A stretch of DNA of 64,000 bases from Crossaster papposus. Taxonomy: Eukaryota > Echinodermata > Asteroidea > Velatida > Solasteridae. The notes under the pieces are model-generated. The model was not told where the DNA came from and made no database searches. It was given only the letters and a program-made list of their open reading frames with translations. Every line of letters begins with the position of its first letter. Position 1 is the first letter of the stretch. Both the position numbers and the translations under genes were made by a program. This document shows positions 1-64,000 of the stretch, piece after piece. The DNA lies in contig JBAIAA010000315.1 in the NCBI GenBank assembly GCA_037893245.1, positions 496,001 through 560,000 of the forward strand. The letters run 5' to 3'.

Positions 1-960
1 TGGCAGAACGATCTTCAATTTCGTGCAATGCCATTGAGTCATTGTTACATACAGATAATATTGAATATAGAACCAACTTTGTAATACTATTATGATCAAT
101 ACACGATCGATGATTTTGTCAGGAAACCGGACTAGCTGTCTAATTGTTTGTAACTAAAAACTAGTGCCCCCCCCCCTGTTTTTGATAGTCTGTTGTTTGC
201 TCATAGAGGTTCAGCTACGTATGACTTACTTTCCATTACCTTCCATTGATATTGAATGAGCTGAAAACGAACTCAATGTGCTTATTCCGATATTTTGTTC
301 CTTTTACTCACGATAATATGGGTTGGCCCTCCCTCTATGAATAGGAACCCTGTGGTGAGCGTTCGCGGGTATGTATGGGAGTACGGGCCGAATTTGTGTC
401 CCAGTTCGCCCCTGTTGAGGTCCTTTTGCGTACACTAAGAGTAAATAGAATCCACCATCTAATTATGATCAATACTCGAATAGAGATAATTTAAGTGTCG
501 TTGATTGCAAGTTGCCACCCAAGTTTTGTTGTGTTCGTTCAGTCATATTATTATTATGGTATTCATTTGTCCACTCTTGTCAAATACGTTTTCTCACTAT
601 TATTTTATTTTGTTTTTTATTCGCAGCATAACATTTGTTTTGAGTGTATCGATGTAGTTGATATACATGTACCGAGATTGAAAATAACCACAGGTTCAGT
701 GAAAATGCTACCAACATCCAACGAATGTCGCTGGGTCAAAATGATCGAGGTTATCTTGATATGACACACAATGTCTCTGGCGATTAGGGAGTTTTCTGTC
801 TAGAATTATTCCCTCTTCTGTTTTAATGAAGTTTCAGTTGAAGACGTAAGATGAATACAAAGTGTTCAATCCTAAGCCATTTTCTTGATATTTCTTTTCT
901 ATATACACACAATTAAACTTTATCAAATAATGTTTTTTTCTAACGACTCTTTGTTTACAG

Positions 961-981
961 GTTTCTCGCAGATTGCAAGAG
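961..981 (+). CDS. Micro-exon, 21 nt (VSRRLQE)
   Basis: A pyrimidine-rich tract and tttacag precede it, and gtaagtgtac follows. Phase 0 reads VSRRLQE without a stop. Flanking intron sequence closely matches the units at 55,347 and 61,157, but the exon itself is largely different, with about 9 of 21 positions shared with the 55,347 exon by hand count. It is inferred to be an internal cassette exon. Confidence 0.6.
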
Positions 982-1934
982 GTAAGTGTACATTCGATTC
1001 GCTCTTGCCGTTTCACTTCGGCGTTCATAAGTTTATTTCACGGTTTCGCCCCATCTAGTCGATATACTGTCACCAATTATGGCACTTACAAAATGTCCAG
1101 AAGATTTTTTTTCTGTCAGGAAAAGACATAGTTGGTTCGATATAAAATCGTCAATAAATGTTAGGAGAGTTTGGGTGCCTTTTTAAGATGCCAAGTGCAC
1201 CCCATGGATCCTGTCTTGTAGAGCGATTATAGAATGCAATGAAATGAATGGTAATTATTTCACTGCAAACCTACTTTTAAGTTGTAACCGAAGCATTCAT
1301 AAATCATTCCATTGCAAGCGAAAGGAAGAAAGTGTAACTTTAAAAAGGAAAGAAGTTAACCTCCCGTGCCAGAAATAGATATTTACAAAAAAAGCAAGCC
1401 CAGTCAAATTTCCTTCAACAACAACCAAACTTCTGAGTATTACTGTTCCCCAAGCCTTGCTTCACTCAATCTTTATGTTTTCTTGATTTTATTACACGGC
1501 GGAGTTTTGCGTTTTCCTTGGAGGGCGATTTTACAGGTTCAACGTCTTTATACAATTATGTCATTGGAATTAAAACAAATTCCAGAGGAAAGGAGAACAT
1601 ATCCAGAAGAAAACGTTGAAACTTTGTAATAGTATATATTTATTGAGACGTAAGAGGCAGCAACATGGTGTTTCAAGTTCTGTACTAATTGTTTAGAGTT
1701 GTTTTCAATTTTCTCTGCCTTTTATATCGATATTTGTCTTCAAGTGTGAACTGTGACGTTTTGTGAGTACTTGTGATTAACTGCACCTTTAATGTTTTTG
1801 TGAACTGTGATGTAAAAGTGACATTTTTGAATCATTTTGTGCTGCACTTTTTAGCTAATAATAATTACCCCATTGGATAAGTGGCGCCAGACATGCTGTT
1901 GTAGCCGTGTGAACTAGAGATATAGTCTGGTACC

Positions 1935-2978
1935 TTGCTTCATTTCATCATGTGCTATCATACATGCACTAATGTGAGACCACTGACTTACTGTAGAGAC
2001 GTTTTGCTCTCAACAAGGCACCTGTGCAATGATGTCAAGCTTGATCAGGAAGTGTGGAATACTATTAAAGCCCTCCAAATAAATAAACCGTTCAGGAGCT
2101 GCCGTGCTGGAAGGATGAAGCAGCGCAGAATTACGACTTGCACAGGACACTCACAGGATCAGCGACATTGGGCTTCGCCTTGTGGCTCTTCGACCAACTA
2201 TTGCCGAGGGTGTAACAGTTTAAATCTTGTTCACATTCCCTTGCAACCGATGGAAAATAATCGTGCGCCATCTGTCAAATTTGCAGCTTGGAATGCTCGG
2301 TCAATTAAACCTAAAACTGTGTATGTATGTGACTTCATCATCTCCAGTAAACTAGACATCTTAGCCATTACAGAGTCATGGCTGACAGACGATGATCGAT
2401 CTAATCGGGCACTTGCTGATATTAAGAACACCCTACCAGACTTTCAACTGCATCATATTCCAAGATATCATACAGCTGGTGGAGGTGTTTGTGTGATCCT
2501 ACGTAAGGGTTTCACAGTGACAGTCAATAAATGTGCTGTGTACAAGGCATTTGAGCACATGGACATCACCATTCATGTTAAATCCACGTCAGTAAGACTT
2601 TTTATTGTGTACCGCCCACCATATTCCAAAAGGAACAAGCTGACATCTCAGATGTTCTTTACAGACTTTTCTAGCATGCTGGAATGTATAAACAATATTC
2701 CAGGTCGAGTTGTGCTTGCTGGTGATTTTAATCTCCATATGGATGACCAAACAAATCCAGATGCTAACATCATGATCAATATACTGAATGTTGCTAATCT
2801 TAAGCAGCATGTCAGTATGTCAACTCACAGGAGTGGTCATACACTTGACCTCTTGATTAGCAGGGATACTGACAACGTCGTATCGGGTGTCACAGTTCAA
2901 AGTGACCTGCCATCTGATCATGCAGCCATAGTGTGTTATTTGAACATAGCTCGACCAGACCCTGTGAGATATATATGA
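1935..2978 (+). CDS. LINE endonuclease domain (EEP superfamily)
   Basis: The recognisable domain starts about 110 residues in. Motifs in order are WNARS, TESWL, VYRPP, GDFN, HTLDLLI and SDHA, which supply the Asn, Glu, Asp and His residues of the exonuclease-endonuclease-phosphatase fold used for target nicking in LINEs. The frame closes at 2978 in the linker toward the reverse transcriptase, where the continuation moves to another frame. The roughly 100 residues before WNARS resemble nothing I know and may be untranslated leader read as protein. This is element coding sequence, not a host gene. Confidence 0.85.
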   Translation: MLHFIMCYHTCTNVRPLTYCRDVLLSTRHLCNDVKLDQEVWNTIKALQINKPFRSCRAGRMKQRRITTCTGHSQDQRHWASPCGSSTNYCRGCNSLNLVHIPLQPMENNRAPSVKFAAWNARSIKPKTVYVCDFIISSKLDILAITESWLTDDDRSNRALADIKNTLPDFQLHHIPRYHTAGGGVCVILRKGFTVTVNKCAVYKAFEHMDITIHVKSTSVRLFIVYRPPYSKRNKLTSQMFFTDFSSMLECINNIPGRVVLAGDFNLHMDDQTNPDANIMINILNVANLKQHVSMSTHRSGHTLDLLISRDTDNVVSGVTVQSDLPSDHAAIVCYLNIARPDPVRYI

Positions 2979-3266
2979 GACTACTTTTCGCAAACTGCGG
3001 CAAATAGACATCGAACAGTTCAAGTGTGACATCAGTGCTTCACTCACCATCAATCCATTTGCGGATTTGAGCACACGTGTTGAACAGTATAATCGTGTTT
3101 TGTCTGAGCTTCTCAACAAACATGCGCCAACTGTGACACGATTTATCACACTTAGACCCCATGCCCCCTGGTACAATGACATGTTGCATGAGCAGAAGCG
3201 GGCAAAACGTCGCCTGGAGCGAAAGTGGAGTAGTGGACATCATCTGGACTTGAGGTACACAAACAG

Positions 3267-5141
3267 TTGTACCACGAAGGGTGCCGCAAGTACAATTCGT
3301 CACTTGAGAAGTCAAAGACAGACTATCACCGAGCTCAAGTAAGTGACTGTGAGCAGGGAAAGTTGTTCAACTTCATTGATAAACTTTCTGCTGCCAAACC
3401 AGCCAAGATACTCCCACTACACGACTCAGCCAGTGATCTTGCACACGAATTCTCCGAGTTCTTCTGTGAGAAAACTAAGAAGGTCAGAGATGAGCTGGAC
3501 ATTTTATCTGTCAACACCCCTGTGCATGACGAACAAATCACGGTCCCACAACTCTCCGAGTTTGTTGAAATGTCCCATGCAGCAGTACGTAAAGTCATCA
3601 TAGACTCAAAGTCGAAGTCTTGCCCTCTTGATCCCATTCCATCCTGGCTGTTGAAGAGGTGTATTGATGACCTGTTACCAGTTATATGTGATATTGTTAA
3701 TTACTCTATTACATCTGGAGAAGTACCCGGTACTTTCAAGGAAGCTCGGTTGACACCATTGATTAAGAAACCTACTCTTGATCCGGAGTGCTTAAACAAC
3801 TATTGTCCGATTTCCAATCTCTCATTCCTCTCAAAAGTCACCGAGAGATGTGTCGCTGAACAGTTAACCAGTCACCTTGTTGTGAACAACTTACATGGTG
3901 AACGGCAGTCGGCTTATCGTAAACATCATTTAACAGAAACGGCACTATTACGTGTCTCTAACGACATACTCCAATCTGTCGATGCACACGGGGAGGTGAT
4001 TCTTGTTCTACTGGATCTTACAGCTGCGTTTGATACCATAGATCATGGTAGTCTGTTGCAGAGAATGTCAAATCGCTATGGCATAAACGGAACAGCACTT
4101 CAGTGGTTTCGGTCTTATCTCTCAGATCGTGCTCAAGCAGTTGTGATCGATGGCGTCCAGTCTACATTGTCTCCACTCATTGATGGAGTCCCACAGGGCT
4201 CTGTGCTGGGTCCTGTTTGTTTCACAATGTACACCGCACCGCTCGAGGATGTGGTGAGATCATCTGATGGCGTTGAGTTGATGTCATATGCGGATGACAC
4301 TCAACTGTACATGCTCATCAATTCCTGTGAGAAGGCCACTGGGAAAGCCAGTTCAACAGCTACTGCAATTTCACAGCTTGAGTGGTGTGTGCGTAAAGTG
4401 AAATCTTGGATGGCCGCAAACAGATTAAAACTAAATAGTGGAAAGACTGAGATTTTGCATATCACATCAAAGTTCACGAGGCGTTTGTTACCAGTCGAAT
4501 ATCTCCAGATTGGTTTGGAGTCTGTTCAAACCGTGTCCTCAGCGCGAAATTTGGGTGTTACCTTTGATAAAAACTTCACTATGACAATGCACATCAACAA
4601 CACTTGTCGTGCTGCAAATTTTGCTCTGCGAAAGATCGGGCAAATTCGCAAATACCTCGACCAGAGAACTGCCGAAAAGCTCGTCCACGCATTCATCACC
4701 TCGCGACTTGACTACTGTAACAGTCTGTTATTCGGTCTGCCAGAGTGTGAGCTTGTAAAGCTACAGCATGTTCAAAATGCTGCAGCTAGAATGGTCACCC
4801 GCGTCAGAAAACACCATCATATCACTCCAGTTCTGCATGAGCTACATTGGCTGCCAGTCCGTAAACGAGTTGTGTTCAAGGTTTTGCTGCTGACATATAA
4901 AGCACTCCATGGGTTAGCGCCGAAGTACATCTCTGAGCTCCTCACTGAGCACAAGCCCACACGCTCGTTAAGGTCTGGTGCCAAACACTTGTTGAAACAA
5001 ATGAGAACATCCACAGCATATGGTAATCGATCCTTTGCAGCCGCTGCTCCAAAACTGTGGAATGAACTCCCACTGACAATCAAATTTGCAGGGTCCTTGC
5101 AGTGTTTCAAATGCCTACTAAAAACACATCTTTTTAAGTAA
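3267..5141 (+). CDS. LINE reverse transcriptase
   Basis: A long open frame of 624 codons. The thumb-to-palm order typical of L2/CR1 elements is visible: SCPLDPIPSWLLKR, a NYCPISNLSFLSKVTER block, LLDLTAAFDTIDH, GVPQGSVLGP and the catalytic YADDTQLY near 4283-4310. A C-terminal LDYCNSLLFGLP...LHELHWLPVRKRV region follows, which is common in animal L2-like proteins. The domain properly starts upstream: the stretch 2985-3257 (RKLRQIDIEQF to HHLDLR) lies in a different frame and joins by a frameshift near 3255. The core is intact, but the element cannot make a full polyprotein. Confidence 0.9.
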   Translation: MYHEGCRKYNSSLEKSKTDYHRAQVSDCEQGKLFNFIDKLSAAKPAKILPLHDSASDLAHEFSEFFCEKTKKVRDELDILSVNTPVHDEQITVPQLSEFVEMSHAAVRKVIIDSKSKSCPLDPIPSWLLKRCIDDLLPVICDIVNYSITSGEVPGTFKEARLTPLIKKPTLDPECLNNYCPISNLSFLSKVTERCVAEQLTSHLVVNNLHGERQSAYRKHHLTETALLRVSNDILQSVDAHGEVILVLLDLTAAFDTIDHGSLLQRMSNRYGINGTALQWFRSYLSDRAQAVVIDGVQSTLSPLIDGVPQGSVLGPVCFTMYTAPLEDVVRSSDGVELMSYADDTQLYMLINSCEKATGKASSTATAISQLEWCVRKVKSWMAANRLKLNSGKTEILHITSKFTRRLLPVEYLQIGLESVQTVSSARNLGVTFDKNFTMTMHINNTCRAANFALRKIGQIRKYLDQRTAEKLVHAFITSRLDYCNSLLFGLPECELVKLQHVQNAAARMVTRVRKHHHITPVLHELHWLPVRKRVVFKVLLLTYKALHGLAPKYISELLTEHKPTRSLRSGAKHLLKQMRTSTAYGNRSFAAAAPKLWNELPLTIKFAGSLQCFKCLLKTHLFK

Positions 5142-5506
5142 TTTTCAATAGTTTCTGCTGGTGGTTTATTGTTAGTTCTAAAATTGTTTTATTATTAAGC
5201 ATAAGTTTTAACTGTCATAGCTGGTCTGTTTTATTTAATTAGTGCGTTATTATTAAGAATTTTAAGTGTATAATGAATTAGTGTGTAATATTTTAAGGAT
5301 TAAGTTGCTATTTTGTAAAGCGCATTGAGCTATCTATGATTGAAAATGCGCTATATAAATGCGGTTTATTATTATTATTATTAGACACACTGTTGAATCA
5401 TGTGCCATTTTCTTGGTTTGTATTCCCTTTATACACACAATTAAACTGTATAAATTAATGTTTTTCTAACATCTCTTTTGTTTCTTTACATGGCTCACCA
5501 CGCAAG

Positions 5507-5515
5507 CCTTTTGAT
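5507..5515 (+). CDS. Candidate 9-nt micro-exon (PFD), shifted acceptor
   Basis: In this unit the usual tttacag reads tttacat. The next AG is cgcaag, 15 nt downstream, leaving 9 nt (CCT TTT GAT) before gtaagtgtac. Had the upstream G been kept, the exon would be 24 nt and still in frame (GSPRKPFD). It could be a used shifted acceptor or a dead cassette. Confidence 0.35.
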
Positions 5516-6161
5516 GTAAGTGTACATTTGATTCGCCTTCACTGTTTAATTTCGGACTTCATATAAGTTTATTTCAACGGTTTTCCATATCTGGTCGATA
5601 TGCTGTCATCAGTGTATATGAGATTTTTCTCAGTTAGTTTAACTCTGCCTGAAAATCATTGGTTCCATATAAACTCTTACAGTGTTGAAGTCAATTGCAC
5701 GGCAGCAATAATAATTCTTTTGGCCTACTGTTGTGCAAGACTAAACTCCACTTTAAACTACACTGTTATTCAATTTTACCAAAATGTTGGTGAAATTGTA
5801 TAAAAAATGTTTTAAAATGAGTATTACTGTTCCCTCAAGACTTGTTTCAATCAATCCTTCTTTTTTCGTGATTTCCTTACACGGCAGAGTTTTGCGTTTT
5901 TTCTTGGATTGCGATTTCACAGATTTAACTTCTTTATACAATTATGTCATCGGAATTATAAAAAGTTCCAGGGGAAAGAAGGAAATATCCAGAAGAAAAC
6001 GTTGAAACTTTGTAATATATTTATTGAGACGTAAGGTGAAGACAAAGTTTTGAATCCTGTGCCATTTTCTTGGTTTTCCCTTGATACACACTATTAAACT
6101 TTATCAATGAATGCTTTTCTAACATTTCTGTTTTGTTTCTTTACATGGCTCATCACGCAAG

Positions 6162-6170
6162 TATTCACGG
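6162..6170 (+). CDS. Candidate 9-nt micro-exon (YSR), shifted acceptor
   Basis: It has the same arrangement as at 5507: tttacat in place of tttacag, then cgcaag, 9 nt, and gtaagtgtaa. It reads YSR in phase 0, or GSSRKYSR if the lost acceptor is imagined back. The arrangement is shared with units at 45,946, 50,729 and 62,206. Confidence 0.35.
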
Positions 6171-6404
6171 GTAAGTGTAAATTCGATTTGCCTTTATTTT
6201 TTAACTTCAGAGTTCATATAAGTATATTTTACGGTTTCGCCATATCTGGTCGATATACTGTCATCAGTGTATATGCGATTCTTCTTCGTTAGTTTAACTC
6301 TGCCTGAAAATCATTGGTTCCATATAAACTCTTTATACTCTTTATACACACAATTAAACTTGTTCGGTGAATGTTTTGTTAACATCTCTTTGGTTTATTT
6401 ACAG

Positions 6405-6428
6405 CCCGGACGTGGCAAAGAGTCACCG
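6405..6428 (+). CDS. Micro-exon, 24 nt (PGRGKESP)
   Basis: It lies between atttacag and gtaagtgtac and reads PGRGKESP in phase 0. Only about 235 nt separates it from the 6162 candidate, the closest spacing in this array. It is Pro/Gly/Lys-rich like several other cassettes. Confidence 0.6.
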
Positions 6429-7683
6429 GTAAGTGTACATTCGATTTGGCTTCACTGTTCATATGAGTTTATTTATATCCGGTCGATATACTGTCATCAT
6501 ATATGCGATTTTTCTTCGTTAGTTTAAATCTGCCTGAAAATCATTGGTTCCATATCAACTCTTACATTGTTCAAGTCAATTGCAGGGCTGCAATATTATA
6601 TCTTTTGACTTGATGTCGTGCAAGACCAAGCTCCATTTTAAACTACATTGTTAATCAATTTTACCGAATTGTCAAGTACACTCATAGATCCTGTCTTGTA
6701 AAACGATTATAGAATGCATACAAACGAATGGTAATTACTTCACTGTCAACCTGATTTGAAGTTGCAACCGAAACATTTCCATGTTGCACAAAAACATATT
6801 TACCGGGAAAAGAGTCTGAAGAGTGGCAGAACGGTCTTCAATTTTTGTTTAACGACTTTGTGCCATGCCATGTTTGAGTTCTTGTTCCATACAGATATTA
6901 TTGAATATAGAACCAACTATGTAATACTATTATGATCAATACACGATCAGTGATTTTGTCAGGAAACCAGACTAGCTGCCTTGTTTGTAACTAAAAAAAC
7001 TAGTGTTTTCCCCCCCTGTTTTTGATAGTCTGTTTTTAGTCATAGAGGTTCAGCTACGTATGACTTACTTTCCATTCCCTTAAACTACAGTGTTAATCAA
7101 TTTTACCGAAATGTCAAGTACACTCATGGACCCTGTTTTGTAAAACGATTATAGAATGCATTGTATAGAAACGAATGGTAATTACTTCACTGATGTCAAC
7201 CTGCTTTAAAGTTGTAACCGAAGCATTCATAACTCACCCAATTGCAAGCGAAAGAAAGAAAGTGTAGCTTTAAAAAGGAAAGAAGTTAACCTCCCGAGCC
7301 AGAAATAGACATTTACTAAGAAAAGTAAGTCCAGTCAAGTTTTCTGCAACAACAACAAAACTTCTGAGTATTACTGTTCCCTCAAGACTTGCTTCACTCA
7401 ATCTTTCTGTTTTCGTGATTTCATTACACGGCGGAGTTTTTCTTTTTTCTTTGGAGGGCGATTTTAAGGGTTTAACTTCTTTATACAATTATGTCTTCGC
7501 AATAAACCAAATTCAGAGGAAAGGCGAACATATCCAGAAGAAAACGTTGAAACTTTGTAATAATATATTTATTGAGACAAAGTGTTGAATCCTGTGCCAT
7601 TTTCTTGGTTTTTATTCCCTTTATACAAACTATTAAACTTTATCAATGAATGTTTTTCTAACATATCTTTTGTTTCTTTACAG

Positions 7684-7704
7684 GCCCCAGACAGGACGGC
7701 ACCG
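7684..7704 (+). CDS. Micro-exon, 21 nt (APDRTAP)
   Basis: It lies between ctttacag and gtgagtgtac and reads APDRTAP in phase 0. The exon and its gtgagt donor are identical to the cassette at 53,336 in the right array, and the flanking introns are very close too. This is the last ordinary cassette before the constant exons of the ZU5-death gene. Confidence 0.65.
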
Positions 7705-8040
7705 GTGAGTGTACATTCGATTCGCCTTCACTGTCGAACTTCAGAGTTAATTATAAATATATTTCACGGTTTCGCCATATCTGGTCGATATACTGTCATC
7801 AGTGTATATGCGATTTGTTTTCGTTAGTTTAACTCTGCCTGAAAATCATTGGTTCCATATAAACTCTTACTTTGTTGAAGAATTTTGCAGGGCTGCAATA
7901 TTAATTATTTTGACTTGATGTCGTAGAAACCACTTTAAACTGCAGTGTTAATCAATTTTACCGAAATGTCAAGTACACTCATGGATCCTGTATAATTACT
8001 ATAAAGAATATTTTCCCTCTTGAAATTAGTCTACATGGTC

Positions 8041-8060
8041 AATGCTTTCTACAGGTAAGT
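8041..8060 (+). other. Zero-length exon / recursive splice-site-like motif
   Basis: ctttctacag is followed directly by gtaagt (junction 8054/8055). An acceptor abutting a strong donor is the consensus of a recursive (ratchet) splice site. It lies in the inferred intron of about 1.05 kb between the 7684 micro-exon and the 8760 constant exon. It could equally be a cassette whose exon was lost entirely. Confidence 0.35.
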
Positions 8061-8256
8061 AATAATCTTTAGAATGGCAGACAGGCCTACTGCCTGCAGA
8101 AGACTGGCTTTTGGAATAGTTATTGGAACACAGTGGTGGTAGTCCACTATCAAATGACATGAAATTACGTATCACCATGGGTTACATACAAGAAGTATTA
8201 GCTAACCAGACGTGTTGTCAAGACGACTGTTTTTAAATATCTTTGAGATGCTGGTG

Positions 8257-8420
8257 TCATATGAAAATCAGACTCCTATAGAAATCAGACCTTTGTTTTC
8301 TATTATTGTTTAAACCATCTCACGTGACAGATCACGCTCCTAATTATCTCTCCTTAATCATGCGCAATACTACCAATGAGTCTGGATTTCATGGAGTCTG
8401 AAATTCATGCTACCCCGGAT
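8257..8420 (+). repeat. Degenerate copy of the VTYKYQVKP block
   Basis: The words tcacgtgac, cctaattatct, catgcgcaatact and agtctgaaattcatgc match the repeat block at 48,190, 51,715 and 57,690, but the reading frame seen there is broken here. It shows that the array homology reaches almost to the constant exon. Confidence 0.6.
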
Positions 8421-8617
8421 TTGCGAAAAGGACCGCCTCTGTGTATTAAAAGGGGGGTATATATGGCATGTTAGTACCTAAAATAGCTCATCTCAAAGTT
8501 GTTATCGTAAATAATTACAACGATTGTGGCTTGATCAACGACGTATCGATTAAAAAAACAGCACAATTGTTCATATTATCATTATAAAGCTCTCACATAA
8601 ACACAAATATATTGCCT

Positions 8618-8692
8618 ATTTGAGAGCTCAGTTGGTAGAGCACCGTAACTGCAATTCGGAGGTTACAGGTCCAAACCCCGTTCCAGTCATTT
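8618..8692 (+). repeat. tRNA-derived SINE-like head
   Basis: A good A-box-like word, gagctcagttggtagagc, is followed by ggaggttacaggtccaaacc, a degraded B-box. The acceptor-stem halves do not pair, so it is not a working tRNA. The internal loop ctgcaat resembles a tRNA-Cys type. Most likely it is the head of an old tRNA-derived SINE inside the intron. Confidence 0.45.
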
Positions 8693-8759
8693 TCTTTGCT
8701 GCACGTTTAAGAATGAACAAAAAACACCACATTTTGCAGTTCCTCGTTTTTGTTTTCAG

Positions 8760-8814
8760 GAAACAAGCTTTGCTATAACAGCGGAGAAATCTGTGAATTT
8801 ACAATCATCTCCAG
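8760..8814 (+). CDS. First constant exon of the ZU5-death gene (55 nt)
   Basis: Acceptor ttgttttcag, donor gtacgt. In phase 0 it reads ETSFAITAEKSVNLQSSP and leaves one base, which joins the two bases at the start of the ZU5 exon to make Gly. This exon converts phase 0 (the phase of every micro-exon) to phase 1, the phase needed by the ZU5 exon. It is the main link between array and gene. Confidence 0.65.
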
Positions 8815-11800
8815 GTACGTATATCCACGGATAATATTTACCTAGACGCTGATTGACATGCCTCGAAAGTTGGTGGAATGTTCTGCAGGGTGTCTCTAAA
8901 GAAAGTATACCCATTTTAAAATTTGTATTATTGCAAAACTACTGAATATTTTAGAAAAAGCCAAATGTCTGTAAAAAGGGTAGAATGTTCTCTGTCCAAT
9001 GGGATAAGGTTAATTATGTCATTGCCATGAATGACTAAACAAACAAACAAGACATTTATGAAATGTACAGAAATCAGCACTGAAATATTCAGTAGTTTTG
9101 CAATAATATTAATTTGAAAATGGTTATACTTTTTTTAGAGACACCCTTTATGCAGTCTGTATTACGTTACAATGCAATGTCACAAATTTTAGAGGCAATT
9201 GTCAACTTGTGTACTATGTACGAGACGAATTTTGAACAGAAGGCCACTTAAATCACTAACAGAGTGATTTTACTTAGTGGTTTAATACACTTTTAAAGGC
9301 TGGTTCATAATTTATGCAAATGCGAATGCGATGCGAATTTGACGTCATAATAAAGCATTCGCTGCGAATTTCGCCGGTGCTGAAATGTGTTTAACTGTTG
9401 GCGAATTGGCAGCGCGAAAACTGACGTCGTGAATCCCGGGTCGCTTAACGTACATGCATCATGATTTGTATTACAGGCGGTTCGTCCGCTCTGCCAACTC
9501 TCCTGAAAAGGATCCTCGAGAAACACGACCAATTTGCCAAAGGATGCAGCGAAGAGACGCTGAGGAAGAACACCTTCCAGTTGATGTGCATTGCAATCGG
9601 TTACTTCGACCAGGAGGGTGGGAGCCTGTCCTTGAACGAGAACAAAGTCCACCTGTATATCCCCCGTGGGGCACTTCCCAAAGGTCGACTGCAGCAGGTG
9701 TATATCTACGTCAACCCCAACGCGCCGACAGTTGACGGGGTCGGTCCGTCGGACTGTGTCCTGTCACCGATGATCCAGTGCGGCCCAACAGGTCTGAAGT
9801 TTCTGGACAGCGTGGTGCTGTCTTACCCACACTTTGCCCAGGAGGGGAGCGGGTGGAAGTTGAACGTACAGTTGTGCAATGACGAAGGAGGTTTGCCAAA
9901 ATCCTGGAAGACTCTTGATGCAGATGACGACGGCATGCTGGTGTCTACCAAAGACCAGACCGTCGTACTCCTGATGAAGCATTTCACAGGGGCAGCTTTA
10001 GTTGGCGAACCATCCGAAACCAGCACCAAAATAATGGAGGCAGGAGTGTTTGGGAGCCCCTTTGATCCGTCTGAAAATCACTATCCCTTCCGGATCCACT
10101 TCTGGGACGATGAACCAGTTGTAAAACAGGTAAACTCCCTGTTTCTTTGTTTTAAGGGTTGACACTTTGTATCTATATTTTGGGGGCACAATGCAAGCGT
10201 TGGGACTATTTTGGTATTTTTGTAAATGTAATATCGCCCCAAGCAAAACAAAAAGCCACTCTAGGCAAAGGGCTACAGAAAAAAGAAAACAAATCAGGAA
10301 AACTGGAAAAAGGAATTGATATTTCGCTTAGCGGTAGGATACACTATTGGTAATTGCTTCAACTATCAGGAATGGTTGTATTTTGGATGCCGAGAAAAAA
10401 GCAAGAACATTTTGATTTGTTTAAATAAAATTCAATTTTTCGTAATAATTACAGGATATCTAGCGCAATAATTCTGCTGGATGCCTGGAATCATTATTTA
10501 CTTTCAAATAACTACGATATTTCTTAGTAATTTGGTAGTCATTGGTTGTCTCAATATGTGCAAATGGTGTATCCTCTCTTTAAAAAAAGGCCAAATCATG
10601 AGAAGGGGGGAATAACTACTGGGCAAATTGGTCCAAAGAGAGACAGACCGTGAAAAAAACACAATTAGAGTATCTGTTTGTTCTATATCTCTACACAGCT
10701 AAAATGTATAGGTAAGAGGATGCAGAGAGACTGGGTAAAGGAAAACACACTGACATTAGTATTCATTCATAAATACATAACCATTCGTATTGGTCAAGAG
10801 CTCCACACGTCGGTATGTTTAAACGACCGATAAAACATGGCCCACAAAGTTGTTAACGCATTTTCGGTGTTAGATTATATTTGAAGTCCTGAGAAGTCTG
10901 GTCCATATTTTTAGTCCATATATTAATAGTCCTCAATTACTCTACAACACACATCACTTCATATCGATCATTAGCTGGAACGCACGCGTCATAATGACAC
11001 TTGCGTGAGGTACATACCTATAGCTGGTTGAACCAAGATGGCGTGTGAGTACTAAAGTACATAAGCCTGTAAAGTTTAATTTGCTTTATTTATGCTGCTC
11101 AGAAAGTAGAGGAGATGGAAAACAAAATGGGCTCCAAGCTGTTGGACGTTTACCGATGTCTGATAGTGGGCAGATCAGGAGACGTACAAGCTGAAATCGA
11201 GAATATCAAGCCTGGCTGGGAACTGGAAAAAAAGGTAGTATACCCGCAAATCAGAATATTATAGTTTCGGCACTTTCTCATGTCCGAAGGATAGCCTATG
11301 GCGCAGAGTGAAATTATAAAAAGTCGAGGGACACTTGTCGGGACACTTAAAAATGAGCCAATAATTAACGGCCCAAAAGGGTATATATTAATCAAAAGCC
11401 AATAACCCAGTGCATAATTTTGTTCTGCGTATTTTGACACCTCGATTGTTGAGATACGATGTTGCAGAGCGGAGTTATTGTCATTTCAATGGTCGTAGGT
11501 CCAGTTTCAAAAGTGACAATCATCCCTATAAGCAGGTTTGCATTATTGTTTTGAATGATCAGGTTCTGCTTCTAAAGGGATGATTGTCACTTTTAAAACT
11601 TGACCTACGACCATTGAAACGAAATTAACTCCGCTCTGCAACATCGTATCTTAACAATCGAGGTGTCAAAATACGCAGAACAAAATTATGTACTGGGTTA
11701 TTTGCTTTGATTAATCCACACCATTTCGGGCCGTTGATGATTGGCTCATTTTTAAGTGTCTCGATACTTTTTGTGAGGAGTATATAATGAATATATTGCA

Positions 11801-14800
11801 CAATTTTAAGTGATGTAACTTTTTAATACAAGCTTGTTTTTAATTTTTTTTTTCGTTATTATCTTTGTCTTATCACAGGCTTTAATTTGATGTATACAAG
11901 TATATTTGTATACATTTTCAGTTTTACGGACGTTAATGCACATGAAGAGATTGTATGTCCGTTTTTCGAGCTTCACTTCCGAGCTCTCGTTAAAATCTCG
12001 TGAATTCTCTAAATTTTGCTGTGTACGTCATTATCGAGTACGCTGCGCTGTGACTGTGTTGACGCACTTATGCAATGTTTTGACGCACATTGTATTAATG
12101 AAACTACGAAAATAAATAAATAATAGAAACAAATACTATATAAATAATTGTTTAATTGAAGCACGTACAGTAAAGGACCACAACGTGTATAAAGCATGTA
12201 TCGCAATTGGTTTTCAAATTAATTCCTTTAAAAAATAAATAACCCCTTAAAATTGTTGTTTTTTACAAAATAGAAACAGACAATATCTGTCAAAAGAATC
12301 TGGAAGTTACCAATGGACTCGGTGACCTTCGACCTTGAGCGCGAATATTGTAACAAGGATCCTTCTTGCGAGAGTTTCATATCCCAGTGTGGCACCGGAA
12401 CGGAAGTCGAATCAAGCGGAGACGGCTTTCGATTTACCATTAGACCACTAAAGGTACGACTTGAGGGAGAAATTAGATAAAAACTATAATGTTAACATGC
12501 ATTTAGTGTACATTTTTAAAGCTTTTTTTGAACGGGGCCGTATCGTAAGTCGGACGTCTCATAAGTCCAAAATAATTTCGGAATTATGAGGCGTTAGACC
12601 TTTGGGGCGTCGGACCTGTAAGCCTTAATATTTAATTGGGGTGAAATTTTGTCGGACCTATGAGGTGTCGGGCTTACGAGCGGACCCTTTTTGAATGCTT
12701 CCATTATGTTCCCACTTCTTTCTATATTAGGCACTTTACTTCGCAATTCAGCTTCTCAGCGTTTAGATCCCACCACAATATGGTTTTAGTCCACATGACA
12801 CTTGCATTATAATGCTTGATTGTGTACACCTACTTTGGCTTATGAACAATTAATTCTGAAAGTGTAAAACCATTTTTTTCCCACAAAACAGAGCGGACCG
12901 ACGCAACAGTCAAACAAGCAGCGTCTGTGCTACAGTTGCAATCAGGTAAGTTTAAAAGATTGGAGAGATATTGACTTGTGGCAAAATGGCTTCGACCTCG
13001 TTAGGAAACACGTACATGTCCAACCGGCGGGTACCCGCTAATTAGCTCACGGGTCACTGGACAATCTGCCCTACGTCAGAGGGTTATGCATGACTCTGTC
13101 TGGCAGTAGGAGTTCTTGCAGGGCAAACATAGAGACAATTACACGTGGTTTGCTTCTCAATAATCAAATGTTTGTGTGCTTACAGCTTTATGAAATTGGC
13201 CCCAGGTTTAGATATCATTATTTTTTGACTATTTTGTATACACTTACATCGAAATTATATGTTGTCGATAGCAATGTTCTATTACACAAGTTGTATTTGT
13301 ATTACGGTAAATGCTAAACCCCTGCGATGCATACTTGTATTTGCATAGCTATCGATCATGTTTATTGATGCACGTCTACACGTTGGACTAACAGTAAACA
13401 CGTTAATACAACTGGACTGGACTTCTTGGATCCTAAACTTAGTTATTTGGTTTTGTTTCCAGGATGAAGCCCGCGAAATCTGCCCTTCCTGTGATGTGAG
13501 TTATTCGCTAAATATGTTATTCTTTTTCTATTTTTCCTAATAATCTCTGCTACATCGTTCTACAACATATCGAATCTGTGTCCTTGAATTTGTTGCATTC
13601 GTGATAGTCTTAGACATATTTAGAAGCAACAAAACACTGTAAACCCACCGAACGTGAGCCCTCAAACGCGTGACAATTATGTATAAACTGTTGCAAAAAG
13701 GCGTATATTCATGAGTTCAAAAGTTAATCACTTTTAGAGTGTGTATATTTACTGATATTGTATGTTTATTTGTTTAGGAGAAGATGAATTGTGTTCAAGA
13801 TCCCAAGAATGCACAGTCTTCGGATGGTGATTATGGAGGTTTGTCAGAGGAGATGGTACGCGCTCTCTGTCGACAACCAAACATGACCAGATTGATGGCG
13901 GAGCTAACAGGTGTCGGCCACAGCTCCATGGAAACACAGGATTTCTTAAAGATCTTCTTTGCACATCAAAGGGCGCAGGGCCTCAAAGACGGGACATCCA
14001 TTGGGCGTCTGCTGGATTCGTCTCCTGAAATCGCCCAGTCCATTTCGACGAAACTTCGAGTGACAGGTATATATAAAAATATCGGGTGAAAATGACATTT
14101 CTCCGACTAACTTTATGGGATATTTTTTAACCTGAAATCTGTCAAAACGTGAAGTTTTGACCAAGACAAAATTAGTGTCAGGGAAAATAAAAGGCAGCCT
14201 AGTTATTGGTTTACCGGAATAACAAAATACAATGTTGTTTCATATTTTGTATACAATTATTGTTTTATTTGCTCTTGCCCTAGAAACTTTGTCAGAAGAG
14301 GACTCTATATCGACGGAAATGCTAACCGTGAGTTTTATGCTTGACAGTTTCAACTGGTCAATATAAAAAGGAAACGTACATGGACAACGTTTCATGTTGG
14401 TCAATCATTACGGACGGATAATGATCAGTTGCGATGATTGTTTTTTGCTCTTTTATGTAATCTGTCTCTTTTCTTGTTTCCAGGTCTCTTTAACTTAATG
14501 ATTTGTTTTCTTTTCAGTCGGAAATTGCTGGCGAGAAATGTTTCCGTCGGCTTGCAGATAAATTGGGAAAGGAGTGGGAGCCACTGGCCACAGAGTTAGG
14601 CTTCACTCCGGCGGACCTGTACAAGATAAAAGAGAACAACCAACATGACGTCGATGAACAGATATTTAAAATGCTTGTGAAGTGGAGGCAGCGATGTGGA
14701 AGGTTGGATGGAAGCATCTTAGCTGGGGCTTTGAGAGAGGTTGGGCTACATGATCTGGCACAGCAGTTCGAAGGTGAGATTTATATTATCTCGCGATTAC

Positions 14801-16309
14801 CATATTTGTTGTTATATATACTTAATTACCTCTTTATGGTAGTGAAACCAACAGGGATCCCTAAAAAGCGCCACTAAAGGTTTCTTCAGGCTTTCGAGCT
14901 ATACTTACTGTGGACACTTCAGAAGAAGTTACAGTTTTAGAGGTTGGAGGAAAACCCAAGAAGAATATTATGGGAGAAACCCACGGATGACGGTACCAAA
15001 GCGGGATTCGGGATTCGAACCCAGGTCATGGTGGTGAAAGGCGCGAGAAAGAACCACTACACCAGCCTGACTACCCTACACAAAATAGCTTATTGTAAGT
15101 TCAAATCGCTTGCAAGCTAAATCATAAGTTCTCCTGTCCAAAATCAATAGGCAAGTTATTGAAAATAAGCTTTGACAAAATACAATCACCTAGTGTTCCT
15201 TGCGTCTCTTGTAAAAATCTCTAAGTATTATGACGACAAGGTCCATCGGCTTGTGATCGTAAATCCAGGTGCACATGCACACAATGCATTGTGCACGTAT
15301 TGCGCTGCGTTCGATTCGGCAGCTTGCCCTATCTTCTATAGTAGCCACGCCTTTAATGAATCCCGCAGCCACCAGATCAATACATTCCTGAACATCACCA
15401 AGCGCGTGCTAGACCCAGGTAATGGTATTACCTATACCCCCACGCCTCCAGCCCCTGTCCCAGGTAGTGGGATCACGTACCTATACAATGAGCCAACGTA
15501 CCCTATCCCCGGATGACACCAAAGTTCTGTCGTTGGGCTTAAACCTTGCTTCCAGGAAGACCCCATCTCGCCAATTGTTCACCCCCCTGGTATAGCCAAC
15601 ACCGAACACCACACCAATAACTTCTACCAGTTTACCACCATCCTTCAAAGCATCACCCTCTCCAGCTGAACGACACCATGGTCAGCTTCGACGTCGTCTA
15701 CCTCCTTACCAATGTCCCCAGGTCCGATGCAAACACCATCGGCCAAGGACAGACTTCAAGGACTACCCTCAAGGACCTCAAGGACCGCACCGACCTCACC
15801 CCTTACCTCACCCCTGACCATGCTTTTGATGGCGGGATGAATTATTTGAACAGCCGATTGGAACCTCCATGGCATCTCCTATATCCGTATACATGTATCC
15901 CAATATTTTGTTTTGTCGACGGATACGCTGTGGCAAACTCTTGGTGGCGCACTGCATTGTACGTTGTTATAAAGACAACATATCGCGTCGCCTACTTTCG
16001 TCTTTGGCACCACATGTAGTGTGTAGTAGGTACTGTGAATCGCCCGTAATCCTGGATCGGATCCCCCAACAAGATGTGATAAAAATCCCATTTATCCCAA
16101 GAAAACCAGCAGAGGGCTTCTTCATCAGGTTTATTTGGAGCTGATATTATCGCGACTGAGGCTCGTAAAACCGTGTTCCACTTCATTCCATCCTTAAGTT
16201 TTCAACATAAGTTCATGTAATTGTTACAAAATACACAGCAATTACTTGATCAACATTATTTATTTGTTTTTTTGTGTGTATTTGCTTTACAGAAAATACG
16301 AACCAGTAG
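8760..16309 (+). CDS. ZU5-UPA-death-domain signalling protein (5' end open)
   Basis: A multi-exon host gene. The inferred exons are 8760-8814, 9477-10129, 11103-11234, 12274-12453, 12892-12945, 13463-13495, 13778-14066, 14284-14327, 14518-14773 and perhaps 16293-16309. Phases agree at every junction (0-1, 1-0, 0-0, 0-0, 0-0, 0-0, 0-1, 1-0, 0-1, 1-stop) and each has AG and GT borders. The order ZU5, UPA, Cys-rich linker, helical region, death domain matches the cytosolic half of UNC5 and UNC5CL-like proteins. Those proteins use the death fold for homotypic assembly in apoptosis or NF-kB-type signalling. No transmembrane segment is visible. No start codon is seen: phase 0 at 8760 means phase-0 micro-exons upstream can be joined on. 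A distinct N-terminal exon left of the window is likely. Confidence 0.82.
8887..9147. mobile_element. Short inverted-repeat element (MITE-like), 261 bp
   Basis: The ends read agggtgtctctaaa and tttagagacaccct, and the inverted similarity extends about 65 bp inward (attattgcaaaactactgaat on both arms). There is no coding capacity. The flanks ttctgc and ttatgc may be a diverged target duplication. It lies in the intron before the ZU5 exon. Confidence 0.7.
9477..10129 (+). CDS. ZU5 exon with start of UPA (653 nt)
   Basis: Acceptor gtattacag, donor gtaaac. After a short helical lead (ALPTLLKRILEKHDQF) come ZU5 hallmarks: GGSLSLNENKVHLYIPRGAL, LSPMIQCGPTGLKF, DSVVLSYPH and MKHFTGAALVGEP. This spans about 130 residues, the usual ZU5 length. 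The exon ends in FRIHFWDDEPVVKQ, which looks like the first strand of a UPA domain. It is notably GC-richer than the surrounding introns, as expected for a retained coding exon. Confidence 0.92.
10326..10582. mobile_element. TTTAAAGGTAGGATACA family MITE, copy 1
   Basis: The left end reads ggtaggatacactattgg, and the right end aatggtgtatcctctctttaaa is its approximate inverted repeat. The interior (caggatatctagcgcaat, gctggatgcctggaatcatt) matches the copies at 16.5-17.1 kb and 19.7-20.1 kb. It lies inside an intron of the ZU5-death gene. Confidence 0.75.
11103..11234 (+). CDS. UPA domain exon 1 (132 nt)
   Basis: Acceptor tatgctgctcag, donor gtagta, phase 0-0. It continues VVKQ into KVEEMENKMGSKLL and VYRCLIVGRSGDVQAEI, ending PGWELEKK. 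The spacing and the Gly-Trp pair fit the middle of UPA domains as in UNC5 and PIDD. Confidence 0.8.
11317..11773. repeat. Long inverted repeat (foldback), about 225-bp arms
   Basis: The left arm, with gacacttaaaaatgagcc, ggcccaaaa, aataaccca, acacctcgattgtt and ggagttattgtcatttcaat, is repeated in reverse complement on the right with scattered mismatches. Arms run about 11317-11541 and 11562-11773 with a short centre near tgttttgaatgatcagg. It is probably a non-autonomous foldback or MITE element in the intron. As RNA it would form a long hairpin in the pre-mRNA. Confidence 0.8.
12274..12453 (+). CDS. UPA domain exon 2 (180 nt)
   Basis: Acceptor ttacaaaatag, donor gtacga, phase 0-0. It reads KQTISVKRIWKLP, SVTFDLERE, a Cys-containing loop (YCNKDPSCESFISQC) and GFRFTIRPLK. 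The first part completes the UPA fold. The second part is an extension before the linker. Confidence 0.8.
12892..12945 (+). CDS. Small exon with first CxxC (54 nt)
   Basis: Acceptor ccacaaaacag, donor gtaagttt, phase 0-0. It reads SGPTQQSNKQ then RLCYSCNQ. Together with the next exon it makes a two-part Cys pair motif. Confidence 0.7.
13463..13495 (+). CDS. Small exon with second CxxC (33 nt)
   Basis: Acceptor ttgtttccag, donor gtgagt, phase 0-0. It reads DEAREICPSCD. With the previous exon it gives CxxC, eight residues, CxxC, followed by a further Cys (EKMNC) at the start of the next exon: a likely zinc knuckle between UPA and the death domain. Confidence 0.7.
13778..14066 (+). CDS. Helical linker exon (289 nt)
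   Basis: Acceptor ttgtttag, donor gtatat, phase 0-1. It reads EKMNCVQDPKNAQSS, then GGLSEEMVRALCRQPNMTRL, a QDFLKIFFAHQRAQGLKDG helix pair and SPEIAQSISTKLRV. The pattern looks all-helical, and I do not recognise a named domain. It may be a divergent death-fold or an oligomerising helix bundle. Confidence 0.72.
14284..14327 (+). CDS. Small acidic linker exon (44 nt)
   Basis: Acceptor cttgccctag, donor gtgagt, phase 1-0. It reads ETLSEEDSISTEMLT. It supplies a flexible acidic linker in front of the death domain and restores phase 0. Confidence 0.65.
14518..14773 (+). CDS. Death domain exon (256 nt)
   Basis: Acceptor ttcttttcag, donor gtgaga, phase 0-1. It reads SEIAGEKCFRR, LADKLGKEWEPLATELGF, DLYKIKENN, the core helix MLVKWRQRCG, then LAGALREVGLHDLAQQFEG. 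This matches the six-helix death-domain pattern, with the conserved W (KEW), the LGF turn and the W (KWRQ) in place. Only a few residues are expected after it. Confidence 0.92.
14868..15080 (-). mobile_element. tRNA-derived SINE
   Basis: Read on the minus strand: ggctggtgtagtggttctt (A-box region), gacctgggttcgaatcccg (B-box), then a non-tRNA body running to the end near ccctaaaaagcgcc. There are no coding features. It lies in the last intron of the ZU5-death gene. Confidence 0.6.
15520..15800 (+). mobile_element. Penelope-like reverse transcriptase fossil
   Basis: Short pieces resemble the start of a Penelope-like RT: LGLNLASRKTP, then MVSFDVVYLLTNVP at 15678. The region is badly broken, and only a few hundred bases remain. 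The flanks 15,080-15,520 and 15,800-16,290 hold nothing I can name. Confidence 0.45.
16293..16309 (+). CDS. Tentative terminal exon of the ZU5-death gene
   Basis: A long pyrimidine-rich tract and tgctttacag precede it. In the needed phase 1 it reads ENTNQ then a stop, giving a C-terminus QQFEENTNQ. An aaataaa lies near 16,411. The splice site is good but the exon is very short, so this is a suggestion. Confidence 0.4.
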
Positions 16310-16535
16310 GACACGTCCATTATTTCTGTGTGAGTTGTTTCTACAAGCAAAGCGTACTGATGCACCGATACAGCTGGACTTCCCTAATCAAATATTCTGC
16401 GTGGATTTCAGAAATAAATCGTTAGGCCTACACTATAGGAAATGGCATAATGTGATTTTGCATTCAAAGCGGACAGGATGTGATTTCAACAAAGGATTTC
16501 CAAAATCACAACCAAAATGATAGATGAATTTGTGC

Positions 16536-17094
16536 TTAAAGGTAGGATACACCATTGGTAATTGCTTGAATTATTATGAATGGGTAGATTTGTGGGGTTG
16601 TGTTTTATAGAAAATACCGTTTAAAGGTAGGATACACCATTGGTAATTGCTTAAATTATTATGAATGGGTAGATTTGTGGGGTTGTGTTTTATAGAAAAT
16701 ACCGTTTAAAGGTAGGATACACCATTGGTAATTGCTTGAATTATCATGAATAGATGGATTTCGGGGGTTGTATTTTATAGTAAGGATCGTTTAACTGACC
16801 TGTCCAAAGTTTTACAACCATGGATGCCGAGAAAAGCATGAAATACAGCGTTTGTTTTCAACCGGCGTCGGGCAGTTATTCTTATGTTATCTTTGTTTTT
16901 TCGCGATCGCCGTCCGGCGATCGCGAATTTTTCTTTATAAAATTCAGATTTTTCGGAGTAATTACAGGATATATAGCGCAATCCTTTTGCTGGATGCCTA
17001 GAATCATTATTTACTTTCAAATGAGTAAGATATTTCTTAATAATTCGGTAGTAAATACTGTTGATATCTGCAAATGATGTATCCTACCTTTAAT
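16536..17094. mobile_element. TTTAAAGGTAGGATACA family MITE, copy 2, with triplicated end
   Basis: The right-hand part (about 16,706-17,092) is a complete element with ends aaaggtaggatacaccatt and aatgatgtatcctaccttt, flanked by TTAA or TA. In front of it, the first 85 bp occurs two extra times in tandem (starts near 16,536 and 16,621). The centre holds cgcgatcgccgtccggcgat, part of a 24-bp near-palindrome. Confidence 0.85.
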
Positions 17095-17984
17095 TAATGT
17101 AAGCATTGTCCTGTTTAAGTTACGTACCAAAAACGGTGTGAGATTAACCCGTTTTCCCACTTTCTTGTCCATAATTTGAGAACAGTTCAGTCGATTTGAC
17201 GAGGGCGAACGGTAATATCAAGTTTAATTCATTTCATTTTAACTATTTGTGTTTGGCAATTTAATATTTTGTCGTACTTTTTACTCTGAAAATGTGAATC
17301 CACGCTAGTTTCTTCGTTAAAACGCGCAGTTTGTCTCCCTTCCAGTCGTAGTTTGTATGAACGCCACTGATTAAGTCGAGTGACCCAATCCGAGATCGTT
17401 CGTTTACTCTCACGTACTGCGCATGTACAACCGTTACCCCGATTTAGAGGCACGAGTAAGATGGGGTGAGTAATCGAACGCCCTATCCTTGCACTGGAGT
17501 AACGGAATATTCGATTGTTTTTGCGGGGAAAAACAATCGAATAATTGAGATCCTTAACTCTAATGTGATATAGGAATCCTGTTGATTAGTCCAAAAAAAC
17601 AACTAGCCGTACTTTGAGATGAAAAAAGAGACCAATAGCAACGTTCGATCTATTGCCAACTGTTTCATCTGCGATGAGCTGCATACCTTGTACGTGTACA
17701 TGTACATGTTCTGTCCACGGTCCACTCTCTTTTGTGAATATAATTCCCGCGCTGCATATCAATAATCGACCGTATACGGAGTTTGCATTAAATCCAATGT
17801 AATCGCCCGACTCTCCCATGAATACACAGCGCACCAGAATAAAAAACCTGATTGCACTCAGCCCCGCGCTACATCTGACTTATAAGTCCCTTAAAATCTC
17901 ATGGGGTCCAAATATTCCCAAAAAATATAGCCCTATTTGTAAGCTTTCCAATGATACAAAATTATATGGGATTTGTAAATGGCC
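17095..17984. other. Intergenic, no gene seen
   Basis: No supported coding or RNA feature. There is a small self-complementary patch near 17,505-17,540 (attcgattgtttttgcgg and its inverted copy). Otherwise it is AT-rich unique-looking sequence. Confidence 0.5.
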
Positions 17985-18244
17985 TTCCAATAGGTAGTCT
18001 TGTCTAACTCATCTAATTCGCTCGGTAAATTCCGAGCAGAATTGTGTCACATTTGCATGTGCGTGTGACGTTGCGTGAATAATCGCGTGAGGTAACATGC
18101 ATAATCGCTGACTCGTTGGCCAACTTTCTGCCACGTCGTCACGTAATTATGCATGAAACGTCACACCCGCAAGCAAAGGCGACACAATTCTGCTCGGAAC
18201 TTTCTAAGCGATTAAGTGAGTTAGACAGGAAGACCCTATTGGAA
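17985..18244. mobile_element. Palindromic MITE-like element, 260 bp
   Basis: The ends ttccaataggtagtcttgtc and gacaggaagaccctattgga are inverted copies. The inverted match continues through tctaactca and ccgagcagaattgtgtc. It is non-coding, and no clear target duplication was seen. Confidence 0.72.
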
Positions 18245-18546
18245 AGACCCTATTTGTAATGTTATACTTTCAAATGTTTGTAGCTGCTAGGCATCTTTGA
18301 AAAACAGCGATCCACTGAAAGGTTTTTCCAGGGTAAATACAAAATATATAAATCGTCCATAAAATGCGAGGGCTTATTAAATATTTACCTACACGAATCA
18401 CTAAACATTATATGTGCGGGTATATACGTTCTCCAGCGCGAACTGGTTAAAATGGAAAGACTATGGGGAAACTCTGAAATCAGTATGTTCACGCTATGAA
18501 AACAATATGACAACACTGTGTTCGTACTGTGGTCACACTGTAGTGA

Positions 18547-18678
18547 CACTATGAAAACACTATGAAAACACTATGAAAACACTATGAAAACACTATGAAA
18601 ACACTATGAAAACACTATGAAAACACTATGAAAACACTATGAAAACACTATGAAAACACTATGAAAACACTATGAAAA
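18547..18678 (+). repeat. 11-bp minisatellite, 12 units
   Basis: Twelve perfect tandem copies of cactatgaaaa. Degenerate relatives (cactgtgttcatactgtgg, cgctatgaaaac) extend to about 18,480 on the left and 18,800 on the right. Confidence 0.95.
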
Positions 18679-18809
18679 CACTGTGTTCATACTGTGGAAT
18701 CAAGTATGTTTACGCTATGAAAACACTATGACAACACTATGGGAACACTGTAGTCACACTATAGGGGACACTGTAAAATCAGTATGTTCACGCTATGAAA
18801 ATTTGGGCG

Positions 18810-19677
18810 CGTATGTACGCACTGTAGTCGATCTAGTCATTTTATTTTATTTCCAGAATCTATGCATTTAATATAAATGTGATTGCTGAAATTAAAGGGG
18901 TACATGACCCTAGCTGAAATCCCCGAAAATTGTATGTTTTGGATTGTTTACTTATCCTATTTTAAACATCTGGTTAAAAGAAAACTTAACTAATGTCTTA
19001 CCGTTTTTCCAAGAAAAGACGAAAACAGTACGTTGTTTACGTTTGACGCAGTGGACATTTTGGGTTATCCGTAGACGCATTTCTGGCCGTCATGGAATAA
19101 TGATGGGCTGTATCGTGTAATTAGACTAGTGCCGCAAATAGTGCATTGAATACACGACCGATATCACACTTAGAATTGACGTGTTATGCAACTGTAGCAT
19201 AAACCTCGTTATCATGGCTACGATCTTGATGCGCCATGTTGTCTCATCATGCCTTGCGCGATATTATCCCCGACCGTCTGTTCAAATTTGATCGCAACAG
19301 CTACGTGATCATGCCACAACCGATGTCGCCAAAATGCTCAGCCAATGGCCGACTACCGAAACAGTTCTTAGTTGCGTGCGCGAAAACAGGCCCCAGATGT
19401 ATGTGGTATCTGCGAGGTACAATGCAGTAGGCACACGCGTTTTCAAAGATCACATGTGACTGAAACATACGACTAGTAAACACGGTCCGTTATTTTGGGG
19501 AGTAAAAAATACATCTACAGTATTGCGGACCGTTATTTGTCACAAATAAACTAAACAAAAACCACAACATTTGAAAAAATATATGTGAATCGTTATATTC
19601 TACTTTGAAAAACGCTTCCCGACCCTATCCATTTTATTTGTATACATAAAAACGCCCGATCCAAAGCAATGTACCTC
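18810..19677. other. Intergenic, no gene seen
   Basis: AT-rich DNA without supported coding frames, RNA genes or clear repeats, apart from the minisatellite fringe at its left edge. Confidence 0.5.
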
Positions 19678-20060
19678 TTTAAAGGTGGGATACACCATTG
19701 GTTATTGCTTAAATTATGAGGAATGAGTGGATTAAGGGGGTTGCATTTTATAGTAAATATCGTTTAACTGAACTGAACTGTGAAATTTTACAAACATGGA
19801 TGCTGAGAAAAGCAAGAAACACGGCGTTCGTTTTCAACCGGCGTCGGGCAGTGGTTCTTATGTTGTTCTTGGGTTTTTTCGCGATCGCCGTCCGGCGATC
19901 GTGAATTTGTTTTTATAAAATTCAATGTTCGTCACAATTACAGAATATCTAGCCCAATCATTTTGCTGGATGCCCCAATCATTATTTTACTTTCAAATAA
20001 GTAAGATATTTCTCAATAATTTCGGTAGAATTGTCCCCCCTATATCTGCAAATGGCAATG
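19678..20060. mobile_element. TTTAAAGGTAGGATACA family MITE, copy 3
   Basis: The left end reads tttaaaggtgggatacacca. The interior matches copy 2, including the cgcgatcgccgtccggcgat centre and gctggatgcccc. The right terminal repeat has decayed near atatctgcaaatggcaatgg. Confidence 0.75.
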
Positions 20061-20436
20061 GGCGGGAAATTCATTGATTGATTAGAATACATACAACGAT
20101 TTACTGGTTTTTACCCTGCAGTTTTTATTACGCTCAATTTGAATAAACAATGAATGTACAATTAAGGATCTCGTATATCTTCGTGTACATGATTATGTAT
20201 TAGGCCAAATACGTTCAACAAATTTACTTGTGACTGGTGTGATATTAAAATACAACTTTTCTATACAGGTATAGTTTCGTTAGCCGTTGAAGGCAGGTTA
20301 AAGGTTTAACAGGATATTAACTAGGTTCCACCACATTGTATAATGTTTCCTCCAACTTAAGCTTTTGCGGTTACTAGTAAGAGTAAGATTATTAACACCA
20401 AGGAAAAAGCCAATAATGACAAAAGTCATACAGTAA

Positions 20437-20649
20437 TTAATAATGGTGTTTTGGAGTCTGGCACAATCCTTTCTTAGCGTAAACTGCGTGCATTGTTTTT
20501 CCTTTCAATACTTCAATTACCTGTGCATTTCCCAGGTAACAATAAGTGCCTTTTTCGGAACCGGCGACTTTCTTGATGGCCTTCGCTATATCCGCAATTA
20601 AGCGTGGCGGTATATAGTTCAACATTTGCAACAGTGCGTGGCGATCCAT
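20437..20649 (-). CDS. Hypothetical small protein or exon
   Basis: A 70-codon frame whose sequence looks coding: MDRHALLQMLNYIPPRLI, ADIAKAIKKVAGSEKG, TYCYLGNAQVIEVLKG, ending in TPKHHY. Its GC content is above its surroundings. An acceptor-like gacccgcag lies just upstream on the minus strand, so it may be a 3' exon. I do not recognise the family. The rest of 20,060-21,700 holds no other supported gene. Confidence 0.35.
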   Translation of the reverse strand: MDRHALLQMLNYIPPRLIADIAKAIKKVAGSEKGTYCYLGNAQVIEVLKGKTMHAVYAKKGLCQTPKHHY

Positions 20650-21965
20650 ACCGCCACGTCTGCGGGTCTATATAGGCCTCCAAGATTGTTGCTTTATTTT
20701 CAGTTTTTTTTCGAGAATAGCTTATCCAAACAAGTTCACGTAAAATTACACATTATTGGGTCCTGAGCAATACACCTGCCGATGTTCAACTTCATACGGT
20801 GTCTAGTTCTGGAGATAATCGAAATACGGTTATACACACACAGAGACAGACACCAAGACGGACTGACAGAGCCGTGGAATTATTGTAAGATTTCTAAAAC
20901 TTTACATTGTGTACGTTTACCGAATCATTCGTCTCTGAAATTCAACAATATTGATTTTAATTAAAGGTTGTTTAAACATCCAGCGTGTGTAGTCGCTGTG
21001 GTAGCATCCGTTTCCACAAAGCTATCACGGGTGATGTCCGGGCCTTTCTATTAGCATACCACGGGTATGTTTCCCTGTTTTCTGTCGCAGACGCATTCTC
21101 CAACATTAAACTCACCGGGACATTCTAGCAAAATGGGAAACAAGAAAAAAAAATGACATAAAATTATAACCAGTACAGTCTGGAGCATGGCAGTTTTCAC
21201 GCCTGTAAATAAAGCTGTAGGTTGTGGGTTCGGGTCGGGCCGAAAGCTGTTACAAAATAAAATCGAGAAAAACTAAAACACAATATTCAGTCATGCTATA
21301 TGTTCTGTGGCGGCCATTTAAAAAAATGGCCGTCCAGGCCGATACAAGTTAAATTTCACGTGCCTCCCAATCTATAAATGATTTTGTATGCAATTATAGA
21401 TATAATGTGCCATTTTGGTGCTTTTTATCACAAAATGTACAATCGGTTTAATATATTGAACTATGCCGATGCACTATTTGGCAAGGAACGTTGTCACAAA
21501 TTGCTCCTTCCCACCCAGAATTGAAATGAGTACCTAAATGGGTACCCATAAGGGCAGATATGGTTGTTATTAGCGGCGTTGCGCCGAAACGGCAGCGTGG
21601 AGTTGTATTCTCCCCAGGGGGCTGAGATGATATTCATGATATTTCGTGGGCTCAATTATTTAACCATTAGCAACCAAAGTACTATACTAATGGCACTATA
21701 TTACAGATGTCATAGCTATATATATCAGCTATAGACCATGTGCCCTCTGTTGACAAAATCCTGGCTTTGTCACGTGACCCCAACTTCCGCCGGGCAACAT
21801 ATCAACAACACGTACAGTACTACTACTAGTACATGCGTTAAACAATGTGTGTAAATCAATGACGGACAAATTGTGCTCTCTAAAAAACAGGTTTTTTTCA
21901 TGAAAATTCTTTTCGTTATTGGTTTCATATTTTCACGAGTCTTTAATAAATAGTTCCTAAAGACG

Positions 21966-24431
21966 ATGCCTGAGAGCTGCTGTGCTATCGGCTGCACAAA
22001 CCGCCGAAAAAAAGGGGAGAAAAATGGGCTTAAGTTCTACAGAATCCCAATCTCTGGCTCGAATAAGTTGAGAACGGAGAAACGTCGCCTGTGGTTGTCC
22101 GCGATTCGCCGAAAAAATTGGAGCGAAGCAGATACACACCATGCACGACTATGTAGTGCTCATTTTGTGAAAGGTTTGTCGATATTTTTGTAACATTTCA
22201 TTCTCATAAAAATTCAAAATGGAAGGCCGAAGACGACTACGACGTAGTTGCTGCCTCCATGCTGAACGGGTTCGGTGACGTGAACAACATAGCATTTTGG
22301 GGGGTATGTACACCCAGTTGTAGTTGTTGACCGCATGGAGGTCTATTCCTACGTACCTCCATGTTGACCGGTGGGGACAACAACATCTTCACACTTGCCG
22401 TGTGATGATGTTGTTGTCCCAAAATTGTTATACCTTTTAAGCCAAATATGGACTTTTTGAGAACACAATAAAATAAGAAATAAAACAATGTGGCTTTAAA
22501 ACGAGAATTTATTGTGTCTATGGACGATCAACTGATATATATTTTTGATTTGGCCTCATGAAGTTCGATCCCTCATCAGTAGTTTACATTAGATAAATTA
22601 TTTTTAAATGCGGTCCATACCCTCACACAATTCCCCCCCCCCCCCTTTCACATTATTTGTTTATTTTCTTCCGACTGGGAGCAAGTTTTCTGATTCTAGT
22701 TTTTAGGTTCCATTTATTATCAATCATGATGCATTGCTAACTCACTTGGTGGTTTCCAATTTTTAACAGGCAAGACTTCAGATGATCCTAATGATCCCGA
22801 CTTTGTGCCAACTGTATTCGTGTACAACAAGACTAATCAGAAGAAGGAAAAGCAACATCAGGACAGATTTGAGAGATTCAATCGGCGTAGAGAATCATTA
22901 GACTTACAACTGCCACCTGAGCATGATCGTCCTACTCCTAGTGAGCCAGATGATTCACAGAAAGAGGTTGCAGAGATTTTGGTCCAGATGCATGCCTACG
23001 TCACAGAAGAGGCAGTTAACTTTGATGAGCATGATGGTAAGACAGAAATGTTCACTTTCAATTTTCGGTTTGTGGTCTCGTTATGACCGAGTAAAGACTA
23101 GAGTACAGCATTGGTAAATGCTCGTGTTTATTATGCACACATTTATAATAACCTGTGAACATTCAATAATAATAATAACTGGATTTATAAAGCGTTCAAT
23201 TTTCAAGGGATACAAGAAATTTCCGTTCCGCGATATCATCGACAGTAAAATACACTTTGTTTGTGCGCTATGCATTTTAATGGTAAATAATATCACTCGT
23301 ATGATAATATTCAAAATCAACATCAAAGGTATAAATCTAATTGATGATTGTACCATTTTCATCAACAAAATAAGTTTTACAGGTTTTTTATTCGACATGT
23401 TTTACACAGATTGTGGTGATGATCAACCATGTAGGTGCAAGGAGCTCCTTGAGGAAAATGCAGCACTGTCATCAGAGGTCACCAACCTGCGACAAGAACT
23501 GGATGAAGCCTTGGTACAAAACGAAAAGCTGCAAGAGAAAATTTTCAGCTACAACACTATCAAAAACGACAAAACAAAGTTCAAGTTTTATACTGGGCTT
23601 GAAAGTACAGCAATTTTTATGTGGTTGCTTTCATTGTGTCAGACAGCCATGATGTGGAAAAAAGTGAGAAAAACTGCATGCAGTTGGGAAAATCAAATGC
23701 TCATGGTTTTAATGAAGATGCGCCTGGGACTGAGAGACAAGGACATTTCATACAGGTATGGGATACACAGGACTATCATCTCAAGAATAATGAGGACATG
23801 GATCCCAAAGATGGCTGCGGTACTGAAGGAGACAATTACCTGGCCAAGTAGACTGTCAGTGAGGCAAGACTTACCTCAGTGCTTTAAAACACATTTTAAG
23901 CGAACAGTGGCAATAATTGATTGTACAGAGATTTTTATTGAACGACCATTAAATTTAACTGCTCGAGCTGAAACATACTCAAATTATAAAAACCATAATA
24001 CAATCAAATACTTGGTAAGCATTACACCAAGTGGTGCCGTTAGTTTCATCTCTCCTGGATGGGGTGGAAGAGTTTCAGACAAGGAAATAACTCTTAAATG
24101 TGGTTTGTTGAACAAATTGGATCCTGGTGATGATGTTGTGGCTGATAGGGGTTTCAATGTTAAAGAAGAAATGGCCATACTAGGGTGCAGACTTATGGTT
24201 CCTGCCTACACAAAGGGGAAAAAACAACTTTCAAAAGAAGATGTTGACAAATCAAGAAAGCTGTCACGTGTACGCATACATGTTGAACGTGTCATTGGAC
24301 GTTTGAAGTCATTTAATGTACTACAAACAATTATTCCTATCACACAGGTAGACATGCTTGATGAAATAGTAACCATATGTGCTGGACTTACAAATTTAAA
24401 TGTTAGTGTTGTACCACAGTATCAAAAGTGA
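21966..24431 (+). CDS. THAP-domain DDE_Tnp_4 transposase
   Basis: Three exons: 21966-22173, 22770-23036 and 23410-24431, with phases 1 and 1 and good AG/GT borders. Exon 1 is a THAP zinc finger with CAIGCTN, RRLWLSAIRR and CSAHF (C2CH), which binds the element ends. Exon 2 is a charged linker. Exon 3 has a CRCKELLEENAALSSEV coiled coil, then a DDE nuclease: IIDCTEIFIERP (first Asp), VVADRGF (second Asp) and HVERVIGRLK (Glu). No stop or frameshift is visible, and the predicted length is about 500 residues. This is probably the catalytic transposase of the surrounding element. Confidence 0.88.
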
Positions 24432-25310
24432 AATGTATGGACCCAGTAAGCACATCCTCAAAGTTTTCCTGAAATGATATTATCAAATTGCAAATGTTAT
24501 TAAAGTGTAACTGAAAGCCCGATTACACTTTTGGTAATGTGTCTGTAAATGCTTCTGTACTTCATAGGAACCAAGAGATATATGTGAAACAAACCAACCT
24601 GTGAATATCTCAGCTCATTTTGTTTACTTTTAGAGAAAAAAGTAAATAATGTATTCTAATGGTTGGTGTTTTTGTCTCGCAGACAAAATTTCTTTTGGGG
24701 TCTTATTTCACAAATACATGTACATGCATTTCGAAAAACGCTAAAACAGGCTGAAATATTTCAAGGAAAGTTTGCTACTATCATAAACTTTTTACCTTGT
24801 AAGTTTCATGTCAATCTTTTATTTTGTGTTTTTTGGAGCTTTAATTCACCTGAATTTTCAGTTTGTTTTGAGTTTGTTTGCAGATTCATTTTAGGTTTAC
24901 AAATTTATTTTACGGATGAGGTGCATTACTGATAATGTTGGAAAGACTCGGTGGCATAGAGATATTTTTTTCCCCGGGGAGGGGGTGACATTATTAGTAA
25001 TGTTGGCACGGCTGTTACAACTACTCTGCTTACTCCATTTGAATAAAAAATAAGACACATCATTGGTAATGTTGGCAAGACTGCTGGTCTTCAAATGTTT
25101 ATACAAAATTGGTTATATTCATACAAAATAATGCTGATCCTAAAATTTGGGCCATGACATTTGGTTCTGATGATTTAATGTTACATCATACTGTATGTAC
25201 TGTGTGCCATTTATTTCAAGGTACCCACTTGCAATAAACATGTAGAAAATTTCATTTTTGCAGCCAAATGTTCATGTTTCTAGTTGTGTTTTCATAATAC
25301 CGCATTAGTT
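24432..25310. repeat. Gap between convergent transposon genes, weak 60-bp repeat
   Basis: Non-coding. Three degenerate copies of a word like attggtaatgttggcaagac occur near 24,930, 24,990 and 25,050, about 60 bp apart. Both transposon genes should end transcription here. Confidence 0.5.
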
Positions 25311-27897
25311 TTAATTATTGTTACCACGACAGTTGTTACAAAACCAGAGTCTACCTGGCATTCTTTTCAACTGCACACAACTCAGATGGAACCTCTTTAC
25401 TTTACAGCTTGGCCCACCACAATTCACCATTTTGCCAAAAGCTGGTCTGTTACAGAAACACATGTTTCTATCGTCACCAGACAAAAGGGGATCGTTCGTT
25501 CTCGTCAGAACCTCTGGGAGGACATATTTCATGTAATTTCTAGAAATTATTTTCTCAATTTCTTTGCCAAAAACAATATCTCTGTAAATACGCTCAACAC
25601 AATAGTCCTTTGGTGTCTACACCATAAAGTCACAGTACACACTCTCTAAATCTAAACACAGAATTTGGAACTGCACCTGGAAGAAGTACTCATGGTTTCG
25701 TTTTAGTTTGCAATTCTCATCAAGGTAAAAGTTAGACTGATGTATGCCTTCTGCAATGCTTGATGTCTTGAGACGGTAAGGACACTTTACCTCTAAAATC
25801 CCAACACCACAGCAGTTGCAACCCACTTGGCCGTCTGGGGTGGCACCCATCCATGGTTTCTCTGTGTGTACAAATAGACCACACTGATGAAAACTGAAGT
25901 TTTCATGTAGACATTTGTAGTCTTCGGTGTATTGTTGTACCGCAGTGACCTCCTTCGTACGCCCCCATCGCAATGCTGGAACGTCAGGGGGTGCTTTGCT
26001 GTATCCCATAATTTCCCCAACTATTCTTTTGGGGTTAGTTGTGGATTGGAGTGTGTACAGTTTCTTGGCTCTGCTGGCTGTAACTCTTCCAGCTCGGTGT
26101 TCCTGCCAAGCTGGATTTTCCGCTTGCCCCATAGTTGCACGCTCAAGTGTTAATATGGCATTTGTTGTGAACTCGGACTGGAGTTTACGTGCAACATGTG
26201 CCACCCTCTCTCCAAGTTCTGTTGCACCAAGTAATGCATTTCTTGCATCAAAGTGATGCGTGATCGGTTCTGGAAGATCGTTGAGTAGGTTGCTTTCATC
26301 TTCAGATGCAGAGTCTGTAGCATCACTGTCGCTGTTTTCATGCAGTGTAAACAGTGCTGCACCTGGTGCAATTTCCTTCAACTCACGGAAATCAGTTGCA
26401 GATATATGGGGCGCATCTCTCGGCTCTTGAATCCTAGGCCCCTTTGCAGGCAGATCTTCTTGTGTAGCTTTAGGCCTTTTGAAATTGATGGTTGACAATG
26501 CTTTGGGATTTACCTGTGTACAATATTTGAAGAAACAAAATGTTGAAACATTTTGCAATATCAACATTTCTGTGACCTTCAATGGAGTACTGAGCAGGTA
26601 ACATTATGTTACTTACTGAAAAATAATAAATTAACTTAAATCGGATAAGTTTGCACCACCTACTGTCGGAAAGTAGATAGGATATGATGACTTTTCGAAT
26701 TTATCTACACTGCCGCAAAGTAATATAATTTTCTACTGTCACTAAGTACAATAGTTGTCATGCTTCTGCTAGAGTACTTGAGTAGTGTAGATACATTCGA
26801 GAAGTCCCCCGATCTTATCTACTTTCGACAGTAGATAATACACATGGTGTTACCGCAAACTTATCCGATTTAGATACCACAAAAAAAGCCTCGAAACTTT
26901 CAAATAAAGAACCATTAGTATACTAACCTTTTGTTTTGGAGCCTTCCACGCACATGGTAAACTTGTAACAGATGGTTTATCCAGTAGTAGTCGTCGCTTG
27001 GTAGCCTCAACAAAATACATCAGTGCTGCAACGTGTGAGCATGCTGTTCCCAATCTTTAAAACGAAAAATGAACACAACCTTTTTTAATAACATTTTGGC
27101 AATTAAGGATTCTTTTTAAACATTTGTTGTATATATATGTGTTAAACTAAATGCTTGGGCCCCATCCCCTGGATCCTCCAGTCCACTCGTACACTTTAGT
27201 ATGGAGGAGTCCACCCCTGGCACTGGCAGTAAAACGTGAACTTAATTTGCTTCACAACAATTTGAATGATAATTTTGTTTGATTTTATAAAATAAAAATA
27301 GTGTACAGCACTAAAATTAAAAAGCATGGATTCTGTATCACAGTAATTTGAGTAAAGCGTTACAGATGGGCAGCAGCAATGTCATTTATGAAAATGTTAT
27401 GGTCTACTGAAATAAGACAAGCATTGTGAACAATTAAATTCGTGCTTACCCCGCCATACATGTACATGATGCAGTATGAACCGTGCCACAGTTCTGCACA
27501 CATATCCAAGCGTCAAACATGTCTTCGTCAGAGCGTGGATTTTGACGTTGACCCGGCAAGACTAAACTTCGTATGTAACAGTACTGGGTTTCTTTTACTT
27601 TATGATAAAAACACTTCTGGACATGAACAGACACGAAGTAGTTGTAGGCTTCCAACGAACGAAATGCTTTTAGAGATTCATGGGTAAATTCACTTGGTGT
27701 ATAAATGAGATAGTGGTAGATGTCGGCAAATTGCAGCTGTGGCCATTTGTCGGTGCTGTCAAACCAATGAACCAATCGAGCTTATTTATGCTGTACGGAT
27801 CCGGTAAAATCACCCCGGAGTTTGTCTGCAAACGGTTATGATACGTTTTCCGATTCTCGTCAGTCATAGACAAAACAATGTTAGGTTTGGGTATCAT
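25311..27897 (-). pseudogene. SWIM-YqaJ-PHD accessory gene of the transposon
   Basis: Minus-strand exons are about 27,897-27,444, 27,054-26,928 and 26,513-25,311. The first contains ILPDPYSI, QFADIYHYLIYTPSEFTHES and SCTCMAG. The second completes a SWIM finger (TACSHVAALMY). The third has acidic linkers, then a YqaJ-type nuclease (HRAGRVTASRAKKLY, LRWGRTKEVTAVQQY, MGATPDGQVG, ILEVKCPYR, YFFQVQFQI) and a PHD finger (CFCNRP, CGGPSCK, FHLSC, WFCNNC). One TAG (25,617-25,619) falls after DFMV where homologous proteins carry Trp. An 8-bp duplication near 27,763-27,778 shifts the frame after KLDW. Confidence 0.8.
26637..26872. mobile_element. Nested MITE inside the transposon intron
   Basis: The inverted ends taaatcggataagtttgc and gcaaacttatccgattta are perfect over 18 bp, with further inverted similarity inward (tactgtcggaaagtagata). 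It is 236 bp and non-coding. It lies between the SWIM and YqaJ exons of the accessory gene, so it came later than the host transposon. Confidence 0.8.
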
Positions 27898-28087
27898 TAT
27901 GCCCTAATTAATCGTGCATTTTGACGTATAAAATCAGGCTAATTGTGCGACGTAAACCACCGGACACTATCGTGCATGAACACAACGACATGCGTTTCTG
28001 CCCGTCAACATGCGCGCGCATCGTGTTGTGGTTTAGGAGTGACGTCAGAGGGCACATCATCTATATATATATATACAGATGTCATAG

Positions 28088-28318
28088 CTAAATAAATAAC
28101 CAGATCCAGGCGTAGAACTCCTGGAAGCTGAACTTCTGGTTGCCGTCCTTGTCTCCAAGCAGGATGAAGGCCTCGGCCTGGCTCTTGGTCATGCCCAGGT
28201 CGTTTTCCGCTAACACCTTTAGTTCATCACTGTTGAGAGAGCCACTCCCATCTTTGTCATATTTTGAGAAAAGGCTTTTCAACACCACCATCGGTACGTC
28301 GCTGTTGAACAAACTCAT
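28088..28318 (-). CDS. Short EF-hand calcium-binding protein
   Basis: It starts MSLFNSDVPMVV and runs 76 residues. Two canonical EF-hand loops are visible, DKDGSGSLNSDE and DKDGNQKFSFQE, each with Asp at 1 and 3 and Glu at 12, separated by a helix pair (LAENDLGMTKSQAEAFILL). The end WIWLFI lies directly at the 16-bp repeat flanking the transposon, so the true C-terminus may have been cut or replaced by the insertion. A 5' untranslated exon upstream is possible, since tccaag lies just before the ATG. A two-hand protein of this size is plausible alone or as one exon of a larger one. Confidence 0.7.
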   Translation of the reverse strand: MSLFNSDVPMVVLKSLFSKYDKDGSGSLNSDELKVLAENDLGMTKSQAEAFILLGDKDGNQKFSFQEFYAWIWLFI

Positions 28319-28584
28319 CTTGGATATAACTCTAACAAGAAAGACAAAAAGGTTGATGATACTAAATATTTTTCTGCTCCTAAAACAACTGTCAACTGTC
28401 ATCAACATTTTCGACTTCAATTCTATGGCTATAAGCACCAAATAACCTCCTATGTATGTCAATACATACATAGGAGACTCATATCGCCGGTATCTGCCGT
28501 AAACGGCACTCATTGCGCTTCTGCGGCGCACTTTGCAGCCACTGCCAGAAACACCGGGGCAAACCCCTCCCCTTAGCGCGCGAT

Positions 28585-28800
28585 GAGTGTTACTGGGTTA
28601 TTTTACATGTACGTGCATTACACAACACAATAGACCTACAGCTTTACGTCCCATCCGAAAGACGAAGCAATAGTGGTTAAGTGTCTTGCTTAGGGACACG
28701 CGTGTCAAGACCGAGACTCGAACCCACACTCCGCTGATCAGACACAATATAGTGCTCGAGTCCACGCGCTCTTAACCACTCGGCCATAACACTCGGCCGT
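28585..28800 (-). mobile_element. tRNA-Ser/Leu-derived SINE
   Basis: On the minus strand: gttatggccgagtggttaag (A-box), ggttcgagtctcggtcttga (B-box), then cttcgtctttcggatgggac and gtaaagctgtaggtctatt. The head closely follows a tRNA-Ser/Leu layout and the body is typical of widespread invertebrate SINEs. Confidence 0.65.
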
Positions 28801-29532
28801 AACAAGGTCAATCAGTGCAAAAATGTTGAAGAAACATGAATCTGGGACTGAGCACCATTTTCAATTTTGTTAGGAAGTACTTAGAAAGTTTTCTTATCTC
28901 TCCATGGACTTTGGGGAAAGATTACCACATTTACGGTAAAAGTTCTTTTCGGATAATTCCCTGCGTTTCCTTCTTTTGTTTTTCCCTTGCCGACTATTGT
29001 TCTCTATATTTTCACATCATTCGTTCTCACTTTTTTTCAATCGTCCATGTGTCTTACCTGTGATTCGAACCTACGCTGTTCTGCAGATTTTAGACAGATT
29101 TCACGGAAGCGCCTCTCGGCCACGCGGACGATATTGCGAGGAATAATGGATTTGATATATTTAAAGGTTTTATTGATTGAAAGGTCAGTGAAGGTCAATG
29201 AATATTTTTTTTTATATTCAGGTTGATCTAGGTGTATATCGAGGAGTTCCGGTATCTAAATATTAGTTTCAACTGTTCTAGCATACACCTAGTTGTGGGG
29301 ACAGGTTCTTTTGTTCTTTTTGGAAAAAAAACTGACCGAGTTGTGCATGGGGACATTTTGCTGTCCCCACAGCATTTTGGGTCTCCAGTAAAGAGGTCTA
29401 GAGGTATAATTGGGTTATGGTATAATGAGAGAAAATCTAGAAAAAGACAAATTAGGGTGATGTTGAAAATTTTAGGTCCATGAACGCAACTTTGAGTGAC
29501 CTCAGGTTTTGCCCCAGTCACGTTTCCGCTGG
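28801..29532. other. Intergenic, no gene seen
   Basis: No supported gene. A short echo, atacacctag, occurs near 29,284, and ggggaca words recur near 29,297-29,366. Nothing is classified. Confidence 0.4.
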
Positions 29533-29651
29533 GCGCCGGGCGGAGTGGGGGCGCCGGGCGGAGTGGGGGCGCCGGGCGGAGTGGGGGCGCCGGGCGGAGT
29601 GGGGGCGCCGGGCGGAGTGGGGGCGCCGGGCGGAGTGGGGGCGCCGGGCGG
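29533..29651 (+). repeat. 18-bp GC-rich minisatellite
   Basis: Six perfect copies of gcgccgggcggagtgggg and a seventh partial copy. Both strands are open in several frames across it only because the unit is a multiple of three. Confidence 0.95.
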
Positions 29652-30420
29652 TCACCCGATGTACCGGCTATCGCAGACAAATCCCAGATGTCTCAAATTG
29701 CACTTGTTCACGGTCACATGAAATACGGACGCCGCACTGCAACAAATGAGATTTCCGCCGATTAAGTCGAACGGACAACGGACGGAGACCGTAGGGTGGC
29801 CATATGGACATCGTCCAGGCACTGTACGGAGCCTTAAGGCACCCGGCTGATGTTTTACGGGGGGAGGCCGGACGTATCCCGCACGATGCCCGCTTGGGAT
29901 TGTATAGACACCGTACGGTCCAGGTGGCCCCCGAGCCTTTCCTATAATCTCTTAATTAATATTTTAATGCCCGTATGATGCCGCCGGGTGTCATGGGGTG
30001 CCGTTAGGCCATCGGACGGCTCCCTTACGGGTCCCCTGCGGTTTATTTGCGATGGGTTGGTTAAAAAAAAAGTCTGCCGACCATCGGAAAACTACTCCGC
30101 GTTAAAAGTTGGCGGCGGCCCGTGCGGCGTGTTTTAATCGGCCGATAGCTCCGATTGATCCGCCGGTGACCGTAAGATTTCCCCGATTCCCGTGCAATTT
30201 TAGGCAAAAAGCTCGCCGGGCGGGCGCCTTTCCTACAATTGGCGTAAATGTGACATAAAAAATCACCGTCACCACGAAGTAACACTAATGCCACGTGGTA
30301 CGCGCGACCCCTTTCTGGCGTTTTCACGAAGTAACGCTTTATGCGGGGTGAAAACAAACGTATAGCTCCGTCACCGCTGTTCCACAAGCTCCGTGGGCAA
30401 CGTTAGATTAACGCGCATGT
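29652..30420. other. CpG-rich intergenic block
   Basis: Strikingly richer in GC and CpG than everything around it, with many ccgtacgg and ggccg words. No convincing gene is seen. It could be a CpG island, an old GC-rich repeat or foreign DNA. Confidence 0.45.
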
Positions 30421-32160
30421 GCTAATTGTATCGAGCTGTATCGTAACATGCATTATTCATAAGCTCGAAGAATTAAAAAAGAAGAAGATTGGCTAGAACT
30501 TTCCTAAAAACTGCTCGTATACACTAAGTATTTAATAATAAGCAATAAGTTTCGCCCAAAAGGATGTGAACATATTTTCACATCTTCGTGGGTAAAATGT
30601 AATTTATTGTCGGCAAAATCAACGGCCTTCAATGCGTTGAACAGAGGCACTAATGAACGTAAAACAGTCCAAGAAAAACATAATTTTTCAAAAAGAAGTA
30701 AAGTTTATCTTATACATGTATACGATCATCATGAAAACATCATTGAGACTTTTTTTTCATTGTTCATTAACGGTTGTTTCGAAAGAAAGAGCCCCTAAAC
30801 TCGCTTACAATTAGGGGAATTTCCTGGTGGGATTTTCGCATAATTTAGCCACGCCCCTTAAACAACTTTGGTGCTTTACGTGGATGCGAAACGCGCAGTA
30901 GCGTATTACATGTACGTGGGGTGGATCATTGCATACACGTACTTTCTGACTGGATACAGGAATTTGCCCACGTGTACAGTACATGCGGACTTTATACGGT
31001 GCGACCACTTAGGCCTATAGCAAAAAAAGAAGCTGTTTCCAGTGTCTCGTTATAACGCGTATCTAAATAATAAATAATGCAGAGTCCACCATCCGAAAAC
31101 AGGACAAACTACGCTATCACTAGAACAAACAAACTACATGTATCTAGAACAAACTATACTATATAGGCTTGGCCAATGTGTTTAAAACAAGATAGTCGCG
31201 TTTGTCCAAGATATGGAATACATTGCAATAGATGCTACGATCGCGTACGTACGTACGGCGACAGGTCAATTCCTTCGGTGACGCATCATTGACCAACGCC
31301 CCAGGTGTACTTTTTTGTATGTGTATTTGCAAGGCAATGAAATGGGGGCTTAGTATTATCGCCTCTGCCTCATGAGTCGTGTATTTAACCGCTTCATGCG
31401 TGGCTCTGTTTTGGGTTTTTTAAATAATTAAAGTCTTCCACAGTGGCATTTGTTCTTTATTAGGTCTGTCCAACGGTACTTCTCTTAATTGATTCAGAGT
31501 AAACTTCCCAACACGACGAAAAATTCTGGTATTTTAATGTTTTCGATTACATGAACCAAACCGATGCTGGACGGCTGACCAACATTGACAACAAATTGGC
31601 GTCTTGCAAAGTCTGTTGGAATATTCTTGTAATTAAGAATTGATGATCAACCTGAAGTTTTTTTGTTCATGTATAAAAACAGGTAACCAGTGTGCAGTAC
31701 ATGTATTATGTGTTCAAACCTGTATGTCATGTGTTGGTAATAAGTCTAGCTGCAGCTTTCTAAAACCTTTTTACATGTGATTGTATTCACACCCCCTTAT
31801 CCCCTTGGTCTGTCTTTGATCCTATATACCCACACTGACCTCATCCTTTATTCTCTTAGCCTAATGCTCCTTTTGTTGATTGTTCCACTGGACTCTGTTA
31901 TTTCTCTTTTGGCGTTTCTTCTGCCAACCATGATGCATGTTGTATGTCCCCCTTTATATGTTTAGTTTCATGTACATTGCAACAGCCATTTTTTTTTTAA
32001 AGAGACTTGTTATTAGATCGAAATATTAGGCCCTCTTAACTTATTTGATTTTAATTGTGTGCAATGGGCAGACCGTACGATAGGCTATTACAATAATTAT
32101 TTAGACGGCTTGTCACAAACGCGTAATTAACACTGAAAGGGAATCGTGAGACAGGAATTC
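30421..32160. other. Intergenic, no gene seen
   Basis: AT-rich DNA with no supported feature over about 1.7 kb apart from short homopolymers. Confidence 0.5.
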
Positions 32161-32171
32161 ACTTATTTTAG

Positions 32172-32523
32172 AGTTGGAGTTGCAGTGCGTTCACCTCGCG
32201 ATGTTTTCACCTCGCTAAAATATTTGCTTGGCAGCGACCGTGGCAAACGGGAAGTGCCGTGGTCATCTTTGGTCCGAAACAGAATAGTAGTTGCGTCCTC
32301 CTACTTCACAAGTTTGTTTGAATCAATGTACGCACTACAGAAGTCTGACCCAGAACCAAACAAACTATCCCCATTAACTCACCTACAGTTTGGTTCACCA
32401 ACAGCACTGAAAACCTTGAAGCATGATATGCTTAAGTTGAGAAAAAACCGGCGAAGGATGCAACTTCTGAGACCGGAACCAGGAAGTAATCCATTTGAGT
32501 TCTTGTTTGCGTTAACCGCTTGA
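32172..32523 (+). CDS. Hypothetical 3' terminal exon
   Basis: Acceptor cttattttag, then an open frame reading VGVAVRSPRDVFTSLKYLLG, VPWSSLVRNRIVVASSYFT, TALKTLKHDMLKLRKNRRRM and ending EFLFALTA. Composition looks coding, but I do not recognise it. The next clear aataaa is near 33,259, about 740 bp on and beyond an inverted-repeat element. Confidence 0.35.
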
Positions 32524-32595
32524 ATGGCGCCCTCATCAACTGCTCGAATAGCGCCCTCTGCTTCAGCCTTGTGATCTGGTGTTTAACAAAGTGTG

Positions 32596-33031
32596 GGGGT
32601 GCGTTCCACAGGCTCAAGCGAACGTTGGCCAACGGTTAGCGTTGTTCGCTTGAGTGGAACGCAATGTGCGCCAATTATGTTGGCAAACGTTAGCGAAAAC
32701 GGCGAACGACATTTCGAGCTGTTCGCTGTTGGCCAGTGACGTATTTTAAAGATGGCGGAGAAGTTAGCAGCCGACAGTTTTCTTGTTACGGTTTTGATTT
32801 ACATTTCATACTTTTCGTTATAAACAGTGGATCGTTTTGAGCAGTTACAGGGGTCTTCTTAATTAAAATAATGAGTTGGACAAAAAACAGCCAACCAAAC
32901 GATGTCACTGTCACTGGGCACCGCCATTTTGAAAACGTATTTTTTTTAAATATCGTTCCACTTCAACTAACGCAAACTCAAAACGTAGGCGAACGTTCGC
33001 GCAAACAGTTCGCGTAAGTGGAACGCACCCC
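32596..33031. mobile_element. Inverted-repeat element with GTGCGTTCCAC ends
   Basis: The ends ggggtgcgttccac and gtggaacgcacccc are inverted, and each end has further gcgaacgtt words inward. It is 436 bp and non-coding. The target duplication is unclear. Confidence 0.7.
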
Positions 33032-33360
33032 AAATGTTGACAAATCATTAAATTATTAATGATTTTTGGTTTGGTAAAAGTTTGTTTGGTTAGTTTTGTA
33101 TGTATTTTTAATAATCATTATTTGTGTAACCATTACCAACATTTTAGTTGAGGTTGAGAGTACTAATTTGTGTATAGATCGTTTGCACTGGTGTTTTTGT
33201 TTCACTTGGAAAACAATATGAGTAAATCTGTTTATGTATTCGTTGTTACTGAATCACAATAAAACAAGTTTATACATTAAACAATAATAACACTAAATTC
33301 AAAGTTTCGGAAAACAACTTATCTCAGATTGCCGTTCACACACAAACTCGAGTAATATGA

Positions 33361-34654
33361 CATGGGCGGATCCAGGATTTTTTTAAAGGGGGGGTCCACC
33401 CAAGGTCTTAGGCAGGATTTTTTTAATTGGGTGTGTAAAAAAAAAATGTGGGTGTGTAACAATTTGAGTACATGTAACTGGGAAGCATGTACGCGAAGCG
33501 CACATCACGAGCGCGTAGCGCGAAGTCCCTGCGGCCGGGGTTCAGGGCCCGCTTAAGGGCCCTGAAATTTTTTGGTTTATTAGGTGCTCTCTGGTGCAAT
33601 CTGAGGCCAATTTCTACCTATTTTTTGTTAATGTTGTGGCAATATGAAGCCTGATTTTTATACAATTTTTTTTTTAAATCTAATATTTACCATTTTTAGC
33701 TGGAATGATAACTTGAAATAAATTTTGACCAGAGGAGTATATTATGGATACCGGTATTGGAAGTTTGGATTTAAAAACAGCGCACACTGACTTACACTAC
33801 GTGTAAAATGAGGTAACGGTTAATTGGTCATAAACCTTAGGCATACTTAACATAGGCAGGATTTGGCTGGGAGCGACCGGCAATGACTCCATTTAAAATA
33901 ATAAACAAATTACAAGCCCTAATAGTTATTAAGTAAGTTTAATTTAAAGTTGTATGTTAAAATAAAATGTTACAAGTTGTGTTTAATCTTTAAAAAACTA
34001 CACGCCAAACGCCCGTTTGTGCTAGCGGGGTTTATTCCGACCGTCTCTACAAACGGTGGAAAAAGCGGCGTGTTTGTTCCAATTTAGTGTTTAGTAATTT
34101 ACATAAATTTAGCTTAAATTTAGGTCACGTGACAAATATATAAACACTGTGGTTAGCGCCTATTGCACTCGTTCTGCTGGGGCTACTCAACCGTCACTTC
34201 AAACGGTGAAATTCCAGTGTTTTTATTGGCAAGTCTCCAAAGTAAATGGGCCCAGTGGTGAGCCAAGCATGGCATTTGGGGCAAGCCTGCCCCGTTCAAG
34301 CTTATGAAAGCGTTTAAAAAATTAAAATATGTAATTGCCTGAAATGCAATAAGAAGGAATAAACAAACTAGCGGCTCGAAAAACTAAGCCAAAAAAGTCA
34401 AATCATAGTCTATATGGTTGTTATTTTGTGTGTGTGGTTTGAGAATAATACACGTATAATACACGTAATACAAAGGATCCTCGATCGACGGTTTGCTTGT
34501 CCGAATTCTGTCCTCGATCGACGGTGCAATGGCAAAGCAATGGGGATTGGGTTAAGTAAAGGAAGAAAGGAAAACACAATATCGATCCTCGGTCGTTATG
34601 TGGTTCACGACTATGTGTACATGTATGTACGTTGCTTGTTAGGTGAAATACATT

Positions 34655-34685
<31 letters not shown>

Positions 34686-34751
34686 CTTTTTTTTTCACTC
34701 AAGAAAAAAGGGGGTCCGGACCCCTTGGACCCCCCCCTGTATCCGCCCATG
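33361..34751. mobile_element. Non-autonomous DNA transposon, 1391 bp, CATGGGCGGAT ends
   Basis: It begins catgggcggatccagg and ends gtatccgcccatg, flanked by the 5-bp direct repeat TATGA (33,356-33,360 and 34,752-34,756). The sister copy at 36,481-36,490 reads agtaatatgagtatg, the uninterrupted site. No transposase is seen. Near its right end there are long T runs. The superfamily was not determined. Confidence 0.88.
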
Positions 34752-35302
34752 TATGAGTATGTTTTGTGGCCATTAAAGGTAGTGTACACATTTGCAAACA
34801 TACAAACAAAAACACACTACTGAATTATTAATGAAATATTACTTTACTGCATGTACGCAGTCTCAGTGTTCTTGAGAAAGGGGGTGCATACAACCTTTAA
34901 TAATTTGAGAAAACAAATGGGAATTCCACCGACCAGGGGTTATTGCGAAATTACCCTCGGTGGTTTTTTAAAGGGGGAATTCCCACTGTTTATATTATTA
35001 CAAACTCGAACACGAATATATGTTGCAACGAACCGAAACTTGGAATTTTAAGACTCGGTGTCGTATTTAGAAACTCGCTGTTTTCCGCCATTAAAAAGCA
35101 TTGTGGGGTGTATATAAATCAATATTGATGGGAATCGGTAACGTGTAGGGTTGATTAAGGTTAAACAGACCACGCAGTTTATCTAGTCTCTCTAGTCTCT
35201 ATTAATTATCTAGGACATAGATCAGGTCAATGTTACTACATTGTATTAGCCTACGTGTACAAGCAACGTGACCTTTATTGTTACTAAGTTAACAAAGACC
35301 AG

Positions 35303-35542
35303 GGCCCAATTTCATAGAGCTGCTAAGCAAAAAAATTTGCTTAGCACAAAAAGTCTTGCTCATTAACAACAGGTTACCAATCAAAATTATACGTGTTTTT
35401 TCATGCTAAGCAAAAAAACAGCTGATTATCAATCCAGAACAATAAAGATCAGGGGAAATTTTGGTCTGTAACCTTGTTTTTGCCAAGGACAAATTGTCAT
35501 GCTAAGCAAATTTTTGTGCTAAGCATCTCTATGAAATTGGCC
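35303..35542. mobile_element. GGCCCAATTTCATAGAG MITE, 240 bp
   Basis: The ends ggcccaatttcatagag and ctctatgaaattggcc are inverted and interior gctaagca words are repeated. It is flanked by CCAG on both sides (35,299-35,302 and 35,543-35,546). The sister copies at 35,873 and 36,992 hold a single CCAG, so this is a clean insertion with a 4-bp duplication. Confidence 0.9.
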
Positions 35543-36239
35543 CCAGTAAAGTTGGCAGTAAGCCGAATAATGCCGTGTTGTCAAGGTATCCACACGACGA
35601 GAACTTATGTGTTTTAAGCACATTTTCTTTTTAGAGAATATCTAATTAAATCTAAAGTTTTCCGAGGTCGGGAAAGAAATTCGTTTTTGAGTTATACTTC
35701 CCCATACAAGCACTCTATTGATGGGGAATCGGCAACGTGTAGGGTGAATTAATGTTAAACAGACCATGCAGTTTATCTAGTCTCTAGTATCTATTACATA
35801 ATAGATCAGGTCAATGTTACTACATGTACAAGCAACGTGACCTATATTATTGTTACTATAAGTCAACAAAGTCCAGTAAAGTTGGCAGTAAGCCGAATAA
35901 TGTCGTGTTGTCCAAGTATCCACACGACGAGAACTTATGTATTTTAAGCACAATTAGGCAATATTTATCTAATTAAATCTAAAGTTTTCCGAGGTCGGGA
36001 AAGAAACTGTAGGGTCTGAGACAATTAACGTCAATTTTTTGCGACTGCTTTTTTCATTTTCAATACAATTGTTGTCATTGGATGATACAAATTAAGGTAA
36101 TAACAACCTTTTTTTTAACTACAAAAGACAAGATGTTAAGATTGGATTCCCAAAACTCTTTATTTTTCGCGTGAGAAAATCGTTCCCTCCTATTTTGAGA
36201 ATGGACGGTACCACAGCGTTTCGCAATCGCAGCCTCGAA

Positions 36240-36260
36240 GCCCCCCCCCCCCCCCCCCCT
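36240..36260 (+). repeat. Poly-C tract at a duplication joint
   Basis: About 20 C residues directly follow cctcgaag and directly precede the start of copy 3. The matching tract at 37,330-37,347 ends the next copy. Confidence 0.9.
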
Positions 36261-37479
36261 AACCATTACTAAAACTTTGGTTGAGGTTGAGCGTACTAAT
36301 TTTTGTATAGATCGTGTTTGCACTTGTGTTTTTGTTTCACTTGGAAAACGAGTAAATCTGTTTATATATTCGTTGTTACTGAATCACAATAAAACAAGTT
36401 TGTACATTAAACAATAATAACACTAAATTCAAAGTTTCGGAAAACAACGTCTCTCAGATTGCCGTTCACACACAAACTTGAGTAATATGAGTATGTTTTG
36501 TGGCCATTAAAGGTAATGTACACATTTGCAAACATACAAACAAAACCACACTACTGAGTTATTAATGAAATATTACTTTACTGCATGTACGTAAATAGCA
36601 GTCTCAATCATTCTGTGAAATCATTGCAAGTGTTCTTGAGAAAGGGGGTGTATACCACCTTTAATAATTGGAGAAAACAAATGGGAATTCCAACGACCAG
36701 GGGTTATTGCGAAATTACCCTCGGTGAGTAAGGGGGAATTCCCACTTTTAATTTTATTACAAACTCGAACACGAAACTGTGACGTATCCGTTAAGCTAAA
36801 TGTATCCGCTCGCAGGCGAAACCACTCTATTGATGGGGAATCGGCAACATGTAGGGTGAATTAAGGTTAAACAGACTATGCAGTTTATCTAGTCTCTATA
36901 TATCTAGTACATAGGCCTAATAGGTCAGGTCAATGTTACTACATGTACAAGCAACGTGACCTATATTATTGTTACTATAAGTCAACAACGTCCAGTAAAG
37001 TTTGCAGTAAGCCGAATAATGTCGTGTTGTCAAAGTATCCACACGACGAGAACTTATGTATTTTAAGCACAATTAGGCAATATTTATCTAATTAAATCTA
37101 AAGTTTTCCGAGGTCAGGAAAGAAACTGTAGGGTCTGAGACAATTAACGTCAATTTTTTGCGACTGCTTTTTAAATTTTCAATACAATTGTTGTACCTTT
37201 TTTTTAACTACAAAAGACAAGATGTTAAGATTGGATTCCCAAAACTCTTTATTTTTCGCGTGAGAAAATCGTTCCCTCCTATTTTGAGAATGGACAGTAC
37301 CACAGCGTTTCGCAATCGCAGCCTCGAAGCCCCCCCCCCCCCCCCCCTATGCCCTCCCTCTCTGCTGAGTGTTGGGTCCGTCATAAACACACACCTTGTT
37401 CACCAGGAAATAACCTCAATTTATTTGGACGTCAAAAAATAACTATCGAAAATTGGAATATAAAATTACAATTTTGAAG

Positions 37480-37553
37480 GTGCAGTGCTCACAACAACAG
37501 CTCGCCAAGACAACAGTTTAGAGAGCCACTATTCAGGAAATTGAAGTGAGTAA
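37480..37553 (+). other. Candidate untranslated first exon, copy 1
   Basis: A block with acaacagctcgccaagac, agtttagagagcc and then gtgagtaata as a strong donor. It is paralogous to 40,255-40,324. No coding is seen to 38,042. Confidence 0.35.
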
Positions 37554-38042
37554 TAAGAAGCATAGCCTATAATAGTTATAGTTTCGCAGCCCAAACTTTG
37601 TCCAACTTGTTTTTGTTGTCGTTGGGGACATGTTAGAACTATGTGTGGAGGCATTCTGTGCAAAAACCTAGGCTATATATTTAACAAAATTGTAACTTTC
37701 TTGTGATTGTGAATGCTTCTTTATTGTACATACAGAATTGAGCGATAATCTTTTCCCAAATTGGTGCGTGTATTTTGTACAGTAACTTGTAATAAAGGCA
37801 AGTTATGTATTCGTTTTTAAAGTCAACCTCCTTTTTACTTGGCCTTACTACTCAACAATCCAAACTATACGACTCCACTCAGCTAGCGAGTGCCGTGCGA
37901 ACACCCCCTGGTAATTGAATACTTCGAGTGCTTATGGAGCATTCTATTGTCTCGAGGCTAAACCGAGGAAGAATGGAATGATCCATGAGTCACCGAGGGA
38001 TGCTAGTTTTACTACATAACGAGATAAAGCATTCAATATTTG

Positions 38043-38374
38043 TGTTATAACACCTCACACACAGATTCTGCTTGGTTTAAACAATTTTAAATTATCTAAA
38101 TCTAAATACAGTTAAAATGAACTTCGATTTAAATACAAAATTGGTGGAAATGTCTTTGCTCTTTTCTAAATCACCCCTTCACAAAATGTTTGAATCCAGC
38201 TCTGTAGCGCTGGCTCTTTGGAACAATACACACAACGCACAACACGCGTACTAGCATGCATTTGTACACACTTTCGGAATTGGCCGTGCTCAAAAAGATA
38301 GTAACAATAGAAAATGCCACGTGACTAGCTATTGGCCAATCAAGACACAGAACCTGTGGGTGAGGTGTTATAAT
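38043..38374. mobile_element. Inverted-repeat element (TTATAACACCTCAC ends)
   Basis: ttataacacctcacacacag near 38,046 and its inverted partner ctgtgggtgaggtgttataa near 38,354 bracket about 330 bp of non-coding sequence. The duplication at its borders is unclear. Confidence 0.6.
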
Positions 38375-38798
38375 ACTTACTGATTCATGTGTGCTTAATC
38401 TTTTGCGTATCACAGGCTTATATCTAGGAACAAGTTCGGTTGGGGGACTATATCGACTATACTTAACTATTTATTAGTCAATCTAGTTGTCACTCGAACA
38501 CTGCGTGGTTTGACTAGCTAGTCCAACTGGATCAACCTAGCCAATTAAGGACCATGCATGGTTTCCTTCTTATTCCTCCATGGTTTATCTAGTCACTCGC
38601 GAGTTACGTCACGGTGTTAAGATGAAGGAAAAGTAAACTGGGGCAAGCTTTGCAAAGGGTTACGATAAATGTCTCCAATGATGATAACGCTTTGCAATAA
38701 AATAATTATTTATTGCACTAAATTAAGTGGAGGAACTAATGAAAATGAACCATTTAACAAATACAAATTACGGGCCAACATTTTGCTTCTATAACAAC

Positions 38799-40015
38799 TA
38801 GTCCAGGGAAAATAAGTTTTGACCTCACACACATTGCAATAGAATATTTTTCACCACAGTGCACTTCTTTATGGTCCCTAGAATGACATACTAAAAATCT
38901 CAAAAAATCCAAGTGGTGGAAATATGACTAATTTGCATAAATCGTTTATCCCTGCCGCTTAATATATTTATTTCTATATTTGGGTATATTATTATTATTT
39001 TTTGTTTTGAAAGGTTTTGCTTGGTGGATCTACTTACACATTCTTACTTCAATAACATTTTCTAAAGCATATAAGTGAATAATTTTGTGAACATAGTAAT
39101 TATTCGAAACGACAACTTTGGAAACCCATAAATGTGCGCACATTACACTGTCTCCAGATATCATCAAGTAGTCAGTATTGGTGAGCTTTAAATTCACCAA
39201 GTTGCTTACTTACACAGTTATCATGTTAAAACCTCATGAAAAATCATATGAACAATGATAACATTTTGATATTCAGCCCAGCAAACAAAAACTGGGGGAA
39301 ATGGTGTGTCCATAAATTAGGCGAAACAGTAGTTAAAGGGTTGCCTAACATGGGAGACTTAAACAAGTTCAAGAAAATCCCCCAAATACATTTTAACGTA
39401 GATATAATTATTGTAAGCAACAAAACAATTTTATTTGGGGGGGTTTCCTCGAACTTGTTCAAGTCTCTCACCTTAGGCAACAATTGACCTATTTTTCAGC
39501 CCAATTTACGGACACTCCATTTCCCCCCAGTTTTTGTTTACTGGGCTAAATATCAAAATGTTATCATTGTTAATATGAATTTCCATAAGGTTTTAATTTA
39601 ATTTGAAGCTCACAAATACTGACTACTTGATGATATCTGGAGACAGTGCTATTATGCGCACATTTATGGGTTCCCAGAGTTTTCGTTTCGAATAATTACT
39701 ATGTTCACGTAATTATTCAGTCACTTATATGCTTTAGAAAATGTTATTGAAGTAAGGATGTGTAAGTAGAATCACCAAACGAAACATTTCAAAAAAATAA
39801 AAATAATAATATACCAAAATATAGGAATAAATATATTAAGCGGCAGGGACTAACGATTTATGCAAATTAGTCATATTTCCACCACTTGGATTTTTTGAGA
39901 TTCTTACTACAGCCTTTTAGCCTAGGGACCTTATAGAAGTGCACTGTGGTGAAAAATCTTCTATTGCAATTTGTGTGAGGTCGAAAAAATAAAATGAAGT
40001 ATTTTCCATGGACTA
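38799..40015. repeat. Giant near-perfect palindrome, about 600-bp arms
   Basis: The left arm (tagtccagg, gacctcacacacattgcaat, cagtgcacttc, tccaagtggtggaaatatga, tttatccctgccgcttaata, tctccagatatcatcaagta) recurs in reverse complement on the right, with a centre near 39,407 and almost no spacer. Mismatches are scattered, so the arms have aged somewhat. It is non-coding, probably a foldback element, and could fold into a hairpin longer than 1 kb. Confidence 0.9.
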
Positions 40016-40254
40016 AACGTGAAGGCCTGTTGTCTGCTCACAAACTAGATTTGACGTCATCGATAGACTAGAGGCGTACGAGTGAAAACACAGACCACCC
40101 ATGCGTGAAGTTGAATCGGAAATCGACAAAAGGGATTAGTTCAACAGCACCCGAACTTGCTCTGTGTGCACTTATAATATGAGCACGCAGTCCAGGAAAT
40201 AAATTCAATTTATTTAGACATCAGTAAAATTGTGATCAACAATTACAATTTCGA

Positions 40255-40324
40255 AGGTGTAGCTAGATCTCACAACAGCTCGGCAAGACGACAGTTTAGA
40301 GGGCTATTATTCAACAAATTGCAG
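40255..40324 (+). other. Candidate untranslated first exon of the NLR locus, copy 2
   Basis: Paralogous to 37,480-37,553 and ends at the donor gtgagtaata after caaattgca. It lies about 1 kb upstream of the NLR start-codon exon, a suitable place for a leader exon. The sequence between 40,325 and 41,372 looks intronic and holds no other feature. Confidence 0.35.
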
Positions 40325-41372
40325 TGAGTAATACTGGATTAAAAAGTCCAAATATTTAAGACACGTTGTTATTTTTCCGCAGCACAAACTGTTGACAACT
40401 ATTTTTTTTTTTTTTGGAGGGGGGGATGCTGTCTGGTTGTTGGACTCTCACACACGATTTGTGTGTGGATGACAATGAAACCAATTTGTGCACAAACCTA
40501 TGGTGCGCTGTGAACCAGTTAAACTTTTTTTCTTCTGAATAATCTTTAAATTGTACATGAAGATTTGATCACTCTTGTTTTTAGTTTGAGCATTTATTTG
40601 TTGCATGCGTACTGTATTACGTAAAATAAAGGCAAATTAGGCTTATTGTCAAAACCATTCGTAATACTTTGGGATTTTTTACAATAATTTATGTTTCTCC
40701 TTACAATTTATGTTTCCAGGCTATTTTAAAACATTTGTTATTCAAATGCACCGATTCTTACAATTATTTTTGCTTTAACCAAACAATTTTTAGTCATTTA
40801 CCATTCGATTTCCAATTAAATTAGTTTTCATGTGTATTTGAGTCGATCACACATTTTAGACTAATTTATTTAACATCAGTTTGAAATTGATTGATATTAG
40901 AGTAATTCGATCGCTAAATGCTGCCTTTCAGCAACAGCTTAGACGAAATTGATATGTAATGATGAATGTTCACCCAGAAATGTTTAATTGGTTTGACCAA
41001 AATTAGAAATTAAATGGTAAACGACTAAAATAGTTTGGTCAAAGCGTGTATACATTTTGTTTAGGGGACGAAATTGAATGTTAGAGTTAGTGAATTTAAA
41101 TGGAAAATGTTTTAATATAGCCGGGAAAACTATTCTGCTTCAATTGATGATGGAAAAATATAATTCATGACTGGTTCACAAGTGTCTCAATAGGATTTGT
41201 GCCTGAACTGCATTGGTTGTCTGTCATCCATACCCCTGATGCAATGTCAATCATATTTTATTGAACATCACAACTGTTCAGACCATTGCCTTGCCTTCTG
41301 TCATGTCATGTCAGAGGTCATAGATGTGATAACAAATCTGCTAGAAGTTAACCTACCAATCATTGTTTACAG

Positions 41373-41449
41373 GACTTGCATTTGTGGGCGGGTGATATAA
41401 AGTACCATGGACGAACAGAAGGCTCAGCCTACCCCCTCTGTTGCAACAG
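41373..41449 (+). CDS. NLR start-codon exon
   Basis: Acceptor cattgtttacag, donor gtcagt. The ATG at 41407 follows gtacc and reads MDEQKAQPTPSVAT plus one base, the phase 1 needed by the 108-nt repeats. Confidence 0.6.
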
Positions 41450-41832
41450 GTCAGTATAGTGGTGTAAAATCAGAAACTGGTCCAAATTCTATATCAGAGG
41501 TAAAACGGTCACAGGCCCCAATTGACAGCCGCAGACTGAGGCCTCGGTTGTTAATTTGTTTGATAGAATTAAAAGATACCCACGACATGCAGCGCGGGCT
41601 GACTTGCACCACTGGAGAATAAAAGGGAAATCCCAGTTTACCATAAGACCCCCCCCCCCCCCATTTTTACTTGTGCAATTCTCTTTCCATTCGATAAGGC
41701 CCTCTTAGAGATTCATTTGCTATTTCTAGTTGTTGTCCTGGTTCTGTATCCTTCTGTTTTCTAGTTTGTACTTGTATTCTAGTTGTTCATGTAGATGAGT
41801 GTTTTTTGTGTAGTCGCGATTGGGAAGTACAG

Positions 41833-41862
41833 TTCACTTCCCAATAGAGGGGCCAGGTAAAT
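41833..41862 (+). pseudogene. Truncated remnant of the 108-nt NLR exon
   Basis: gtacagttcacttcccaata followed by gaggggccag and gtaaatac matches the 3' end and donor of the 108-nt exons. The rest of the exon is missing. Confidence 0.6.
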
Positions 41863-42085
41863 ACAATCGCAATGTTTAGCTCCACAACAATGACATTTAA
41901 ATGATATATTCGGAATAGCCGAACATTTTGGGCACACTTATTCTATTTCTGAGAAAAATGAACTTTGATGTAATTTTAGTTTTTTTACTTAGCCTGTACT
42001 TTATTTTCTCCTACAAAATATAAATTTGGAGGATGTGATCAGATACTTTATTTAAGGATATTTTAATTCTTGCTTCTGATTTTAG

Positions 42086-42193
42086 ATTCTCCACAACAAA
42101 CTGGAACCACCGAGAATATTGATACAGTCAGTGGTAGCCACAACCCTACCATCGCTGTTCCAAGTGCAGTTCACTTCCCAATGGAGGGACCAG
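42086..42193 (+). CDS. NLR N-terminal repeat exon, copy 1 (108 nt)
   Basis: Acceptor gattttag, donor gtaaatac, phase 1-1, 36 residues: DSPQQTGTTENIDTVSGSHN, PTIAVPSAVHFPMEGP. Its following intron has a long poly-G tract (about 42,331-42,353), as does the next copy. Confidence 0.72.
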
Positions 42194-42876
42194 GTAAATA
42201 CAATTATGTTAATAACATTAAAGAAATTGTATATCAAATGTAATAGTCTGGGAGCCAAGTTCGAAAAGAAGCTTATTTTTAAAGTTCGTTTCACCTTTAA
42301 AAGGGAAAGGTTTGGCATTTGTACATGGAAGGGGGGGGGGGGGGGGGGGGGGGAGTGTCCCTGAAGTATTTTAAGACCGGGTGTAAGCATCCAAGATGGC
42401 AGCAAGGTACTTTAATTAACCAATCTCTCAAGGTACCCCTGCCTTGCTACTCCCCCAAATGTCTGTTTTGTAGGAACAAATTATATAGGCCGAGTAAAAA
42501 ACAAAAAATGTACACACCATTTATGTTTCTATTGAAAAACAATGGTCCAAGGATGGTGTTGTTTCTCATTAGACCAATCCACACGTTAAATTTATCTCGG
42601 TTATCAGAACAGGATTTCAAATGGTAATGATTGAAGGAAACAAGAAACAGGTGCTTATACAATTGCAATGTTTAGCTAAAAAAAAAAAAAAAAATTGAAT
42701 GATCTATTCAGAATAGCCGGAAATGTTGGGCACAAGTCTTATTCAATTGCTGAGAAAATTGACTTTGATGTAATTATTTTACTCGTCCTATACTTTGTTT
42801 CTACAAAAATAGAAATTTGGGAGATGTGATTAGCTACTTTATTTAAGGATATTTTAATTCTTGCTTCTGATTTTAG

Positions 42877-42984
42877 ATTCCCCACAACAAACTGGAAGCA
42901 CCGAGAATATTGATACAGTCAGTGGTAGCCAGAACCCTACCATCGCTGGTCCAAGTGCAGTTCACTTCCCAATTGAGGGACCAG
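42877..42984 (+). CDS. NLR N-terminal repeat exon, copy 2 (108 nt)
   Basis: Same borders and phase as copy 1, reading DSPQQTGSTENIDTVSGSQN and PTIAGPSAVHFPIEGP. A poly-G tract again follows in the intron near 43,127-43,142. Because the exon is symmetric (1-1) it can be skipped or multiplied without breaking the frame. Confidence 0.72.
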
Positions 42985-43343
42985 GTAAATACAATTATGT
43001 TTGTTATTAACATTAAAGAAATTGTATATCAAATGTAATAGTCTGGGAGCCCAGTTCGAAAAGAAGCTTATTTTTTGAGTTCGTTTCACATTTAAAAGAG
43101 AAAGGTTTGGCACTTGTACATGGAATGGGGGGGGGGGGGGGTGTCCCTGGGGTATTATAAGACCAGGTGTAAGCATTCAAGGTTGCAGTAAGGTACACTT
43201 ATTCTATTTCTGACAAAGTGAACTTTTATGTTTTTTTAAATTTTTCTACTCAGCCTATACTTTGTTTCTACAAAAAAAGACATTTGGGGGATGTGATTAG
43301 CTACTTTATTCAAGGATATTTTAATTCAAGCTTCTGATTTTAG

Positions 43344-43450
43344 ATTTCACACAACAAACTGAAACCTTTAAGAACATTGACACAGTCAGTGGTAGCAACA
43401 ACATTACCTTTCTTGGTTATAATTACAACTACCTGATAATAATCTTGTTT
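43344..43450 (+). pseudogene. NLR N-terminal repeat exon, decayed copy 3
   Basis: The acceptor gattttag is kept and the start reads DFTQQTETFKNIDTVSGSNN. Similarity then fails and no gtaaatac donor is found. The following 43,450-44,239 looks intronic. Confidence 0.6.
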
Positions 43451-44568
43451 GTCAACATGAAAGTAGCTTTATATCAATTCAAATATATTTTTGGAGGAGT
43501 ATTTGGTAAACCACATAAACACAACAATTTTTTTTGTTAGTTTGCAAGCTAATTAATAGTCATTCATTTTCGTCGGTGCAAATATTACAAGCCAGTTGGA
43601 TATGCTGGACACAATATGAGGGCGGTATTTATGGCGGGGACGTCTTAGGGTTTGTTCCTTTATGAACCCACGCCAAATAGCGCCCTCTATGTGTACCACT
43701 TCTAAAAAGGGTTAAGACGTACATTAATAAATGGATTCATGCACGAATTACATGAATAAACGGCACTATTGTGGGGGAAAATAATAAATAATCATGATAA
43801 ATGTGCGTGGTGGTGCGTGAGTTTGTACATTGCGAGGGACTTCAACTTATCTTTAATCAAAATTTGAGAAACCAGATTTGCCTTATTTATGGTGTACAAC
43901 CACAAGATGATAATTTTATATCGTCTCAATAAGTCTTGGGAGAATGAGGTCCAGTCATTTTGTTTGTACACCTGCAGTTACCAGCTTTTTGTCTGGATTT
44001 ATTTTTGATGGTTTTAAAAATTGGAATGTACCTTAAGAAAACACTTCACAAGTTTGCATCTAACAGCGCTATAGTTGCCAAAACATTTATATATTATGTA
44101 CCAAACTTGTTTGTGTAGCACCATAGATCACAGAGTCATTTCTTTTACATACAATTTTATTCTAGACTATAGTCACAATCCATTTCAGAAACAATGTATT
44201 ATCGAAGCAAAACTTGTTTCTTGTTTTGGTTTTTGATAGGTATTCCTGCACCAATACCTCAGCTTGGTCAGAGACCAGACCAAGAACCAACGTCGGCGGT
44301 CGCTAGTCCTAGCTATGAAGATGTAAGTAACAAGACCAAGGATATTTGGAAGAGAGTTTACAACAGGCAGTACGTACAGTTGTTGCCTGACGTTGATAAT
44401 GACCAGAAGCACATAGCTGGCATATAAAGTAAAGTAAAGTAAAGGAACGGGTAGCAGTTGTCACTGGCCAGAAAAGAGAAACTGTAAACTCAACAGATCG
44501 AGTATGACAAAATATTCAGATTAAGATCAAGAACCGGGGAACTTATCAAACGCCTCGTTTACTGTGGT

Positions 44569-44910
44569 ATGGGAGGGGTCGGTAAGTCAACCATTTTTGG
44601 CAAGATTGTATACGATTGGGCCGATGAAGTAAGCGAAATCCTGAACAGATTCAAGCTCGTCTTTCTTTTAAAGATGTGTGCCATGTTGCAGGAATCTAAT
44701 CTCGTTGATTCCTCTTTCGATCATCTTCTCGGCAAAGATTCGGGAATAGCAAATGATGAACTTGATAAATTCATCATGACCAACCCTAATGAGGTCTTGA
44801 TTCTTTTGAATGGTTTTGATAACATTAGGACCAAAAACCACTCGATGCGGCCTCATTCGGTTCTCTCTTCAAGGCGCTCAATAGAAAATACAGCGAATGT
44901 CTCATATGTG
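44569..44910 (+). pseudogene. NACHT domain fragment
   Basis: It holds the P-loop GMGGVGKST, KIVYDWADEVSEILNRFK, the strand LVFLLKM, LLGKDSGIANDELDKFI and VLILLNGFDN. The usual Walker B acidic pair is altered (NGFDN where DGFDE is typical). A frame change near 44,855 puts LFKALNRKYSECLICV in another frame. The fragment ends at a C-rich tract. Confidence 0.8.
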
Positions 44911-44936
44911 TCCCCCCCCCCCTCCCCCCCCCCCTT
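44911..44936 (+). repeat. Poly-C tract at the NLR/array joint
   Basis: A run of C broken by one T separates NLR coding sequence from array-type sequence (aaacaaacttaagccg). In the array unit at 55,957 that same sequence is preceded by other array DNA instead. Confidence 0.9.
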
Positions 44937-45945
44937 AAACAAACTTAAGCCGAACCAAACAAATGTTATCACTATTTACACGAAATCTCGCTAAAATTAT
45001 TAAAATTATTGACAGAAGATCCACGATTCCAAATCGTGTACAAATCCTATGGAGGTCTTCCGAAAAACAAAAGATTATTCACAATCTGCGTTGTCCCTCC
45101 AGGGCCACCATACATGCCCTCCAATATTTTACAGGCCCAAAAATCTGTCATAGGCCCCAAATCTTTCGTAGGCCCCAAATCTTCTGTGTCGAAAAATAGC
45201 ACCGAAGCGGACTCGTCATTTCCATCTGAAAACAACATTATTTTTGTAATTTCTTTTAGAGGACGCAACTGTATATAGGTCTCAATTAGCCCTCTGCAAA
45301 GGTTTTATCTTCGGTGCAACATTTTGTCATGTAAAAGTTACTAATTGTTGTTTTAACCTAACAAGAAGTATACATGTAGATACCATAATACTATACAACA
45401 GTTACAATTCACCTCCAGCTAATAGACACATTTTGTAATCTACAAATTACACCGAAGCATTAATAAATTACACCATTGCAAGCTAAAGGAAGAAAGTGTA
45501 ACTTTAAAAAGGAAAGAAGTTTAGCTCCCGAGCCAGAAATATATCTTTACAAAGAAAAGCAAGTCTAGTCAATTTTCCTTCAACAACAAAACTTCTGAGT
45601 ATTACTGTTTCCCCAAGCCTTGCTTCACTCAATCTTTATGTTTTCGTGATTTCATTACACGACGGAGTTTTGCGTTTTCCTTGGAGGGCGATTTTACAGG
45701 TTCAACTTCTTTATACAATTATGTCATTGGAATTATAAAATATTCCAGAGGAAAGGAGGAAATATTCAGAAGAAAACGTTGAAACTTTGTAATAATATAT
45801 CCATTGAGACGTAAGATGAAGCCAAAGTGTTGAATCCTGTGCCATTGTCTTGGTTGGTATTCCCTTTATACACACTATTAAACTTTATCAATGAATGCAT
45901 TTCTAACATTTCTGTTTTGTTTCTTTACATGGCTCATCACGCAAG

Positions 45946-45954
45946 AAACGACGG
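45946..45954 (+). CDS. Candidate 9-nt micro-exon (KRR), shifted acceptor
   Basis: tttacat replaces tttacag. cgcaag is the next acceptor, then AAA CGA CGG and gtaagtgtaa. It is a sibling of 6162 and 50,729. Confidence 0.35.
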
Positions 45955-46673
45955 GTAAGTGTAAATTCGATTCGCCTTTACTGTTTAACTTCAGAGTTCA
46001 TATAAGTATATTTTACGGTTTTGCCATATCTGGTCGATATACTGTCATCAGTGTATATGCGATTTTTCTTCGTTAGTTTAAATCTGCCTGAAAATCATTG
46101 GTTCCAAATAAACTCTTACAGTGTTGAAGTCACTATTGCAGGGCTGCAATATTATATTTTTTGACTTAATGTCTTGCAAGACCAAACTCCACTTTAAACT
46201 ATAGTGTTATTCAATTTTACCAAAATGTTGTTGAAATTGTATACAAAATGTTTTAAAATGAGTAGGCCTATTACTGTTTCCCCAAGCCTTGCTTCACTCA
46301 ATCTTTCTGTTTTCGTGATTTTATTACACAGCGGAGTTTTGCGTTTTACTTGGAAGGCGATTTTACATTATTTTACTGAGGTTCAAAGCAACCACAGACT
46401 GAGTGAAACTCCCACTAACATCCAACGAATGTCGCTGGGTCAAAATGATCGCGATGATCTTGATACGACTGTTTACACATAATGTCTCTGGCGATTAGGA
46501 AGTTTTCTGTCTTTAATTATTTCCTCATCTGTTTTAATCAGTATCAGATGAAGACGAAAGATGAATACAAAGTGTTCAATCCTGTGCCATTTTTGTGGTA
46601 TTTATTTCCATTATACACACAATTAAACATGTTCAATTAATTTTTTTCTAAAATCTCTTTTGTTTCTTTACAG

Positions 46674-46697
46674 GGCTCAGCAGATGCGGGGCCACCG
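46674..46697 (+). CDS. Micro-exon, 24 nt (GSADAGPP)
   Basis: It lies between ctttacag and gtaagtgtac, phase 0. It is related to the cassettes at 52,716 (DPLDAGPL) and 59,061 (GPLDAGPS). Confidence 0.6.
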
Positions 46698-47382
46698 GTA
46701 AGTGTACATTCGATTCGCCTTCGCTGTTTAACTTCGGAGTTTATAAGTATATTTCACGGTTTTGCCATATCTGGATGATATACTGTCATCCGTGTATATG
46801 CGATATTTCTTCGTTAGTTTAACTCTGCCTGAAAATCATTGGTTTCATACAAACTCTTACATTGTTGAAGTCAATTGCAGGGCTGCAATATTATATCTTT
46901 TGACTTAATGGCATGCAAGACCAAACTTCACTTTAAACTACATTGTTAATAAATGTTACCGACATGTCAAGTACACTCATGGATCCTGTCTTGTAAAACT
47001 ATTATAGAATGCATAAACACGAATGGTAATTACTTCACTGTCAACCTGCATTACAGTTGCAACCGAATCGTTTCCATGCTGCAAAAAAAACGAACATTTG
47101 TACCGGGGAAAAAGAGTCTGAAGAGTGGCAGAACGATCTTCATTTGTTAACGACTTTGTGCCATGCCATGTTTGAGTTCTTGTTGCATACAAATATGAGT
47201 GAATATAGAACTAAATATGTAATACTATTATGACCAATACACGATATGAATACGACATTTTTCGTATTATTAGTGGAACGTTACCTCCCAATTATTTACA
47301 AAATCGTTTCGGTCGTCAGATAAAAACAATGTATATTTTGGTCCAAGATGTTTTCTCACACATCTCATTTATTTCCTTGCAC

Positions 47383-47403
47383 CTGCAATTTGAGCTGTCG
47401 TCA
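47383..47403 (+). pseudogene. Dead class B micro-exon (LQFELSS)
   Basis: The donor gtaagttta is kept but the acceptor reads ttgcac instead of ttgcag. Its sibling at 62,107 keeps ttgcag. The 21 nt are still open. Confidence 0.5.
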
Positions 47404-47875
47404 GTAAGTTTATGCCGTCATTATTAATGACTTGTTATTTCAGAATGCAATAGAATTTCGCTCTGTCTGGAAATGACAGTTGAATATAACATCGCCATTA
47501 GCTTTTATGAGCCTCTGAGTGACTTTCAAGCGCATCCCTTCACGCTGTCTTAAAAATTATACAGAATGACAACATTTTACTCTCAACCAGCTTTAAACAT
47601 CCAACGAATATATCGTTGTGTCACAAAGATCGAGATTGCTTGTGACTACGATGAGGAGTTGTCTGTCGTTTGAGCTCCTTTTGCACAAAATAACAGGAAA
47701 TAGAATTAATAATAAATATGACCAACACACGATATAAATATGACAAGATTCGTATTATTAATTGCGAGCGTATCAACGGTAGTTTACTGGGATTCAAAAT
47801 AACCACAGACTGAGTGAAAATCCCACAACCATCCAACGAATGTCGCTGGGTCAAAATGATCGACATTATAATGAC

Positions 47876-48041
47876 ATGGAAATGGGCATGGTGTGATTTT
47901 GCAAACAGCTCCACTTAATCCATTGTTTGTGTTCTCCCCCCAACTCTGTATGCTTGTGTACGTGTATCCCCTTATGTTTGCTTCTTGTACCACTATGTCA
48001 TTTTGAATGCAAAACCACACTATGCACATTTCTAGTGTTTG
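47876..48041. mobile_element. Small inverted-repeat element
   Basis: gaaatgggcatggtgtgatt (47,879 on) and aaccacactatgcacatttc (inverted partner) bracket about 165 bp of non-coding DNA inside the array. Confidence 0.5.
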
Positions 48042-48189
48042 TCCCAACAATCGTTAATTGAGACTGAATAATGGATTACAATTTAAAAAAAATCGTTTTA
48101 ATACATGTACTCCAACAATTACTTCTGGTCGGATGACGTCACAATTGACGAACTTCGCAAATTAAATTACGTTTTGTACATGTACATGT

Positions 48190-48356
48190 CATATGAATAT
48201 CAGGTTAAACCCTCTCGTGACCGGCCACTCTCCTAATTATCTTCACTTAGTCATGCGCAATACTATACGAATGAGTCCGGATTTTATAAAGTCTGAAATT
48301 CATGCCAAATTAAAACCAGACGTCCAAATTTTGGTCAAATGTCCTCCAGGCGATTA
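48190..48356 (+). repeat. VTYKYQVKP block, copy with broken frame
   Basis: Closely matches the blocks at 51,715 and 57,690 in sequence, but a small indel breaks the frame. It ends in cctccaggcgattag like the others. Confidence 0.6.
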
Positions 48357-49544
48357 GTGTATGCAAGTCGTCTCAGTACAGTGCAAATCCCCTCAACTCC
48401 TATACCACTGTATCGTTTGGGAACGTAATGTTGTTCGAAAGTCCTAAGAACAGTCGAAGAACATCGGGCTTATCAAATCGGATAATCTTATGTATTACGC
48501 GGATATGTACGTATACGTATTTAATTAATTGTAATCTCCTCAATATACATTGTAATACAGTGGGCCTACATAATATTTTCGTGTGCGTTGTCATTTATCG
48601 ATCATTCCCTTCTTATTGATTATTTTACTGAGGTTCAAAGCAACCACAGACTGACTGAAAATGCTACCAACATCAAACAAATGTCGCTGGGTCAAAATGA
48701 TCGAGATTATCTTGATATGACTCGGTGCAAAACGTTTGTTATGTATAGGTTACTACTTGTTGTTTTAACCTTCCAAGAAGTATACATGTAGATACCATAA
48801 TACTATATAGAACAATTACATTTCATCTCCAGCCAATAGACACATTTTTTAATTCACAAATCACACACATGCAATCGTAAGGAAGAAAACATGACTTTAA
48901 AAAAGAGAAGTAATTTACCTATAGCCAGAAATTTGATATTTCAGCAAGTTCAGTCACATTTTTTCGAAACAAATATCCGAGGCTATTTCTCCCACCCATT
49001 CCACGCCCCTTGTTTCACGTTTATTTCGCGGTTTCGCCCCATCTGCTCGATATATTGTCACCAATTATGGCATTTACATAATTTCCGAATTCAGAAGAAT
49101 TGTTTTCCTGTCAGGAAATGACATAGTTGCTTCGATATAAAATCGTCATGTTAGGAGAGTCTGGGTGCCTTTTTAAGATGCCAAGTACACCCCTGGATCA
49201 TGTCTTGTAGAACGATTATAGAATGCATTAAAACAAATGGTAATGATTTCAACCTGTCAACCTGCTTTAAAGTTGTAACCGAAGCATTCATAAATCACCC
49301 AATTGCAAGCGAAAGGAAGAAAGTGTAACTGTTAAAGGAAATAAGTTAACCTCCCCAGCCGCAAAGAGATATTTACAAAGTTCATTTTGCATACAAGTGA
49401 ATATAGAACCAACTTTCGTTCTATTGGTTACAAGTTTTCCGCCATTTGTTTAAGTTTATTTTTATCGTCAGATAAAAACAATGTATGTTCTTATAAATGT
49501 TTTTTTACTATTGTAATGTTCACATCTCTTTCATTTCCTTGCAG

Positions 49545-49565
49545 GTGCCAATGGATATTCCTATG
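49545..49565 (+). CDS. Micro-exon, class B, 21 nt (VPMDIPM)
   Basis: Acceptor catttccttgcag, donor gtaagttta, phase 0. It is a close relative of 54,127 (MPMDTPM) and 57,240 (MSMDTDR). Confidence 0.62.
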
Positions 49566-50414
49566 GTAAGTTTATGCTGTCATTAGAGAGGTTGAGATTT
49601 ATATGCATGTGCGGGTATACGTAAGCGTACTATCAGTTTACAAAAAAACCAAACACGTTCTCACTTTTCATCATAAGCGCATGTGTGTGATTTCATGGGT
49701 TCAGAACCAAGTTTACCCCAAATGTTTACAACATTTTAAGACGATTGCCTTGCGATACCAACAATAGTATGAAATCAGTTTTGTTATTTTATAAATACAC
49801 TGATTTAAGATGCCTTGTAGATTGGCTACCTTGTGGTTTAGCGCTATTGTTCGTCAGTATCGATCGCCATGCCATGTTTGAGTTCTTGTTGCATACAGAT
49901 ATTATTGAATATAGAACCAACTATGTAATACTATTATGATCAATACACGATCAATTATTTTGCCAGGAAACCAGACTAGCTGCCTTGTTTGTAACTAAAA
50001 ACTAGTGTTTCTTTCTCTGTCTTTGATAGTTTGTTTTTGCTCATAGAGGTTCAGCTATACATATGACTTACTTTCCATTCCCTTCTACTGAAATTGAATG
50101 GGTTAACACGAACCCAATGTGTTTTTTCCGATATTTTGTTCCCTTTACTTACGATATTATGGGCTGGCCCTTCCTCTCATAAATCACCCAATTGCAAGCG
50201 AAAAGAAGAAAGTGTAACTTTAAAAAGAAAAGAAGTTAACCTCCTGAGCCAGAAATAGATATTTACAAAGAAAAGCAAGACCAGTCAAATTTCCTGTAAC
50301 AACAACCAAACTTCTGAGTGTTACTGTTTCCCCAAACCTTGCTTCACTCAATCTGTCTGTTTTTGTGATTTCATTACACGACGGAGTTTTGCGGTGGTTT
50401 GTTTGTTTGTTGTT

Positions 50415-50450
<36 letters not shown>

Positions 50451-50464
50451 GGGGGGGGGGGGGG
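50415..50464 (+). repeat. T-run/G-run composite tract
   Basis: About 30 T directly followed by about 15 G. The paralogous spot at 63,217-63,246 has a similar T-then-G tract. Confidence 0.9.
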
Positions 50465-50728
50465 TGATTTTACAGGTTCAACATTACTTCTTTTTACAAT
50501 TATTTCATTGGAATTAAACAAAATTAATCCATAGGAAAGGAGAAAATACCCAGAAGAAAACGTTGAAACTTTGCAATAATATATCCATTGAGACGTAAGA
50601 TGAAGACAAAGTGTTGAATCCTGTGCCATTTTCTAGTATTTATTCCCTGTATACACACAATTAAACTTCATCAATGAATGCTTTTCTAACATTTCTGTTT
50701 TGTTTCTTTACATGGTTCATCACGCAAG

Positions 50729-50737
50729 TCTCTTACG
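50729..50737 (+). CDS. Candidate 9-nt micro-exon (SLT), shifted acceptor
   Basis: tttacat, then cgcaag, TCT CTT ACG and gtaagagt. The donor differs slightly from the other class A units. Confidence 0.33.
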
Positions 50738-51227
50738 GTAAGAGTAAATTCGATTCGCCTTCACTTTTTAACTTCGGAGTTCATATAAGTTTATTTCAAG
50801 GTTTCGCCATAATCTGGTCGATATTCTGTCACTAATTATGGCATTTACATAATTTCTAAATTCAGAAGAATGAGTTCCTGCCAGGAAGTGACATAGTTGC
50901 TTCGATATAAGATCTTCAATACATGTTAGGAGCCTCAGGGTACCAAGTACATCCCTGGATCCTGTCTTGTAGAACGATTATAGAATGCATTAAAACGAAT
51001 GGTAATAATTTCACTGTCAACCTGTTTTAAAAAGTGTAATTTTAAAAAGGAAAGAAGTTAGCCTCCCCAGCCAGAAATAAATATTTTACAAAGTTTATTT
51101 TGCATACCGGTATAAGTGAATAGAACCAACTTTCGTTTTATTTCGGTTACAATAAAGTTTATTTTTATCGTCAGATAAAAACAATGTATATTCTTAAAGA
51201 TGTTTTCTTACTATTGTAATGTTCACA

Positions 51228-51240
51228 TTTAAGTTAAGTT
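51228..51240 (+). pseudogene. Class B unit with exon deleted
   Basis: The flanking class B intron words are present (actattgtaatgttcacat and gttaagtttatgctgtc), but the acceptor and exon between them are missing. Confidence 0.5.
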
Positions 51241-51650
51241 TATGCTGTCATTAGAGAGGTTGAGATTTATATGCAGGTGCGGGTATACGTTAGCATACTA
51301 TAAGTTTACCAACAAAAAAAGACACGTTCTCAGTTGTCATGTGTGTGATTTCATGTGCTCAAAACCAAGTTTATCCCAAATGTTTACAACATGTTTAAGA
51401 CGCTTGACTTGGAATACCAACAATAGTATGAAATCATCAGTTGTTTTTATTGTATAAATACACTGATTAATGATGCCTTGTAGATTGGCTACCTTGTGAT
51501 TTAGCTCTATTGTTCGTCAGTACCGATCGCTTTCCATTTTGCCGCATACATATACCTACGTAGTTCATTAATCTTAGTCGGATTTGTTATAAAGAGTCAA
51601 TTTTTCATGGTTTGGCCAGGGTTGGTTAAGATTAGACAACCTGTTCCATA

Positions 51651-51884
51651 ATGGTCATCAAAAAGGAGTTGAATCACTTTGTTTATCACTCGTGTGAGTT
51701 CATTATGCCGGTGACATATAAATATCAGGTTAAGCCCTTTCACGTGACCGGTCAATATCCTAATTATCTTCACTTAGCCATGCGCAATACTATACAAATG
51801 AGTCCGGATTTTATAAAGTCTCAAATTTATGCCAAATTAAAACCAGACGTCCAAAATTTGGTCAAATGTCCTCCAGGCGATTAG
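51651..51884 (+). repeat. VTYKYQVKP block with open frame, copy A
   Basis: A frame containing VTYKYQVKPFHVTG, NYLHLAMRNT, MSPDFIKSQIYAKLKPDVQ and ending LVKCPPGD-stop. The copy at 57,675 keeps the same frame and stop, while two others are broken. It could be an alternative terminal exon or chance. Confidence 0.35.
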
Positions 51885-51980
51885 TGTATACAAGTCGTCT
51901 CAGTACAGTGCAAATCTATACACACACAATTAAACTTTATCAATTAATATTTTTATAACAACTCTTTTGTTTCTATACAG

Positions 51981-52004
51981 AGATCACCACGCAAGGTGCA
52001 AACG
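51981..52004 (+). CDS. Micro-exon, 24 nt (RSPRKVQT)
   Basis: It lies between ctatacag and gtaagtgtac, phase 0. It aligns with the shifted-acceptor units (atcaccacgcaag is shared) but keeps the upstream AG, showing the presumed ancestral 24-nt form. Confidence 0.62.
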
Positions 52005-52715
52005 GTAAGTGTACATTCGATTCGCCTTTACTGTTTAACTTTGGAGTTCATATAAGTATATATTGACGGTTTTGCCATATCTGGTCAATATACTGTCATC
52101 AGTGTATATGCGATTTTTCTTCGTTAGTCTAAATCTGCCTAAAAATCATTGGTTCCAAATAAACTCTTACAGTGTTGAAGTCACTATTACAGGGCTGCAA
52201 TATTAAATCTTTTGACTTAATGTCGTGCAAGACCAAACTCCACTTTAAACTACAGTGTTATTCAATTTTACCAAATTGTTGGTTAAATTGTATAAAAAAA
52301 AATTAAAATGAGTATTGCTGTTTCCCCAAGCCTTGCTTCACTCAATCTTTCTGTTTTCGTGATTTTATTACACAGCGGAGTTTTGCGTTTTTCTTGGAGG
52401 GCGATTTTAAAACTTTTTTACTGAGATTCAAAGCAACCACAGACTGAGTGAAATTCCCACCAAAATCCAACGAATGTCGCTAGGTCAAAACGATCGAGAT
52501 TCTCTTGATACGACTGTTTAATGTCTCTGGCGATTAGGGAGTTTTCTGCCTAGAATTATTCCCTCTTCTGTTTTAATGAAGTATCAGTTGAAGACGTAAG
52601 ATGAATACAAAGTGTTCAATCCTAAGCAATTTTCTTGGTATATATTTCCTTTATACACACAATTGAACATTTTCAAATAGTGTTTTTCTAAAATCTCTTT
52701 TGTTTTTACTTACAG

Positions 52716-52739
52716 GACCCACTAGACGCGGGGCCATTG
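52716..52739 (+). CDS. Micro-exon, 24 nt (DPLDAGPL)
   Basis: It lies between acttacag and gtaagtgtac, phase 0. It belongs to the same subfamily as 46,674 and 59,061. Confidence 0.6.
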
Positions 52740-53335
52740 GTAAGTGTACATTCGATTCGCTTTTGCCATATCTGGTCGATATTCTTATAATTATATTATA
52801 TATTTACATAATTTCAAACTTCAAAAGATTTTTTTCCTGTCAAGAAATTACATAATTTCTGCTTCGATATAAAATCGTCAATACATGTTAGGAGCCTCTG
52901 GGTGCATTTTTAAGATGCCAAGTACACCCCTGGACCCTGTCTTGTAGAACGATTATAGAATGAATTGAAACGAATGGTAATGATTTCACTGATTTCAACC
53001 TGCTTTAAAGTTGTAACCGAAGCACTCATAAATCACCCAATTGCAAGCGAGAGGAAGAAATGGAAAAAGGAAAGAATTTAACCTCCCGAGCCAGAAAAAG
53101 ATATTTGCCAAGAAAAGCAAGTCCAGTCAAATTTTCTTTAATAAAACAAATCCAGAGGATAGGCGAACATATCCAGAAGAAAACGTTGAAACTTTGTAAT
53201 AATATATTTATTGAGACGTAAGATGAAGACAAAGTGTTGAATCCTGTGCCATTTTCTTGTTTTTTATTCCCAAAATACACACTATTAAACTTTATAAATG
53301 AATGTTTTTCTAACATCTCTTTTGTTTCTTTACAG

Positions 53336-53356
53336 GCCCCAGACAGGACGGCACCG
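53336..53356 (+). CDS. Micro-exon, 21 nt (APDRTAP)
   Basis: Identical in exon and gtgagt donor to the 7684 cassette of array 1, with very similar flanks. The best example of sharing between the arrays. Confidence 0.65.
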
Positions 53357-54126
53357 GTGAGTGTACATTCGATTCGCCTTTACTGTTTAACTTCAGAGTT
53401 CATAAGTATATTTCACGGTTTTTGACATATCTGGTCGACATACTGTTATCAGTGTATATGCGATTTGTTTTCGTTAGTTTAACTCTGCCTGAAAATCATT
53501 GGTTCCATATCAACTCTTACTTTGTTGAAGTGTTTTGCAGGGCTGCAATATTAATTCTTTTAACTTGATGTCGTGCAAGACAAAACTCCATTTTAAACAA
53601 TTTATCAATTTTACCACCAATTCTGTCACCAATTGTGGCATTTACATAATTTCAAAATTCAGAAGATTTTTTTCCTGTCAGGAAAAGACATAGTTGCTTC
53701 GATGTAAAATCGTCAATCTATGTTAGAAGCCTCTGGGTGCCTTTTTAAGATGCCAAGTACACCCCCTGGATCCTGTCTTGTATATAGAACGAGTATAGAA
53801 TGCATTAAGACGAATGGTAATTATTTCAACCTGTCAACCTGCTTTAAAGTTGTAACTTAAGCATTCATAAATTACCCAATTGCAAGCGATAGGAAGAAAG
53901 TGTAACTGTTAAAGGAAATAAGTTAACCTCCCCAGCCAGAAAGAGATATTTTACAAAGTTCATTTCGCATACAGATATAAGTGAATATAGAACCAACTTT
54001 CGTTCCATTGCGGTTACAAGTTTTCCGCCATTTTTTAAAGTTTATTTTTATCGTCAGATAAAAACAGTGTATGTATAGATGTTTTCTTACTATTGTAATG
54101 TTCACATCTCTTTCATTTCCTTGCAG

Positions 54127-54147
54127 ATGCCAATGGATACTCCTATG
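54127..54147 (+). CDS. Micro-exon, class B, 21 nt (MPMDTPM)
   Basis: Acceptor ttccttgcag, donor gtaagttta, phase 0. It contains in-frame ATG codons. Confidence 0.62.
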
Positions 54148-55346
54148 GTAAGTTTATGCTGTCATTAGAGAGGTTGAGATTTATATGCATGTGCGGGTAT
54201 ACGTAAGCATACTATCAGTTTACAAAAAAACAAAACACGTTCTCACTTTTCATCATAAGCGCATGTGTGTGATTTCATGGGTTCAGAACCAAGTTTACCC
54301 CAAATGTTTACAACATTTTAAGACGATTGCCTTGGGATACCAACAATAGTATGAAATCATTTTTGTTATTTTATAAATACACTCATTTAAGATGCCTTGT
54401 AGATTGGCTACCTTGTGGTTTAGCGCTATTGTTCGTCAGTATCGATCGCCATGCCATGTTTGAGTTCTTGTTGCATACAGATATTATTGAATATAAAACC
54501 AACTATGTAATACTATTATGATCGATACACGATCAATGATTTTGTCTGAAAACTAGACTAGCTGCCTTGTTTGTAACTAAAAACTAGTGTTTCTTTCCCT
54601 GTCTTTGATAGTTTGTTTTTTGCTCATAGAGGTTCAGCTACATATGACTTACTTTCCATTCCCTTCTACTGAAATTGAATGGGCTGAAAACGAACCCAAT
54701 GTGCTTTTCCGATATTTTGTTCCTTTTACTCACGATAATATGGGCTGACACTCCCTCTCTGACTATATGAACCCTGTGGTGAGCGTCCGTGTGTATGTAT
54801 GAGCGTCCGGGGCCCAATTCGTGTCCCAGTTCGCCCCTGTTGAGGTCATTTTGCGTACACTAAGAGTAAATATGATCAATACTCGAAAAGAGATAATTTC
54901 AGTGTCGTTGATTGCAAGTCGCCACCCATGTTTTGTTGTGTTTGTTCGGTCGTATTATTATTATGGTATTTATTTGTCCACGCTTGTCAAATACGTTTTC
55001 CCACCATTCTTTTAATTAGTTTTCTATTCGCATCATAACATTTGTTTTGAGTGTATCAATGAGATTCAAAATTACCACAGACTGAGTACAAATGCTACCA
55101 ACATCGAGATTGTCAAAATGATCGAGATTATCTTGATATGACACAAAATGTCTCTGGCGATTAGGGAGTTTTCTGTCTAGAATTATTCCCTCTTCTGTCA
55201 GTTTAATGAAGTATCAGTTGAAGACGTAAGATGAATACAAAGTGTTCAATCCTAAGCCATTTTCTTGATATTTCTTTTCTATAAACACACAATTAAATAT
55301 TTTTTCAATTAATGTTTTTTCCAACAACTCTTTTATTTGTTTACAG

Positions 55347-55367
55347 AGAGATTACAGTGTGAAACGG
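55347..55367 (+). CDS. Micro-exon, 21 nt (RDYSVKR)
   Basis: It lies between tgtttacag and gtaagtgtac, phase 0. Intron flanks are very similar to those of 961 and 61,157, while the exon is unlike both. Confidence 0.6.
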
Positions 55368-56089
55368 GTAAGTGTACATTCGATTCGCCTCCGCCGTTTA
55401 ACTTCGGAGTTTATAAGTTTATTTCACGGTTTCGCCATATATGGTCAATATACTGTCACCAGTTATGGCATAATTTCAAAATTGAGAAGAATTTCTCCCT
55501 GTAAGGAAATGACATAGTTGCTTTGATATAAAATCGTCAATATATGTTAGGAGTTCATAGAAGTTTAATTAACCGCTTCGCCATATCTGGTCGATATAGG
55601 CCTACTGTCATCAATTATGGCGAAATATACGTGTACTGTCACCAATTATTATCAGTTATGAGATTTACATATTTTCAGAATGCAGAATTCTCTGTCTGGA
55701 AATGACGTAGTTGTTTCAATATAAAATCGTGAATTTAGTTAGGAGCCTCTGGGTGCCTTTTTTTATAATATCAAGTACACTCATGGATCCTGTCTTGTAG
55801 AACGAGTATAGAATGCGTAACAACGAATGGTAGTAATTTCAACCTGTCAACCTGCTTTAAAGTTGCAACTGAAACATTTCCATGCTGCACGAAAACCTAA
55901 CATATTTACCGGGAAAAGTGTCTGAAGAGTGGCAAAACGATCTTCATTTTTTAAAACAAACTTAAGCCGAACCAAACAAAATGTTATCACTATTTACACG
56001 AAATCCCGCTAAAATTATTACAATTATTGACAGAAGGTCCACGATTCCAAATCGTGTACAAATCCTATGGAGGTCTTCCGAAAAACAAA

Positions 56090-56237
56090 AAAAGTCTTGA
56101 TTTTTGATGCGAATGTTGACGTCGATATTCGCGACTTTCGGGGAAAGTCGTGAGATTTGACGCGAATATCGACGTCAAAATTGGCGACTTAGGGAAAAGT
56201 CGTGAAATTTGTCGTAAATATTGACGTCAATAATCAC
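56090..56237. repeat. GACGTC-rich insertion with hairpin arms
   Basis: gacgtcgatattcgcg and cgcgaatatcgacgtc form perfect 16-bp inverted arms around a cgactttc/gaaagtcg stem. A third ttgacgtcaa follows. The sister unit at 45,070-45,090 runs from gaaaaacaaaa to cacaatctgcg without this insert. Confidence 0.7.
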
Positions 56238-57239
56238 GATCTGCGTTGCCCCACCATACATGCCCTACAATATTTTGCAGGCCCCCAATTTTTTCGTAGG
56301 CCCCCAAATATACCACCAAATCTTCTGTGTCAAAACATAGCACCGAAGCGGACTCGTCATTTCCATCTGTAAACAACTTTATGTTTGTAATTTCAGTTAA
56401 ATTTCTTTTAGAGGACGCAACTGTGTATATATAGGTCTCAATTAGCTCTCTCAAAAGGTTTTATCTTCGGTGCAAAATTGTGTTGTGTAAAAGTTAATAC
56501 TTGTTGTTTTAACCCACCAAGAAGTATACATGTAGATACCATAATAATAATTATATAGAACAGTTACATTTCACCTCCAGCTAATAGACACATTTTTTAA
56601 ATTTCACAAATCACACACAATGCAATCGAAAGGAAGAAAACATGACTTTAAAAAAACAAGTAATTTACCTATAGCCAGAAATTTGATATTTCAGCAAGTT
56701 CAGTCACATTTTTTTCAACACAAATATCCGAGGCTACTTCTCCCACCTCTTGTTTCACGCCCCTTGTTTCACGTTTATTTTACGGTTTCGCCCCATCTAG
56801 TCGATATACTGTCACCAATTATGGCACTTACATACTTTCAAAATTCAGAAGATTTTTTTCCTGTCAGGAAATGACATAGTTGCTTTGATATAGAATCGTC
56901 AATATATAGGAGCCTCTGGGTGCCTTTTTAAGATGCCAAGTGCACCCCCTGGATCCTGTCTTGTAGAACGATTATAAAATGCATTGAAACGAATGGTAAT
57001 TATGTCACTGTCAACCTGTTTTAAACAGTGTAACTTTAAAAAGGAAAGAAGTTAGCCTCCCCAGCCAGAAATAGATATTTTACAAAGTTTATTTTGCATA
57101 CCGGTATAAGTGAATAGAACCAACTTTCGTTTTATTGGTTACAATAAATTTTATTTTTATTGTCAGATATAAACAATGTATATTCTTAAAGATGTTTTCT
57201 TACTATTGTAATGTTCACATCTCTTTCATTCCTTTGCAG

Positions 57240-57260
57240 ATGTCAATGGATACTGACAGG
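57240..57260 (+). CDS. Micro-exon, class B, 21 nt (MSMDTDR)
   Basis: Acceptor cctttgcag, donor gtaagttta, phase 0. It is the third member of the class B Met/Asp-rich subfamily. Confidence 0.6.
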
Positions 57261-57674
57261 GTAAGTTTATGCTGTCATTAGAGAGGTTGAGATTTATATG
57301 CATGTGCGTGTATACGTAAGTTTACCAACAAAAAAGACACGTTTTTAGTTGTCATCTTAAGCGCATGTGTGTGATTGCATGTGTTTAAAATCAAGTTTAA
57401 CTCAAATGTTGGAAACATTTTAAAACGATTGCCTTGGAATACCAACAATAGTATGAAATCATCAGTTTTTTTATTGTATAAATACACTGATTTAAGATGC
57501 CTTGTAGATTGAATATCTTGTATCGATCGCTTTCCATTTTGCCTCATACATACCTACGTAGTTCTTTAATCTTAGTAAATTTTTCATGGTTTGGCCAGGG
57601 TTGGTTAAGATTAGACAACCTGTTCCATTATGGTCATCAAAAAGGGTGTTGAACCACTTGTTTATCACTCGTGA

Positions 57675-57863
57675 GTGTTCTTTATGTCGGTGACATATAA
57701 ATATCAGGTTAAACCCTCTCACGTGACCGGTCACTCTTCTAATTATCTTCACTTTGTCATGCGTAATACTATACCAATAAGTCCGGATTTTATAAAGTCT
57801 GAAATCCATGCCAAAATAAAACCAGACGTCCAAATATTGGTCAAATGTCCTTCAGGCGATTAG
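57675..57863 (+). repeat. VTYKYQVKP block with open frame, copy B
   Basis: The same frame as 51,651-51,884, reading VTYKYQVKPSHVTG, SPDFIKSEIHAKIKPDVQ and LVKCPSGD-stop. Confidence 0.35.
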
Positions 57864-58091
57864 TGTATACAAGTCGTCTCAGTACATTGCAAATCCCCTC
57901 AACTCCTATCACTGTACTGTTTGGGAACGTAATGTTGTTCGGAAGTCCTAAGAACAGTCGAAGAACATCGGGCTTATCAAATCGGATAATCTTATGTATT
58001 ACACGGATATGTTAGTATACGTATTTATTTAATTGTGATCTCCCCAATATACATTATAACACAAACATGCTATTTGTCTTCGTTAGTTTAA

Positions 58092-58459
58092 AGGGATCGT
58101 ACATGTTTGGTAATTACTCCAAAAATGTATGGCAAAAGTACAGCAGCTTTGGATGGTATAATGCATTTTTAGAAACTGTTCACTTCGAAGTACTGCAGTT
58201 ATGGAAAAAGATATCACTTTTTATCCCCAAAAATTTAAATCTGAGAAGCGTTACTGCAGTGACGTTTCTCAGATTGTGTATTCCAATGCAGATTATTCTT
58301 CCTGCGTGGACATAACCGCTCCAGATTTTCGGCAATATCTCAAAATTGCTACCACCTTTTGAAATGAAAGGTTTAAATGTTAGTTTTATGGTATATATCT
58401 ATAACTATATAGGATTGAAACAAACAATGGGTTCCAATTACCAAACGTATACGATCCCT
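58092..58459. mobile_element. AGGGATCGTA MITE, 368 bp, TTAA-flanked
   Basis: The ends agggatcgtacatgtttgg and ccaaacgtatacgatccct are inverted repeats. TTAA lies on both sides (58,088-58,091 and 58,460-58,463). Sister array units read cgttagtttaactctgcc uninterrupted. TA as the duplication with AAGGGATCG ends cannot be excluded. It is non-coding. Confidence 0.9.
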
Positions 58460-59060
58460 TTAACTCTGCCTAAAAATCATTGGTTCCAAATAAACTCTTA
58501 CAGTGTTGAAGTCAATATTACAGAGCTGCAATATTATATCTTTTGACTTAATGTCGTGCAAGACCAAACTCTACTTTAAACTACACTGTTATTAAATTTT
58601 AGCAAAATGTTGATGAAATTGTATACAAAAAGTTTTTTTAAATGAGTATTACCGTTTCCCCAAGCCTTGCTTCACTCAATCTTTCTGTTTTCGTGATTTT
58701 ATTACACAGCGAAGTTTTGCGTTTTTCTTGGAAGGCGATTTTACATTATTTTACTGAGGTTCAAAGTAACCACAGACTGAGTGAAATTCCCACCAACATC
58801 AAACGAATGTCGCGGGGTCAAAATGATCAAGATTATCTTGATACGACTGTTGACACACAATGTCTCTGGCGATTAGGGAGTTTTCTGTCTAGAATTATTC
58901 CCTCATCTGTTTAATGAAGTACCAGTTGAAGACGTAAGATGAATACAAAGTGTTCAATCCTAAGCCATTTTCTTGGTAGGCCTATATTTTTCCGTTATAC
59001 ACACAATTGAACAGTTTCAAATAATGTTTTTTCTAAAATCTCTTTTGTTTTTATTTACAG

Positions 59061-59084
59061 GGCCCACTAGACGCGGGGCCATCG
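59061..59084 (+). pseudogene. Micro-exon with lost donor (GPLDAGPS)
   Basis: The acceptor atttacag is good, but the donor reads ataagtgtac instead of gtaagtgtac. The 24 nt are open. It should not splice normally. Confidence 0.5.
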
Positions 59085-59789
59085 ATAAGTGTACATTTGA
59101 TTTGCCTTTTACGGTTTCGCCATATCTGGTCGATATTCTGTCACCAATTATGGCATTTACATAATTTCAAACTTCAGAAGAATTTCTTCCTGTTAAGAAA
59201 TTACATAATTTTTGATTCGATATAAAATCGTCAATACATGTTAGGAGCCTCTGGGTGGGTGCCTTTTTAAGATTCCAAGTACACCCTTGGACCCTGTCTT
59301 GTAGAACGATTATAGAATGCATACAAACGAATGGTAATTATTTCACTGATGTCAACCTGTAACCGAAGCATTCATAAACCACCCCATTGCAAGCGAAAGA
59401 AAAAAAGTGTAACTTTAAAAGAGAAAGAAGTTAACCTCCCGAGCCAGGAAAAGATATTTACAAGGAAAAGCAAGTCCAGTCCAATTTTCTTCAACAACAA
59501 CAAAACTTCTGAGTATTACTGTTCCCTCAAGACTTGCTTCACTCAATCTGTATGTTTTCGTGATTTCATTACACGACAGAGTTTGCTTTTTTATTTGAGG
59601 GCAATTTTACAGGTTTAACTTATTTATACAATTATGTCATTGGAATAAAACAATCCAGAGGTAAGGAGGAAATATCCAGAAGAAAACGTTGAAACTTTGT
59701 AATAGTATATATTTATTGAGACGTAAGATGAAGACAAAGTGTTGAATCCTGTGCCATTTTCTTGGTTTGTATTCCCTGTTTTTTTACAG

Positions 59790-59810
59790 CTTTCACCCAG
59801 GCAGAGACGG
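59790..59810 (+). CDS. Micro-exon, 21 nt (LSPRQRR)
   Basis: It lies between tttttacag and gtaagtgtac, phase 0. The exon is Arg-rich. Confidence 0.6.
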
Positions 59811-61156
59811 GTAAGTGTACATTCGATTCGCCTTCACTGTTTAACTTCGGAGTTCATTTAAGTATATATTTCACGGTTTGGCCATATCTGGTCGATATAC
59901 TGTCATCAGTGTATATGCGATTTTTATTCGTTAGTTTAAATCTGCCTGAAAATCATTGGTTCCATATAAACTCTTACATTGTTCAAGTCAATTGCAGGGC
60001 TGCAATATTATTTCTTTTGACTTAATGTCGTGCAAGACCAAGAAGTGTCTTGTAAAACGATTATAGAATGCATAGAAACGAATGGTAACTATTACACTGT
60101 CAACCTGCTTTAAAGTTGCAACCGAAACATTTTCATGCTGCACGAAAACCTAACATATTTACCGGAAAAAGAGTCTGAAGAGTGGCCGAACGATCTTCAA
60201 TTTTTTTTTACGACTTTGTGTTATGCCATGTTTGAGTTCTCGTTGCATACAGATATAAGTGAATATAGAACCAACTATGTAATACTATTATGATCAATAC
60301 ACGATCAATTATTTTGTCAGGAAACCAGACTAGCTGCCTTGTTTGTAACTAAAAACTAGTGTTTCTTTCCCTGTCTTTGATAGTTTGTTTTTACTCATAG
60401 AGGTTCAGCTACGTATGACTTAATTTCCATTACCTTCCATTGAAATTGAATGGGCTGAAAACGAACTCAATGTGCTTTTTCTGATATTTTGTTCCTTTTA
60501 CTCACGATAATAATGGGCTGGCCCTCCCTCTATGACTATAGGAACTCTGTGGTGAGCGTCCGTGCGTATGTATGAGCGTATGTGTCCCAGTTCGCCCCTG
60601 TTGAGGTCCTTTTGCGTACACTAATAGTAAATAGAATTCACCATCTAATTATGACCAATACTCGAATAGAGATAATTTAAGTGTCGTTGATTGCAAGTTG
60701 CCACCCATGTTTTGTTGTGTTCGTTCAGTCGTAATATTATTAAGGTATTAATTTGTCCACGCTTGTCAAATAGGCCTACGTTTTCTCACTATTCTTTAAT
60801 TTTGTTTTGTATTCGCAGCACAGCATTTGTTTTGAGTGTATCAATGTAGTAGTATACTGAGATTCAAAATAACCACAGACTCAGTGAAAATGCTACCAAC
60901 ATCCAACAAATGTCGCTGGGTCAAAATGATCGAGATTATCTTGATATGACTGTTTACACACAATGTCTCTGGGCGATTAGGGGTTTTCTATTTAGAATTA
61001 TTACCTCCTCTGTTTTAATGAAGTATCGGTTGAAGAAGTAAAATGAAGACAAAGTGTTCAATCCTAAGCCATTTTCTTGGTTTTTCTGTTATATATACAC
61101 ACAATTAAACTGTATCAATTAATGTTATTTATCATATCTATTTTGTTTCTTTACAG

Positions 61157-61177
61157 CGCCGACCCATGCAGTCACCG
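61157..61177 (+). CDS. Micro-exon, 21 nt (RRPMQSP)
   Basis: It lies between ctttacag and gtaagtgtac, phase 0. It sits in the same super-unit position as 961 and 55,347 with a different exon sequence. Confidence 0.6.
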
Positions 61178-61397
61178 GTAAGTGTACATTCGATTCGCCT
61201 TCACTGTTTAACTTCGGAATTCATATAAGTTTATTTCATGGTTTCGCCATATCTTGTCGATATTGTGTCACCAATTATGGCATTAACATAATTTCAAAAT
61301 TTAGAAGAATGTCTCCCCGTCAGGTTCACATAGTTGCTTCGATATAAAATTGTCAATGCATGTTAGGAGTCCCTGGGTGCTTTACAGTTCTTTACAG

Positions 61398-61418
61398 TTC
61401 CTACCCATAAGGCCAATA
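61398..61418 (+). CDS. Micro-exon, 21 nt (FLPIRPI), doubled acceptor
   Basis: tttacagttc occurs twice in a row. Using the second AG gives 21 nt in phase 0 before gtaagtgtac, and using the first would give 31 nt and break the frame. It lies only about 220 nt after the 61,157 cassette. Confidence 0.5.
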
Positions 61419-62106
61419 GTAAGTGTACATTCGATTCGCCTTCACTTTTTAACTACGGAATTCATAATTATATTTCACGGTTTTGTCATATCTGGTCGAC
61501 ATACTGTAATTAGTGATTATGCGAATGTTTTTCGTTAGTTTACTTCTGCCTGACTATCATTGGTTCCATATAAACTCGTACATTATTGAAGTCAATTGCA
61601 GGGCTGCAATATATTAATTATTTGTACTTAATGTCGTGCAAGACCAATCTCCACTTTAAACTACAGTGTTATTCAATTTTACTGAATTGTTAAGTACACT
61701 CATGGATCCTGTCTTGTAAAACGATTATGGAATGCATTAAAACGAATGGTAATTGCTTTTCACTGTCAACCTGCTTTGAAGTTGCAACCGAAACATTTCC
61801 ATGCTCCACGAAAACCTAACATATTTACCGGGAAAAGAGTCTGAAGAGTGGCAGAACGATCTTAAATTTTTTAACAACTTTGTGCCATGCCATGTTTGAG
61901 TTCTTGTTGCATACAAATATGAGTGAATATAGAACCAACTATGTAATACTATTATGACCAATACACGATATGAATACGACATTTTTCGTATTATTAGTGG
62001 AAAGTTACCTCCCAATTATTTACAAAATCGTTTCGGTCGTCAAATAAAAAAAATGTATATTTTGGTCCAAGATGTTTTTTCACACATCTCATTTATTTCC
62101 TTGCAG

Positions 62107-62127
62107 CTGCAATTTGAGCAGTCATCA
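62107..62127 (+). CDS. Micro-exon, class B, 21 nt (LQFEQSS)
   Basis: Acceptor ttccttgcag, donor gtaagttta, phase 0. It is the live sibling of the dead 47,383 copy. Confidence 0.6.
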
Positions 62128-62205
62128 GTAAGTTTATGCCGTCATTATTAATGAATGCTTTTCTAACCTTTCTGTTTTGTTTCTTTACATGGCTCATCAC
62201 GCCAG

Positions 62206-62214
62206 AATGTAGGG
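62206..62214 (+). CDS. Candidate 9-nt micro-exon (NVG)
   Basis: Only 78 nt after the previous cassette. tttacat, then cgccag as acceptor (a better AG context than the cgcaag siblings), AAT GTA GGG and gtaagtgtaa. Confidence 0.38.
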
Positions 62215-63216
62215 GTAAGTGTAAATTCGATTCGCCTTTACTGTTTAACTTCAGAGTTCATATAAGTATATTTTACGGTTTTGCCATATCTGGTCGATAT
62301 ACTGTCATCAGTGTGTATGCGATTTTTCTTTGTTAGTTTAAATCTGCCTGAAAATCATTGGTTCCATATAAACTATTACATTGTTCAAGTCAATTGCAGG
62401 GCTGCGATATTAATTCCTTTGACTTAATGTCGTGAAAGACCAAACTCTACTTTAAACTACAGTGTTAATAAATGTTACAGAAATGTCAAGTACACTCATG
62501 GATCATGTCTTGTAAAACGATTATAGAATGCATACAAACGAAATGCAATTATTTCACTGTCAACCTGCTTTAAAGTTTCAACCGAAACATTTTCATGCTG
62601 CACAAAAACCTAACATATTTACAGGGAAAACAGTCGGAAGAGTGGCAGAACGATCTTAATTTTTTTAACAAGTTTGTGCCATGCTATGTTTGAGTTCTTG
62701 TTGCATACAGATATTAGTGAATATAGAACCAACTATGTAATACTATTATGATCAATACACGATCAATTATTTTGTCTGGAAACCAGACTAGCTGCCTTGT
62801 TTGTAACTAAAAACTAGTGTTTCTTTCCGTGTCTTTGATAGTTTGTTTTTACTCATAGAGGTTCAGCTACGTATGACTTACTTTCCATTACCTTCCATTG
62901 AAATTGAATGGGCTGAAAACGAACCCAATGTGCTTTTCCCGATATTTTGTTCCTTTTACTCACGATAATATGGGCTGGCCCTCGCTCTCATAAATCACCC
63001 AATTGCAAGCGAAAGGAAGAGAGTGTAACTATAAAAAGGAAATAAGTTAACCTCCTGAGCCAGAAATAGATATTTACAAAGAAAAGCAAGTCCAGTCAAA
63101 TTTCCTTTAACAACAACAAAACGTCTGAGTATCATGTTTCCCCAAGCCTTGCTTCATTCAATCTGTCTGTTTGCGTGATTTCATTACACGACGGAGTTTT
63201 GCGGTGTTTGTTTGTT

Positions 63217-63248
63217 TTTTTTTTTTTTGGGGGGGGGGGGGGGGGGAG
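63217..63248 (+). repeat. T-run/G-run composite tract, second copy
   Basis: A T run followed by a long G run, at the same place in the unit as 50,415-50,464. Confidence 0.9.
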
Positions 63249-63508
63249 GGGAGGGCGATATTACAGGTTAACTTCTTTTTACAATTATGTAATTGGAATT
63301 AAACAAAATTAAACCATAGGAAAGGAGAAAATATCCTGAAGAAAACGTTGAAACTTTGTAATAATAATCCATTGAGACGTAAGATGAAGACAAATTGTTG
63401 AATCCGGTGCCATTTTCTAGGGTTTTATTCCCTGTATACACACAATTAAACGTTATCAATGAATGTTTTTCTAACATTTCTGTTTTGTTTGTTTACATGG
63501 CTCATCAG

Positions 63509-63526
63509 TCACGCATGAGTGCACTG
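63509..63526 (+). CDS. Candidate 18-nt micro-exon (SRMSAL)
   Basis: tttacat again, but here ctcatcag offers an acceptor and 18 nt read SRMSAL in phase 0 before gtaagtgtaa. It is a variant of the shifted-acceptor subfamily. Confidence 0.38.
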
Positions 63527-64000
63527 GTAAGTGTAAATTCGATTCGCCTTTACTGTTTAACTTCAGAGTTCATATAAGTTTATTTTACGGTTTCGCCATA
63601 TCTGGTCGATATACTGTCATCAGTGTATATGATATTTGTCTTCGTTAGTTTCAATCTGCCTGAAAATCATTGGTTCCATAAAAACTCTTACAGTGTTGAA
63701 GTCAATTGCAGGGCTGCGATATTAATTCGTTTGACTTAATGTCGTGGAAGACCAAACCCCACTTTAAACTACAGTGTTAATAAATGTTACTGAAATGTCA
63801 AGTACACTCATGAATCCTACTACTTGTTGTTTTAACCTAACAAGAATTACTGTTTCCCCAAGCCTTGCTTCACTCAATCTTTATGTTTTTGTGATTTTAT
63901 TACACGGCGGAGTTTTGCGTTTTTTCTTTGAAGGGCGATTTTACAGGTTCAACTCCTTTGGAATTATAAAAAAAGTCCAAAGGAAAGAAAGAAATATCCT

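Follow-up and report, generated by a model that had tools for sequence, protein, structure and literature searches.

What are the tiny in-frame sequences that recur between splice-like borders along one strand of this stretch of the Crossaster papposus genome, and to which gene do they belong? In the window, by which we mean the whole 64,000-nucleotide stretch analysed, a first-pass annotation had claimed at least 18 stop-free phase-0 exons on one strand of the right-hand array; we found 18 candidates (45946-63526, + strand), 9, 18, 21 or 24 nt long, each divisible in length by three and free of stops in phase 0, and 17 of the 18 keep AG...GT borders [Table 1]. The case proves stronger than it had been put. 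Eight exons of the "A" type (21 or 24 nt) have intact borders, four are of the "B" type (21 nt) and five (9 or 18 nt) begin at a downstream AG; the border of the A9 exons is of the CAAG type and follows a lost ACAG. Past the edge of the window the array continues as far as 566.6 kb on the contig (our exon table has 27 rows between 541 and 567.5 kb), and an array of the same type occupies the left end of the window (961-7704). Judging from sequence, both are probably sets of coding phase-0 cassette micro-exons forming a hypervariable N-terminal stretch of tandem ZU5-UPA-Death genes, the N-terminal position being suggested by order and phase.

Table 1. Micro-exons, proposed gene-body exons and NACHT relic of the window, with positions counted from its first letter.
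Feature	Position	Strand	Remarks
A exon, 21 nt (VSRRLQE)	961..981	+	left array
A9 exon, 9 nt (PFD)	5507..5515	+	left array
A9 exon, 9 nt (YSR)	6162..6170	+	left array
A exon, 24 nt (PGRGKESP)	6405..6428	+	left array
A exon, 21 nt (APDRTAP)	7684..7704	+	left array
Conserved exon, 55 nt	8760..8814	+	proposed phase 0 in, 1 out; 76 nt in two other units
ZU5 exon including UPA start	9477..10129	+	phase 1 in, 0 out
UPA exon 1 (proposed)	11103..11234	+	phase 0-0; resembles Patiria LOC119735182
UPA exon 2 (proposed)	12280..12453	+	phase 0-0; resembles Patiria LOC119735182
UPA-Death intervening exon	13778..14066	+	proposed borders
Death domain exon	14518..14773	+	
Truncated NACHT relic	44498..44917	+	array follows in 3/3 units compared
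A9 exon, 9 nt (KRR)	45946..45954	+	right array; begins at downstream AG
A exon, 24 nt (GSADAGPP)	46674..46697	+	right array; borders intact
Degenerate B exon, 9 nt (LSS)	47395..47403	+	right array; own AG lost, begins at next (downstream) AG
B exon, 21 nt (VPMDIPM)	49545..49565	+	right array
A9 exon, 9 nt (SLT)	50729..50737	+	right array; begins at downstream AG
A exon, 24 nt (RSPRKVQT)	51981..52004	+	right array; borders intact
A exon, 24 nt (DPLDAGPL)	52716..52739	+	right array; borders intact
A exon, 21 nt (APDRTAP)	53336..53356	+	right array; borders intact
B exon, 21 nt (MPMDTPM)	54127..54147	+	right array
A exon, 21 nt (RDYSVKR)	55347..55367	+	right array; borders intact
B exon, 21 nt (MSMDTDR)	57240..57260	+	right array
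A exon, 24 nt	59061..59084	+	right array; dead donor ATAAGT
A exon, 21 nt (LSPRQRR)	59790..59810	+	right array; borders intact
A exon, 21 nt (RRPMQSP)	61157..61177	+	right array; borders intact
A exon, 21 nt (FLPIRPI)	61398..61418	+	right array; borders intact; doubled AG, 31 nt alternative
B exon, 21 nt (LQFEQSS)	62107..62127	+	right array
A9 exon, 9 nt (NVG)	62206..62214	+	right array; begins at downstream AG
A9-type exon, 18 nt (SRMSAL)	63509..63526	+	right array; begins at downstream AG

The claim that these cassettes are in frame in phase 0 was borne out on many more exons by stop avoidance, codon-position periodicity and conservation of length. By a mechanical rule, 58 of 60 distinct exons are multiples of three (9, 12, 15, 18, 21, 24 or 27 nt), the two exceptions belonging to one lineage in which the AG is doubled (31 or 21 nt) and which exon 61398 represents in the window. 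When the whole genome was searched with a pattern that left the insert free between 9 and 30 nt, all 84 matches had inserts divisible by three, and the control gave none. Among 23 distinct copies of the 9-nt class, the spacing between the tract TTTACATG and the donor takes the values 31, 32, 34 and 35; the first AG nonetheless yields an exon of 9, 12 or 18 nt. Of 92 distinct exons gathered more widely from this genome, none has a stop in phase 0 (the shuffled mean is 17.8 and the lowest of 3000 shuffles 6), against 16 in phase 1 and 15 in phase 2; for the 34 exons newly found by the genome-wide pattern, taken by themselves, the counts are 0, 1 and 7 in phases 0, 1 and 2, respectively. A and B copies were retrieved by donor similarity for the array tables, the length and periodicity set and the exon-intron comparison; the length and periodicity set drops 21 of the 103 donor matches (non-GT donors in 10 A and one B, no tract in eight B, and two at an edge) and, after these, two distinct 31-nt exons, and the hand-made exon table comprises 57 of 69 rows, including three dead donors and two rows with a lost AG. 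The further argument that random AG...GT windows would not keep length modulo 3 was put to a chance control. With splice-site weights taken from general knowledge (as also for the gene-body exon borders and the C344 scan below), the strictest of five thresholds gave 11 AG...GT pairs on the + strand, 10 of them multiples of three, and none on the - strand (shuffled mean 0.2); the loosest gave 22 and 11 (shuffled mean 14.3), which limits the excess to good sites. Given that exons within a family have common ancestry, their all being multiples of three does not amount to 18 independent trials.

Variation among the cassettes follows codons. In 27 A exons of at least 15 nt it is 0.67, 0.64 and 0.36 at first, second and third positions (column permutation P=5e-5), and periodicity also holds for the 18 exons that are 9-12 nt long (P=0.012) and for the newly seen exons, 24 after collapsing (P=0.0017); the B family by itself is weak (P=0.17; dN/dS 1.14 on five edges). 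By our own paralogue method, the phase-0 dN/dS of the main (A) family is 4.03 (bootstrap 2.85-6.51; 63 edges) and that of the ZU5 exon, taken as control, is 0.57 over eight stop-free copies. Codon-position counts alone would permit purifying selection in phase 2 (dN/dS 0.55), a reading ruled out by phase-2 stops at the chance rate and by exons that outpace introns in divergence. Variation is also confined between the borders: in 16 copies of the 9-nt class, for which only TTTACATG and a donor matching 22 bases with at most 6 mismatches were required, diversity is 0.047 over the 15 preceding bases, 0.621 inside the exon and 0.099 after it. This set was used for the contrast because a stricter one fixed the 22 bases that precede the exon and the 8 that follow it. 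The slot after the NACHT relic holds, in three units, mutually unlike exons of 27, 9 and 18 nt in conserved surroundings. Across 33 neighbour pairs whose downstream introns diverge by a mean of 2.4%, exons differ by 33% at codon positions 1 and 2 and by 14% at position 3; only multiples of three entered this comparison, thus without the 31-nt lineage, and the result for exon length changes (29 of 29) is partly built in. The absence of phase-0 stops, the confinement of variation, the sparing of third codon positions and a dN/dS of about 4 together indicate that the cassettes are, or recently were, translated and under diversifying selection, their amino acids changing far faster than the flanking introns, as expected for a diversified recognition system. 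Third positions are more variable than introns in neighbour pairs (P=0.009), which counts against a pure-selection account; cassette recombination or raised mutation may therefore supplement selection.

Between the arrays and the gene body to which they would belong stands a conserved exon of 55 or 76 nt that is open in both phase 0 and phase 1 in nine of nine copies, phase 0 having been chosen because the ZU5 exon requires a phase-1 exit. Pfam recognises the ZU5 domain (E 1.3e-19) and the Death domain (E 1.7e-15), the Death exon matches CRADD and PIDD, and the joined exons align with UNC5B (E 7e-16) in an alignment that passes from ZU5 into UPA, the ZU5 region also matching ZO-1. Pfam gives no UPA match in the joined exons, and the further exon of 3n+2 nt that phase requires between 14066 and 14518 was not found. 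An HFT motif lies near the ZU5/UPA border in all eight copies. Protein searches returned two and four relatives; those with a named source come from the sea star Patiria miniata, the best of them being 69% identical over 66% of the query, and support the echinoderm setting.

Arrays and ZU5 genes are also linked across the genome. The 84 pattern matches and 26 open ZU5 exons are confined to the same four of 1841 contigs, and a ZU5 exon lies downstream, on the same strand and contig, of 83 of the 84 matches. The 26 ZU5 copies are near-identical (92-100%); at least one exact-pattern exon lies upstream of 21 of them, and looser ones precede two of the remaining five. Distances from match to ZU5 reach 104 kb, so that far matches are weakly assigned. 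At the downstream ends of arrays, five test loci showed the conserved 55/76-nt exon in four cases and ZU5 in three, the next ZU5 of the other two being located past the stretch examined. A splice-pair scan of two 10-kb stretches before the more distant C344 ZU5 cluster revealed no A or B micro-exons; on the ZU5 strand it found four 14-nt pairs in another tandem repeat (L036) and one stop-containing 33-nt pair (L037). Given that arrays precede open ZU5 exons on the same strand, and that the phases of the 55/76-nt exon fit, the arrays probably encode the N-terminal stretch of ZU5-UPA-Death proteins.

Candidates for the start of such genes, or for another host, were also considered. A MSSSSGF element with a phase-0 donor has 17 pattern matches, all on the four array contigs, and is a candidate first coding exon of some genes; no match falls in the window or in either of its arrays. 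A NACHT gene as array host was ruled out, the relic copies being cut off at a poly-C stretch in three of three units and separated by frame-changing indels; it is further disfavoured by the Patiria relative, which stops soon after its Death domain. Read from an ATG, the tract that precedes the 9-nt exons yields MNAFLTFLFCFFTWLITQ, which by eye resembles a signal peptide. As a first exon it was dropped because variability follows the phase-0 codon pattern, and the phase-1 stops in 16 of 92 exons and an ATG frame closed in three of the seven distinct copies having the ATG (open in four) also rule it out.

Together with the tiny symmetric exons, MNAFLTFLFCFFTWLITQ is nevertheless what would favour each array being a separate secreted gene, like the micro-exon genes (MEGs) of schistosomes, with its own first and last exon and merely adjoining a ZU5 gene. 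We consider this unlikely: the MNAFLTFLFCFFTWLITQ reading, the only signal-like one encountered, exits in phase 1 rather than phase 0, no terminal exon belonging to an array was met in passing, nothing indicative of such a free-standing, secreted gene was found, and the conserved exon adjoining the arrays accepts entry in phase 0 and is compatible with the ZU5 exon. The repeat-rich background, the damaged cassettes and the NACHT relic beside the array might instead indicate a relic or non-coding repeat in which exons of an old gene were copied along with their introns and are now unused. That reading is scarcely credible for exons that have no stop in phase 0, keep their lengths modulo 3 where intron indels do not, and are far more diverged than the introns, with codon phase. 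Alternatively, a targeted process (hypermutation or cassette exchange between repeats) may be the main source of variation, with selection only filtering frame. The excess of third-position over intron differences in neighbouring copies is in line with this, as is the recurrence of identical exons in different arrays; a frame-blind process, however, would neither spare third positions nor keep phase 0 stop-free, and as the main source we hold it to be very improbable.

If the arrays are N-terminal cassettes of ZU5-UPA-Death genes, pre-mRNA splicing would join some of them to the 55/76-nt exon and the body; all cassettes being symmetric, any subset would preserve the frame, and each gene could give rise to many short variable N-termini. 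The variable residues may contact fast-changing non-self molecules, or serve as bait, and the ZU5-UPA-Death module would relay the signal to death-fold partners. Selection would then act on cassettes of 3-9 amino acids set among almost fixed introns, with a death-domain signalling body attached. The locus thus lends itself to direct tests of how recognition repertoires may arise in animals that lack antibodies. Counting against this reading, some cassettes are damaged (dead donor at 59061; lost AG at 47395).

The likeness to schistosome micro-exon genes drawn in the first-pass annotation is reasonable as an analogy, these being the closest analogue in form and not kin. PMC4350168 describes MEGs as having many very small symmetric exons that permit in-frame skipping and as evolving fast, with a dN/dS of 1.10-1.14 in the mature regions of MEG-1, -9 and -15, and VAL-6 as having a MEG-like part joined to another gene. 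The arrays share the tiny symmetric exons and the fast evolution; unlike MEGs, they consist of a few exon families copied within a tandem intron repeat that stands before a ZU5-UPA-Death gene, and the proposed gene has large ZU5, UPA and Death exons, whereas MEG coding lies mostly in micro-exons. Our dN/dS of about 4 comes from another method than the published MEG values, the phyla differ, and the likeness is one of form. The arrays may represent a second origin of micro-exon diversification, beyond schistosomes; open-access PMC literature gave no micro-exon arrays in echinoderms among the matches listed.

Among invertebrates, sea urchin 185/333 (SpTrf) and arthropod Dscam are also diversified families, having tandem copies or cassette exons. 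Their proteins differ from those proposed here, and we know of no tandem micro-exons of this kind in either. UNC5/PIDD-type proteins share the ZU5 and Death domains and possibly UPA, with ZU5 resembling that of UNC5B and ZO-1 and Death that of CRADD and PIDD; unlike them, the genes described here number 26 near-identical copies preceded by micro-exon arrays, and no netrin-receptor ectodomain or transmembrane exon, as in UNC5, was met in passing between array and ZU5. NLRP1 and CARD8 have a rapidly evolving N-terminal part, a FIIND that corresponds to ZU5-UPA, and a death-fold tail, and HFS is an autoproteolysis motif. The HFT motif resembles HFS; a literature search found no report of UNC5CL autoproteolysis. 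The proposed layout, with its variable part placed N-terminally, its ZU5-UPA and its death-fold domain, is like that of NLRP1 and CARD8, except that Death replaces CARD and that variation is encoded as micro-exons. By this analogy it is possible, if doubtful, that the genes form an intracellular recognition repertoire in which splicing builds short N-terminal baits from a library of micro-exons in each gene, as a combinatorial counterpart of the NLRP1/CARD8 tripwire.

Self-comparison of the window (709 self-matches, 704 of them direct) placed a tandem repeat of single orientation in its right part. Each kind of module in this repeat bears very small candidate exons, among which families A and B dominate. 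The first-pass annotation had described at least 18 such exons, stop-free in phase 0 and multiples of three in length; our count confirmed 18 candidates in the right array, 17 of them with AG...GT borders, and both properties held for all 18. The A9 subfamily of A has lost the usual AG (ACAT in place of ACAG), the first AG then yielding exons of 9, 12 or 18 nt.

Features of the arrays and their surroundings (window positions, C315:496001-560000 of the 1.02 Gb assembly, unless another C315 position is given)
Feature	Position (strand)	Remarks
A exons		5' tracts like TTTGTTTCTTTACAG; 3' donors like GTAAGTGTACATTCGATTCGCC
B exons		5' CATTTCCTTGCAG; 3' GTAAGTTTATGCTGTCATTAG
Right array	44937-64000 (+)	
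Left array	961-7704	
Truncated NACHT exon	44498-44917; C315 493.0 kb, 649.3 kb	ends at poly-C, directly 5' of array in 3/3 units compared
ATG element	C315:419076, 422292, 425507, 671305	13 further places
MITE-like insertion (by eye)	about 58090-58460	inverted ends (AAAGGGATCGTAC ... GTATACGATCCCTTT); within right array
Non-LTR retrotransposon ORFs	1926-5141 (+)	endonuclease and reverse transcriptase; within left array
ORF	23118-24431 (+)	DDE_Tnp_4 transposase domain
ORF	25617-26603 (-)	YqaJ-like recombinase / viral alkaline exonuclease domain
EF-hand ORF	28088-28594 (-)	relatives in the remaining three units (264-kb region); opposite strand

Variation is confined between the exon borders. In the 9-nt class, 16 distinct copies were selected solely for carrying the tract TTTACATG and a similar donor; their mean diversity was 0.621 in the exon versus 0.047 in the 15 bases 5' of it, and on the 3' side 0.099 over +3 to +22 and 0.146 over +23 to +45. 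These values come from a remeasurement free of the pattern condition, in which the contrast persisted. Likewise, the surroundings of the slot directly following the NACHT relic align nearly throughout in three tandem units, and the exons in this slot (27, 9 and 18 nt) are mutually dissimilar.

A whole-genome pattern permitting inserts of 9-30 nt returned 84 matches, confined to 4 of the 1841 contigs and all with inserts of 18, 21 or 24 nt; the control returned none. When exon starts were set mechanically at the first AG, 58 of the 60 distinct exons came out as multiples of three; the other two represent a single lineage whose AG is doubled, giving 31 nt from the first AG and 21 from the second. 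In the TTTACATG class (23 distinct copies), the tract-to-donor distance is 31, 32, 34 or 35, and the first AG still yields 9, 12 or 18 nt. Multiples of three accounted for 14 of 133 intron indels on tree edges and for 29 of 29 exon length changes, non-multiple exons having been excluded beforehand from the latter.

Counting back from the donor, positions -1, -4, -7 and so forth are conserved in the window (12 A exons and four A9 copies) and the rest variable, a periodicity also found in a larger set of 27 A exons of at least 15 nt (P=5e-5), in 18 exons of the 9-12-nt class (P=0.012) and in 34 exons newly found by the genome pattern (collapsed to 24; P=0.0017). In phase 0 the conserved positions correspond to third codon positions. 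None of 92 exons contains a stop in phase 0, against 16 in phase 1 and 15 in phase 2; shuffling gave means of 17.8, 15.0 and 15.0. For 83 A exons, dN/dS along nearest-neighbour edges was 4.03 in phase 0 (bootstrap 2.85-6.51) and 0.71 and 0.55 outside it; the B family alone was uninformative (dN/dS 1.14 on 5 edges; periodicity P=0.17). Purifying selection in another frame is opposed by the stop counts and by the speed of exon change: in 33 neighbour pairs, codon positions 1 and 2 differ by 33%, and introns by a mean of 2.4% downstream and 5.5% upstream. Since position 3 differs by 14% in these pairs, above the intron, cassette exchange or a raised mutation rate may add to the exon variation.

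Within 264 kb of C315, the order array, 55/76-nt exon, ZU5, UPA exons and Death is repeated, with four ZU5 and three NACHT copies, a NACHT relic preceding the next array in three places. The 55/76-nt exon measures 76, 55, 76 and 55 nt in four C315 units and 55 nt in five other loci; open in both phase 0 and phase 1 in all nine copies, it would, if entered in phase 0, exit in phase 1, the phase required by the ZU5 exon. At five loci just 3' of arrays that lie on another contig or strand, it was present in four and ZU5 in three, the remaining two ZU5 copies lying farther downstream. Across the genome, 26 ZU5 copies of 92-100% identity (all open; next relative, 54%) map to the four array-bearing contigs. 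A ZU5 copy lies downstream on the same strand for 83 of the 84 micro-exon matches, at a median of 14.9 kb; distances of up to 104 kb make the far assignments weak. In two 10-kb stretches of a more distant ZU5 cluster (41-42%; loci L036 and L037, contig C344), no A or B micro-exons were found; L036 carries a different dense tandem repeat. Two pairs of loci compared between contigs C536 and C591 are 99.6% (L003/L004) and 99.3% (L006/L007) identical, their A exons agreeing and one B-type donor differing. These stretches are probably two alleles or a recent duplication; if alleles, there may in truth be fewer genes.

A candidate for the first coding exon is an ATG element with a phase-0, B-type donor, of which 17 near-constant copies reside on the same contigs as the arrays, reading MSSSSGF in 16 cases and MSPSSGF in one; none of the copies lies within the window.

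Among relatives with a name, LOC119735182 of Patiria miniata scores best, at 69% over 66% of the query; its record of 472 aa starts within ZU5 and continues with UPA-like sequence and a Death domain. Death is nearest to CRADD and PIDD among solved structures, and ZU5 to ZO-1 and UNC5B. Given these ZU5/UPA-like/Death relatives, the arrays would encode a hypervariable segment at the N-terminal side of a signalling protein with a death fold. From the diversifying selection and the death-fold body, we infer a recognition function for the cassettes.

NLRP1 and CARD8 may serve as a comparison system for the proposed layout of a variable N-terminal part on a death-fold body. The likeness to schistosome micro-exon genes noted in the first-pass annotation is one of form, which both share (PMC4350168; see also PMC10526429); the between-species amino-acid change rates given in PMC4350168 are lower than the rate found here between paralogous exons. 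We would describe the arrays as working like a micro-exon gene, any secretion being putative, and not as a member of the schistosome class.
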